DNA of 47,106 bases from a bacterium (GCA_037143175.1 JBAWZF010000020.1:1-47106), one strand, 5' to 3'; shown: positions 1-47,106, counted from the stretch's first letter. Numbers and translations are program-made. Notes: generated by a model from the letters alone, not told the origin.

Positions 1-132
1 TAGTACAAATCCTCCCGAAACCGTCCGTCTGTCAGGGCACGATTGAGATCGACATTGGTAGCAGCAATGACCTACCAATGTCGATCTCAATCGTGCCATG
101 ACAGACGGACGTTTTCGGGAGGATTTGTACTA
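1..132. repeat. Fold-back inverted repeat at the left edge (probable assembly or amplification artefact)
   Basis: Bases 1-60 are the reverse complement of 73-132 with two mismatches (at 98 and 112), around a 12-base loop at 61-72. Read on the minus strand, 72 down to 1 encodes VIAATNVDLNRALTDGRFRE, which is the normal sigma54-activator sequence just upstream of the gene that follows. On the plus strand the same frame hits a TGA at 68-70. The simplest reading is that 1-72 is real upstream coding sequence joined in reverse, as in template-switch or hairpin chimeras at contig ends. A genuine palindrome inside a conserved AAA+ coding region is much less likely. Confidence 0.85.
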
Positions 133-577
133 CCGTCTAGCGGTGGTCGTTATACGATTGCCCTCATTGCGAGAGCGGACTGGTGATGTACAGTTTCTCG
201 CCAGGGCTTTCCTGCAAAAGTTTGCGCATGAAAATAAGCGGCAGATTACAGGATTCGCTAGGCAGGCACTACAGACGATCAGCCAGTACGAATGGCCGGG
301 CAATGTTCGCGAGATGGAAAATCGTATTCGGCGTGCAGTGATCATGGCGGATGGAAAACAGATTAGCGTTTCCGATCTTGATCTGGCGGGCGAGACTGTA
401 GCGTCAGGACTTCAAGGACAAAGCCTTAAGGAGGCCCGGGAACATTTGGAACGGGAGATGATCCAGCGAGCCCTCGCCCATCAAAAGGGGAAAATTACGG
501 CCGTGGCCGAGGAGTTGGGGGTCAGTCGTCCGACGTTGTATGAACTCATGGAGAAACTAGCGATCAAGAGGGAATAG
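74..577 (+). CDS. prsR: PrsR-like PEP-CTERM-box response regulator, sigma54-dependent activator (C-terminal part, 5' truncated)
   Basis: This is the C-terminal part of an NtrC-family activator of the kind that accompanies exosortase EPS loci (PrsR, PEP-CTERM-box response regulator family). The frame is open from base 71, and TNVDLNRAMTDGRFREDLYYR is the end of the AAA+ sigma54-interaction domain. It is followed by LPSLRER, the sensor-II segment WPGNVREMENRIRRAV, and a Fis-type helix-turn-helix near the C terminus (AVAEELGVSRPTLYELMEKL). Receiver and Walker motifs are absent because the window begins in a fold-back. The ATG at 98 should not be taken as a start: the left repeat arm has CTG (Leu) there. 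By family knowledge it would activate sigma54 promoters of EPS and PEP-CTERM genes together with a PrsK kinase, which is not in the window. The exosortase gene starts 2 bases after its stop. Confidence 0.88.
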   Translation, partial: TNVDLNRAMTDGRFREDLYYRLAVVVIRLPSLRERTGDVQFLARAFLQKFAHENKRQITGFARQALQTISQYEWPGNVREMENRIRRAVIMADGKQISVSDLDLAGETVASGLQGQSLKEAREHLEREMIQRALAHQKGKITAVAEELGVSRPTLYELMEKLAIKRE

Positions 578-579
578 TC

Positions 580-1470
580 ATGATCAGGGATGATACGGGG
601 TGGATACTGAGACCGTGGGGAAGGTTTTGGATATTCGTTGTACTCTTGAGTACGGCCTATTCGCCTGTCCTATTGCGACTCCTCAGGTACTCCGTTGCAT
701 CTGAACTCGACTCCTATATTCCCCTGATTCCCTTCATATCTGGTTATCTCGTATATTTAAAAAGAGGAACGGTGGCGGTCACCGTTGCACCGCCACCGCA
801 GAAGATTATCCCGATCATTGCATGGGTGGTATCGACTGGTCTGCTTGTTGCTCAAGGTCTGCTCGTGTCTGGTTCCTGGTTTACGGGTGAAGCGAGTGTG
901 CTGGTTTTGCCAGTGATGTCATATATTACGGCGCTCATGGGAGGAGTGGTGTATGTTTTCGGGTGGCCCGCATTTCGGGAGAAGTGGTTTGCGTGGTTAT
1001 TTCTGTATTACATGGTTCCCTTTCCTGAACCGGTGGCGCATCTCTTGATGGTCGCTTTACAACAAGGGTCTGCGGAAGTGGCTTACGCCATGTTCAAGCT
1101 GACGGGAACACCGGTTTTCAGGGATGGCTTAACCTTCTGTCTGCCAGATCTGACGATTCAAGTGGCGGAAGAGTGTAGCGGGATACACTCAAGTATTGTG
1201 CTTTTCATAACAAGTCTGGTCGCAGGCCAGCTATTTCTGAAGAAGCCAGTAGGTCGTATTATGCTTGTTATTCTGGTGCTTCCCCTTTGTCTGATACGCA
1301 ATGGGTTTAGGATCGTCTCGATCTCACTGCTTACGATTTATGTTGATTCAGGGATTATAGCTGGCCCGCTGCATCACCGGGGAGGTCCTGTATATTTTAT
1401 TCTCTCGCTTGGGGTATTGGCGGCAGCTGTATGGGGGATACGGTGGTGTGAAAGAAGGAGGAGTGCTTGA
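580..1470 (+). CDS. xrt: Exosortase (XrtA/EpsH family transpeptidase)
   Basis: A 296-residue polytopic membrane protein with about eight hydrophobic segments. It carries the exosortase triad: Cys199 in VAEECSGIHSS, Arg244 in LIRNGFRI, and His265/His266 in GPLHHRGG. Exosortases are thought to recognise the C-terminal PEP-CTERM tripartite signal of secreted proteins at the inner membrane, cleave it and transfer the protein onward. The likely substrate class is seen at the far right of this window, a VPDGG-CTERM protein. Length fits a core exosortase without a fused EpsI (DUF3485) domain, and no separate EpsI gene is seen. It lies between the prsR-like gene and the TPR lipoprotein, the typical core of EPS-associated exosortase loci. 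I am sure of the family, but not of which Xrt subtype. Confidence 0.93.
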   Translation: MIRDDTGWILRPWGRFWIFVVLLSTAYSPVLLRLLRYSVASELDSYIPLIPFISGYLVYLKRGTVAVTVAPPPQKIIPIIAWVVSTGLLVAQGLLVSGSWFTGEASVLVLPVMSYITALMGGVVYVFGWPAFREKWFAWLFLYYMVPFPEPVAHLLMVALQQGSAEVAYAMFKLTGTPVFRDGLTFCLPDLTIQVAEECSGIHSSIVLFITSLVAGQLFLKKPVGRIMLVILVLPLCLIRNGFRIVSISLLTIYVDSGIIAGPLHHRGGPVYFILSLGVLAAAVWGIRWCERRRSA

Positions 1471-1471
1471 T

Positions 1472-4400
1472 ATGAGTATATTTCCCAGCTTGCGAAGATT
1501 GTTAGCCGCCGTAAAAACGAAGCGGTTGATAAGTGGTGCAAGGATTATAAGTGTAATGCTTGTATATAGTGCACTCCTGAATGTGGGGTGTTCTTCGCAA
1601 GCGAAGACTGAAAGGCATTTGAGTCGTGCGAACCAATTCTTTCAGGCGGAAAAATATAGAGAAGCCGTCATCGAATATATGAATGTGCTGAAAGTTGACC
1701 CGACAAACCGGGTGGCAGTTCGAGGGATGGCTTTTACTCTGTATGAGTTAGGTGATGTACGCTCTGCAATCCCCTGTTTACTGAAGGCAGAAGAGCTGGA
1801 TGCCGGCGATATTGATGTAAGACTGAAGTTGGGAACGCTTTACCTGGTTATGGGGGACAGGTCCAAGGCAAGAGAACGGGCACAATCAGTCCTGAAGCGG
1901 ATACCAGACAATTTGGATGCAATGATTTTGTGGGGGGCGGGAGTGTCCACATCCAATGAGGTCGAGGAGGCCATCTCTCAAATGACAAAATATGGCGCAA
2001 AGTATGAGGGCCAGCCCAGGTACTGTGTGACCTTGGCCTCCTTGTATGTGAGTAAGGGGAATTATGTTGCAGCAGAAAAGATGTATCGGGAAGGGTTGGA
2101 GAAGTGTCCTAAATCATGGGAGATTCATCTTGCCCGGGGGGATTTGTATTTGCGCAAACGCGATTCAAGTCGGGCGGGCGTGGAGTATCAAGCCGCCGCT
2201 GACCTTGCGCCGGTCAAGTCTATAGCCCGGGTTAAGCTTGCCCGATTTCAGTGGGCCGACGGGAAAGTCGGAGAAGCCAAGAAGATTTTAGAAGATCTCT
2301 TGAAGCAGGCTGGTAGATTCAGTGCTGCTGCCCTGTGCCGGGCGGAGATTGCCTTGAGTGAGCGCGATTATGATACCGCGATGAAACTTCTGGAAGAAGT
2401 TTCAAAGGCAGAGCCCTCAAATCTTGAATCATTCCTGTTGATGCAACGCGTGAAGTTGGCGCAAGGCAAGGATGACGAGGTGATCGCTGCTTATGAGAAG
2501 CTGGTGGCTGCTTTCCCGAAATCAGCACAGGGGCGATATCTTCTTGGTGTAGCGCGGCTGCACAAGGGAGATGTTTCCAAAGCAATAAGTGAATGTGAGC
2601 GGGCTGTGGAGTTAGATGTAAATCACGTGGAGTCAATGCGGTTTCTTGCTGAGCTATATATTCGTATTGGGCAGCCCGATCGGGCGCTGGCGCTTTTGAA
2701 ATCTGTGTGGAGTCGGTATTCCGGTGAGAGTTTTATCTATGTGTTAAAGGGGGCCGCCTATAGTGTTAAAAATGATTTTACCCAAGCGGCTGATGTCTAT
2801 CGTGAAATGATAAAGAAAATACCGGATAGTCCTCAGGGGTTCTATCTTCTGGGGCTGGCTCTTCGGCGATTGAATCAGGAAAATGAGTCGATCCCAATAT
2901 TCGAGAAGGCGCTGGAGCTCGAGCCTAACTTCATGGAGGCGTTGGAACAGTTGGTCGGGGTGATGGCCGTGCGCAGTCAAAGTTGGGATTCGTCTGTAAA
3001 ACGGATTGAAAAGCAGATTGAGAAGGTGCCGGATGCGGCTGGGAATTATTATCTGCTAGGTAATGCCCTGTCTCAGAAAAAAGATTGGGATCAGGCGGAG
3101 AAGGCATTTTTGAAGGCCATTGACTTGAAACCTGATATCGCAGCTGCCTATGTGGGGCTGAGTTATGTTTATATCGCGACCCATAGGGAGGAGCAGGCAC
3201 TTGAAAAATTGGATAGCGCCTTATCAGTGAACTCGAATAGCGTGGCTTCTCTGATGTTAAAGGGAACGCTCCTGATGAATAAAAATGACCCGGCCCATGC
3301 GGCATTGCAGTACCAGCGGGTTTTAGTGGTCAATCCTGCTTTCGTGCCGGCATTAAACAATTTAGCCTGTCTGTATCAGGAGAAGCTGAATCTGGAGGAC
3401 AAGGCATTCGACTGTGCCCGTCGGGCCAGGATCCTGGCCCCGAGGGATTCCCGTGTCGCCGATACGCTTGGATGGATTCTATTTCATCGTGGCGAATACA
3501 AATGGGCATTGACGCTCTTGCGGGATGGTCTGGAGCAATTGGGGAGCGAGCCGGAAGTGCTGTACCATTTGGGAATGTGTTATGCGGCCATGGGTGACGA
3601 AGAAAATGCACGTAAATCCTTATCTCGTGCATTGGAGTTGGCGAAGACTTTTCCCGGTTCCGTAGAAGCGACTGGAATGTTGTCCGTACTGAGTGCTGGA
3701 GAAGATTTGAAAGAATTTCCGGACGTAGGTCGGGTGGAGGCGTTTCTTGATGCCCATCCAGATAACTCGTATGCCTTAGTAAAAGGAGGGGCGTTTTACG
3801 AGCGAGTGGGGGAGTATGAGCGAGCCCGGGATTTGTATGAAAAGGCCATTGCTCGAAACAAGCATTTTGCGCCGGCATTAATGCGTCTTGCGAAATTGTG
3901 GGCGAATCAACTCAAACAAATTGATAGGGGGCTGGTTTTAGCAAGACAAGCGAGAGAGGAGAATCCTGAGAGTCCAGAGGTTGCGGATATACTGGCATCG
4001 ATTGCGTTTCGGAAGGGGGATTATAAATGGGCACAAAGTCTGATGATGGAAAGCATAAGCCGGGCAGGGGGAACACCTGCGCGTCAATACATGTTAGGAA
4101 TACTTTCCTATGCGCTCGGGAACATGGATTCTGCGACTAACCTTGTAGGCCAGGTACTGAATTCATCATCTGGCGGAGGCGCTGTTGCTGCAGCAAAAGA
4201 ATTCATGGAGCGGGTAAGACATCCAGAGTTGGCAATGAGTCGGATTCCGATGGCTGAAATGACAAACTCCCTGACTGTTGAAAATCTGCCGTTGCTGATG
4301 TATGTGGCGGGGACATATGAACAGAAGTCCGAAACACACAAAGCGCAATCGCTCTATGAGCAAGCAGCTGCCCAGTTTCCAGATTTTAGTCCGGCGTATA

Positions 4401-4738
4401 AGCGGCTGGCTCTTACATACAATGGGCAAAGGACATTTTCGGAGCAGGAATATAAACTACTGAAAAAAGCCCGGGAGCTACTGCCGGATGATCCGGAAGT
4501 GGGGTACATCTTGGGCAAGGCGGCATTTTCAAAAGGTCAGTATGATTGGGCGATGCGCTTGTTGCAGGAAAGCACGGTTAAGTTTCCAGAAAGGGCTGAC
4601 GGTTATTATTATCTGGGGATGAGTTACCATCAGCTTAAGAACATCCCTGCCGCCAAACAAACTTTAAGCCGCGCGATAGAACTGGATCCGCGTTCTTGTC
4701 TGGCAACCGCGGCTCAGGAGATTCTACGTCAGATGTAG
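1472..4738 (+). CDS. prsT: PrsT-like TPR-repeat lipoprotein of the exosortase/EPS system
   Basis: A protein of 1,088 residues built almost wholly of tetratricopeptide repeats (well over twenty 34-residue units, for example around YYLLGNALSQKKDWDQAEKA and at the C-terminal YYYLGMSYHQLKNIPAAKQT). The ATG at 1472 is preferred over upstream in-frame starts because GGAGG sits about 10 bases before it and it puts a signal sequence at the N terminus. That sequence ends in a lipobox-like LNVGC with Cys40; the -3 residue is Asn, so the lipobox is imperfect. The start lies one base after the exosortase stop. PrsT-type proteins are expected in the periplasm as scaffolds that couple EPS synthesis and export, as AlgK does for alginate. 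It is somewhat longer than the roughly 900 residues usual for the family. Confidence 0.88.
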   Translation: MSIFPSLRRLLAAVKTKRLISGARIISVMLVYSALLNVGCSSQAKTERHLSRANQFFQAEKYREAVIEYMNVLKVDPTNRVAVRGMAFTLYELGDVRSAIPCLLKAEELDAGDIDVRLKLGTLYLVMGDRSKARERAQSVLKRIPDNLDAMILWGAGVSTSNEVEEAISQMTKYGAKYEGQPRYCVTLASLYVSKGNYVAAEKMYREGLEKCPKSWEIHLARGDLYLRKRDSSRAGVEYQAAADLAPVKSIARVKLARFQWADGKVGEAKKILEDLLKQAGRFSAAALCRAEIALSERDYDTAMKLLEEVSKAEPSNLESFLLMQRVKLAQGKDDEVIAAYEKLVAAFPKSAQGRYLLGVARLHKGDVSKAISECERAVELDVNHVESMRFLAELYIRIGQPDRALALLKSVWSRYSGESFIYVLKGAAYSVKNDFTQAADVYREMIKKIPDSPQGFYLLGLALRRLNQENESIPIFEKALELEPNFMEALEQLVGVMAVRSQSWDSSVKRIEKQIEKVPDAAGNYYLLGNALSQKKDWDQAEKAFLKAIDLKPDIAAAYVGLSYVYIATHREEQALEKLDSALSVNSNSVASLMLKGTLLMNKNDPAHAALQYQRVLVVNPAFVPALNNLACLYQEKLNLEDKAFDCARRARILAPRDSRVADTLGWILFHRGEYKWALTLLRDGLEQLGSEPEVLYHLGMCYAAMGDEENARKSLSRALELAKTFPGSVEATGMLSVLSAGEDLKEFPDVGRVEAFLDAHPDNSYALVKGGAFYERVGEYERARDLYEKAIARNKHFAPALMRLAKLWANQLKQIDRGLVLARQAREENPESPEVADILASIAFRKGDYKWAQSLMMESISRAGGTPARQYMLGILSYALGNMDSATNLVGQVLNSSSGGGAVAAAKEFMERVRHPELAMSRIPMAEMTNSLTVENLPLLMYVAGTYEQKSETHKAQSLYEQAAAQFPDFSPAYKRLALTYNGQRTFSEQEYKLLKKARELLPDDPEVGYILGKAAFSKGQYDWAMRLLQESTVKFPERADGYYYLGMSYHQLKNIPAAKQTLSRAIELDPRSCLATAAQEILRQM

Positions 4739-4759
4739 TCATAAAGTGGGAGGTGTGCC

Positions 4760-5968
4760 ATGAGAGCATTTGATCAATGGTGTGTATGCGTGCTGCTGGT
4801 TACATTCCTGAGTGCGATGACGCTGGCCGCGCAAGAACAGAGTCAAGATTTTGGAGCGCCCTGGGTACTATCCATGCGAGTTGGGGGAGAGTATTCTGAC
4901 AATCGGGATGGAACGTCTACAAACAAGCAAAGTAATCTCGACAGCTTCGTTGAGCCTCAAATCGTCATGCGATACCAAGATGCAGATCGCACTACTGCAC
5001 AATTTGCGCTCATGCCGTTGGCGAAGTGGCATAGTAATCCCCGGACCGAAGCAGAGGGGGGTGCGCAAAAAGATGCAGAGCTTTTCGGGGCTGCCGAATT
5101 AGCAATGATGCATCGACTCACACCGACTGTAACGCTGAATGCGGGGGATCGGCTAGCCTATAACGATGATCCCAGGATGATTGAAACTGGAACTACGACA
5201 CGGCGGAGTGAGAGTTATGTCTGGAATGACGTGCATATGGGTGGGGATGTGGCGTTGACCTCGGAGATTGGAGCAGGGGTCAAGGCAGGGAGCGTGACGA
5301 CACGATATCAGGATAGCCGCGTGGCAAAGGGATTGGATACAGATTTGTTTACTGGGGAGGTTAACACATACTGTATGGCGAGGTCCGGCTGGAAGGTGCT
5401 TGGAATTCTCGGTGCGTCTGAGTTTAAGGCAGAAGAGACGACGGAACGCAGCCGTGGCTCTGCTGTTGAAACGTATGATGCGGGGCTTGAAAAAAAGATC
5501 ATGCCGGGCTTGGTTGGCAAATTGATGGGTGGGCTGCAGGTTGTGCAATATGATAATTCTACTCTTAAGCTGGCACACATGGTGAATGAGAAGGCTGAAT
5601 TGATATTTCGAGGGGCCGCGCCAATGCGGTTCCGTTGTGGCGTGGAATATGGTTATGCACCTCCCGGTGTCAGCGACTATTCGGCGCAAAAATCAATTAC
5701 TTTATCAGGGGAAGTTGATCGTGATGTGTTGGCTGACCGGCTTACACTTCGTTTTCAGGGGCAGTACATGGACAGCCAATATACGAGCGAGGGGGTGACA
5801 GCTCCGGGGGGCTCCGAGACGTTGGCTCGGGTTGGTGCGCATGGCACATATCGCCTCACTGAAAAATGGGCAATCACGAGCGGTTATACATTTGAAAAAT
5901 GGGACTCCCAGTTACGCGAATCATTCACACGAAATCTTGTGGATGTAAGCGTTAGCGCTGAGTGGTAG
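4760..5968 (+). CDS. Outer-membrane beta-barrel protein of the EPS/PEP-CTERM locus
   Basis: A 402-residue protein with a clear Sec signal peptide (hydrophobic core LLVTFLSAMTLAA, cleavage near residue 24). It then shows alternating polar/hydrophobic strands such as LSMRVGGEYSDN, AQFALMPLAKW and LTLRFQGQYMDSQY. The last residues, VDVSVSAEW, end in an aromatic residue, as is usual for BamA-inserted barrels. It follows the TPR lipoprotein by 21 bases with GGGAGG before the ATG. By analogy with AlgE/PelB-like systems and the beta-barrel genes common in exosortase EPS loci, it may form or gate the outer-membrane exit for polymer. The exact family is not certain; sequence conservation of such barrels is low. 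Confidence 0.7.
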   Translation: MRAFDQWCVCVLLVTFLSAMTLAAQEQSQDFGAPWVLSMRVGGEYSDNRDGTSTNKQSNLDSFVEPQIVMRYQDADRTTAQFALMPLAKWHSNPRTEAEGGAQKDAELFGAAELAMMHRLTPTVTLNAGDRLAYNDDPRMIETGTTTRRSESYVWNDVHMGGDVALTSEIGAGVKAGSVTTRYQDSRVAKGLDTDLFTGEVNTYCMARSGWKVLGILGASEFKAEETTERSRGSAVETYDAGLEKKIMPGLVGKLMGGLQVVQYDNSTLKLAHMVNEKAELIFRGAAPMRFRCGVEYGYAPPGVSDYSAQKSITLSGEVDRDVLADRLTLRFQGQYMDSQYTSEGVTAPGGSETLARVGAHGTYRLTEKWAITSGYTFEKWDSQLRESFTRNLVDVSVSAEW

Positions 5969-6211
5969 CGGATCGCAAGTATATTTGCGCTCTTCAAGTT
6001 GTCGCTGCCTTAAAGATTTGATTACCATCTTCCTGAATACTCCTTTCTTTATCAGGGAAACCCTGATGAATGTTTCAGGTATCACCGGATAGACGCGTTT
6101 CATGAACAATGAAACATTACCAGCATTGAACAAGTGCCTGAATACAGGTTCGGGATGTTTGCATAATTAGCGGGGCGGAGCTCGCTCAACTTTCGGGTCA
6201 AAGGTGATGAC
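5969..6211. promoter_or_regulatory. Intergenic region with several dyads (possible terminator or promoter region)
   Basis: A 243-base non-coding gap, the longest clean one in the first half of the locus. It holds a perfect 7-bp inverted repeat with a 3-base loop (ATCAGGG AAA CCCTGAT, 6051-6067) and a second perfect 7-bp dyad (GTTTCAT-N5-ATGAAAC, 6097-6115). It also has two copies of CCTGAATAC (6032-6040 and 6137-6145), the second forming CCTG-AATA-CAGG. Neither hairpin has a good T-run, so a Rho-independent terminator is not clear. The gap separates the exosortase/TPR/barrel group from the export and synthesis genes, so a promoter or operator here is plausible. I found no convincing sigma54 -24/-12 pair. 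Confidence 0.4.
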
Positions 6212-6814
6212 ATGAATACTGCCAAATGGATTTTACAACGAATGCTGCCGACGTTACTGCTTTTATTGGAAACGACGAGTTGCAGGAGCGTGCCCGACAT
6301 TGCAGTAGCGTCGTCTACTCCGCCCCCAGCGATGGTATTGTTGCCAGGTGATGATGTAGAGATAAGTGTCTTTGGGGTTCCTGATTTGAATACAAGTCAG
6401 CGTATCAGGCCTGATGGAAAGATTTCAGCCAAGTTGTTCGGCGATATCATGGCCGCGGGCAAAACTCCTTCAGAGCTTCAAAAAGAACTGATGAAACTTT
6501 ATGAATCACAAATTCAAGTAAAAGCCATTACGGTGATTGCCCGCAGTGCGGCTGCGATATACGTGACCGGAGCCGTTGGTCGCCCGGGGAAAGTGGAATA
6601 TCTCAGGCCGATGACCGCGCTGGAAGCGATTATGGAGGCGGGCGGGTTTGATCAAAAAGCAGGTGCCAGACGTGGCAAGGTGCGAGTAGTTCGGACTGAA
6701 AACAATCAGGTAAAAAGCTATTTGGTGGATTTTGATGTGATTTTAACAAAGGGTGGACAAGCCCCTTTGTACCTAAAGCCGTTTGATACGGTTTATGTCC
6801 CCGGTGCGTGGTGA
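6212..6814 (+). CDS. Polysaccharide export lipoprotein (Wza/EpsE family, Poly_export + SLBB)
   Basis: A 200-residue protein with an N-terminal hydrophobic segment (MLPTLLLLLETTSC) whose Cys could be a lipidation site, although the lipobox is weak (Thr at -3). Residues from about 45 form a polysaccharide-export domain (LLPGDDVEISVFGVPDLNTS ... RIRPDGKISAKLFGDI). A SLBB-like domain follows (IYVTGAVGRPGKVEYLRP). The length and the single SLBB match the short EpsE/Wza-like exporters of exosortase loci rather than full-length Wza. It would act in the periplasm/outer membrane as the polymer export conduit, working with the Wzz-type protein at 11902. It is the first gene after a long non-coding gap, so it may begin a transcript. 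Confidence 0.9.
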   Translation: MNTAKWILQRMLPTLLLLLETTSCRSVPDIAVASSTPPPAMVLLPGDDVEISVFGVPDLNTSQRIRPDGKISAKLFGDIMAAGKTPSELQKELMKLYESQIQVKAITVIARSAAAIYVTGAVGRPGKVEYLRPMTALEAIMEAGGFDQKAGARRGKVRVVRTENNQVKSYLVDFDVILTKGGQAPLYLKPFDTVYVPGAW

Positions 6815-6864
6815 ACTACGCAGCGACAGGCGTTTGAATATTATCGTGATGGGAGGTCAGTGTC

Positions 6865-8067
6865 ATGAAAGTCAGCCCGAAACGAATTCTTGATGCATTG
6901 CGCTCTGCGATTCGTCCTTGTGTGGAGGGAATTCATCCTGAAGAAATATTCAAGGCGATACTCCGGCATGAGCGAGCTGTGGCTGAGCGGAACAGTCACA
7001 ATATTACGGTGTTGGCCCTTTATGCGAAAAACGGTGAGCTTGATGCCGATACGGCTCAAATTCTCGGCAGGGTATTGGTTGATCGCTTACGTGCCACGGA
7101 CTTAATAGGGTGGCTGGATTCACGTGTGATTGGCGTGATACTCCCTCATACGTGCGCGAAGGACGCCGCCTTGGTGGCTGAGCAGATCTGTGAAAAAATG
7201 ACCGCGCTTCAGGTGTCATTGGATTACAAATTCTATCTTTATCCGCACGATGAGTGTGACAAATGGGGAAAGGATGTTGCGCTGCCGCTTTTCGAAACGT
7301 TCGATAGCTCCCCTTCCGCGAGGGCGGGGCATGAACTATCTCACTTCGATGTCGGGAATTTACGGGATTCAGTTGAAGTCAAGCAGGTTGCCTGGAAAGA
7401 GATAGGCGCACAGCCACTGGCGGATATCTGTGTGTCGCCGATTCCTGTTTGGAAAAGGGGGCTCGATATTCTTCTATGTCTGTTTGGATTGGTTGTGTTT
7501 GGACCCGCGATGCTGCTGATTGCGATGGGGATCAAGCTTGTTGCTCCGGGTCCTGTTCTGTTCCGGCAGGAAAGAATCGGGTTTAGAGGAAAGCCTTTCG
7601 TCTTATATAAATTCAGGTCCATGAAGCTGAATGCCGACACCATTGTGCATAAAGAGCATTTGGCCCAGTTGATGCACTCCAACGCGAGCCTGACCAAACT
7701 GGACAAGGTGGATAAGCGCTTAATTCCTTTTGGGAAAATATTTCGTGCATCTGGGTTTGATGAATTGCCACAGTTATTCAATATCATTCGGGGTGACATG
7801 AGCTTTATTGGCCCGCGGCCTTGTGTCCCCTACGAATACGAGCAATTCACATCTTGGCACAAACGACGTTGTGACACCTACCCGGGGTTGACGGGACTGT
7901 GGCAGGTGAGCGGGAAGAATAAGACGACTTTCACGGAAATGATGCGGCTGGATATCACTTACGGACTACGGCGGAGTTTATTGGAAGATTTAAGGATTTT
8001 GGTGCAGACGATTCCAGCTGTTGTTGGCCAGATAAGGGAGTTGAGTATAGAAAAGAGGCATATATGA
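6865..8067 (+). CDS. Initiating sugar phosphate transferase with an N-terminal degenerate GGDEF-like domain
   Basis: A 400-residue protein with two parts. Residues about 195-400 are a bacterial sugar transferase domain (PF02397). It has one membrane hairpin (KRGLDILLCLFGLVVFGPAM), the basic segment LFRQERIGFRGKPF, and the catalytic Asp299-Glu300 pair in GFDELPQLFNI. Downstream it has FIGPRPCVPYEYE and YPGLTGLWQVSGK. Such enzymes transfer hexose- or HexNAc-1-phosphate to undecaprenyl phosphate and start repeat-unit assembly. The N-terminal 150 residues resemble a diguanylate-cyclase fold (RATDLIGWLDSRVIGVILP), but the GGDEF signature is replaced by DSRVI, so cyclase activity is unlikely. GGGAGG precedes the ATG, and the end overlaps the next start by 4 bases. 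Confidence 0.9.
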   Translation: MKVSPKRILDALRSAIRPCVEGIHPEEIFKAILRHERAVAERNSHNITVLALYAKNGELDADTAQILGRVLVDRLRATDLIGWLDSRVIGVILPHTCAKDAALVAEQICEKMTALQVSLDYKFYLYPHDECDKWGKDVALPLFETFDSSPSARAGHELSHFDVGNLRDSVEVKQVAWKEIGAQPLADICVSPIPVWKRGLDILLCLFGLVVFGPAMLLIAMGIKLVAPGPVLFRQERIGFRGKPFVLYKFRSMKLNADTIVHKEHLAQLMHSNASLTKLDKVDKRLIPFGKIFRASGFDELPQLFNIIRGDMSFIGPRPCVPYEYEQFTSWHKRRCDTYPGLTGLWQVSGKNKTTFTEMMRLDITYGLRRSLLEDLRILVQTIPAVVGQIRELSIEKRHI

Positions 8068-9101
8068 CGAAGCCAGTAAGACTTGCGGTGGTGGGGTGTG
8101 GCTATTGGGGTCCAAATCTGATTCGAAACTTCAGGAGCTTGCCGGATTGTCAATTATCAGATTTGTGTGACGTGAACACGGGTCGCTTAAACCATCTGAA
8201 GTCGTTGTATCCGGATATTACGACGCATGTCTCGTTTGAAGATATGCTGAAGAGCAGGGAGTTGGATGCAATTGTCATAGCGACCCCCGTGCATCTCCAT
8301 CACAAACTGGCCATGATGAGCCTTAATGCCGGAAAGCATGTCATGATTGAGAAGCCGATGGCGAGTTCAGTCACGCAGTGCGATGAAATGGCCGGTGCTG
8401 CTAGGAAAATGAAAGTAACCTTGATGATTGGGCATACCTTTCTCTATTCGCCGCATGTCAGAAAAATAAGCGAGATCGTCAAGTCCGGGGATATCGGGGA
8501 TATCCTCTATATTAGTTCCCGGCGATTGAACCTCGGTTTGTTTCAGAAAGATATAAATGTCATGTGGGACTTGGCGCCTCATGACATCTCGATTATTCAA
8601 TACCTGATGGGGGAGATGCCCAATACCGTCAATTGCCAGGGGAATGCGCATGTGACAAAGGGGATTGAAGACATCGGAAATATGACGCTGATGTTCGCGA
8701 GTGGTCGATATGCCACAGTTCAAGCCAGCTGGCTTGATCCAAGAAAAGTACGCGAAATGACGATCGTGGGGTCGAAGCGAATGATTGTGTACGATGATCT
8801 TGAGCCTTTACATAAGATTACAATATATGACCAGAGGGTGGAAAAGCCGCCGCATTATGATTCGTTCGCCGAGTTCCAATATGCCTACCATTACGGTGAT
8901 ATTTATAGTCCATATGTAAAGCAGGATGAGCCGTTGAAAGTTGAATGTCGGCATTTTCTGGATTGTATACGGTCAGGTGATACCCCAATAACCTCAGCGC
9001 ATCAGGCAACAGGGGTAGTCAGAATTCTGGAAGCGGCGTCTGCTTCGCTGCAAAAAGACGGAGCACGAATTTCAATCGATAATCAGGCTTTGCCAATTTA
9101 A
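8064..9101 (+). CDS. Gfo/Idh/MocA-family sugar dehydrogenase, WlbA/WbpB-like
   Basis: A 345-residue NAD(P)-dependent oxidoreductase. The Rossmann motif GCGYWGPN starts at residue 11, and the MocA hallmark EKPMA at 96-100 supplies the catalytic lysine region. WDLAPHDISIIQYL is typical of the C-terminal domain. It forms an ATGA overlap with the sugar transferase gene. It is followed directly by a hexapeptide N-acetyltransferase and a DegT aminotransferase, the order expected for WlbA-WlbB-WlbC (WbpB-D-E). That set oxidises C3 of a UDP-GlcNAc(A) sugar, transaminates it and acetylates it to a 2,3-diacetamido sugar. The UDP-GlcNAc 6-dehydrogenase (WbpA) is not in the window, so the exact product, acid or not, is uncertain. 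Confidence 0.85.
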   Translation: MTKPVRLAVVGCGYWGPNLIRNFRSLPDCQLSDLCDVNTGRLNHLKSLYPDITTHVSFEDMLKSRELDAIVIATPVHLHHKLAMMSLNAGKHVMIEKPMASSVTQCDEMAGAARKMKVTLMIGHTFLYSPHVRKISEIVKSGDIGDILYISSRRLNLGLFQKDINVMWDLAPHDISIIQYLMGEMPNTVNCQGNAHVTKGIEDIGNMTLMFASGRYATVQASWLDPRKVREMTIVGSKRMIVYDDLEPLHKITIYDQRVEKPPHYDSFAEFQYAYHYGDIYSPYVKQDEPLKVECRHFLDCIRSGDTPITSAHQATGVVRILEAASASLQKDGARISIDNQALPI

Positions 9102-9125
9102 AAATAAGAAAGGAGTGGCCGTTGT

Positions 9126-9620
9126 ATGATTCCCTCGTATCAAAAAAATATTGCGCCCAATGTGAAACTGGGTGAACGCGTTAAAATCTTTGATTTTGCA
9201 AACCTTTACGGATGCGTTATCGGTGATGATACAAAAGTGGGGACTTTCGTTGAAATTCAAAAGGGCGCTAACATTGGTTGCCGTTGCAAAATATCCAGCC
9301 ATACCTTCATCTGTGAAGGGGTTACTATCGAGGACGATGTGTTTGTGGGGCATAATGTAACGTTTATCAATGATCGTTTCCCGCGGGCCACCAATGAGGA
9401 TGGGCAACTCCAGACTGAACAAGATTGGAAGTGCGAGACGACCTTGATTAGAAAAGGGGCGTCTATTGGATCAAGTGTAACGGTGCTATGTGGCGTTACC
9501 ATCGGGGAGCGAGCCATTATCGGCGCAGGTAGTGTGGTGACCAAGAATGTTCCGCCGGACACGATTGTGGCTGGGAACCCTGCGCGAATGATCAGAAAAC
9601 TGAAGGAGAACGCCGCGTGA
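9126..9620 (+). CDS. Hexapeptide-repeat sugar N-acetyltransferase, WlbB/WbpD-like
   Basis: A 164-residue left-handed beta-helix acyltransferase. Hexapeptide repeats run through most of the protein ([50 protein letters not shown]). The signature [15 protein letters not shown] and the closing [12 protein letters not shown] are characteristic of WbpD/WlbB enzymes, which acetylate the 3-amino group of a UDP-2-acetamido-3-amino sugar using acetyl-CoA. AAAGGAG lies 9 bases before the start. The stop overlaps the GTG start of the aminotransferase (GTGA), which supports translational coupling. Confidence 0.88.
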
Positions 9621-10732
9621 AAGTCCCATTCTTAGACCTCAAAGCCCAGTACAATACGATTCGCGAAGAAATTCATACCGCAATACAGGAAGTCCTTGAA
9701 AGTTCAGCGTTTGCCGGCGGGCCGTTCGTTGCCAAATTTGAAGAGCAGTTTGCGGCTTTTTGCGGCGCGAAATATGCAGTTGGAGTGGGGAATGGAACTG
9801 ATGCGCTCTGGTTAGTGATGCTGGCTCAGGGCATCGGGCCGGGTGACGAGGTCGTTACCGTTCCCAATACCTTTATTGCGACTGCAGAAGCCATAAGTAT
9901 ATGTGGGGCCAAGCCGGTATTCGTCGATGTAGACGCCGGGACGTATACGATGGATCCGGCGCGACTGAAGCAGGCGATTACCTCGCGAACCAAGGCGATA
10001 ATCCCGGTGCATCTGTTTGGGCAGACAGCCGATATGGATCCCATATTGGAAATCGCGCGTCAGCACGGATTGCTGGTGATTGAAGATGCGTGCCAGGCGC
10101 ATGGGGCTCAATACAAAGGGCGGATGGCGGGTTCGATAGGCGTTGCGGGATGCTTTAGCTTCTATCCGGGCAAGAATTTAGGAGCATACGGTGAAGCGGG
10201 TGCAGTTGTTACCAATGATGCGGAACTTGCTGGAAAAATCAAAATTTTGCGGGAGCATGGTCAGCCGAAGAAGTATATTCATACAGTTATCGGGTGGAAT
10301 GCGCGTATGGACGGAATTCAAGGCGCCATCCTGAGTGTGAAGCTGAAATATCTGTCAGCTGCGAATGACGCAAGACGCTCAAATGCTCGGCTCTACAACG
10401 AATTGCTGGCCGGGGAGCGTTTGGTTGTATTGCCTGTTGAGGCCTCCTATGCGAAGCATGTGTACCATCTCTATGTAATACAGACCAACAAGCGGGAAGA
10501 ACTTATTCAGCTTCTAGGGGCAAAGGGAATTGCCTGTGGAATTCATTACCCGGTGCCGTTGCATTTACAGGAAGCATACTCCTCATTGAAGTTATCCAAG
10601 GGCGCCTTCCTGGTGGCAGAGGGAAGTGTCCAGCAATTTATCTCGCTACCCATGTTTCCCGAGTTGACCCATGAGCAGATCGCCTATGTTTGTAAAGAAC
10701 TTAGGGCTGCGGTGAAAAATCTGGATCATTAA
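9617..10732 (+). CDS. DegT/DnrJ/EryC1/StrS-family sugar aminotransferase, WlbC/WbpE-like
   Basis: A 371-residue PLP-dependent aminotransferase using a GTG start that overlaps the previous stop. It has the family features [10 protein letters not shown] at the N terminus, GNGTDAL for phosphate binding, EDACQAHGA with Asp157, and [15 protein letters not shown] with the Schiff-base Lys186. Length is typical. In the Wlb/Wbp pathway it converts the C3-keto sugar to the 3-amino sugar with glutamate as donor, between the dehydrogenase and acetyltransferase encoded just upstream. A role in a different amino sugar, such as a 4-amino sugar, cannot be excluded from sequence, but the neighbours favour the 3-amino sugar. 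Confidence 0.9.
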
Positions 10733-10820
10733 TGGCCGCATAGGGCCTTTCTTTGGATGGCGAACCTTGTGTGAGCCGTGTCACGGTGGGGTGCCATAAT
10801 AGTCATTAAACGGTGGTCAT

Positions 10821-11855
10821 GTGCATCTTCAAGCAGTCAATCCGTTCGATTACGCTGATTGGAACAAGCGAATTGAATCACTTGGGAGCAGCTCGTTCTT
10901 TAACTCCATTGAGTGGGCTCGCGTTCTTTCTGAGTCTTACGGGTATGAGCCGTGTTATGTGGTTGGCATTGAAGGTGAAAGATTTGTGAGTCTCCTGCCT
11001 TTGATGCATATCAGCAGTTGGTTGACAGGGAAACGGGGTGTAGCGCTTCCGTTTTCAGATAACTGTGAGATTATCGGATTAAATCAGACTGTCGAGGAAA
11101 ACGTCTTAAAATTTCTAAAGGCGTTGGGACAACAGAAAAAATGGCGGTCATTTGAGGTGCGAAATGGAAAATGTTTTGATCCCTCTGTCCCGTCAGCTTC
11201 GACATATTATTATCATGCCCTTGATTTGACTCTGGGCGTTGAGGCCTTGTTCGGGCAGATAGAGGGAACGGTGCGTACGGCGATCCGGAAGGCGGTCAAG
11301 AACGGTGTTGAGGTTGCCATCTCTGCAACATTGGAGTCGGTTCGTCTTTTCTATCATATGCATTGCGAAACCCGGCGGCGGCATGGATTGCCTCCTCAGC
11401 CGTTTGCCTTCTTTAAGAATCTGTATCAGCATGTGCTTTCAAATGGAATGGGGTTTGTGGGAATCGCCCGCCATCAGGGAGTGGCTATTGCGGCCTCAAT
11501 CTTTTGCCATTTTGAGGGGCATGCCGTTTTTAAGTATGGAGCTTCAGACCTTCGATTGCAGGAATACCGGGGAAGCACGATGGTCATGTGGGAAGCAATT
11601 CAGTGGTATGTTCAACAAGGCTATAAGCACCTGTCGCTGGGTAGGACATTAGAGACTAATTCAGGCTTGCGACGGTTCAAACTTGGGTGGGGTGCATGTG
11701 AGACCAGGATTCATTACGTTAAGTATGATCTAAGGCACCAACAATTCATTTCCTGTGCGAAGGATAGCGTGGAGTCCGGATTTGGGGTGGTGAAAATCAT
11801 GCCTCTATTTTTGAATCGTCTGGCAGGTAATATTCTATACCGTCACATGGGGTGA
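10821..11855 (+). CDS. FemAB/GNAT-like protein, PEP-CTERM system-associated
   Basis: A 344-residue protein of the FemAB-related acyltransferase group found in exosortase EPS loci. It has paired GNAT-like domains. Recognisable segments are SSFFNSIEWARVLSESYGYEP, SSWLTGKRGVALPFSDNCE, VRTAIRKAVKNGVEV and the C-terminal QWYVQQGYKHLSLGRTLETN. FemAB relatives move aminoacyl groups from tRNA to peptidoglycan precursors; what this branch acylates is unknown. The start is a GTG at 10821 with a poor ribosome site, after an 88-base gap. A paralogue with the same layout lies at 41875 (WLTGKR and FGRTSPHNR equivalents). Confidence 0.75.
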   Translation: MHLQAVNPFDYADWNKRIESLGSSSFFNSIEWARVLSESYGYEPCYVVGIEGERFVSLLPLMHISSWLTGKRGVALPFSDNCEIIGLNQTVEENVLKFLKALGQQKKWRSFEVRNGKCFDPSVPSASTYYYHALDLTLGVEALFGQIEGTVRTAIRKAVKNGVEVAISATLESVRLFYHMHCETRRRHGLPPQPFAFFKNLYQHVLSNGMGFVGIARHQGVAIAASIFCHFEGHAVFKYGASDLRLQEYRGSTMVMWEAIQWYVQQGYKHLSLGRTLETNSGLRRFKLGWGACETRIHYVKYDLRHQQFISCAKDSVESGFGVVKIMPLFLNRLAGNILYRHMG

Positions 11856-11901
11856 TGAAATGTGTGTAGCAGGGGGACTATCATGAAGAAAGAGGAAACA
11901 T

Positions 11902-14088
11902 ATGTCTGATCAGTCAAAAGCCTCCGCTTCCGATGCCCTTTGCATTGGCGATATATATTATCTACTTTTCCGGCATAAGGGCAAAATTTTGGCATTTATC
12001 ATGTTGGGGGTGATTGCCGCGGCTGCTGTTTTCGTTTTGACCCCCCCCGTTTACAGGTCGGAGGCCTCTCTCCTTGTCAGGTATGTGACCGATACAACCG
12101 TCTTGGATTCAGCCTCCATGGGCGAGAGAATCACGTCGCCAGCACGTGGAGGTGAGAATGTGATCAATTCAGAAATCGAGATTCTGTTGAGTCACGACTT
12201 AGTGGAGAAAGTTTTGGATGATATGGGATTCTCCCAATTTATGCCCACCAAGACAAACCGTTTTGATCGAGCGCGTACAGCTTCGAAAATCAGGTCTCGA
12301 TTGAGTATTGAGGTGCCGAAGAGCAGTAACATCATCAACATTTCATTCGATGGTCCGGATCCGTCAACTTCTCAAGAATTTCTTAAGCGGTTGACCGAGG
12401 CGTATCTCCAGAAGCATATTGAGATTCATCGAGCCGCGGGTGCCTATGAGTTTTTGTCAGAACAAACGGATCAACTTCGCGCGCGGCTCTCAGAAACAGA
12501 GGAAGAGCTAAGGAAACTAAAATATTCAGAAGGAGTTGTATCCGTGGAGGATACAAAAAAAAGCATTTCTCATAGGATGGAGGAATTAACCAGGCAGCTA
12601 GGCGAACTGGAATCTTCTTCAGCGGCTGCAAAGGCGCGTGTTGAGGTCATGGGGTCAGTTAGGCCCAATACGGGTCCCGGCCAGACGTCCATTGTATGGG
12701 TAACCACGACCAATAATGTGACAGCAAGATCATTGGAGACTAAACTTCAGCGCGAGCGCCAGCGTGAGAGTGAGCTCCTTTCTGTTTATACTGCTGACAG
12801 CATTCCTGTGAAGAGTCTTCGCGAACAGATCGCGGAGACGGAGCGGCAATTGTCTGGAGAAGCCCCCTCCCCAGTGACCAATAGTATGATGTCAGGTGTG
12901 TCGGCGCCCGAAGATAGGTCTTCATTGATAGAAGCGCAAGCCAACATGGCCGAGCTACAGGCTAGAATCGCGGTTCATAAGGACATTCTCGTGCGCACAG
13001 TTGATGAGGCCAGGCGGATTGATGCGGTTGAAAGCAAAATCGTACAATTGGAGAGAAGCAAGGAACTTCGAGAGGCAAACTATAAATATTTCTGTCAAAG
13101 TCTGGAGCATGCGCGTATCGATGAGGCTCTTAACTCTGGCAGGATTTCGAATATTGGCATAGTTCAGCCAGCCACTTTGCCATCAGAAAAACTACGCGTG
13201 AAACTTCCTCAAAATATGGCCATAGCGCTTTTTCTGGGGATAATGGGGGGATTAAGTTTGGCGGTTTTCAAGGAATATTTTCTCGATCAGACACTTCGCA
13301 AGCCCGCCGAGGTGAAAGCAGCATTGCGTGTTCCGCTGCTGATGACTATGCCTTGGGCGAAGGAGGCGCTCCAGTTTATTCGAGTTGGCCAAAGGGGGGC
13401 ATTAGAATTGCCGTCTGCCCGCGAGCGGGATAGAGTGGCACATGATCATTCTGAACCCGCGGGACAGATTGGGTTAAACGATTACTTTGAGGTTCTGCGT
13501 GAACGCTTGATGACGGAGATCGGAATTGTGCCGTCTGTGCCATGTGTGCTAGGTGTTACCAGTTGTGCCCGAGGTGCGGGGGTGAGTACTGTGGCAGCTG
13601 GACTTGCCTTGGCATTTGCCCGTAGCGGGGATCATCGCGTGGTTCTAGTCAATGGGGATTCCGATACCATGGTCCCGCAGATATTCGGGGTGAATCCCGT
13701 AACAGGGCTTACGGAAATGTTGGCCGATGCGGAGGGCAATACGGCAGTGACTCAGCACAACCACTATGTAGTGCCCTCCCGTGATACGGTTTCGCCCTTT
13801 TCATCATCCGGTTCCGCTGCTCATTTTGGCGGGTTGATTCAATATCTTCGCAACAGTCAGGCGGGCTTTGTCATTGTAGATTTACCTCCGGTGAGTGAGA
13901 CGAGTCTAACGCTGAGAGTCGGGCGGATGTTGGACGGTGTCGTTATGGTGATTGCCGCAGAGAAAGTGAACCGCCACGTGGCCGAGCATGTGAAGGAATT
14001 ACTGGTGCGTTCTGATGCGAAGATTATTGGCGCGATCCTCAATATGCAGCGCCAATATGTTCCTGAATGGGTGTGCCCCATGTGTTAA
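11902..14088 (+). CDS. Wzz-type chain-length determinant fused to a degenerate BY-kinase domain
   Basis: A 728-residue inner-membrane protein. The first membrane helix is at about residues 30-52, followed by the Wzz motif TPPVYRSEASLLV. A long coiled-coil periplasmic region with a GNVR-like segment covers roughly 70-430, and the second helix is at about 436-458. The cytoplasmic part (about 540-728) has a CpsD/Wzc-like ATPase fold: VLGVTSCARGAGVST, then VVLVNGDSD and FVIVDLPPV. The Walker A lysine is replaced by Val561 (GAGVST instead of GxGKST). There is also no tyrosine-rich tail, since the end is QYVPEWVCPMC. I infer a chain-length regulator whose kinase half has probably lost catalysis but kept the fold. 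Confidence 0.88.
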   Translation: MSDQSKASASDALCIGDIYYLLFRHKGKILAFIMLGVIAAAAVFVLTPPVYRSEASLLVRYVTDTTVLDSASMGERITSPARGGENVINSEIEILLSHDLVEKVLDDMGFSQFMPTKTNRFDRARTASKIRSRLSIEVPKSSNIINISFDGPDPSTSQEFLKRLTEAYLQKHIEIHRAAGAYEFLSEQTDQLRARLSETEEELRKLKYSEGVVSVEDTKKSISHRMEELTRQLGELESSSAAAKARVEVMGSVRPNTGPGQTSIVWVTTTNNVTARSLETKLQRERQRESELLSVYTADSIPVKSLREQIAETERQLSGEAPSPVTNSMMSGVSAPEDRSSLIEAQANMAELQARIAVHKDILVRTVDEARRIDAVESKIVQLERSKELREANYKYFCQSLEHARIDEALNSGRISNIGIVQPATLPSEKLRVKLPQNMAIALFLGIMGGLSLAVFKEYFLDQTLRKPAEVKAALRVPLLMTMPWAKEALQFIRVGQRGALELPSARERDRVAHDHSEPAGQIGLNDYFEVLRERLMTEIGIVPSVPCVLGVTSCARGAGVSTVAAGLALAFARSGDHRVVLVNGDSDTMVPQIFGVNPVTGLTEMLADAEGNTAVTQHNHYVVPSRDTVSPFSSSGSAAHFGGLIQYLRNSQAGFVIVDLPPVSETSLTLRVGRMLDGVVMVIAAEKVNRHVAEHVKELLVRSDAKIIGAILNMQRQYVPEWVCPMC

Positions 14089-14102
14089 GTGATTCTGGCA
14101 GT

Positions 14103-16217
14103 ATGAGATCCCCCCAATCCATAGGCTCATTGCGTTTCCGCTACGGCATAAAGTCATTGCTTCCTCGAGGGGCAGTGGTGCGAATTCGCCAGGCGATTGC
14201 GCAACGTAAGTTGACTTCAGTTCAGGACGTTTGGCCTATCCTTGAGTCAGCCGGTGCCCCGCCTGCCGAGTGGACGGGTTGGCCGGAAGGAAGACAATTT
14301 GCTTTTGTCATAAGCCACGACGTAGACACACAACGTGGGTTGGATCGTTGCCTGCAACTGGCCGACTTGGAAGAACGTCTGGGCTTCAGGTCAGCTTTTT
14401 ATTTCGTTCCTACGGGCAGATACGAGGTCTCAAAAGCGCTCCGCGACGAGTTGGTTTGCCGGGGCTTTGAAGTGGGTGTGCATGGTCTTTGCCATGATTG
14501 GCACACCTTTACAAGCTGCCGAGTCTTTGAGGAACGCGCGCCCCGCATTAATCAGTACCTCAAAGAATGGGGTGCGGTTGGATTCCGCGCACCATCGATG
14601 ATTCGTAATCTTGACTGGATTCGCGAATTGGATGTTGAATATGATGCTTCGACCTTTGACACGGACCCATTTGAGCCACAACCAGAGGGGATGGGTACTA
14701 TTTTCCCCTTTTGGGTTGACGGGCATGGTTCTCGGTCTGGTTACGTGGAATTGCCCTACACGCTCCCTCAAGATCATACCCTGTTTGTGCTGCTCAAGGC
14801 AGGAAGCTCTGATGTCTGGAAGCGCAAGCTGGACTGGATCGCTATAAAAGGCGGTATGGCGATGCTGGATACGCATCCCGATTACATGACATTCGATAGT
14901 GATCTACACGGAATAGACACCTATCCTGTCGACAGATATCAAGAGATTCTCGAGCATATTGTTACAAAATACAGTGGTCGGTGTTGGTCCGTGTTGCCAA
15001 GGGAAATGGCTAGGTTTTGGAAAAAATGCCCCAAACGAACTCGTCCCCATTCTAAGAAGAGAATATGTATGATGGCATACTCGTTCTACGACAATGATAA
15101 TCGTATCATGAGGTATGCGGAAGCATTGGCAGGGCGCGGTGACAGTGTCGACGTAATTACTCTACGCGGAGATGGAAGACCGCAACACGGAAATATTAAT
15201 GGCGTGAATGTGAATCGCATTCAGCGGCGCCTCCGCGATGAAAAGGGCCAGATATCCTATCTGTTTCGTATCATGCGTTTTTGGGTAAAGTCTTCGGTCG
15301 TATTGGCATGGAACCACTTGAAGTCTCCGTATGATCTAATCCATGTACACTCGGTTCCGGATTTTGAAGTTTTTGCCGCCTGGCTGCCAAAACTGATGGG
15401 AGCCAAAGTCATTCTGGATATTCACGACCTTGTCCCTGAGTTTTATGCTAGTAAATTTCAAGTAAAACACAAAACTTTGGTTTTCAGACTGCTGGTTTGG
15501 TTGGAGCGTGTTTCCGCCCGTTTTGCCGATCACGTTATTGCGGCAAATGATATTTGGTTTGGAACGCTGACATCTCGATCGGTTCCAGTGAAGAAGTGTT
15601 CTGTTTTCGTGAACTATCTTGATCTTAAGTTATTCTTTCGGCGGCCACGCACGCGTACTGATGACAAATTTATCATCGTCTACCCTGGAGGACTTCAATG
15701 GCATCAGGGGGTAGATGTTGCAATCAAAGCATTTGTGAGAATAATAGATCAAATCCCCAATGCTGAATTCCATGTCTATGGTGGCGGACCTGAAAAGGAA
15801 AACCTTAAACATCTCGTTGAAGAATTGAATTTGCAGAACCAGGTCATACTAAAAGGTGTTTATCCTCTTTTAGAAATTCCTGAAATCATGGCCAATGCCG
15901 ACTTGGGTGTAGTTCCAAAAAGGGCTGAATCTTTTGGAAACGAAGCATACAGTACGAAAATCCTTGAATATATGTCACAAGGAGTACCCGTGGTTGTTTC
16001 GAGAACGAAAATTGATACGCACTACTTTGATGATTCCGTAGTTCAGTTCTTTGATTCGGGGAATGCGCAGGAACTGGCTAATGCCGTCGTTTTGGTGGCT
16101 CAAGACGAGGGTGTGCGCAGCCGCCTCATTCAAAAAGGTTTCGAATATGTCAACAGGTACAGTTGGGATTTCAAAAAGAAGGAGTATCTCGATTTGGTTG
16201 ATACTCTGATTGGGTAG
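14103..16217 (+). CDS. Fusion of a NodB-like polysaccharide deacetylase and a family 4 glycosyltransferase
   Basis: About 704 residues from the ATG at 14103; an upstream ATG at 14067 would add 12 residues and overlap the Wzz gene by 22 bases, and neither has a clear ribosome site. Residues about 60-300 are a NodB-type deacetylase, with HDVD (His72, Asp73, Asp75), FRSAFYFVPTG, and HGLCH with metal ligands His127/His131. From about residue 317 a complete GT-B, GT4 enzyme begins (KKRICMMAYSFYDNDNRIMR). It includes DLIHVHSVPDFEVF, the nucleotide-sugar region IVYPGGLQWHQGVDVAIKAF and KILEYMSQGVPVVVS. Deacetylation and glycosyl transfer may thus act on the same lipid-linked sugar, although a NodB domain on the cytoplasmic side would be unusual. 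Confidence 0.87.
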   Translation: MRSPQSIGSLRFRYGIKSLLPRGAVVRIRQAIAQRKLTSVQDVWPILESAGAPPAEWTGWPEGRQFAFVISHDVDTQRGLDRCLQLADLEERLGFRSAFYFVPTGRYEVSKALRDELVCRGFEVGVHGLCHDWHTFTSCRVFEERAPRINQYLKEWGAVGFRAPSMIRNLDWIRELDVEYDASTFDTDPFEPQPEGMGTIFPFWVDGHGSRSGYVELPYTLPQDHTLFVLLKAGSSDVWKRKLDWIAIKGGMAMLDTHPDYMTFDSDLHGIDTYPVDRYQEILEHIVTKYSGRCWSVLPREMARFWKKCPKRTRPHSKKRICMMAYSFYDNDNRIMRYAEALAGRGDSVDVITLRGDGRPQHGNINGVNVNRIQRRLRDEKGQISYLFRIMRFWVKSSVVLAWNHLKSPYDLIHVHSVPDFEVFAAWLPKLMGAKVILDIHDLVPEFYASKFQVKHKTLVFRLLVWLERVSARFADHVIAANDIWFGTLTSRSVPVKKCSVFVNYLDLKLFFRRPRTRTDDKFIIVYPGGLQWHQGVDVAIKAFVRIIDQIPNAEFHVYGGGPEKENLKHLVEELNLQNQVILKGVYPLLEIPEIMANADLGVVPKRAESFGNEAYSTKILEYMSQGVPVVVSRTKIDTHYFDDSVVQFFDSGNAQELANAVVLVAQDEGVRSRLIQKGFEYVNRYSWDFKKKEYLDLVDTLIG

Positions 16218-16228
16218 GGGAAATAGGT

Positions 16229-17065
16229 GTGGAGGACGTTTTGCGTATCGACGGATTCATCTCTGTATATATTGTGCATTCCCTGCTCCGTCTGTTTGGG
16301 ACAGCAAGGGGAAAGACAATGCCTATTCTGATGTACCATAGTGTGTCGGAAAATAATTACTCTGCTGCTCATCCCTATTATGAAACTAATACAACCCCTG
16401 CGCAGTTTTGTGAGCAGATCCGGTGGCTGCGAAAGGCTGGTTTTCGATCTGTGCCGCTCAGTGAGGTCGCGACGGGCGAAGCGCGGGACAGAGGCGTTGC
16501 GATCACGTTTGACGATGGATACCGCGACATTCTAACCTCAGCGTGGCCGGTTCTGAGGGAACACGGATTTTCCGCAACGGTTTTTCTTGCAACCGATTTT
16601 GTAGGTTCATCCTTTAAGGGAAGATCCTGCCTTTCTTGGGACGAGATCCGTGAGGCCAGACGCGAGGGTATCGTATTCGGTTCGCACACGGCAAGTCATG
16701 CCGAATTGATAAGTATGAGCGATGCAGCGGTCGAGTATGAATGGAGTACATCGAAGGAACGGATCGAACAGGAACTCGGCGAGAAGGTTGATTTATTTTC
16801 GTACCCATATGCGTTTCCCGAGGCAAACCCTGCCTTTGTACACCGATTACGGCACATTCTTGATAAGATGGGCTATGTGAGTGGCGTAACGACAAGCGTT
16901 GGCAGCAGGCGGCGACATGCGGATAGTTTCTTTCTTCCACGACTACCCATTAATACATTCGATGAGGAGCGTTTGTTCCTCGCAAAATTGGAGGGAGCCT
17001 ACGATTGGCTTCATATTCCTCAAGTTCTGTGTAAGCAAGTGAAACGTTGCTGTAGATTATCATGA
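16229..17065 (+). CDS. Polysaccharide deacetylase (NodB domain, CE4-like)
   Basis: A 278-residue protein with a GTG start 11 bases after the fusion gene. The NodB core is complete: PILMYHSVS, AITFDDGYRD with Asp95/Asp96, GSHTASHAEL with His153/His157 as metal ligands, and FSYPYAFPE. Near the N terminus a short hydrophobic stretch (ISVYIVHSLLRLFG) could be an anchor, but no clear signal peptide is seen. It probably removes N- or O-acetyl groups from the EPS repeat. It overlaps the next GT2 gene by 4 bases. It is the second of three NodB-like proteins in the locus. Confidence 0.88.
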   Translation: MEDVLRIDGFISVYIVHSLLRLFGTARGKTMPILMYHSVSENNYSAAHPYYETNTTPAQFCEQIRWLRKAGFRSVPLSEVATGEARDRGVAITFDDGYRDILTSAWPVLREHGFSATVFLATDFVGSSFKGRSCLSWDEIREARREGIVFGSHTASHAELISMSDAAVEYEWSTSKERIEQELGEKVDLFSYPYAFPEANPAFVHRLRHILDKMGYVSGVTTSVGSRRRHADSFFLPRLPINTFDEERLFLAKLEGAYDWLHIPQVLCKQVKRCCRLS

Positions 17066-17928
17066 AGTACGTGATTATAACTGCCGCTAGGGACGAGGAG
17101 TCGAACATTGAGCGTACGATTCAATCAGTGCTCGCGCAGACCGTACAGCCCTCGGAGTGGGTGATCGTCAACGATGGCTCGCGGGACAAAACCGGCGATA
17201 TCGCTGAACGTTATGCCGCACAATTTCAATGGATCCGAGCGTTGCACCGCATTGACCGTGGAGTCCGCAAGTCGGGTGGTGGCGTCATCGAGACATTCAC
17301 TGACGGGTTCTTTGCTTTGACTGTGAAAGATTGGGACTTCATCGTCAAGTTGGATGGCGACCTGTCTTTTGGACCTCACTATTTCGAGCAATGTTTATTG
17401 GAGTTCGAATCTGATACCAAGTTGGGGATTGGTGGCGGGACCGTCTGTTTGATGACGAATAGTGGTGAGCAGGTAGAAAGCAGAACCGATCCGCGATTTC
17501 ATGTTCGCGGAGCAACAAAAATCTACCGTCGCGCTTGTTATGAAGCCATAGGCGGTCTGCTGGTCGCGACCGGGTGGGACACACTTGACGAGGTCAAAGC
17601 GAATATGCTTGGTTGGCGGACGAGAACATTTCCGGGTCCGAGATTGGTTCACCATCGGCAGACCGGGGCGGCAGATGGATCGTGGAACGATTCCATGAAG
17701 AATGGCTTGGCAAATTATGTCACCGGGTATCACCCCTTGTTCATGGCATGCAAGTGTATCCGAAGGATGTTGCGCAAGCCTTGGTCACCAAGCGGCATTG
17801 CTTTGTGGCTAGGATTCATGAAAGGTTATCTGAATCATATTCCTCAAGTTGATGATCCGGCCATGATTCGGTACTTGCGTAACCAGCAGTGGCGTGCCCT
17901 GACACTTCGGCCGAGTCTTTGGAACTGA
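17062..17928 (+). CDS. Family 2 glycosyltransferase
   Basis: A 288-residue GT-A enzyme. The N terminus YVIITAARDEESNIERTIQS is the nucleotide-binding start, VIVNDGSRDKTGDIA the second conserved segment, and KLDGDLSF (Asp98 and Asp100) the metal-binding DxD. RGATKIYRRACYEAIGGL and the following GWDTLDE are the acceptor-side motif usual in this family. There is no membrane segment of note, so it is a cytoplasmic enzyme adding one sugar to the lipid-linked repeat. It starts inside the stop of the deacetylase gene (ATGA). Donor and linkage cannot be told from sequence. Confidence 0.9.
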   Translation: MKYVIITAARDEESNIERTIQSVLAQTVQPSEWVIVNDGSRDKTGDIAERYAAQFQWIRALHRIDRGVRKSGGGVIETFTDGFFALTVKDWDFIVKLDGDLSFGPHYFEQCLLEFESDTKLGIGGGTVCLMTNSGEQVESRTDPRFHVRGATKIYRRACYEAIGGLLVATGWDTLDEVKANMLGWRTRTFPGPRLVHHRQTGAADGSWNDSMKNGLANYVTGYHPLFMACKCIRRMLRKPWSPSGIALWLGFMKGYLNHIPQVDDPAMIRYLRNQQWRALTLRPSLWN

Positions 17929-17954
17929 TGGTAGTTACCACTATCGAATAGAAT

Positions 17955-19805
17955 ATGAACGGATTTCTCGCCATCCAACCTGGTGCGACCTTCTCCAATG
18001 CGGAAAGCTTCGAGAAGATACTGCTACGGCTGGGAATTTCGCAGGTTCAAAACCATTCCGTTGGAGGGGGCGCCACTTATCTTTGGGGAACTGGCATTGG
18101 TGACGTGAGGCAGGTATGCTCTCCGCGTGGTAACTCGCTCATCCTGAACGGCTATGTTACAGAGATGTGTGACTACCATGATGTGGGTGACCAACGGGGA
18201 GTCGCATGCTTTGCATTGAAAGAGTTGGAGCGCGACGACTCTCTGGAGCACATCTCGGATTTTGTCGGTAAACTCAACGGTTCCTTTTCTATGGTATACC
18301 ATAACCGCGTTGGGCGTAGAATCACCTGCATTACCGATCGGGTGGCTTCGCGCCCAGTCTGGATAGCGCGTGCCAGTGGGGGGTGGGCTCTATCGTCTAA
18401 CCCGTGTGCCCTTGCTGCGTCATGTGGGAAGAGACGTTTTGATTGTGCGAGTCTCGCGTCCCTTCTTCTCTACGGCGGTCCGGTTCAACCGGAGAAATCC
18501 CTGTTTGAGGAAGTAAATGCGGCTCCTCCGGGCTGTCTTATCGAGTTACAGGAGAGCGGGAGCAGATCTGATCGTTTCTGGTACCGTTTCACGCACCGAC
18601 CTGACGAGACCATAACTATGGGCAATTGGATCGACGTTGCCGCCGATCGTCTGACCAGGGCGGCAGTGCGAATTGCCCGACTTCATCCGTCTCCGGCTAT
18701 CTTCTTTAGTGGTGGGGTTGACTCCAGATTGACGGCTGCCGCGCTCGCTGCAGCGGGGTCACAGCCGCGATTGGTGACGCTGGGTGATAGCGTCAATCTG
18801 GAGGTTCGGATAGCGACAGCCGCTGCGAAGTTGCTACACCTAAAACACCAAGTCATCATTCGGGATAACCATTGGTACTTGGACCGCCTGCTTCGGTCAG
18901 TTTTTGAAAGTGGCGGAAGTTTTCTCTGGGTACACAGTCATTTTTCCAGGGCCGCAGAATCGATACTCGGGAACAACTTGGCGGATAGTTTCATGCTTGG
19001 GGATTTTTGCGAAGCGTTCAGCAAGCTATGCTGTTCATCAGACGTGGTTCGTGGAGACCATTGCAATGCAGAAGAATTAACAGCTCAGTTTGACAGACTT
19101 CCGCTTCCGCTGTATCGCCCCCAGAACCGTGAAGCGACCTTGGCGCTACTTTTGCCTGATGTACGAATCAACGCGCAAGAAGAGCTTAAGCTCAGAGTCA
19201 GGAATCGGTTCGAAAAACTAATACCTTGCTCAGCAGATCCGATGATCGTTCTCGATCAGTTCTTTCGCTGGCAATCCGCCGCGACGATTGCGACCTTTTC
19301 CATGTTCCTTGACTTGCGAAGCGTGGGTTCCGAGTGTAACCTGATGTTCGACAGGGAAGTCCACGAATTGCTGGAGGTGTTGCCCGCTAGGATCCGCAAT
19401 AAAGGAGATTTTGGCGCCCGACTCATTTCCCGACTTAATTGGCGTGTTGGATGGGTCCCGAACTCGAATTCCTTGATTCCACTTTGTTTCCCTGCAGGCG
19501 CCCATCGTCTGGCCAAGCAGTTCAAACCAGTACTAGGCCGTCTGCGGCGCCAGATGATGGGTGACTCTCATCGAACGACGGGATCTTGGCCTAAGAAAGC
19601 GCTGCTCTACTCCCTGGATTCGGGATGGCGAGATACCTTTGCTGACTTGGTGAACGAGCCTGACGCACTGCTTGATCAATACTTCGACCGGGAAGCGATA
19701 CGGCGCTGTTGGCGTGACTTCATGCGGGGAGATGTGAAGAGAGCGCCCGATTTGGAAAAACTTGTTAACCTCACGATATTGACCCGACTGTTGGACAACA
19801 GGTAA
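17955..19805 (+). CDS. Asparagine-synthetase-like protein with a glutaminase domain lacking its Cys nucleophile
   Basis: A 616-residue AsnB homologue. The C-terminal synthetase half has an intact PP-loop, SGGVDS at residues 252-257, followed by QPRLVTLGDSVNLEVRIATAA and a helical tail, so AMP-forming activation of a carboxylate is possible. The N-terminal half looks like a class II amidotransferase domain (SLILNGYVTEM, DRVASRPVWIARASGGWALS). The obligatory MCG start, whose Cys becomes the N-terminal nucleophile, is MNGFLAI here, so glutamine hydrolysis should be lost. It might use free ammonia or another amine, as beta-lactam synthetase-like enzymes do. It ends where the DUF362 gene begins, with a 1-base overlap. 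It differs clearly from the canonical AsnB at 38204. Confidence 0.82.
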   Translation: MNGFLAIQPGATFSNAESFEKILLRLGISQVQNHSVGGGATYLWGTGIGDVRQVCSPRGNSLILNGYVTEMCDYHDVGDQRGVACFALKELERDDSLEHISDFVGKLNGSFSMVYHNRVGRRITCITDRVASRPVWIARASGGWALSSNPCALAASCGKRRFDCASLASLLLYGGPVQPEKSLFEEVNAAPPGCLIELQESGSRSDRFWYRFTHRPDETITMGNWIDVAADRLTRAAVRIARLHPSPAIFFSGGVDSRLTAAALAAAGSQPRLVTLGDSVNLEVRIATAAAKLLHLKHQVIIRDNHWYLDRLLRSVFESGGSFLWVHSHFSRAAESILGNNLADSFMLGDFCEAFSKLCCSSDVVRGDHCNAEELTAQFDRLPLPLYRPQNREATLALLLPDVRINAQEELKLRVRNRFEKLIPCSADPMIVLDQFFRWQSAATIATFSMFLDLRSVGSECNLMFDREVHELLEVLPARIRNKGDFGARLISRLNWRVGWVPNSNSLIPLCFPAGAHRLAKQFKPVLGRLRRQMMGDSHRTTGSWPKKALLYSLDSGWRDTFADLVNEPDALLDQYFDREAIRRCWRDFMRGDVKRAPDLEKLVNLTILTRLLDNR

Positions 19806-21271
19806 TGATTGTTTCTATGACTCAAGATAAAACGCTCCGGTACCCCGGTGTTGGAGAATTCTTTTCGCCCAGTGAAAACTATCCTGAGTACGAACCTGGA
19901 CATATTTCGAAGGAAGAAAATCGTGTTTATGGAGCCGTAAGATCGTGTTTGGCTGCGGCAGGACTTGATCAAGAACATATTAATCAATCAATGTGGAATC
20001 CACTCGGGGTCTACATAAGACCCGGCGATAATGTCTTTATTCTGTGCAACTTCGTGCAAGAAAGTAGGACCTGTGGCGCACGGGGGTGTGTGGGAGCGAA
20101 GTGCACGCATGGAGCGGTTGTTCGTCCTGTCATCGATTATGTTTTGAAAGCATTGAATGGGCGCGGTCACGTGAGTTTTGGCAATGCGCCGATGCAATCC
20201 ACAGATTGGTCAAAGGTGGTGGAGGAAACGGGTGCGGGCCGAGTGGAAGAGTTCTATCGGCACTACCCCAGTGGCGGTGTGGATGTCGTTCTGACGGATC
20301 TGCGACATCATGTCGTGAGCAGTGGAACGCTCGGGATAAGGAAAGTGCGGCATCATTCGGAGGATGATAGCGACTGCGTTCGGGTGGATCTTGGATCCCG
20401 TAGTCTCTTGGAGGAACTTCAACAGAATGCCGAAGAACCACGATTCAGAGTGCTCGATTATGATCCGCGCCGCACCAGTCGAAGTCATGGACGGAATCGT
20501 CACAATTACTTTATTAATAGGCGGGTATTAGCCTGTAATGTAATCATAAGCATTCCGAAACTCAAAACCCATGAGAAGGTGGGTGTCACGTGCGGACTAA
20601 AAGGCTGCGTAGGAACAGTCGCTCACAAAGACTGTCTAGCTCATCACCGCTACGGTCCGCCAAGTGAGGGCGGGGATGAATACCCTGAAAGTATGGCAAT
20701 GCTTAGAATGGTATCTGCGCTGCACGAGAAAGCTAATTTGCGCCAGATAGGAATACTTCGCAATGTTCTATCCGGTTTGGACTCCTGCGCTCGTAAGGTC
20801 GTTAGAAGGTTTACCAGATCGCTCAGTGGGGGATGGCCCGGCAATGATACTTGCTGGAGAATGGCGCTGGATCTGGCAAGGATTGTGACGTACGCGGACA
20901 TCAATGGTTTGTTGCAGTCCAATCCGCAACGAAAGCACATCATGATTACCGACGGGATCATTGCGGGAGAGGGGGATGGCCCCCTGTCCCCAGTCCCTGT
21001 TGAATTTGGTTATGTTAGTTTCAGCGATAACCTGGCGATCGGAGATTATGTGAATAGCCTTGCCATGGGTTTTGACCCAGACAAGATTCCGTTGATCCAT
21101 GAGGCCTGTTATGGCGATTGCCGGCTAGTTGATACGACCCCTGCTGACTGTCTTGTCCAATTCAATGGCCATTCTGTTTCGATGGCGGTACTAACCTCCA
21201 GGTTCGATCGGCAGTTCATTCCCCCCAGGGAATGGCGAGCAGCGCTGTTGCGAATCTTGCCGGAAACGTAA
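19805..21271 (+). CDS. DUF362 domain protein
   Basis: A 488-residue protein with DUF362 signatures: VYIRPGDNVFILCNFV, then VRPVIDYVLKAL, and the core VLACNVIISIPKLKTHEKVGVTCGLKGCVGTV. The C-terminal part has IMITDGIIAGEGDGPLSP and MGFDPDKIPLI. It has a Cys cluster at 90, 95 and 100 (CGARGCVGAKC) that could bind metal, but no ferredoxin domain. DUF362 proteins recur in EPS and cell-envelope clusters without a settled function. The start overlaps the previous stop by one base; an alternative ATG lies 12 bases later. Coupling to the amidotransferase-like gene suggests a joint role, which is inference. Confidence 0.8.
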   Translation: MIVSMTQDKTLRYPGVGEFFSPSENYPEYEPGHISKEENRVYGAVRSCLAAAGLDQEHINQSMWNPLGVYIRPGDNVFILCNFVQESRTCGARGCVGAKCTHGAVVRPVIDYVLKALNGRGHVSFGNAPMQSTDWSKVVEETGAGRVEEFYRHYPSGGVDVVLTDLRHHVVSSGTLGIRKVRHHSEDDSDCVRVDLGSRSLLEELQQNAEEPRFRVLDYDPRRTSRSHGRNRHNYFINRRVLACNVIISIPKLKTHEKVGVTCGLKGCVGTVAHKDCLAHHRYGPPSEGGDEYPESMAMLRMVSALHEKANLRQIGILRNVLSGLDSCARKVVRRFTRSLSGGWPGNDTCWRMALDLARIVTYADINGLLQSNPQRKHIMITDGIIAGEGDGPLSPVPVEFGYVSFSDNLAIGDYVNSLAMGFDPDKIPLIHEACYGDCRLVDTTPADCLVQFNGHSVSMAVLTSRFDRQFIPPREWRAALLRILPET

Positions 21272-21317
21272 CTCTTTGAAACAATACGTCCTTGAATACT
21301 GACAGATGAGGATTGAT

Positions 21318-22574
21318 ATGGAATCAAGAAAAGACAGTACTGCAACTTCATTAGCTTTTCTCACCAGTGTTATTCCTGCCTTATCTGCGACTTTTATCTA
21401 CCGTGAGGTATTTGAGCTCGAGCGTTGCGGTTACAATTTACACATTTATTCTTTGCGCCGTCCTGAACGAGGAGAACTATCTGCCGAGTCACTACCATTG
21501 TGTGAGCGCACATACTATCTTCTCCCTGCCAAGCTTTTGGATGTGCTTGCCGCTCATGCTTACTTCGCTTGTCTGCACCCACTGCGGTACGCGCGTGCCG
21601 CATGGAAAATGCTCACACCCCATCACCACCGGTTTAAGGATCGAATACGCAGCCTTCTTCATTTTGGTGAGGGTGTTGTTCTAGCCCGTAAGATGCAAAG
21701 AGACGGCATAACACACCTTCACGTGAGTTACATCTCCCACCCCGCGTCCATTGGACGGGTCGTTCACCTCTTAATCGGAATTCCATATAGCATTTCAGCG
21801 CATACGTATGACATCTGGCATGAGCGACTTTTACTTCCCGAGAAAATTAATGAAGCTCGATTCATTGCCTGCTGTTCTGATGCAGCTCGCACCGAACTAA
21901 TCAAATATGGACGCCCCGAGCATGCTTCAAAAATCCATGTGGTTTATCATGGAATTGATACTCGACGATTCCTGCCCCCCGTTAAGGGGGAGCGAGATCC
22001 TCGTCTGATACTGACGGTTGGCCGTCTGGATCCGGTCAAGGGGTTTGAGGATCTCATAAATGCCTGCGCAGAGCTTAACAGGCAAGGAGTTGAGTTTGTC
22101 TGCGAGATCGTTGGGGAAGGTCCTCAGCGGGGAGACCTCGCAACCCTGATTGATCAGGTGGGTGTTAGCGAAAAAGTGCACCTAAAAGGGGCCGTTTTGC
22201 AGGAAAATATTCTAGCGTATTATCAGCGGGCGGCAGTTTTTGTGCTGCCGTGCCTTACAGTCCAAGGAATACCCAATGTGCTGGTGGAGGCAATGGCCAC
22301 GGGACTGCCTGCAATCTCCACAAATGTCAGTGGAATTACTGAACTGATTCAGGATGGGACGGACGGCTTCCTTGTGCCGCCTCGGAATCCCCATGTGCTC
22401 GCTAAGCGACTCAAACAACTCTTGCAGGATGGTTCGCTACGCAAAACCATGGGTGAAGCAGCGCACGCAAAGATCTGCGCCTGTTTCGACAATCGGAACA
22501 GTATCAAGCCACAAATGGAATTGTTCGAGCGTGAATGTGGAGTGAAGCCAATCTCGCGAGCCACGGAGTGCTAA
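21318..22574 (+). CDS. Family 4 glycosyltransferase
   Basis: About 418 residues from the ATG at 21318, which is preferred over the ATG at 21306 because GAGG lies 7 bases upstream. It is a GT-B fold enzyme similar to WcaL-type transferases. The N-terminal part has FLTSVIPALSATFIYREVFEL and THLHVSYISHPASIG. The C-terminal donor domain has LILTVGRLDPVKGFEDLI, CEIVGEGPQRGDL and VEAMATGLPAISTNVSGITE with the E-x7-E region. It is cytosolic or peripheral and adds one residue of the repeat unit. It is followed 16 bases later by the O-antigen ligase-like gene. Confidence 0.9.
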   Translation: MESRKDSTATSLAFLTSVIPALSATFIYREVFELERCGYNLHIYSLRRPERGELSAESLPLCERTYYLLPAKLLDVLAAHAYFACLHPLRYARAAWKMLTPHHHRFKDRIRSLLHFGEGVVLARKMQRDGITHLHVSYISHPASIGRVVHLLIGIPYSISAHTYDIWHERLLLPEKINEARFIACCSDAARTELIKYGRPEHASKIHVVYHGIDTRRFLPPVKGERDPRLILTVGRLDPVKGFEDLINACAELNRQGVEFVCEIVGEGPQRGDLATLIDQVGVSEKVHLKGAVLQENILAYYQRAAVFVLPCLTVQGIPNVLVEAMATGLPAISTNVSGITELIQDGTDGFLVPPRNPHVLAKRLKQLLQDGSLRKTMGEAAHAKICACFDNRNSIKPQMELFERECGVKPISRATEC

Positions 22575-22590
22575 CAAAGGACTGTTTTCA

Positions 22591-23985
22591 ATGAACCTTG
22601 GAGGCCTGCTGTTTATTATTTCTCTCTACTTTTTCGCCTTTGCCTGGGGCCGGATTAGAGATGCCAAGCATTTCCTGCTATTCACGGGCATTGTTTCAGT
22701 GCCATTTGAGTTCACTTACTCCTTTTACACTTGGCAACCGCATAACGGATGGACTTCAGGGATTGAAATCAGTCTCTCTGAAATATCATTCTTGCTTCTC
22801 GCGCTGATTACCTTCTTTAAGGGGAATCGTTCTGTTCATGTGTCACGGCGCATAGTGTGGGCGGTTGTCCTTTTTGTGGTTGCCTCGGGTTTGTCCGGGA
22901 TCAACTCGGAAGTTCGTAAGCTAACTGCCTGTCAGATGCTCCTCGTCGCAAAACTATTTGGGCTATACTATTTCGGGTTTGTGTATTGTTTGGAATCACG
23001 CAAGGACATTCAGGCTGTGCTCAAGTATTTGTGTGTTTCCATGGTGCTTCAGGGGGCATTCTGTCTGATGCTCTATCTAACCGGGCTGAACTTCAACCGT
23101 GTTTTAAACACTGGGCCTTCGGTTAGGAGTTTGGTCACTGTCGGAGACGAAGGAGGGATCGTTCGCGCTTTTGGAAGTTTCCCTCAGCCCAATTCTCTCG
23201 CAGCCTACTTGGTTCCTTTGATCTTGTTGCAGGGGGCCATATATTTGGGAGGTATTGAACGTAGCCGGTTCCGTCTGCTGGGGATCGTTGGGGGACTGTT
23301 CGGCTTGATCGCGTCATTTTCTCGCGCGGGATGGCTTGGTTTCGTCGTCTGTTTCCCCGCACTATTGATTGGGTTGGGCAGGTTTCGATTCCTCAAGGTG
23401 TTGTTTCTCACTGTGTGTGTGATTGCGGGGGTGTTGGCAGTTGCTCCGTTGCGAGAGCGAATACTTGGTGATGACCACAATTCGGCAGCTTCACGAGTCC
23501 CTTTAATGCATCTGGCCATGAATATGGTCAGACAACATTGGGCCATTGGGGTTGGAGCGAATACCTATGCTATGGCCAAATACAGGTATTTGGATGACTC
23601 TTTGGATGGTGTATGGTTGGATCAAGTGCATAACACCTACTTACTCGTATTAGCGGAGACCGGCGTATTGGGCTTAGGTGCGTTCCTTCTGTTTCTAACA
23701 TTTTTCTTCAAGGAGGTGGGACCATGTATCAAACAACATGGGGACCCCTTCATCCGCTACCTTGGCTTAGGACTGAGACTGGGCCTCGTCGCATCAATGT
23801 TCCACATGCTGGTTGACATGTTCCACTCAAGGGCACTCCTCAGTTCCATGTTCCTCCTCTGTGGATTAGCGACTGCGGCCAGGCGTAATTTGGAGGCGCA
23901 GTCGTGGACTGAGACTGAAGAACTCCATTCCGAACCAGAGGCGACAGGCAAAAAGCCTTCAAACGCCGCGATCGGGACAAGGTAA
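22591..23985 (+). CDS. O-antigen ligase/Wzy-like polymerase (PF04932 type)
   Basis: A 464-residue polytopic membrane protein with about 11 hydrophobic helices. The Wzy_C/O-antigen ligase region covers roughly residues 225-390. Diagnostic segments are FGSFPQPNSLAAYLVPL, SFSRAGWLGFVVCFPALL, the periplasmic loop VGANTYAMAKYRY and VHNTYLLVLAETGVLGLGAF. In this locus it is the only polymerase candidate, so it most likely joins flipped repeat units in the periplasm and feeds the chain-length protein at 11902. Strict lipid-A ligase activity seems less likely in an EPS cluster. The flippase gene follows after 19 bases. Confidence 0.88.
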   Translation: MNLGGLLFIISLYFFAFAWGRIRDAKHFLLFTGIVSVPFEFTYSFYTWQPHNGWTSGIEISLSEISFLLLALITFFKGNRSVHVSRRIVWAVVLFVVASGLSGINSEVRKLTACQMLLVAKLFGLYYFGFVYCLESRKDIQAVLKYLCVSMVLQGAFCLMLYLTGLNFNRVLNTGPSVRSLVTVGDEGGIVRAFGSFPQPNSLAAYLVPLILLQGAIYLGGIERSRFRLLGIVGGLFGLIASFSRAGWLGFVVCFPALLIGLGRFRFLKVLFLTVCVIAGVLAVAPLRERILGDDHNSAASRVPLMHLAMNMVRQHWAIGVGANTYAMAKYRYLDDSLDGVWLDQVHNTYLLVLAETGVLGLGAFLLFLTFFFKEVGPCIKQHGDPFIRYLGLGLRLGLVASMFHMLVDMFHSRALLSSMFLLCGLATAARRNLEAQSWTETEELHSEPEATGKKPSNAAIGTR

Positions 23986-24004
23986 CCCAATTAGAAACTC
24001 GCCC

Positions 24005-25441
24005 ATGGATGCCGCGATATACAGGAACTCCTTTATCCTTGTAGCACTGCGATTCATCGAGCCGCTTTTTTCTCTGGTCGTAATCACGGCAATATCCCGG
24101 GCAATGGGGCCGACCGTGTTGGGGTCCTATTCATTTCTGATCACCTTCACGGGTTTCGTCTTCGTAATTGGCCAGATGGGGCTGACCCCGCTTCTTACCC
24201 GCGATGTGGCTAAACATCGTGATCAAGCGGCGGTATATTTGAATAGCGCGGTGGTCATCGGATGCTGCGCCTTGTTGCCCGCAATAGCGGCGATGTATTA
24301 TGCGGTCCGATTCTTTCAGTTGACGCCGGAAGTCAAGTTCTGCGTGTTCGTTATCAGTCTCTCCGTCTTGCCGGGACTTATTACCTCCTCATTTGAGGCC
24401 ATTTTTATGGCCTTCGAGAAAACTGAGTTAATTCTCCAGCGGCGAGTTGCCGCGAGCCTTTTCAGGATGTTGCTAATGCTGGTGGCCGTCTGGGAAAAAT
24501 GCCCGCTGCATTATTTGGTCCTGATAGACGTTTGCAACTCGGTCTTCTCCGTGTATATTTGCTCAGCCGCTTTTAGCAAGAACATTGCCAAGATCCAGTA
24601 CAAGATCGACTTTCGGAATGTGATCGCCCTGCTCAGACAATCGCCTACCTTTTTCGGCTTGACGATATTGACGATGCTGGCCGCGCGGGCTGATGTGCTT
24701 CTGCTCACCCGTTTCTCAACAATGAAAGAGGTGGCGCTCTATACGGTGGCCTATAAGCTTTTTGAACTGAACATGGTTTTGCCGCAGGCATATGTCAATG
24801 CCACCTTTCCGCGTTTTTCAAGTTTGTTCTTCTCTAGTCGTTTTTTATTTGAGTCAGCCACCCGGCGTGTGTTTATCCATGTGGTAGCCTACGCAGTCTT
24901 TTCCGCCTGTCTCATGATGACTGCCGGTCCTTTAGTCCTCAGTCTCCTCTTTGGGGAGAAATTCTCGGGATCTTTCAATGTGCTGCGAGTGTTGAGTATT
25001 GGGCTGATTCCATACGCTTTCGGGCGGGTACTTTCGAGTGCGCTCACTGCGGGTAATCAGCAACGGTTTGATCTCGTTGCCGCAGTTTGTGCCACCACAC
25101 TCAACTTGGTTTTAAACGTTGTTCTAATTCCGCACTTTGGGAGCATCGGCTCGGCCATGGCGTTGTGTTCATCACTTACGGCCGGATGCGTGATCATTGC
25201 GTTATTTGCAACCCGGCTCATTGGGAGAGACTTTATATTCCGTGCGTTATGGTGGGGAAGTGGAATTGTGATCGGCAGCTTGTGCCTGTGCTTCATGGCG
25301 GCGTTTCATGGCATGGTCGCGCTAAGTGTCTTTATTATAATTTGTATCCTGGTCGGTTACATCTATTTAATTAAGTGTGACGGCTGGAGACAAATATTGG
25401 CGAGCTCGGTTTCTCTATTTAGGAGATTGAAGAATCCATGA
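24005..25441 (+). CDS. Oligosaccharide flippase (Wzx, PST/MOP superfamily)
   Basis: A 478-residue membrane protein with 12-14 hydrophobic segments. It has the MOP-superfamily N terminus (FILVALRFIEPLFSLVVITA, then AISRAMGPTVLGSYSFLITF) and the internal FPRFSSLFFSSR and GNQQRFDLVAAVCATTLNLV segments typical of Wzx. It should move undecaprenyl-linked repeat units across the inner membrane. It sits immediately after the polymerase-like gene and overlaps the next GT4 gene by 4 bases, so synthesis, flipping and polymerisation genes are contiguous. Confidence 0.9.
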   Translation: MDAAIYRNSFILVALRFIEPLFSLVVITAISRAMGPTVLGSYSFLITFTGFVFVIGQMGLTPLLTRDVAKHRDQAAVYLNSAVVIGCCALLPAIAAMYYAVRFFQLTPEVKFCVFVISLSVLPGLITSSFEAIFMAFEKTELILQRRVAASLFRMLLMLVAVWEKCPLHYLVLIDVCNSVFSVYICSAAFSKNIAKIQYKIDFRNVIALLRQSPTFFGLTILTMLAARADVLLLTRFSTMKEVALYTVAYKLFELNMVLPQAYVNATFPRFSSLFFSSRFLFESATRRVFIHVVAYAVFSACLMMTAGPLVLSLLFGEKFSGSFNVLRVLSIGLIPYAFGRVLSSALTAGNQQRFDLVAAVCATTLNLVLNVVLIPHFGSIGSAMALCSSLTAGCVIIALFATRLIGRDFIFRALWWGSGIVIGSLCLCFMAAFHGMVALSVFIIICILVGYIYLIKCDGWRQILASSVSLFRRLKNP

Positions 25442-26595
25442 GCCGAAGTTCTAGTCCTGGGTCGCATCGTAGGTTAAAGGTTTTGCAGGTTCTTCCGTCA
25501 ATGGATATGGGCGGTGCCGAGCGCCTGGTACTCAATTTGTTGGATGAGCTGGATCGCAACGATTTTCAGACAGAAGTCTGTGTACTTGGTGACAGCCCGT
25601 TTGTGGAAGCCGTAAAGCAACGTGGAGTCCCTGTTAGTCAGGTTCAGTCGTTTCGAAGCAGCAAGGATGTGGGCTTTCTTAGGAGGCTGATTCGAGCTGT
25701 AAAATTAGTGAGGCCAGATGTAATTCATTCGCATATCTGGCTTCCGAGCTTTTACGCGGGCCTCTGCGGTCGGGCGTTAGGTATCCCCGTCATTGGCACA
25801 TTTCATTCAAACTATAACGTGGAAAGCTTATATGAGAGGTTTTCGCTCTGCGTGACAAATTGGTGCTGCTATAAAGTGGTTTTGGTGTCTCAGTCCCAGA
25901 TGCGACATTTTCGATTATTAGCGCGTTCTGGAAATATCTCTGTGATCCTTAATGGAGTGTGTCTTCCTGAAGACGTGGAGGCGCAGGGTGCAGGGCGGTG
26001 TCAAAATATAAGAAAAGAATTGGGACTTGAGTCGGAAGAGAGGGTGATTACGTGTGTTGCAAACCTGCGGCCGGTAAAGGCCCATTCTCTCCTTTTGGAT
26101 GCGTTCCGCGCGGTAGCAGAGGTACAGCCCAATCTGAAGTTGCTATTGGTCGGTGATGGCCCGCTTCTGGCCTCCCTCCGGGGACAGTGTGAGGACTCTG
26201 GAATCAGAACGATGGTTCAGTTTCTTGGAGTAAGAGCGGACGTGCTGGATATACTGGCAATAACGGATGTATTCGTCAGTTCGTCATCCAGCGAAGCGCT
26301 ATCCATGGCCATCCTAGAGGCAATGGCTATGGGTAAGCCGGTGATTGCCACTGATGTAGGAGGAAACAGCGAACTTATCCAGCATGGGGCTGACGGTTTG
26401 CTTGTACCGTATGGCGACCCGAGAGCAATGGCGGACGCTATCATCAGTTTTCTAACTGACCGGGACTACGCCGCTCAACTTGGTACAAGAGCCAAGGCCA
26501 AGATGAGATCTTGTTTTACTGCGAGCAAGATGGCTGAACACTACGCTAACTTGTATCGAGCCGCGAAGGATATAAACCCCGATCCCTGCAACTGA
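25438..26595 (+). CDS. Family 4 glycosyltransferase
   Basis: A 385-residue GT-B glycosyltransferase. It starts with LQVLPSMDMGGAERLVLNLL, the common N-terminal acceptor-domain motif of GT4. It continues with RPDVIHSHIWLPSFYAGLCG and the donor domain VITCVANLRPVKAHSLLLDAF, LLLVGDGPLLASL and SEALSMAILEAMAMGKPVIA. It overlaps the flippase stop (ATGA). Sugar specificity is not deducible. A cytoplasmic enzyme acting on the growing repeat unit is the normal role. Confidence 0.9.
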   Translation: MSRSSSPGSHRRLKVLQVLPSMDMGGAERLVLNLLDELDRNDFQTEVCVLGDSPFVEAVKQRGVPVSQVQSFRSSKDVGFLRRLIRAVKLVRPDVIHSHIWLPSFYAGLCGRALGIPVIGTFHSNYNVESLYERFSLCVTNWCCYKVVLVSQSQMRHFRLLARSGNISVILNGVCLPEDVEAQGAGRCQNIRKELGLESEERVITCVANLRPVKAHSLLLDAFRAVAEVQPNLKLLLVGDGPLLASLRGQCEDSGIRTMVQFLGVRADVLDILAITDVFVSSSSSEALSMAILEAMAMGKPVIATDVGGNSELIQHGADGLLVPYGDPRAMADAIISFLTDRDYAAQLGTRAKAKMRSCFTASKMAEHYANLYRAAKDINPDPCN

Positions 26596-26617
26596 GTCGC
26601 AAGGTAAGATAAGAGGT

Positions 26618-27655
26618 ATGAAACTATCCATTATAATCATATGCAAGAATGAGGAGCGGCACATCGGTGCTTGTATTGACGCAGCACTGCGTGCGTCACG
26701 CCATTTTGACAATACGGAAGTGATACTCGTGGATTCCTGCTCCATCGACGAGACGGTAAGGATCGCTAAGCAATACCCGATTGTTGTTCTGCAGCTACGA
26801 GCGCATTGGCGGCAAACCCCCGCGGCAGGGCGGGTGATCGGCTTCCTCCAGAGCAACGGGGAATTCGTCATGTTTGTGGATGGAGATTCGATCATATGTG
26901 AGGGTTTTCTCAAGGAGGCTCTGTTCCGCTTTGAAGAGAATCCCAAGGTTGCCGCGATCAGTGGGAGGAGAAGGGAGATCTACTGGAAGGGCAGCACGGT
27001 TGTTGGCGAGGAACGGGATATAAACAAAGTCGGCCCGGCCATTCGATCCATTTCGGTTGCTCCGGGATCAGCAATTTACAGGCGGACGGCACTGAACCGA
27101 GTCGGATGTTTCAATCCATATCTTTTTGCCGAGGAAGAAGCCGAACTTGGGGAGCGCCTGATATGGGGTGGATTTGATATTCTCGCTCTCCCGATCGACA
27201 TGGTGGTTCATAACACCGTTCCACGGGAGAGAATTAGTTCTCTGTTCAGACGGATGAAGAACCGCTTCCATTTGGGCCTCGGACAAGTCATTCGGTACCG
27301 AGTGCATGAGGGTCGGCCAGTTAGAGCCTTTCTGGCGGGGGCGAACCGAGCCCTGCAGTTTCTCGTGTGGTTTGTAGCAGGCTGCCTCTCAGCAGGGATC
27401 TCAGCCCTGACGAACTGTTGGTTTGTTGCGTTATCTTGGATGGTTATATCAGTTTTCCTAATCCTTGGATTCATGGTGAAAAGCAGGAGCCTGACAAAAC
27501 CATTCCGTTACATTGTTATTTGGTCGGTTCAAGCCTACTCCATCATACGGGGGTTCCTGCTTGAACCAGTCAGCCCAAGCCGTTACCCCACGGATGTGAT
27601 CGTTCTTAAAGAGGCGGGTTATCCGCTGACCACGAAAGCCGAAGGAGCAACATGA
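26618..27655 (+). CDS. Family 2 glycosyltransferase with C-terminal membrane segments
   Basis: A 345-residue enzyme. The GT-A domain fills residues 1-235: LSIIIICKNEERHIGACIDA, VILVDSCSIDETVRIA, FVMFVDGDS for metal binding, and the acceptor-side AIYRRTALNRVGCFNPYLFAEEEAELG. About residues 245-310 hold two or three hydrophobic helices (LQFLVWFVAGCLSAGISAL, WMVISVFLILGFM), so the protein is membrane-anchored. It overlaps the following gene by 4 bases. The third residue of the usual DGS motif is Cys (DSCS), a common variant. Confidence 0.88.
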   Translation: MKLSIIIICKNEERHIGACIDAALRASRHFDNTEVILVDSCSIDETVRIAKQYPIVVLQLRAHWRQTPAAGRVIGFLQSNGEFVMFVDGDSIICEGFLKEALFRFEENPKVAAISGRRREIYWKGSTVVGEERDINKVGPAIRSISVAPGSAIYRRTALNRVGCFNPYLFAEEEAELGERLIWGGFDILALPIDMVVHNTVPRERISSLFRRMKNRFHLGLGQVIRYRVHEGRPVRAFLAGANRALQFLVWFVAGCLSAGISALTNCWFVALSWMVISVFLILGFMVKSRSLTKPFRYIVIWSVQAYSIIRGFLLEPVSPSRYPTDVIVLKEAGYPLTTKAEGAT

Positions 27656-28683
27656 GCAACACTAGACGATTCACCAGAGTGGCCGTTGGCATGGCCATTC
27701 TGATTTGCATAACTTTGATAGGGTTAGTCATCAGCGGCCATTTTCATGTGCCTTTTGTGGTAAAGCAGACGGGTTGGTCTATAGGTATCTATTCAGGGAG
27801 CAGTCCAACGCAATTTATTCCTATGTCGGGAGTACATAACCCAGTGCTCACGGCGGCTGATGTCACTGATATCAGCGCAGATTATGTTGCGGACCCATTT
27901 ATGGTAGATGAGGGAGGGAGGTGGTACTTGTTTTTTGAAGTAAAAAACGCTGCAACCCGGCAGGGCGATATCGGCCTGGCAACGAGCCCTGATGCCGTTC
28001 ATTGGTCCTATGATCGCATTGTCCTGAATGAGCCATTCCATCTCTCCTACCCGTACGTTTTCAAATGGAAGAAGCGTTATTATATGGTGCCTGAATCAAA
28101 TCAGGCATCTTCAGTCCGGCTTTATGAGGCTACCAAGTTCCCTGCGCAATGGAAATATGTGACCAACCTTCTTTCAGATGTCCAGTATGCGGATTCCTCA
28201 CTATTTCGCTATAACGACACATGGTGGTTATTTACCTCGACGACAAACCATGACAATATGTTTGCATACTATGCTGCTGATTTAACTGGTCCTTGGCACC
28301 CACACACAAACAACCCCTTGATAAGCAATAATCCAACTGCAGCGAGACCGGGGGGGCGAATTCAGGTAGATCGCGGCAAAATCTACAGGTATGCACAGGT
28401 CGATACTCCCAGCTATGGCTACGGCCTGCGGTCGTTTGAGATTACCGAGCTCACCCCCACCAGTTTTCATGAGGTTGAAGTCCTGGATTTCAAGAATCTG
28501 ATGGCGACAGGCAATCGGTGGTCTTGGAACGGAATCGGGATGCATACGATTGACCCGCACCGGCTTGGCGAGAACCGGTGGATTGCCTGTGTCGATGGTA
28601 TGGGTAGTATTCTGAAGTTTGGACGGGAAAATTATGGAACGGATGCGGGGAAAAGAGAGCCGGAGATGTCTGCTGAGCACTAG
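27652..28683 (+). CDS. Membrane-anchored beta-propeller protein similar to the N-terminal domain of GINT1 (GH43-like fold)
   Basis: A 343-residue protein with one N-terminal membrane segment (VAVGMAILICITLIGLVISG), then a five-bladed propeller-type domain. Recognisable blade motifs are ADPFMVDEGGRWYLFFEVKN, IGLATSPDAVHWSYDRIV, SYPYVFKWKKRYYMVPES, SSLFRYNDTWWLFTSTT and PGGRIQVDRGKIYRYAQ. This matches the family found at the N terminus of plant glucosamine inositolphosphorylceramide transferase and as a stand-alone or GT-linked domain in bacterial polysaccharide loci. The resemblance to GH43 propellers suggests glycan binding or a GT partner role; activity is unknown. It is translationally coupled to the GT2 upstream. 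Confidence 0.78.
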   Translation: MSNTRRFTRVAVGMAILICITLIGLVISGHFHVPFVVKQTGWSIGIYSGSSPTQFIPMSGVHNPVLTAADVTDISADYVADPFMVDEGGRWYLFFEVKNAATRQGDIGLATSPDAVHWSYDRIVLNEPFHLSYPYVFKWKKRYYMVPESNQASSVRLYEATKFPAQWKYVTNLLSDVQYADSSLFRYNDTWWLFTSTTNHDNMFAYYAADLTGPWHPHTNNPLISNNPTAARPGGRIQVDRGKIYRYAQVDTPSYGYGLRSFEITELTPTSFHEVEVLDFKNLMATGNRWSWNGIGMHTIDPHRLGENRWIACVDGMGSILKFGRENYGTDAGKREPEMSAEH

Positions 28684-28755
28684 GCCGTGCGTTCCTGGCA
28701 AAGATTTGATGTGAATCGCGACTCGATAAACGCAACTATTCTAAGGAGAGTACTT

Positions 28756-29730
28756 ATGAAAATACTTGTCACAGGCGCTGCCGGCTTTATAGGTTTTCAT
28801 TTAAGCAACAAACTTCTTGATCTTGGACATACCGTTGTCGGACTAGATAATTTCAATAATTATTATTCCGTAGAGTTGAAGCGGAGTCGGCATGAAATCC
28901 TTGAAAAACGGTCAGGATATACAGGCGTAGAAGCAGATGTTTGTGACTACAATTCTCTGACATCCCTGTTCCAAACCCATCAGTTCGACAGGGTATGTCA
29001 CTTGGCGGCACAAGCTGGCGTCCGATATTCCATTACGCACCCGTTTGCCTATCAGAAGGCCAACTCAGAAGGTTTTCTGAACATTCTGGAGTCATGTCGG
29101 CATGCCAAGACGCCGCGTCTTGTATTTGCTTCAAGTTCAAGCGTCTATGGTGGCAACAAGAAGCTCCCTTTCAGCGAGACCGATCCGGTTGATACCCCCG
29201 TCAGCCTTTATGCTGCAACGAAGAAGGCTAATGAACTAAATGCCTACACTTATACCCATCTTTATGGTTTGCAAACCGTTGGCTTACGCTTCTTCACTGT
29301 CTATGGACCATGGGGGCGCCCGGACATGGCCATGTGGTTGTTTACTGAAGCTATGCTCGCGGGAAAATCCATTATGGTTTTTAACAATGGAGAGATGCGT
29401 CGGGACTTCACATTTGTGGATGATATTATCCAAGGTGTCGTGGGTTCGTTATTTGCCGAAAAGTTGGAACCATATGAGATCTTCAATATTGGCAATCATC
29501 GTTCCGAAAAACTGCTCGACATGATTGACGCCCTGGGGCAAGCCTTGGGGGTTACTCCGAAAATGGAGTTTTTTCCGCTCCAGCCCGGTGATGTCCCTGT
29601 GACCTATGCTGATATTGGCCGAATTCAGAGTAAGTGTGGCTATCAGCCCACTACTCCGATAAGCATCGGCATCCCGAAATTTGTGGAGTGGTACAAGGGG
29701 TACATGAGAATTCAGGCTGAGGGAATATAG
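28756..29730 (+). CDS. NAD-dependent sugar epimerase, probably UDP-glucuronate 4-epimerase
   Basis: An extended SDR of 324 residues. The ATG at 28756 is chosen because AAGGAG lies 9 bases upstream and the protein then starts with MKILVTGAAGFIGFHLSNKL. That carries the NAD motif GxxGxxG at residues 7-13. The catalytic Tyr152-x3-Lys156 (LYAATKKANE) and upstream SSSSVYGG are intact. DNFNNYYSVELKRSR near residue 31 and FTVYGPWGRPDMA are typical of CapI-like UDP-GlcA 4-epimerases, which make UDP-GalA. A supply of galacturonic acid would suit the amidotransferase genes downstream, since uronamides occur in some O-antigens; that link is inference. Confidence 0.87.
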   Translation: MKILVTGAAGFIGFHLSNKLLDLGHTVVGLDNFNNYYSVELKRSRHEILEKRSGYTGVEADVCDYNSLTSLFQTHQFDRVCHLAAQAGVRYSITHPFAYQKANSEGFLNILESCRHAKTPRLVFASSSSVYGGNKKLPFSETDPVDTPVSLYAATKKANELNAYTYTHLYGLQTVGLRFFTVYGPWGRPDMAMWLFTEAMLAGKSIMVFNNGEMRRDFTFVDDIIQGVVGSLFAEKLEPYEIFNIGNHRSEKLLDMIDALGQALGVTPKMEFFPLQPGDVPVTYADIGRIQSKCGYQPTTPISIGIPKFVEWYKGYMRIQAEGI

Positions 29731-29818
29731 GAGAATAGATCGGCGCAGGCGGATACATGGCGCAGCTTATGCTTCTATTTTATTGTTTGGGAAAAATAAT
29801 ATTGAAAGGAATATTTCA

Positions 29819-32800
29819 ATGAACACATTATCAATTCATTCTTTTTTCTGGAATCTGTTCTTTGCCCTATTTCTGGAGGTAACCGTTGCCCAAGGGGGCC
29901 AGTACTACATTGATTTTCAGGCTGGCAACGATACCAACAGTGGCACATCTAGTGGCGCAGCGTGGAAAACCATTCCGGGCACGCGTAATCCTGCCAATAC
30001 CGCCGATGTGGCCACAAGATGGGGGACCACGTTCAGCAGTACATTGAAGGTGCCTGCCGGAACTGTATTCAAACTCAAGTCCGGGACGATCTGTGGAACG
30101 AATAACGGTTGTGGAATGGTGAATGTATCATCAGCGTACTATTCGACAGGAGCTACATTTGCTAACTCAATCCTGTTTCAGCGCGATCCGACATGGGGCT
30201 CTGGCAGCGTGGTTTTCGATGGAAATGGCGTGACACTCGGAAGTGGCACCGGCTGGGGGTTGTTGCATGTGACAGTTGGGGGAATCAGCTTTGATGGCGT
30301 CGTGGGCGTGAGCGACCTTTATGATGGAATAATTGTAAAGAACTCCGACAGAATTGGCATCTCGTATTATGCTAACTCATTAACCGAAGGTGGAACTGTT
30401 CAGTTTGTCAAGTTCTTCGCTTGTGGGAAGATTTACAATGCGACGAGTACTACGGCGTCAGAGGGGCATTTGTTTGTTAAGTATCACAGGAATGGAATGG
30501 TCAATACATGCATGTTTGACGGGAACGGGAACTACCATAACGGTTTCGCCGTCTCATCTGATAATCGCGTAACAGATTATACCGTTAGCAACTGTGTCGC
30601 AAAGAGTATGACCGGTAGCGATGTCTTGGACTGCGGCATAGGTTTCAAGGCACAGAACAGCGTGGTTACTTGGATAAACTGTACCTCATACAACAATGAT
30701 AAGGGATTCGATCTGGGCGAGAATGGCGGGGATAGCAGCTTTCCAATTAACTACAAGCTCATCGGTTGCTTGTCCTGCAGCAATCAGTTTGGAATTAATT
30801 TAAGTGGTCCTGATCCCGGCGTGCAGTGGCCGGCCGGAATTACTTTCTCCCTTATCAACTGTGTAGTATACGGGAATGTTCAGATTGGCTCCAAGATATA
30901 TGCCGGCCCGTACAATCTCTACATGGTGCATAATGTTTATGACGGGAATGATACCAATCTGAAAGTGGGGCCGGATGGCCTGGACGATGGTGTTAAGCCC
31001 ATCAATGCTTATTTATACAACAACGTCTTCTATAAGGGGATTTCCATGAATATCCTTGGCGGTGCGTGGGGAGGAACCCCGGCATTGTCTTATACGCTTA
31101 ACGCCGATTACAACTCCTACATTCAGCGAGCGTCAGAATACTTCTGTCGTTGGAGTTACTGGAACACAATGCCTCCGAGCGGGGTCAACAAATATGACTT
31201 CAGCTATGGTGCAAATGGGCCCGGACATGCTTCGGGTTACTGGTACAACTTCTACGGTGCGAACGCAACCGACCAGCCGACGAACGGCTGCACTGGCCAC
31301 TACCATTGCGATGCTCACAGCAAAGGTACGGGCGCCACGGATTTAACACTGCCGCCGTTTGCGAATGTCACAGGTCATGACTACCGTCTAACGGCAAACT
31401 ACGCTGGGGTGAATTTATCCCAATTCCCGTGGTACGTGCCGGAGATGGGCGTTGACCGGGCAGGCGTCACACGGACCGCTTGGGATATCGGGGTATTTGA
31501 GAGCGCTGCGACCACAACAGCTGCTTCGATTTTGGTCACGCCGGGAAGCCAGAGCTTTGGCTCGATCACCGTTGGAACGACAACGGATCGTACTTTTACT
31601 GTGCAAAACACAGGAGGGGGAACCCTCTCGGGAAGTGCGAGTGTGGCGGCACCATTCAGTGTTGTTGCCGGGAGCAGTTACAGTCTTGGTGCAGGACTCA
31701 GCCAGATTGTAACGGTCCGATACAGTCCTACCACTTCAGGCCCGAATTCCCAGAGCGTGTCATTCACGGGTGGTGCCGGAGCAAGCGCGCCGCTAAGTGG
31801 CACAGCTGCGATACTTCCAGCGATTTCAGTCACGCCGGGAAGCCAGAGCTTTGGCCCGATCACCGTTGGAACGACAACGGATCGTACTTTTACTGTGCAA
31901 AACACAGGAGGGGGAACCCTCTCGGGAAGTGCGAGTGTGGCGGCACCATTCAGTGTTGTTGCCGGGAGCAGTTACAGTCTTGGTGCAGGACTCAGCCAGA
32001 TTGTAACGGTCCGCTATAGTCCTACCACTTCAGGCACGAATGCCCAGAGCGTGTCATTCACGGGTGGTGCCGGAGCAAGCGCGCCGGTAAGTGGCACCGC
32101 TGCAATACTTCCTGCGATTTCAGTCACGCCGGGAAGCCAGGGCTTTGGGTCAATCAATGTGGGAATGACTGCGGATCGGACTTTTGCCGTGCAAAATACC
32201 GGAGGGGGAACCCTCTCGGGTAGTGCGAATGTGGCGGCACCATTCAGTGTTGTTGCCGGGGGTTCGTACAGTCTTGGGGCAGGACAAAGTCAGGCCGTGA
32301 CTGTGCGTTATTATCCGGCTATCGCAGGTACGAATATCCAGACCGTAACCTTTACGGGCGGAGGTGGCGCAAGTGCAACCGTGAATGGCGCTGCTTGGGT
32401 GCCTCCGATAGTTTCAGCTATTACTCAGAGTGTTGCTGATGTTGACACCAATACTCCAGGCCTCCAGGTATTTGCGGGATCTGTGATACAGTATTCAGGG
32501 ACGGCTTCTGATGCGATTGGAAATCCAATTATATGGCAGTGGATTTGTTCTGTAAATGATGGTGCTGAGACGGTCCTGCAAAGCGGAACAGGCGCAGTAA
32601 ATAGCATAAGCTATTATTATACAGAGAACACGGTCAGCAACACATATATTTGGAAGCTTCGCGTTAGCAATGGCCAGACCGTCGTTGAGTCAAACCTGAC
32701 AGTCGGGGTGATTTCTCCCAGCGTGGCAGTGACGCAGCTTTCGTTCCCTGCTATATCTGGCGCCATCTCCGCCCCCTTTGGCACCGTCACTAATAGTTAT

Positions 32801-33196
32801 ATCTTCCAGCAATTGGAAACGGTTGATCCCGCCACTGCGGGTCGGGCAGCCTACACGTTTGCCATCATTTTTGAGGGTGACTACATAATTCAGGGAATCG
32901 TGAATGCGTCAAGCGAAGTCGCGAACTCTTTCTTAGTGAACATAGACGCGGAACCGCAATATCCGACCATGATCTGGGACATTCCCGTCACCATGGGTTT
33001 TGAAAGACGGGTCGTCAGCTGGAGAGGTAACGGCACTTTTAACAACAACCAGTTCGTTCCGAAAATCTTCACCCTAAGCCAGGGAATCCATCAGCTCATT
33101 ATTCGTGGCAGCGAGGCCAATGTGAAGCTGGAGCGCATCAATATTGTTTCATTGCCTTCCGCTCCGGGCAATTTGCGGATTTTACCGCAGCCTTAG
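29819..33196 (+). CDS. Large secreted protein: parallel beta-helix plus tandem HYDIN/ASPM-type Ig repeats
   Basis: A protein of 1,125 residues from the ATG at 29819 (AAAGGA about 14 bases upstream; signal sequence FFWNLFFALFLEVTVAQ). Residues about 30-560 look like a right-handed beta-helix (YYIDFQAGNDTNSGTSSGAA, WINCTSYNNDKGFDLGENGG, PINAYLYNNVFYKG). Three repeats of 98 residues follow (about 573-670, 671-768 and 769-860). Each begins with SVTPGSQxFG and has RTFxVQNTGGGTLSGSA, as in HYDIN/choice-of-anchor-D Ig domains. The C-terminal 270 residues include an Ig-like part and a CBM/malectin-like end (RAAYTFAIIFEGDYII). No PEP-CTERM or other sorting tail is seen. It could be a polysaccharide lyase/hydrolase or an EPS-binding structural protein. 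Confidence 0.78.
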   Translation: MNTLSIHSFFWNLFFALFLEVTVAQGGQYYIDFQAGNDTNSGTSSGAAWKTIPGTRNPANTADVATRWGTTFSSTLKVPAGTVFKLKSGTICGTNNGCGMVNVSSAYYSTGATFANSILFQRDPTWGSGSVVFDGNGVTLGSGTGWGLLHVTVGGISFDGVVGVSDLYDGIIVKNSDRIGISYYANSLTEGGTVQFVKFFACGKIYNATSTTASEGHLFVKYHRNGMVNTCMFDGNGNYHNGFAVSSDNRVTDYTVSNCVAKSMTGSDVLDCGIGFKAQNSVVTWINCTSYNNDKGFDLGENGGDSSFPINYKLIGCLSCSNQFGINLSGPDPGVQWPAGITFSLINCVVYGNVQIGSKIYAGPYNLYMVHNVYDGNDTNLKVGPDGLDDGVKPINAYLYNNVFYKGISMNILGGAWGGTPALSYTLNADYNSYIQRASEYFCRWSYWNTMPPSGVNKYDFSYGANGPGHASGYWYNFYGANATDQPTNGCTGHYHCDAHSKGTGATDLTLPPFANVTGHDYRLTANYAGVNLSQFPWYVPEMGVDRAGVTRTAWDIGVFESAATTTAASILVTPGSQSFGSITVGTTTDRTFTVQNTGGGTLSGSASVAAPFSVVAGSSYSLGAGLSQIVTVRYSPTTSGPNSQSVSFTGGAGASAPLSGTAAILPAISVTPGSQSFGPITVGTTTDRTFTVQNTGGGTLSGSASVAAPFSVVAGSSYSLGAGLSQIVTVRYSPTTSGTNAQSVSFTGGAGASAPVSGTAAILPAISVTPGSQGFGSINVGMTADRTFAVQNTGGGTLSGSANVAAPFSVVAGGSYSLGAGQSQAVTVRYYPAIAGTNIQTVTFTGGGGASATVNGAAWVPPIVSAITQSVADVDTNTPGLQVFAGSVIQYSGTASDAIGNPIIWQWICSVNDGAETVLQSGTGAVNSISYYYTENTVSNTYIWKLRVSNGQTVVESNLTVGVISPSVAVTQLSFPAISGAISAPFGTVTNSYIFQQLETVDPATAGRAAYTFAIIFEGDYIIQGIVNASSEVANSFLVNIDAEPQYPTMIWDIPVTMGFERRVVSWRGNGTFNNNQFVPKIFTLSQGIHQLIIRGSEANVKLERINIVSLPSAPGNLRILPQP
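31535..32397 (+). repeat. Three tandem copies of a 294-bp coding repeat
   Basis: The unit begins with GTCACGCCGGGAAGCCAG at 31535, 31829 and 32123, an exact 294-bp (98-codon) period. Copies 1 and 2 differ at only about nine positions, so they are nearly identical at DNA level. Copy 3 (to about 32397) is clearly more diverged. This points to a recent in-frame duplication of one Ig-like domain. The repeat is also a possible site of length variation or assembly collapse. Confidence 0.95.
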
Positions 33197-33217
33197 GGCC
33201 GTGACGAAGTTAGAACC

Positions 33218-34723
33218 ATGAACGTTGCTGAGACCATTCTTTGCAAAGGCGATGACGCTGCCAGTGCAGTACTTTGTGGCGATCGCGTATTGACCTACCG
33301 CGACCTTCGCCAGAGTGTCGCACGTCTTGCGACCGGCCTGTTGGCACGGGGCCATGGAAAGGGTGACCGAATTGGAATATGGGCTGAAAACGGCTTTTTC
33401 TTTGTGACTGGCTATTTAGGGATAATCCAAGCTGGACTTGCGGTTGTTCCCTTTCAGACGGAACTTACGGAACAATCGTTTGGAAAAATCGTAGCCAGTG
33501 CGGGCATCAAGGAAGTGCTCGTGTCAAGACGCTTTATGAACCGGTTGCGACCTTTGGCGGAGAAGGTGGGCGTGGGGCTCCTGAGTGAATCCGACTTCCA
33601 AAATCTGCCAGACAATGCGGGGATCCAAATGCCGAACATCAATCCTGACAGGGACCTAGCCGCTTTGATGTTTACTTCGGGGTCAACTGGAGAGCCAAAA
33701 GGCGTCATGGTCACCCATCGGAATATTGCATGCAATTCGTTTGATATTATCTCTTATATGGGCTTGACGCCTGCGGATCGGGTGATGGTAGTGCTCCCTT
33801 TTCACTACTGTTTTGGGGCGTCCTTACTGCATACCCATTTGATGGCTGGAGGATCGATTGTACTGAATAATGAATTCATGTATCCTGAAACGGTGGTGCA
33901 GGAGATGTTGCATAAAGAGTGCACCGGGTTCGCAGGCGTACCCTCAACTTATCAAATTCTGCTGCGGAATTCGCGATTCTGCGAGTTGAGGTTTCCTAAA
34001 CTTCGCTGGCTCCAGCAGGCGGGTGGAAAACTTCCTAATCCGCATATCGTTGAGATTGTTAGGGGATTTCCCAATGTCCGCTTCTATCTCATGTATGGGC
34101 AGACAGAAGCCACTGCCCGGTTGAGTTATCTGCCGCCAGAGCGACTCGCTGATAAACTCGGATCAATTGGCAAAGGTCTTCCGTTGACTTGTCTCGAAGT
34201 GCTGAAGCCGGATGGCGCACCAGTACGACCGGGTTCTGAGGAGACGGGCGAAATTGTAGCCACCGGTGAAAATATCACTTTAGGCTATTGGCACGATTCT
34301 ATTGAGACAGCCAGGTACTTCAGAAACGGCAGTCTTTATACCGGCGATATTGCCCGGGTGGACGCAGATGGCTTCATATACATCGTAGAACGGGAACGAG
34401 AACTGATCAAGTCTGGTGGCAACCGCGTTAGTACCAAAGAGGTGGAAGATGTTATCGCAGAACTCCCTGAGATCGTTGAAGTTGCGGTTCTGGGACTACC
34501 CCATGAAATATTGGGCGAAGCAATTTATGCGTTCGTGGTGGTTACACGAGAGTCAGGAATCACGCCAGACGATGTTGTGACCCACTGTCGAGAGCGACTA
34601 TCTTCATTTAAGGTGCCCAAGACGGTTTTTTTTCTCAAGAACATGCCGCACAATGAAGCGGGAAAAGTTCTAAAGTTAAGACTGAGAGATATGACTTCAG
34701 CAGGTCGTGAAAATGAGAAGTGA
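33218..34723 (+). CDS. AMP-forming acyl/aryl-CoA ligase family (adenylate-forming enzyme)
   Basis: A 501-residue ANL-superfamily enzyme. The AMP-binding P-loop is MFTSGSTGEPKGVMVTHRN (residues 151-169). A5-like YGQTEATARLSYLP, A7/A8 LYTGDIARVDADGFIYIVER and the catalytic lysine Lys483 in NEAGKVLKLRLR are all present. It should activate a carboxylic acid as an adenylate and load it on CoA or on a carrier protein. Exosortase EPS loci often carry an acyl-CoA ligase of this type. An acyl carrier protein is encoded 2.2 kb downstream in the same operon, so loading that carrier is likely. Substrate is not deducible. Confidence 0.9.
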   Translation: MNVAETILCKGDDAASAVLCGDRVLTYRDLRQSVARLATGLLARGHGKGDRIGIWAENGFFFVTGYLGIIQAGLAVVPFQTELTEQSFGKIVASAGIKEVLVSRRFMNRLRPLAEKVGVGLLSESDFQNLPDNAGIQMPNINPDRDLAALMFTSGSTGEPKGVMVTHRNIACNSFDIISYMGLTPADRVMVVLPFHYCFGASLLHTHLMAGGSIVLNNEFMYPETVVQEMLHKECTGFAGVPSTYQILLRNSRFCELRFPKLRWLQQAGGKLPNPHIVEIVRGFPNVRFYLMYGQTEATARLSYLPPERLADKLGSIGKGLPLTCLEVLKPDGAPVRPGSEETGEIVATGENITLGYWHDSIETARYFRNGSLYTGDIARVDADGFIYIVERERELIKSGGNRVSTKEVEDVIAELPEIVEVAVLGLPHEILGEAIYAFVVVTRESGITPDDVVTHCRERLSSFKVPKTVFFLKNMPHNEAGKVLKLRLRDMTSAGRENEK

Positions 34724-36407
34724 AGAAATGACGAAAAAGCGGGTGTGCATGGGGGTGGCGCCTGATCTCGGGTTTAAGCGAGTCCAGTCGCTTCTGCGCG
34801 CTATCAGCGAGCTCTTTCCCGTCGATTTCGTGCCCGTCGGAGAGGCTTGTCACGCCGCTATCATTAAAGGGATCATTGAGCTCAGAGGGGACGGTGTTGA
34901 TGGTTGCGTCGCTGGAGTGGTGAACGTCCCGAGGCTGCTCTATGATCCCGGGACAGGAGCAGCAACCATTCGTCGTTCCCCCAAGGTTGAGTTTCGTGCT
35001 TTGTCTTCGTTGAATACCTGCCTGAGAGGGCAGTGCATGGAGGACTCTGATGTTTCCTCATTTATCCCTCTGGCCCCGGTAGAGGGTGGTGAGATTGTCG
35101 GCTCAATGGAAGGTTGTGCTTTCTGGATAAGACAGGGTAGCGGCCAGTCGAGTACTGATGTGGTCGCGCTCGATTTGCCAACGTTGGGCGCGGGCGGTCA
35201 ACTTCTTGACTATTTCCAGCCGGGAAGATTTGTAAGGTTGCTGCCGCTCCTGGAATTCATTCGAGTTAGGACGTCTAAGGTTGACTGGGATCCCGGCCCT
35301 TTCCGGGCCTGCTTTGTGTTCGACGATCCCAGTCTTGTCCGTCCACGATTCGGTTGCCTGGATTTTCGCGAGTTGGCCAGTCATGCGCGCGCGTATGGTT
35401 ACCATGCCGCGATTGCAATGGTACCGTTAGATGCCGTGCATGCTGGTAACGAGGCCGTTGAGATATTCCGGAAGAATCCCAAGCATCTCTCGTTGATCGT
35501 TCACGGCAATGATCATACTTATCTCGAGCTTGTCAACTGCAGTTCCGATGGTGGCCGCCTGGCACTGCTCGCTCAGGCACTACGTCGTATCGAAGCGTTT
35601 GAGCGATGCCATGGAATGGTCGTAGATCGGGTAATGGAACCTCCCCACGGGGGTGTCGCTCGTGCAATGTTTCCCGCTATGGCTGCCCTTGGGTTTGAGG
35701 CCGCGTTGACCACCGCTCATCATCTGTTTCATTTCGATCCGATGGAGTCATGGCCTTGCTGCTTAGGAATGGACATGGCGGAAGTCATGCCGGGAGGAAT
35801 CGCCACTATTCCCCGAATCCGAATGTTGCCTGATTGGAGGACCGCCGCTGTTTTGGCTGGGTTCCTACGTCAGCCCATCGTGATCGCAGGGCACCATCAG
35901 GATGTGGCTGAGGGATTTGGATTTCTTGCAGAATTCGCACAGATGGTGGCGGGTTTTGGGCCTGTGCGATGGCTTTCACCCACCGGCATTGCCCGCACCA
36001 ATTTCAAGGTGCGCCGGGAGGGGTCGTGCCTTTTAGTCAAAACCTATCAACGGCGAGTGTTCGTGCTGATCCCCGACGGGGTAGATCAGATCATGGTAGA
36101 GCGTGCCTGGGTAACCGAGAACGAGAGTGAGCGGTTGACTGTCGAATCGCGGGCTACGGTCCCTATGTTTTCGGGCGTTTGCGGACGCGTCAGTCCATCC
36201 TTTCAGGTGAATACAGGCGACACGCTGGACATTAAATCGTTCTTTAGACAACCGGTAAGCGCGCAGGAGATTCCGCCTCCGCCCAGGAGACTGTGGCCGG
36301 TGGCCCGGCGTCTCCTGACAGGGACTCGTGATCATTGCTATTCGTGGCTTTACCCGCGGAGTCAGCTATCCGCCTTCAATGAAAGGCTGTTGAACACTCA
36401 GTCATGA
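34713..36407 (+). CDS. Putative NodB/DUF2334-like deacetylase-fold protein of unknown substrate
   Basis: About 564 residues from the ATG at 34713 (AGG 8 bases upstream; an in-frame GTG at 34707 and ATG at 34728 are alternatives). The centre resembles the polysaccharide-deacetylase barrel. RACFVFDDPSLVRPRFG gives a DD pair, LSLIVHGNDHTYLEL a His-rich metal-type motif, and VMEPPHGGVA a third motif. WLSPTGIA lies near the end of this part. About 180 N-terminal residues and 150 C-terminal residues (beta-rich, Pro-rich PPPPRRLWPVARR) are not recognised. There is no signal peptide. It sits between the AMP ligase and the acyltransferase/carrier genes, so it probably acts on the same modification. 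Function is a fold-level guess. Confidence 0.6.
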   Translation: MRSEEMTKKRVCMGVAPDLGFKRVQSLLRAISELFPVDFVPVGEACHAAIIKGIIELRGDGVDGCVAGVVNVPRLLYDPGTGAATIRRSPKVEFRALSSLNTCLRGQCMEDSDVSSFIPLAPVEGGEIVGSMEGCAFWIRQGSGQSSTDVVALDLPTLGAGGQLLDYFQPGRFVRLLPLLEFIRVRTSKVDWDPGPFRACFVFDDPSLVRPRFGCLDFRELASHARAYGYHAAIAMVPLDAVHAGNEAVEIFRKNPKHLSLIVHGNDHTYLELVNCSSDGGRLALLAQALRRIEAFERCHGMVVDRVMEPPHGGVARAMFPAMAALGFEAALTTAHHLFHFDPMESWPCCLGMDMAEVMPGGIATIPRIRMLPDWRTAAVLAGFLRQPIVIAGHHQDVAEGFGFLAEFAQMVAGFGPVRWLSPTGIARTNFKVRREGSCLLVKTYQRRVFVLIPDGVDQIMVERAWVTENESERLTVESRATVPMFSGVCGRVSPSFQVNTGDTLDIKSFFRQPVSAQEIPPPPRRLWPVARRLLTGTRDHCYSWLYPRSQLSAFNERLLNTQS

Positions 36408-36417
36408 GGAGTTCGCT

Positions 36418-36924
36418 ATGAAGAAGTCTCTGGTCCGACGAATCTTTAACCGTTTTTTTCATATTCTGGCTCGTTTCAGCCCTGGTGCCACCAGTCTTCG
36501 CCCGTTATTGCATCGCGCTCGCGGCGTAAAAATCGGCAACAACGTCTTCATTGGCGACGACGTATTCATTGACAACGAGTATCCCGAATGCATCGAGATT
36601 GGTGAAAATGTTCAAATCAGCATCCGGGTTGTCATTATTGCGCATACTCGGGGATCAGGCCGTGTGATTATCGAGAGGGATGCCTTCATCGGACCGCACT
36701 GTGTTATCGCCTGTAGCGCCGGGCGGACACTTTCAATTGGGGCTGGCGCTGTCATCGGCCCCGGTTGTGTCATTACTCGCAATGTTGTACCTCATATTTA
36801 CCTCGTTGTGCCGCCCCCCCGACCCGCCGGCACAGTTACCGTCCCGCTGCCTGCGGCAAAGAGTATGGAGGAGTTTGTCGCAGGGCTTCGCCCGTGGGGG
36901 GGGAGAAGCCACCACAACAGGTGA
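36418..36924 (+). CDS. Hexapeptide-repeat acyltransferase
   Basis: A 168-residue left-handed beta-helix protein. Hexapeptide repeats are seen in ARGVKIGNNVFIGDDVFID, ECIEIGENVQISIRVVIIAH, RVIIERDAFIGPHCVIACSA and LSIGAGAVIGPGCVITRNV. The His in VVIIAHTRG is placed where the catalytic His of CapG/LacA-type O-acetyltransferases lies. The tail after residue 130 (VPPPRPAGTVTVPLP) is Pro-rich and unlike the usual closing helix. It lies 10 bases after the NodB-like gene and just before the carrier protein. It may transfer an acyl group from that carrier or from acetyl-CoA to a sugar. Confidence 0.82.
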   Translation: MKKSLVRRIFNRFFHILARFSPGATSLRPLLHRARGVKIGNNVFIGDDVFIDNEYPECIEIGENVQISIRVVIIAHTRGSGRVIIERDAFIGPHCVIACSAGRTLSIGAGAVIGPGCVITRNVVPHIYLVVPPPRPAGTVTVPLPAAKSMEEFVAGLRPWGGRSHHNR

Positions 36925-36951
36925 ATAGTAAGCGAAGGGGAGGGCCAGCAG

Positions 36952-37206
36952 ATGGACAATACGAACGAAATAAGGAAGTTTGTTGTACAGACCTTCTTGT
37001 TCGGTGAGGTGGACTCACTACAAGACGATACTTCATTCATGGGAGGAGGTATCATTGACTCAACGGGCATCCTGGAACTGATCTCTTTCCTGGAGAAGAC
37101 CTATAATGTAAAGATCCAGCCAGAGGAAATGATCCCCGCGAATTTCGACAGCGTGAACAAGGTGGCTGGGTATCTCGCTAGGAAACGGCTTGTAACTTCA
37201 GTCTGA
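36952..37206 (+). CDS. Acyl carrier protein
   Basis: An 84-residue acidic four-helix protein of ACP/PCP type. Ser37 in GGIIDSTGILELISFLEKTY is the phosphopantetheine attachment site (DSxx motif). The region after it (NVKIQPEEMIPANFDSVNKV) matches helix III and the ACP C terminus. It is not the fatty-acid ACP, because it lies between an acyltransferase and an NadE-like amide synthetase in an EPS operon. It probably carries the acyl or aminoacyl group activated by the AMP ligase at 33218. No dedicated phosphopantetheinyl transferase is seen in the window. Confidence 0.9.
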   Translation: MDNTNEIRKFVVQTFLFGEVDSLQDDTSFMGGGIIDSTGILELISFLEKTYNVKIQPEEMIPANFDSVNKVAGYLARKRLVTSV

Positions 37207-37226
37207 CCCCGGGCCGAAAGGACAGC

Positions 37227-38201
37227 ATGAATACCAAATTATTCTCTGCCGATCATATGAGCCTCGATTGCGCTCGCGAGGTTGATAAAATCACCTCAGT
37301 CATTTGCGAATATGTGCTGCGACGCTTCAAGAAAAAGGGGGTTGTTGTGGCCCTCTCGGGGGGGATAGATAGTAGCGTGGTGGGTGCCCTCTCCGTTAGG
37401 GCATTGGGACGGGAGCGAGTGCTGGGCCTCCTGATGCCAGAACGGGATTCCGGGCATGAAACATTACCCTTGAGCCAACAGGTGAGCAATCATTTGGGGA
37501 TTGAAAAGGTCCACGAAGACATTACGGGAATCCTCGAGTCCGTCGGCTGTTACCTACGTAGGGACGACGCCATCAGATTAGTCGTTCCTGAATATGGGGC
37601 TGGTTGGAAATCGAAAATCGTGCTCCCGAGCGTCCTGGCAGATGATCAGTACCGGCTTTTTTCGGTGATTGTTCAGGATCCGTCAGGTCAACGCTCGGAG
37701 GTTCGCCTGACGCTCGAATCGTACCTGGGGATTGTGGCGGCATCGAATTTTAAGCAGCGGACTCGCAAGATGCTGGAATATTATCATGCCGACCGATTAA
37801 ATTATGCCGTTACGGGTACTCCAAACCGGTTGGAATATGACCAGGGGTTCTTTGTCAAACTGGGTGATGGAGCGGCGGATATCAAGCCAATTGCTCACCT
37901 ATACAAGACGCAAGTCTATCAGATGGCGGAGTATTTGCAGTTGCCTGAAGCTATTCGCAACCGCCCCCCTACCACCGATACATACTCGTTGCCTCAAAGC
38001 CAGGAGGAGTTTTTCTTTTCAGTACCTTATGAAAAGATGGACTTGATTTTATATGGGAAGAATCAAGAGGTCAGTCCTTCGGAGGTGGGGCGCGTGGTCG
38101 GACTTACGGCTGAACAAGTTAAACGAGTTTTCAGGGACATCGAATCCAAACGGCGCGCAGCTTCTTACCTGCATGCTCAACCTGTTCTGGTCGAAAGTTA
38201 G
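37227..38201 (+). CDS. NadE-like ATP-pyrophosphatase (NAD synthetase family amide-forming enzyme)
   Basis: A 324-residue protein with the N-type PP-loop VVVALSGGIDSSVVGALS, followed by GLLMPERDSGHETL, as in NAD+ synthetase. It also has the NadE-like YAVTGTPNRLEYDQGFFVKL and KPIAHLYKTQVYQMAEYL. It has no glutaminase domain. Long inserts between residues 100 and 170 (VVPEYGAGWKSKIVLPS, QDPSGQRSEVRL) are not typical of housekeeping NadE. The position between a carrier protein and AsnB suggests it amidates a cluster-specific carboxylate instead of making NAD; this is inference. A housekeeping role would be expected to show higher similarity and no operon context of this sort. Confidence 0.82.
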   Translation: MNTKLFSADHMSLDCAREVDKITSVICEYVLRRFKKKGVVVALSGGIDSSVVGALSVRALGRERVLGLLMPERDSGHETLPLSQQVSNHLGIEKVHEDITGILESVGCYLRRDDAIRLVVPEYGAGWKSKIVLPSVLADDQYRLFSVIVQDPSGQRSEVRLTLESYLGIVAASNFKQRTRKMLEYYHADRLNYAVTGTPNRLEYDQGFFVKLGDGAADIKPIAHLYKTQVYQMAEYLQLPEAIRNRPPTTDTYSLPQSQEEFFFSVPYEKMDLILYGKNQEVSPSEVGRVVGLTAEQVKRVFRDIESKRRAASYLHAQPVLVES

Positions 38202-38203
38202 TT

Positions 38204-40204
38204 ATGTGTGGAATAGTAGGCATATTCAAAGAAGTTTCGGGCGAACCGCCTAGCGAAAGCGCTCTTCGCCAGATGCTGGCCATGATTCGGCATCGGGGTC
38301 CCGATGAGTTTGGAATCTATCTTGATAGACGTGTGGGGCTTGGTAGCGCGCGGCTGAGCATTATCGACCTGTCAGGCGGTCAACAACCCATCTGCAATGA
38401 GGACGGTACACTTTGGATTGTATTCAACGGCGAAATATTCAATTACCTTGAACTGCGACCGGAACTGGAATCTCGCGGACACCAATTTGCGACCCATACG
38501 GACACCGAGGTTCTGTTGCATCTGTATGAGGAATATGGCTCGCGATGTCTGGAAAAGCTGAATGGCCAATTTGCTTTCGCCATCTGGAATTCCCGCGACC
38601 AGACTCTTTTTCTCGCCCGTGACCGGCTGGGCATTCGTCCGCTGTTCTACACCCGATCCAACGGGTGTCTCATTTTTGGCTCAGAGATCAAGGCGATCTT
38701 GTCTGACCCGCGCGTCAAGGCCGAGCTGGATCCCGTTACGCTTGATCAAATCTTCACCTTTTGGAGTCCACTCTCACCGCTCACGGCTTTTAAGGGAATT
38801 GTTGAACTCCCGCCGGGACACTATTTTCTGGCTCATAAGGAAGAGTTCACCATTCGGCAGTATTGGGAACCTGAGTTTCAATGCGCGGATGAATTCACGG
38901 GCGCATCTGCCCGGTCTCGATTCCTGGATGAGTATCTGGAGGAATTTGAACACCTGCTGGTGGAGGCCGTACGGCTTCGTTTGCGAGCTGATGTGCCGGT
39001 GGGTGCCTACTTGAGCGGTGGTCTGGATTCATCCATTATCGCTTCGATTATTCGCAATTATACGCAAAACCATCTGGATACGTTTTCTATCTCATTCAGC
39101 GATGTGAATTTTGACGAGAGTGTCTTTCAAAGACAGATGGCACAGTTTCTTGGGACGGACCATCAGGTGGTTCATGCCACATACGATGACATCGGGCGTG
39201 TTTTCCCGGAGGTAATCTGGCACACCGAGATCCCCGTGATGCGCACTTCTCCCGCGCCAATGTTTCTATTGTCCAAACTGGTGCGGGATTCCGGATACAA
39301 GGTCGTGCTTACGGGAGAAGGTGCCGATGAATTCCTGGTCGGCTACGACATTTTCAAGGAAGCCAAGATCAGACGTTTCTGGGCCAGTCAGCCTGAATCC
39401 ACGCGGCGTCCAATGCTTTTCGGTCGGCTTTATGCCGATATTGCGGAGTTAGGCAGAAACAATCCTGCCCTCCTGGCGGAGTTCTTCAGAGGGGGATTGA
39501 CTGAAGTGAATGCGCCAACTTATTCGCATGCTGTGCGTTGGCGGAATAACCGACGGACCTGTCGCTTTTTCTCTGGAAGTTTAAAGCAGGAATTGGCGGG
39601 ACAATCTTTATCAGCCATAGAGCAGATCGTCTACCCGTCTCAATTTTCACGCTGGGGCTCTCTGGAACAGGCGCAATTTATTGAAATAACCGTCTTTATG
39701 TCGCAATACCTGCTCTCTTCTCAGGGCGACCGCGTTACGATGGCCCATTCCGTCGAAGGACGCTACCCTTTTCTGGACTATCGCGTTGTCGCGTTCTGTA
39801 ATCGCCTACCCGCTAATCTGAAGTTGCATGGCTTGACCGAGAAATACATGTTAAAAAAACTTGGTCGTAAGTGGCTTCCCAGGGAAATATGGAGGCGGCC
39901 CAAACGCCCCTACCGCGCCCCCGTCCAGCGTAGTTTCTTCAATGAAAAGGGGCATGATTATGTGCGCGAGTTGCTGTCACCCGAAAAAGTAAAAATGACG
40001 GGTTTGTTCAATCCGGCGGCCGTAAGTCAACTTGTTATGAAAGCCAAGCAAGGAATTCCGCTCGGTGAGACAGGTGAAATGGCCTTGGTGGGGATTATAT
40101 CCACACAACTGGTTCATCATCAATTTGTCGAAAAGTTGAGATTGCCTCCTCCGCTTTCGGCGGATGAACCAGTTAAAGTGTGCAATAGGGGAGGTAATAA
40201 ATAA
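38204..40204 (+). CDS. asnB: Glutamine-dependent asparagine synthetase family amidotransferase (AsnB-like)
   Basis: A 666-residue enzyme with an intact class II glutaminase domain: MCGIVGIF supplies Cys2, and RHRGPDEFG, LSIIDLSGGQQPI and NGEIFNYLEL follow. The synthetase domain has GAYLSGGLDSSIIASII (PP-loop) and LTGEGADEFLVGYDIFKEA. Length is close to the AsnB family used in polysaccharide loci. Such proteins (WbpS-like) can amidate uronic acids. With the UDP-GlcA epimerase at 28756 the likely target is a uronic acid or the carrier-bound acid. It follows the NadE-like gene by 2 bases and shares its last base with the next start. Confidence 0.88.
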   Translation: MCGIVGIFKEVSGEPPSESALRQMLAMIRHRGPDEFGIYLDRRVGLGSARLSIIDLSGGQQPICNEDGTLWIVFNGEIFNYLELRPELESRGHQFATHTDTEVLLHLYEEYGSRCLEKLNGQFAFAIWNSRDQTLFLARDRLGIRPLFYTRSNGCLIFGSEIKAILSDPRVKAELDPVTLDQIFTFWSPLSPLTAFKGIVELPPGHYFLAHKEEFTIRQYWEPEFQCADEFTGASARSRFLDEYLEEFEHLLVEAVRLRLRADVPVGAYLSGGLDSSIIASIIRNYTQNHLDTFSISFSDVNFDESVFQRQMAQFLGTDHQVVHATYDDIGRVFPEVIWHTEIPVMRTSPAPMFLLSKLVRDSGYKVVLTGEGADEFLVGYDIFKEAKIRRFWASQPESTRRPMLFGRLYADIAELGRNNPALLAEFFRGGLTEVNAPTYSHAVRWRNNRRTCRFFSGSLKQELAGQSLSAIEQIVYPSQFSRWGSLEQAQFIEITVFMSQYLLSSQGDRVTMAHSVEGRYPFLDYRVVAFCNRLPANLKLHGLTEKYMLKKLGRKWLPREIWRRPKRPYRAPVQRSFFNEKGHDYVRELLSPEKVKMTGLFNPAAVSQLVMKAKQGIPLGETGEMALVGIISTQLVHHQFVEKLRLPPPLSADEPVKVCNRGGNK

Positions 40205-41164
40205 TGTCGAAGATCCGATTTGCGATAGAAGAACTCAAGTTTGTCAAATCGATATCTGGCATTGTGAATTATTACGGAAAAATTCGGTATCTTCTGCCAC
40301 GAGTTATGGGGCTTCCTTATCGCAAAACTCGTATACCCCCCCAGCCTTCAAATTGAGTCCGCCAACGTATGCAACATAGCGTGTTCGTGTTGTTCTGTTG
40401 GGCGAAGCACACGCAAGCGCGGTTTCATGGATATGGGCCTCTTCTAGGGGATCATTTCAGAGGCAGCTAAACTTGGCGTTAAAAGAATTCATCTTTACTT
40501 ACACGGAGAACCACTCCTACATCCGCGTCTTCCAGAAATGGTTCGGTTTATAAAAAACTCCGGATTGGTTCTGCACATAATCACTAATGGTGTGAATCTG
40601 GATTCGACATTGATGAAAGAATTAATGAGTGCGGGGTTAACCAGCGCAGACCATATCATGTTTTCAATATTAGCAAACTCAGCAGCACTTCATGAGCAGA
40701 TCATGAAAGGGGTAAGCCATGATTGCGTGGTTGGCAATATTACGGCATTACTCGAACATAGGAAAAAGAGTGGTGCGAACGGCCCCGTAATTGAAGTGAT
40801 TTGTTATGCCATAAAAGAGAATTGTCGCGAAATTGATGATTTTCTAAACCATTGGCGTGGCCGGGTAGATCACGCCCGCATTTCCGGACGAATTTCGGAG
40901 CATTTCGCAAAAAAGCATACGGGTGAGACGACTTCATTTGAAAGGACAGATACATGTCCGAACATTTGGGAGCGATTGACTGTGTTCTGGAATGGAGACG
41001 TAACGATTTGCTGTGCAGATCTTGATGGTGATTATGTGATTGGAAACCTTGCATCCCAATCGATTCGTGAAATATGGAACTGCCAGAAATTGGACGAAGT
41101 CCGCAAGCTTCATCAGAAGAAACAGTTTCACAGCATTCCTATTTGTCAAAGATGCGATATGTAA
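40204..41164 (+). pseudogene. Radical SAM/SPASM enzyme gene, interrupted by a frameshift and an amber codon
   Basis: Starting at the ATG at 40204, the first 52 codons read normally (MSKIRFAIEELKFVKSISG...). The frame then shifts within a run of seven C at 40336-40342. Removing one C gives PPSLQIESANVCNIACSCCSV, the CxxxCxxC motif of radical SAM enzymes. A TAG at 40445-40447 then interrupts ...RGFMDMGLF*GIISEAAKLG. The remainder is open to 41164, with the barrel strand LYLHGEPLLHPRL and a SPASM-like tail (RTDTCPNIWERL, VTICCADLDGDYVIGNLA, SIPICQRCDM). The ATG at 40538 would give a 208-residue protein lacking the cluster-binding Cys. The bases look more AT-rich than the neighbours, perhaps from transfer. 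Either a decaying gene or sequencing errors. Confidence 0.85.
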
Positions 41165-41208
41165 TCGTGTTTCTGGATACGACGCGTCATAGTGAAATGT
41201 ACTGGATG

Positions 41209-41874
41209 AAGAAGTCATCGAAATGGATATGGGGAGGGATTAGTTTCGCGGGGATACTGTTGCTGTTTGCCCTCGGATCCTGTGATAAGTTCCTTCTCAA
41301 AGTTGGCAGGTACATGGCCCCTGTCAATGACCGGATGGAAAGTGCCGCAGACGTTGTGGTTCTGGAAAGCAGCGAGCATGTCGATCGACATCTCTTGGCT
41401 CGGGCGGCGAGTATGGTGTCATTGGGAAAGGCGCGCCGAATGGTCGTTGTCTTGCATCAAACAGCGTCCTGCGAATTCCTGTCGGCCGACCTTAAAGCCC
41501 CCCTTTCCGTCGCTCGAAAGGCATTGGACGGACTCGGACTGGATGAGACGAATTGCCGAGTCATTATAACCTCCTCCCATCATCCAGTGACACTCACAGC
41601 CGCAACAGAAGCCATGAAGATTCTCGCTGGGGAGGGAGTCAGGAGTGTCATACTCGTGTCCCCTGGATTTCATACGCGGCGAAGTTATCTCGTCTACCAA
41701 TCAATCGGTGCACCGTTTCGGATCAAGATATACCCTCACGCTTCCTTTGAGGGAGACAACCACGGGCTTGACAAGTGGTGGATCCAGTATCATGGGGTTT
41801 GTGATTTCATCGAGCAGGGTCTGAAACTTGTTTACTATATGGCCAGAGGTTATATTCCACCAAAGTTGAAATAG
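41209..41874 (+). CDS. YdcF/DUF218-like envelope protein
   Basis: About 221 residues from the ATG at 41209, chosen because it gives a normal signal anchor (KKSSKWIWGGISFAGILLLF). In-frame ATGs at 41152 and 41200 are possible and no strong ribosome site decides. The remainder fits the DUF218/YdcF fold: SAADVVVLESSEHVDRHLL, ARRMVVVLHQ, SSHHPVTLTAATEAMKIL and VILVSPGFHTRRSYLVYQSI. The short Ser-His and late Asp/His-rich parts match the family. These proteins act at the inner membrane in envelope glycan metabolism, with no agreed reaction. It is immediately followed by the second FemAB-like gene. Confidence 0.75.
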   Translation, partial: KKSSKWIWGGISFAGILLLFALGSCDKFLLKVGRYMAPVNDRMESAADVVVLESSEHVDRHLLARAASMVSLGKARRMVVVLHQTASCEFLSADLKAPLSVARKALDGLGLDETNCRVIITSSHHPVTLTAATEAMKILAGEGVRSVILVSPGFHTRRSYLVYQSIGAPFRIKIYPHASFEGDNHGLDKWWIQYHGVCDFIEQGLKLVYYMARGYIPPKLK

Positions 41875-42945
41875 ATGTCAGAGCAAGTCACATTAATAGT
41901 GCCGGAAACAGATCCACGTTGGGACAGGTTTGTCGAGAGCCATCCCTTGGGTATGGTTTACCATTTGTCTGGGTGGAAGCGGGTGATGGAAGCGAGCTTT
42001 CCTCACATGAAGGGCCATTACCTGACCCTGTTGGATGGAACGAGTGACAACATCCGGGCGGCGATGCCCCTATTTGAGGTAAGAAGTTGGCTTACTGGCA
42101 AAAGACTGGTTAGTATTCCCTTCGCCTCAGGGTGTGATCCTTTGATTTCGACCAGTGATGATTTTGCCATTCTCTTTGATTCTTCCCTTTCCTTGTCCCG
42201 TAAACTCGGAATCTCCAGGGTTGAAATCAGAACGTACAGGGCTCTGCCATTGGTCCAAGATGGCCGGCTTGGGCGTAGTGGACTTTATAAGATTCACTAT
42301 CTTTCACTGGAGCAGGGGCCGGAACAGTTATGGAAAAACTTCCATCGGTCTTGCATCAGGCAAAAAATATCGCGGGCCATTAAGAACGAACTGACCATGC
42401 GAACTGTGGAAAGTAAATCTGACTTGCAGGCTTTTTATCGGCTCTACGTGATGACCCGACAGCGGCTTTGTCTTCCGCCCCAGCCCTATACTTTCTTTGA
42501 ATCTCTATGGGACACGTTTTTCGAAAAAAACCATATTACGGCGTTGCTTGCGATCAAAGACGGGAAACCAATTGCCGGCCTGATGCTCTTCCATTTTAAG
42601 GATCGTGTTTCCGCGGAGTTTGGGGTTTCCGATCATACTTATTGGGACTTTAATCCAAACCATTATCTGTTCTGGGAGGCGATCCAATCAGCCTGTCGCC
42701 AGGGATTTGAAGTTTTTGATTTCGGCCGGACTTCACCCCATAATCGGGAGTTAATGGATTTTAAGGGGCGCTGGGGTGCTGTTGAGGCTGATTTGGTGGA
42801 ATTCCAGTATCCGCGAAAAGTTCGCAATGAGGTTACTGTACGCGAGCATTCTGGATCTTACCAGTTGATGAGGCGTCTATTGCAATATGTCCCAGAATCG
42901 ATGTTCGAGCGATTTGGTGGCTTTTGCTATCGTCATTTAGGCTAA
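41875..42945 (+). CDS. FemAB/GNAT-like protein, second copy
   Basis: A 356-residue relative of the protein at 10821. Both share the layout LSGWKRVMEASFPH / FNSIEWARVLSESY, the core RSWLTGKRLVSIPFASGCDP, the segment RQKISRAIKNEL, and the C-terminal QSACRQGFEVFDFGRTSPHN before a short arginine/tyrosine end (YRHLG in one, YRHMG in the other). The start codon follows the YdcF-like stop without a gap. FemAB-like proteins in exosortase loci may transfer an aminoacyl group from tRNA, or another acyl group, to sugar or peptidoglycan; the real substrate is unknown. Confidence 0.75.
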   Translation: MSEQVTLIVPETDPRWDRFVESHPLGMVYHLSGWKRVMEASFPHMKGHYLTLLDGTSDNIRAAMPLFEVRSWLTGKRLVSIPFASGCDPLISTSDDFAILFDSSLSLSRKLGISRVEIRTYRALPLVQDGRLGRSGLYKIHYLSLEQGPEQLWKNFHRSCIRQKISRAIKNELTMRTVESKSDLQAFYRLYVMTRQRLCLPPQPYTFFESLWDTFFEKNHITALLAIKDGKPIAGLMLFHFKDRVSAEFGVSDHTYWDFNPNHYLFWEAIQSACRQGFEVFDFGRTSPHNRELMDFKGRWGAVEADLVEFQYPRKVRNEVTVREHSGSYQLMRRLLQYVPESMFERFGGFCYRHLG

Positions 42946-42960
42946 ATCAGGGACACCGTT

Positions 42961-44475
42961 ATGCCAAATAATAAAGTCATGTTTATCCAGCCCCCTTTCT
43001 TCAGGCTTTTCAAGGATACCTTCTCATTTAATGGATATCCGTTCTCTTTGGGTTATCTTGCGGGAACCGTGAAAAAAGAAACGTCATGGGAGGTTTCTGC
43101 GTATAATTCCGACTTCAATCCCAAATCCGTTTTGGGTAACGATAATGTTACGTTCTCCTTTCAGGCGGGAGAAGGCTACACCAATTACATTAATAATCTT
43201 GCGGATGCGAGTGCCCCGATCTGGAACGAGATTCGGGAGACCATCGGAAAAGTCAGTCCCACTGTCGTTGGCATTTCTTGCACATCCCAGAATTTCAAGG
43301 CCGTTGAAAGGGTTGCCCAGATCGCCAAAGACATTGATAGCAGCACTTTGGTCCTCGTTGGCGGGCCTCATCCTTCCATGGTCGGTTCGGAGGTACTCAA
43401 GTGTGGTGCGATTGACATTGCCGCGAGAGGGGAAGGGGAGCGGACCATCCTTGAAGTCCTTGATGCGGTTTTACAGAAGAAATCGTTTAGCCACATATAT
43501 GGCATTGCCTATCGCAGTCATGGCCAGGTTATTGAAACCGGACCACGGGATTTGATTCAGGATTTGGATTCGCTTTGTTTTCCGTATGATTCGATGGAAG
43601 AGGTGCTTATCGGGTATGACCAGTATCCATTGAACGCGTTTGGTTCAATCTTCGCGTCCCGTGGATGTCCTTTTGGCTGTACTTTCTGCGGATCACGGAA
43701 AATCTGGGGCCGAACAGTGCGGCTACGATCTCCGGGGAATGTTGTCAAGGAGCTTGCACGACTCCAGAAACGGGGATTCACTTCGGTCAGGTTTGCAGAC
43801 GACTCTTTTGGCGTAAACAGGAAATGGCTGAAAGAATTATGCGAAACGATTAAGTTGAAATGCCCTGATTTGAAATGGAAATGCGAGATGAATGTCGGCG
43901 TGATCAATGATGAAACTTTGTCCCTCATGAAATCGGCGGGATGTCATATGATCGAACTGGGTATTGAATCGGGCGATAATCGGGTGTTGAAGGAAATCAA
44001 GAAGGGCATCACGATCGAACAGGCTCTGGTCGCCTGCAAATTGGTCAATAAATACGGGATCGAACTTCAGGCCTACATAATGGCCGGGTTTCCTCAAGAG
44101 ACGGAAGAGTCACTGCTTAATACCCGCAACGCCATCCGGAAAATTAACGGGTATATCTGTTTCAACGTTTTTAGCCCGTTCCCAGGGACGGAACTGTATG
44201 AGTTGTGCAAAGAAAAGAAGCTCATCGCCGACGATTATGACGTTTGCCTGCACAGTTATCAAAACCTGGACAGTTTCTGTATATCTCTGCCGAGGGATAA
44301 ATTCAGAAAAATCGTCTCTGAAATGATTCGGGAAGTTGACCGGAAAAACAAACTCAATCGGATTAGGCGAATATTTTCCACCAATACGATCTGGCGATTG
44401 AAAGAGTATGGCCTTATGAAAGGGATGAAAAAAGGGGTTCGGATAATGTTTGCAAGGAAATCCTTGTATCCATGA
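42961..44475 (+). CDS. B12-binding domain radical SAM enzyme
   Basis: A 504-residue enzyme with an N-terminal cobalamin-binding-like domain (MFIQPPFFRLFKDTF, VSPTVVGISCTSQNFKAVER, LVLVGGPHPSMVGSE, AARGEGERTILEVL). A radical SAM domain follows, with SRGCPFGCTFCGSR and the 4Fe-4S cysteines Cys236, Cys240 and Cys243. Further signatures are VRFADDSFGVNRKWLKELCE, MIELGIESGDNRVLKEIKKG and YIMAGFPQETEESL. The usual DxHxxG B12 motif is not evident, so base-off His ligation is doubtful. Class B family members methylate or rearrange unactivated carbons. In this locus a sugar or its acyl substituent is a likely substrate. The 3' end overlaps the next start by 4 bases. Confidence 0.88.
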   Translation: MPNNKVMFIQPPFFRLFKDTFSFNGYPFSLGYLAGTVKKETSWEVSAYNSDFNPKSVLGNDNVTFSFQAGEGYTNYINNLADASAPIWNEIRETIGKVSPTVVGISCTSQNFKAVERVAQIAKDIDSSTLVLVGGPHPSMVGSEVLKCGAIDIAARGEGERTILEVLDAVLQKKSFSHIYGIAYRSHGQVIETGPRDLIQDLDSLCFPYDSMEEVLIGYDQYPLNAFGSIFASRGCPFGCTFCGSRKIWGRTVRLRSPGNVVKELARLQKRGFTSVRFADDSFGVNRKWLKELCETIKLKCPDLKWKCEMNVGVINDETLSLMKSAGCHMIELGIESGDNRVLKEIKKGITIEQALVACKLVNKYGIELQAYIMAGFPQETEESLLNTRNAIRKINGYICFNVFSPFPGTELYELCKEKKLIADDYDVCLHSYQNLDSFCISLPRDKFRKIVSEMIREVDRKNKLNRIRRIFSTNTIWRLKEYGLMKGMKKGVRIMFARKSLYP

Positions 44476-44996
44476 AGCAGGCTCTTTGCCAGTTATGCTG
44501 TGTTAGTGGGATGGGGGAACCGTTGGCTTTCTTCGACGTCCTATGGCAACGGATTAACCGTCTCAAACGGTTTATCCGACGGCGGGTGTGTTATCTTCAT
44601 AATTTCATTTTCAGGCGCAATAGGGGGGGACGTATGACAACATCCAGTAACATTCCTGGCCTGATTCGGGTTGAATTGAAACCAGGTGATAAGGTTCGGG
44701 TTCGGTCGCGAGAAGAAATTGAAGCCACGCTCAACTCGTGGAACCAGTTCAAGCATTGTGCTTTCATGGAGGAAATGTGGCCCTACTGCGGAACGACGCA
44801 GACAGTTTTCAAGAGAGTGTTAAAATTCCTGGATGAGAGAGATTATCTCGTCAAGAAATGCAGCGGCATGGTTATTTTGCGCGATGTTATTTGTGAAGGG
44901 ACGAGGGATTTCGGGCCATGCGATAGATCCTGCTTTCTTTTTTGGCGTGAAGAATGGGTGGAACGGATTTCTGATTCTAATGAGTCTTCGCAATAG
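44472..44996 (+). CDS. Conserved protein of unknown function, Cys-rich, found in secondary-metabolite and polysaccharide loci
   Basis: A 174-residue protein overlapping the radical SAM stop (ATGA). A later ATG at 44634 with a G-rich site upstream would give a 120-residue protein that still contains the whole conserved part. That part runs from LKPGDKVRVRSREEIEATLN through FMEEMWPYCGTTQTVFKRV and FLDER to LRDVICEGTRDFGPCDRSCF and LFWREEWVERI. I recognise this pattern (GD-V-V-S-EEI-TL, EM--YCG, C-G, CPR/CDRS, WRE-W) as a recurring uncharacterised family. The conserved Cys/His set suggests metal or cofactor binding. The N-terminal 54 residues are Arg/Cys-rich with no clear signal peptide. Confidence 0.72.
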   Translation: MKQALCQLCCVSGMGEPLAFFDVLWQRINRLKRFIRRRVCYLHNFIFRRNRGGRMTTSSNIPGLIRVELKPGDKVRVRSREEIEATLNSWNQFKHCAFMEEMWPYCGTTQTVFKRVLKFLDERDYLVKKCSGMVILRDVICEGTRDFGPCDRSCFLFWREEWVERISDSNESSQ

Positions 44997-45185
44997 TCTC
45001 ACTTTCACATGAACTCTGGGCATCGATCCACACGAACGTACACCTGCCTACGCTGAGCACATACTAAGTGATTGATATCGGAGTGACGAACGGCTTTATA
45101 CTACGGGATAATGGCGGATCGGTAAGGCATCGGTAAGGCGGCGTTAGCAAAAACATATGCTTTGTGTTAAAGGGAGAACCAATCA
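44997..45185 (+). promoter_or_regulatory. Intergenic region with 11-bp tandem repeat and possible promoter
   Basis: A 189-base gap before the LRR gene. ATCGGTAAGGC occurs twice in exact tandem at 45118-45139. A possible sigma70-type pair is TTGATA (45072-45077) and TATACT (45097-45102), with a long 19-base spacer. A ribosome site AGGGAG lies at about 45169-45174, before the ATG at 45186. This suggests a separate transcript for the LRR gene; the promoter call is weak. Confidence 0.35.
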
Positions 45186-46277
45186 ATGAGTAGCCTGTTC
45201 AGTAATATGCAGATGAGGCATTTTGTTCCAGTACTTTTGTTCATTATTTTTCTGGTTATAAATGTCGGCAAGACTCAGCCGCTGGAGATCACTGATATTT
45301 CGAGTGATATGACGGGGGTAACCTTGCAGTGGACCTCAACAGCAGAGCGATACATTGTAGCCCAGTCGTCAAACATAATGGCTGGAAACTTCGAATTCGT
45401 AGGGGCTGTACTCTTGACGAATACGGTTTCATTGGCTTCGACCAAACCATCGGTCTTTTACAAAATCCGGGAGGTTGAGGTTCTTAATTTCTCTGATCCG
45501 GCGTTTAGGAACGCAATTAGTAATGCGCTTCCTACCAAGTTCGAACCAGCAGATTTATATTACGATGTCGATTTGCTTGGTATAGATGACCTGAATCTGG
45601 AGGGGCTGGGTATCAGCAACGCCGTGGGGCTGAATGCGTTTGCCGACTTGACCTTATTGGATTGCTCCAGCAACGCTCTGAGCTCCTTGGACGTTTCCGG
45701 GATGGGGGCGCTGCAAGAGTTGTATTGCTATGATAATCAGATTACAAACCTGAACCTGACTGACTGCACCAACCTTTATGCCTTAATCTGTATGTTTAAT
45801 CCACTGCACATGCTCGACATGTCTGGCATGGAGTGCCTCAGAACGCTTTTCTGTTATGGCAACGGGTTAACAAACTTGAATTTATCCGGCTGCACCAATG
45901 TTGCTGAATTGATCTGCTCGGATAATTCGCTGGGTACACTCGATGTGTCCGGGTTATCCCGCCTCTCAGTTCTGGCGTGCAACGACAATGACATGACGTC
46001 ACTTAATCTCTCAGGTTGTTATGCGTTGACGAATTTGTTTTGTCAGAGAAATCAGTTAAGTTCGCTGGACATCTCTACCTGCACCAATCTCACTTTAGTG
46101 CAGTGTATAACCAACAATCTTGTGGATGTTTCTTCCTTCGTTACCAATGCTTTGCATGGAGGCTTAGGAACAGGTGATGTGGTTTATTTGATCGGTAATC
46201 CATTGAGCCTGGACGCAATAACTAATCAGATCCCTGTTCTGGAAAACTATGGCGTAACGGTTAATTTGCATTATTAA
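45186..46277 (+). CDS. Secreted leucine-rich-repeat protein
   Basis: A 363-residue protein with an N-terminal export signal (FVPVLLFIIFLVINVGKTQP). After it come about 70 residues of a beta-rich domain (VTLQWTSTAERYIVAQSSN). Residues about 155-320 hold some eight leucine-rich repeats of about 21 residues with the pattern LxxLxCxxNxLxxLDLSxCxxL (LLDCSSNALSSLDVSGMGAL, ELYCYDNQITNLNLTDCTNL). A Cys recurs in most repeats at the same place, giving a cysteine ladder. The end VTVNLHY shows no sorting tail. LRR proteins of this type are extracellular and bind proteins or glycans. It converges on the VPDGG-CTERM gene and lies outside the EPS operon by spacing. Confidence 0.82.
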   Translation: MSSLFSNMQMRHFVPVLLFIIFLVINVGKTQPLEITDISSDMTGVTLQWTSTAERYIVAQSSNIMAGNFEFVGAVLLTNTVSLASTKPSVFYKIREVEVLNFSDPAFRNAISNALPTKFEPADLYYDVDLLGIDDLNLEGLGISNAVGLNAFADLTLLDCSSNALSSLDVSGMGALQELYCYDNQITNLNLTDCTNLYALICMFNPLHMLDMSGMECLRTLFCYGNGLTNLNLSGCTNVAELICSDNSLGTLDVSGLSRLSVLACNDNDMTSLNLSGCYALTNLFCQRNQLSSLDISTCTNLTLVQCITNNLVDVSSFVTNALHGGLGTGDVVYLIGNPLSLDAITNQIPVLENYGVTVNLHY

Positions 46278-46315
46278 TTTTGGCAACCAGCTAGATCCAT
46301 TGTTTATTCTGTTCG

Positions 46316-46390
46316 TAAAACAAGACCCCCTCAAAGTTAAACCCGCTCCCATAAGGGATGCGGGTTTAACTTTGAGGGGGTCTTGTTTTA
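46316..46390. terminator. Long perfect hairpin between convergent genes (bidirectional terminator or small repeat element)
   Basis: A 31-bp left arm (46316-46346) and a 31-bp right arm (46360-46390) match perfectly. The loop sequence TCCC-ATAA-GGGA adds further pairing with one bulged T. The arms start TAAAACAAGACCCCC and end GGGGGTCTTGTTTTA, so each strand has a short T-run after the stem. It lies 38 bases after one stop and 13 bases from the other, as expected for a shared terminator, although it is longer than most Rho-independent terminators. Confidence 0.75.
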
Positions 46391-46403
46391 TTGGGATTAG
46401 CAA

Positions 46404-47106
46404 TTAGGGCTTGGCATGTATACGCCGTTGAAGGACGCCCAGGATCACCAGCGAGCAACCCAGTAATAGTGCAGTTGCTCCACCATCAGGAACCTGATGA
46501 AAGCCCGCCGCTCCGCTATTGGGCGTGTTATTGGCAATCCTGTACAGATAAGAAGTTTCTGTATCTGAAGGTGGGGGCGGCAGGTCGCGTTTCCTGAGAT
46601 TTGAGTAAGAGATGCTTGGCGCTTCAGGAATTGCATACCTTCCAATTCCGAAGATATCCACTCTCAAATCAATGGGCGTTGTTATCGTGACCGACCCAAT
46701 CTGGGCATCCGTTACTGACCCAAGATCTAGCCATACTCGAGCAGCGGCATGATAGGCATCGGGAAAAATAATTCCCAGCACCTCGCCATTCCCTACTCCC
46801 GGTACTGGAACTGGCAAATTACAAGTGCTCGTAGATAGGAACTCGGCCGTAAGAAAACTTTGTGACACCAGAGTTCCCCCCACGTTCAATGTGAAACCCA
46901 CTTCCCCCAGCGAGGATAGGTCGGATGGCCTGCCGGAAAACACAAAGAGAATGGACTCTATGTTTGCTCTGCCCATATCCGGGCCAGCATACAGAGCAGA
47001 ACTTTCCCCACTTCCGTAAACCATAGGGCCATCCAAGAAATGGGCAGCAGGTGGCCGGGAAACACCGGCGGGGTAGAGTATCCCCCAGCCGCAGAAGCCA
47101 AGTCGC
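46404..47106 (-). CDS. Secreted protein with a C-terminal VPDGG-CTERM sorting signal (5' end beyond the window)
   Basis: The minus-strand frame is open to the right edge with no stop. The protein therefore lacks its N terminus in this window; the TTG at 47036 should not be taken as the start. At least 234 residues are visible. The C terminus is a complete exosortase signal: HQVPDGGATALLLG (VPDGG at 46479-46493), a hydrophobic helix (ALLLGCSLVILGVL) and the basic tail QRRIHAKP. The upstream part is a beta-rich secreted domain (GFTLNVGGTLVSQSFLTAEF, DLRVDIFGIGRYAIPEAPS) of the kind often found in PEP-CTERM proteins. It should be a substrate for an exosortase such as that at 580. It is the only PEP-CTERM substrate visible. 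Confidence 0.88.
   Translation of the reverse strand, partial: RLGFCGWGILYPAGVSRPPAAHFLDGPMVYGSGESSALYAGPDMGRANIESILFVFSGRPSDLSSLGEVGFTLNVGGTLVSQSFLTAEFLSTSTCNLPVPVPGVGNGEVLGIIFPDAYHAAARVWLDLGSVTDAQIGSVTITTPIDLRVDIFGIGRYAIPEAPSISYSNLRKRDLPPPPSDTETSYLYRIANNTPNSGAAGFHQVPDGGATALLLGCSLVILGVLQRRIHAKP

Follow-up and report, generated by a model that had tools for sequence, protein, structure and literature searches.

Four genes of a bacterial EPS locus, coding for an AMP-forming ligase, a discrete acyl carrier protein, a NadE-like enzyme and an AsnB-type amidotransferase, recur together in distant genomes, which supports the view that their products act as one pathway conserved as a unit across many phyla. 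We consider it fairly probable that they form a portable carrier-protein pathway, in which an acid is loaded onto the carrier, one or two ATP-dependent steps form C-N bonds and the resulting group, probably bearing an amide, is passed to an acceptor. The four genes, called the core below, lie at positions 33218-40204 of the window, i.e., the whole stretch of 47,106 nucleotides that was analyzed, together with two other genes.

33218..34723, + strand: AMP-forming ligase (core), catalytic residue K483; PF00501/PF13193, TIGR03098, pocket alignment.
34707..36407, + strand: NodB-like protein, a motif-level label, local extra outside the core; shared motifs, 1/80 loci.
36418..36924, + strand: hexapeptide acyltransferase, occasional non-core partner; PF00132, 3/80 loci.
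36952..37206, + strand: discrete acyl carrier protein (core), phosphopantetheine Ser37 in GIIDSTG; PF00550, NF052616 at 49.5 bits, below the cut-off of 130.
37227..38201, + strand: NadE-like PP-loop enzyme (core), PRK00876/NF002048 subfamily; PF02540, NF002048 score, structure model, tree.
38204..40204, + strand: AsnB-type glutamine-dependent amidotransferase (core); PF00733/PF13537, TIGR01536, intact active sites.

A sequence-only reading of this DNA had described six consecutive genes, overlapping in places and with gaps of at most 27 bases, as a single pathway. All six ORFs were found at the place and on the strand described, with intergenic gaps of 2 to 27 bases and a single 17-base overlap. 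The catalytic features listed in that reading were also present in the translations, namely, the ligase P-loop (TSGSTGEPKG at 153) and K483, S37 of the carrier, SGGIDSS at 44 of the NadE-like protein and Cys2 of AsnB.

Using the NadE-like protein as the sole query, we searched one genome per species (84,980 species) and kept 80 loci, picked by close similarity. Within the fetched flanks, to which all neighbor counts refer since many of the contigs stop within the cassette, a ligase was present in 68 loci, AsnB in 64 and the carrier in 58. All three were found in 19 of the 30 loci with full flanks, and at least two of them in 28. De novo clustering of the neighbors placed the same four families on top, followed by a sharp drop to the fifth, an SGNH-like family (17 to 21 loci). 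The order of the core genes differed between loci, which came from Verrucomicrobiota, Planctomycetota, Kiritimatiellota, Fibrobacterota, Spirochaetota, Actinomycetota, Acidobacteriota, Myxococcota, Thermodesulfobacteriota and others. Pairwise distances of the four core proteins were correlated over 48 loci (r of 0.35 to 0.48, uncorrected for species phylogeny), and none of 2000 permutations attained the observed r. As a chance control, only three AMP-binding matches and a single strong Asn_synthase match were counted in the 3.3-Mb genome of the window. In all six other genomes of the window's class that scored above the NF002048 cut-off, the NadE-like gene has AsnB beside it, together with a ligase or A domain. 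Co-occurrence in other genomes, a check proposed in the sequence-only reading, was thus observed for the ligase, carrier, NadE-like and AsnB genes, and the loss of the set as a unit in relatives, named there as a blow to the proposal, was not seen for this core.

The claim of a single pathway nevertheless held for these four genes only, as the NodB-like and hexapeptide proteins were present in 1 and 3 of the 80 loci, respectively, within the fetched flanks. Because they are missing from nearly all other copies, the unit comprises four genes rather than six, and a six-gene module is ruled out. The NodB-like protein was found in 2 of 192 other genomes of the window's class. Its label was borne out in part: DDP, HGN-x-H and PxG motifs are common to four homologues, but no Pfam or NCBIfam match was obtained at E<0.01, and its profile matched that of a genuine polysaccharide deacetylase weakly (8.5% probability). 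Given this weak profile support, "NodB-like" remains a motif-level label. The structure model of the protein is poor (pLDDT 35). As for the hexapeptide protein, it is possible that it transfers the carrier-bound group.

AsnB scored 519.8 bits against TIGR01536, above the cut-off of 267.1. Its glutaminase and synthetase residues (Cys1, Arg49, Asn74, Glu76, Asp98, the P-loop, Glu348 and Asp351) are kept in nearly all of 64 copies, and AsnB should therefore deliver glutamine nitrogen through an adenylate. Relatives of the ligase and of AsnB, ligase_PEP_1 (TIGR03098) and eps_aminotran_1 (TIGR03108), occur in exosortase EPS loci of the XrtA/PEP-CTERM type. However, the window proteins score far below the cut-offs of these XrtA ligase and amidotransferase families (337.5 versus 592.35 bits and 447.1 versus 816.9 bits, respectively).

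The ligases form two motif groups, or clades, of 39 and 31 sequences, and the window ligase belongs to clade I. On the NadE-like tree, the two clades were exchanged at least four times when well-supported branches were considered and 13 times by parsimony, indicating that the loaded acid may vary between loci. No variation was seen at Met322 and Arg331 (A-domain numbering) across 74 ligases from the two clades, and neither residue is present in EntF, EntE, FadD or MenE, the few reference ligases compared. A second anionic or acidic group on the ligase substrate is a reasonable but weak reading of this invariance, and Arg331 may be a trait of the wider family. At pocket position 235, most clade II members have Asp and the others Gly; Cys, Val or Ile occupies this position in clade I. 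With such mixed residues, the A-domain code does not establish an alpha-amino acid as the substrate.

In the pathway that we propose, the ligase would adenylate a small acid and attach it to the carrier's phosphopantetheine. Two enzymes would each convert a carboxylate or amide to an adenylate and make a C-N bond: AsnB, with glutamine as its nitrogen source, and the NadE-like enzyme, probably with ammonia. The simplest such step would be the amidation of a free carboxylate on a carrier-bound or acceptor-bound group. A locus-specific transferase would then hand the group to the acceptor; this would be the hexapeptide or FemAB-like protein in the window and an SGNH-like protein, a GNAT-like protein or an NRPS condensation domain elsewhere. 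The acceptor in the window would probably be a sugar of the exosortase-associated polysaccharide. We infer the substrate, the order of the C-N and transfer steps and the acceptor.

The EPS locus that makes up the window is associated with an exosortase and also has an export protein, a Wzc-like protein, glycosyltransferases and a polysaccharide deacetylase. One ORF codes for a protein that terminates with VPDGG and a hydrophobic tail. The features that bear on the acceptor are as follows.

580..1470, + strand: exosortase, closest to XrtC; PF09721, TIGR04151 at 189 bits, below the cut-off of 300.
8064..10732, + strand: WbpB-, WbpD- and WbpE-like genes, candidate route to a diamino-uronic acid sugar; Pfam families, NCBIfam.
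41875..42945, + strand: FemAB/VimA-like protein, candidate acceptor-side transferase; TIGR03019 at 169 bits, below the cut-off of 260.
46404-47036, - strand: ORF ending VPDGGATALLLGCSLVILGVLQRRIHAKP, likely VPDSG-type exosortase target; not matched by NCBIfam at 1e-5.

In this setting, the acceptor is likely to be a polysaccharide linked to the exosortase. If the product does decorate polysaccharides, the finding would also bear on the conjugate of exosortase systems. The sequence-only reading had placed the module inside an EPS operon, a role that does not hold in general, as rhizobial copies lie outside EPS loci and an EPS marker was found in 34 of the 80 loci and in 19 of the 30 with full flanks. 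The acceptor claim is weak because some core copies stand outside EPS loci.

The same neighborhood invites another explanation. The AsnB homologue WbpS is required for the uronamide of the linking sugar of the Porphyromonas gingivalis T9SS, and the authors suggested that PEP-CTERM systems may produce a similar compound by means of their VimA-related FemAB proteins (Veith et al. 2020; PMC7468200). In the same work WbpS makes the uronamide and VimA is assigned seryl transfer. A uronamide or an aminoacyl sugar is thus a live rival in the window: AsnB would act like WbpS to convert a diamino-uronic acid to a uronamide, the ligase and carrier would provide a FemAB/VimA-like transferase with an aminoacyl group, and the sugar would join exosortase targets to the polysaccharide. 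The exosortase, the Wbp-like genes, the two FemAB proteins, the deacetylase and the VPDGG-tailed ORF all suit this explanation, and so does a genome of the same genus (G044) in which the core adjoins WbpE- and WbpD-like genes. The described route, which resembles the window in combining an AsnB-type amidotransferase, Wbp-type genes and a FemAB-like transferase with a sortase-type system, has no ligase, carrier or NadE-like enzyme, and it leaves the last of these with no job. WbpB-, WbpE- and WbpD-like genes were found near 8, 7 and 14 of the 80 cores, respectively, and FemAB2-type genes near 6, and rhizobial copies, which this explanation leaves unaccounted for, have no adjacent Wbp or FemAB genes. 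Both FemAB (TIGR03019-type) proteins of the window (125 and 169 bits) and its exosortase score below equivalog cut-offs, as do the family-level matches of the WbpB/E/D-like genes; three UDP-sugar dehydrogenase-type matches are located elsewhere in the genome. We regard a linking sugar of this type as unlikely.

Compact asnB-acp-ligase-nadE clusters were found on plasmids of Sinorhizobium medicae, Mesorhizobium ciceri, Rhizobium sp. and Shinella sp. Their neighbors differ, with two of the four clusters adjoining minCDE, and no EPS locus was found in the annotated flanks of the plasmid records, indicating that the core is a portable pathway rather than an EPS specialty. The S. medicae four-gene cluster is matched over its whole length by S. 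meliloti 1021 pSymB (88.6%). The S. meliloti carrier SMb20651 was reportedly described by Ramos-Vega in 2009. As the pSymB record carries no locus tags, we infer from replicon and adjacency that SMb20651 and the ligase SMb20650 belong to this cluster, and hence that the genes studied in S. meliloti are part of the same four-gene core as in the window. SMb20650 is reported to be cotranscribed with SMb20651, to acylate it in vivo in Escherichia coli and not to substitute for FadD on oleate (PMC7232532). Loading of the carrier by the ligase, which the sequence-only reading had proposed to test, is thus reported for this pair. SMb20651 has also been listed among carriers needing further functional work, as the sole SMb-numbered entry (PMC5686131). 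The S. meliloti case differs from the window in that the ligase is of the other clade, there is no EPS context and the studied genes are the ligase and carrier alone; no account of the asnB and nadE-like genes as their partners was found in the literature searched. The presence of a copy in this model symbiont makes the question testable in a tractable strain.

These rhizobial clusters would also fit a small diffusible metabolite or a peptide-like product, the EPS placement being incidental. Diverged versions of the core point the same way. In two genomes of the window's class, a diverged NadE-like/AsnB pair is accompanied by NRPS parts (L130:4975-13663 and L129:5014-14501). The ligase and carrier are fused as one A-PCP protein in L130, with a C-A-PCP module after AsnB and a phosphopantetheinyl transferase gene, and a C-A-PCP protein lies close to the pair in L129. 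Judged by this gene content, L130 and L129 are an NRPS version of the core. NRPS condensation modules accompany the core, or parts of it, in these two loci and in L075. Against a diffusible product stand the EPS marker frequencies given above and the position of the window copy, deep within an EPS locus, and we accord it a low probability.

The automatic name of the NadE-like protein, NAD(+) synthase, stems from its scores against NF002048 (PRK00876 subfamily; 503.8 bits, above the curated cut-off of 313) and TIGR00552 (153.5, above cut-off). The subfamily is rare: in a sample of 288 genomes of the class, the NF002048 cut-off was exceeded in 7, including that of the window, while some match was obtained in 284. 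The genome of the window encodes a separate NadE (642-residue frame). The sequence-only reading had identified the lack of any other nadE, combined with similarity to the housekeeping enzyme, as fatal to its proposal; neither was found. It had also suggested comparing the protein with true NadE in a tree, which we did. A branch with support 99 separates all 47 sampled NadE-like members from 11 true NadE, some of which have very long branches.

The PP-loop SGGIDSS and the ATP/Mg positions (Glu, Asp, Lys and Thr) are kept in the NadE-like members. In contrast, the NadE substrate loop P(S/T)A(D/G)L is absent, replaced by P-T-T-D-T-Y-S-x-x-Q, which is nearly invariant in 48 members; the subfamily motif reads RPPTTDTYS-x-PQSQEE. 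An insertion with extra strands is located at about 128-160. The structure model is good (pLDDT 91.8), and its leading PDB fold matches are without exception NAD synthetases, at 17-25% identity. From general knowledge of the fold, we read these features as adenylation chemistry retained with a changed substrate. The second NadE in the genome, the 7/288 rarity, the altered substrate loop and the separate clade rule out the identity of a housekeeping NadE, from which the protein is, on these sequence criteria, distinct. These same points, together with the tie of the NadE-like gene to the core across phyla, make it very improbable that the enzyme is a spare NAD synthetase beside a pathway of ligase, carrier and AsnB only, in spite of its TIGR00552 score, its fold matches and its ATP site.

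Within the carrier-protein pathway that we favor, the NadE-like enzyme suggests a bolder possibility, which we put forward tentatively. A repurposed NAD synthetase in a widespread, horizontally spread pathway would make a second C-N bond (a second amide, an amidine or a nitrile) after loading by the ligase and amidation by AsnB, yielding a group new to bacterial polysaccharides or small molecules.

The nearest described logic is that of the glutarimide starter cassettes (SmdFGH/ChxBCD/LtmHCD type), which pair a discrete carrier with an AsnB homologue, a combination proposed to convert malonyl-carrier to malonamyl-carrier (PMC7756379). The core has both of these components, encoded near one another in many loci. 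However, the carrier is loaded by an acyltransferase in those cassettes and by an AMP ligase in the core, and the cassettes feed a polyketide synthase and are not described with a NadE-like enzyme; no PKS domain was found among the window proteins searched by Pfam and NCBIfam profiles. The core would thus work like a carrier-bound amidation cassette, yet it is not a member of the glutarimide set. A paper treating the four core genes as one pathway was not found in our literature search, from which subscription articles were mostly out of reach, nor were biochemical data on the AsnB or NadE-like enzyme of the core in the literature searched. "NAD(+) synthase" and "asparagine synthase" annotations in at least 10 phyla fall in the core, and these housekeeping names thus conceal an unnamed pathway.

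Several other genes were observed near the core. The SGNH-like protein, which has an FGHQSVG-type motif and adjoins the core in 21 of the 80 loci (e.g., L011:11003-11827), is a candidate acyltransferase or esterase; the label was assigned by eye, no Pfam match being found. A protein of about 370 residues, GNAT-like by eye and also with no Pfam match, is found next to the core both in rhizobia and in other phyla (L105:4093-5202, L104:9971-11047, L103:10024-11139, L126:11751-12845, L064:6240-7490 and L042:10899-12077). The rhizobial protein was considered as a FemAB and rejected, as the FemAB profile gave no match.

In the window, a radical SAM/SPASM gene (40203-41164) immediately after AsnB is disrupted twice: the frame changes near a C run (about 40340), and a TAG codon lies in frame near 40446. 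Its open frame covers the C-terminal part only (40538-41164), which may reflect a pseudogene or an error in the assembly. A second AsnB-like protein (17955-19805) starts with MNG and has no Cys2 but retains an SGGVDS P-loop; it may be a synthetase that uses ammonia or an amine. Its gene is followed by a DUF362-like gene (19805-21271). Finally, a small cysteine-containing protein with no assigned family is encoded near the core in three loci (window 44472-44996, L042:5554-6183 and L012:2767-3438).
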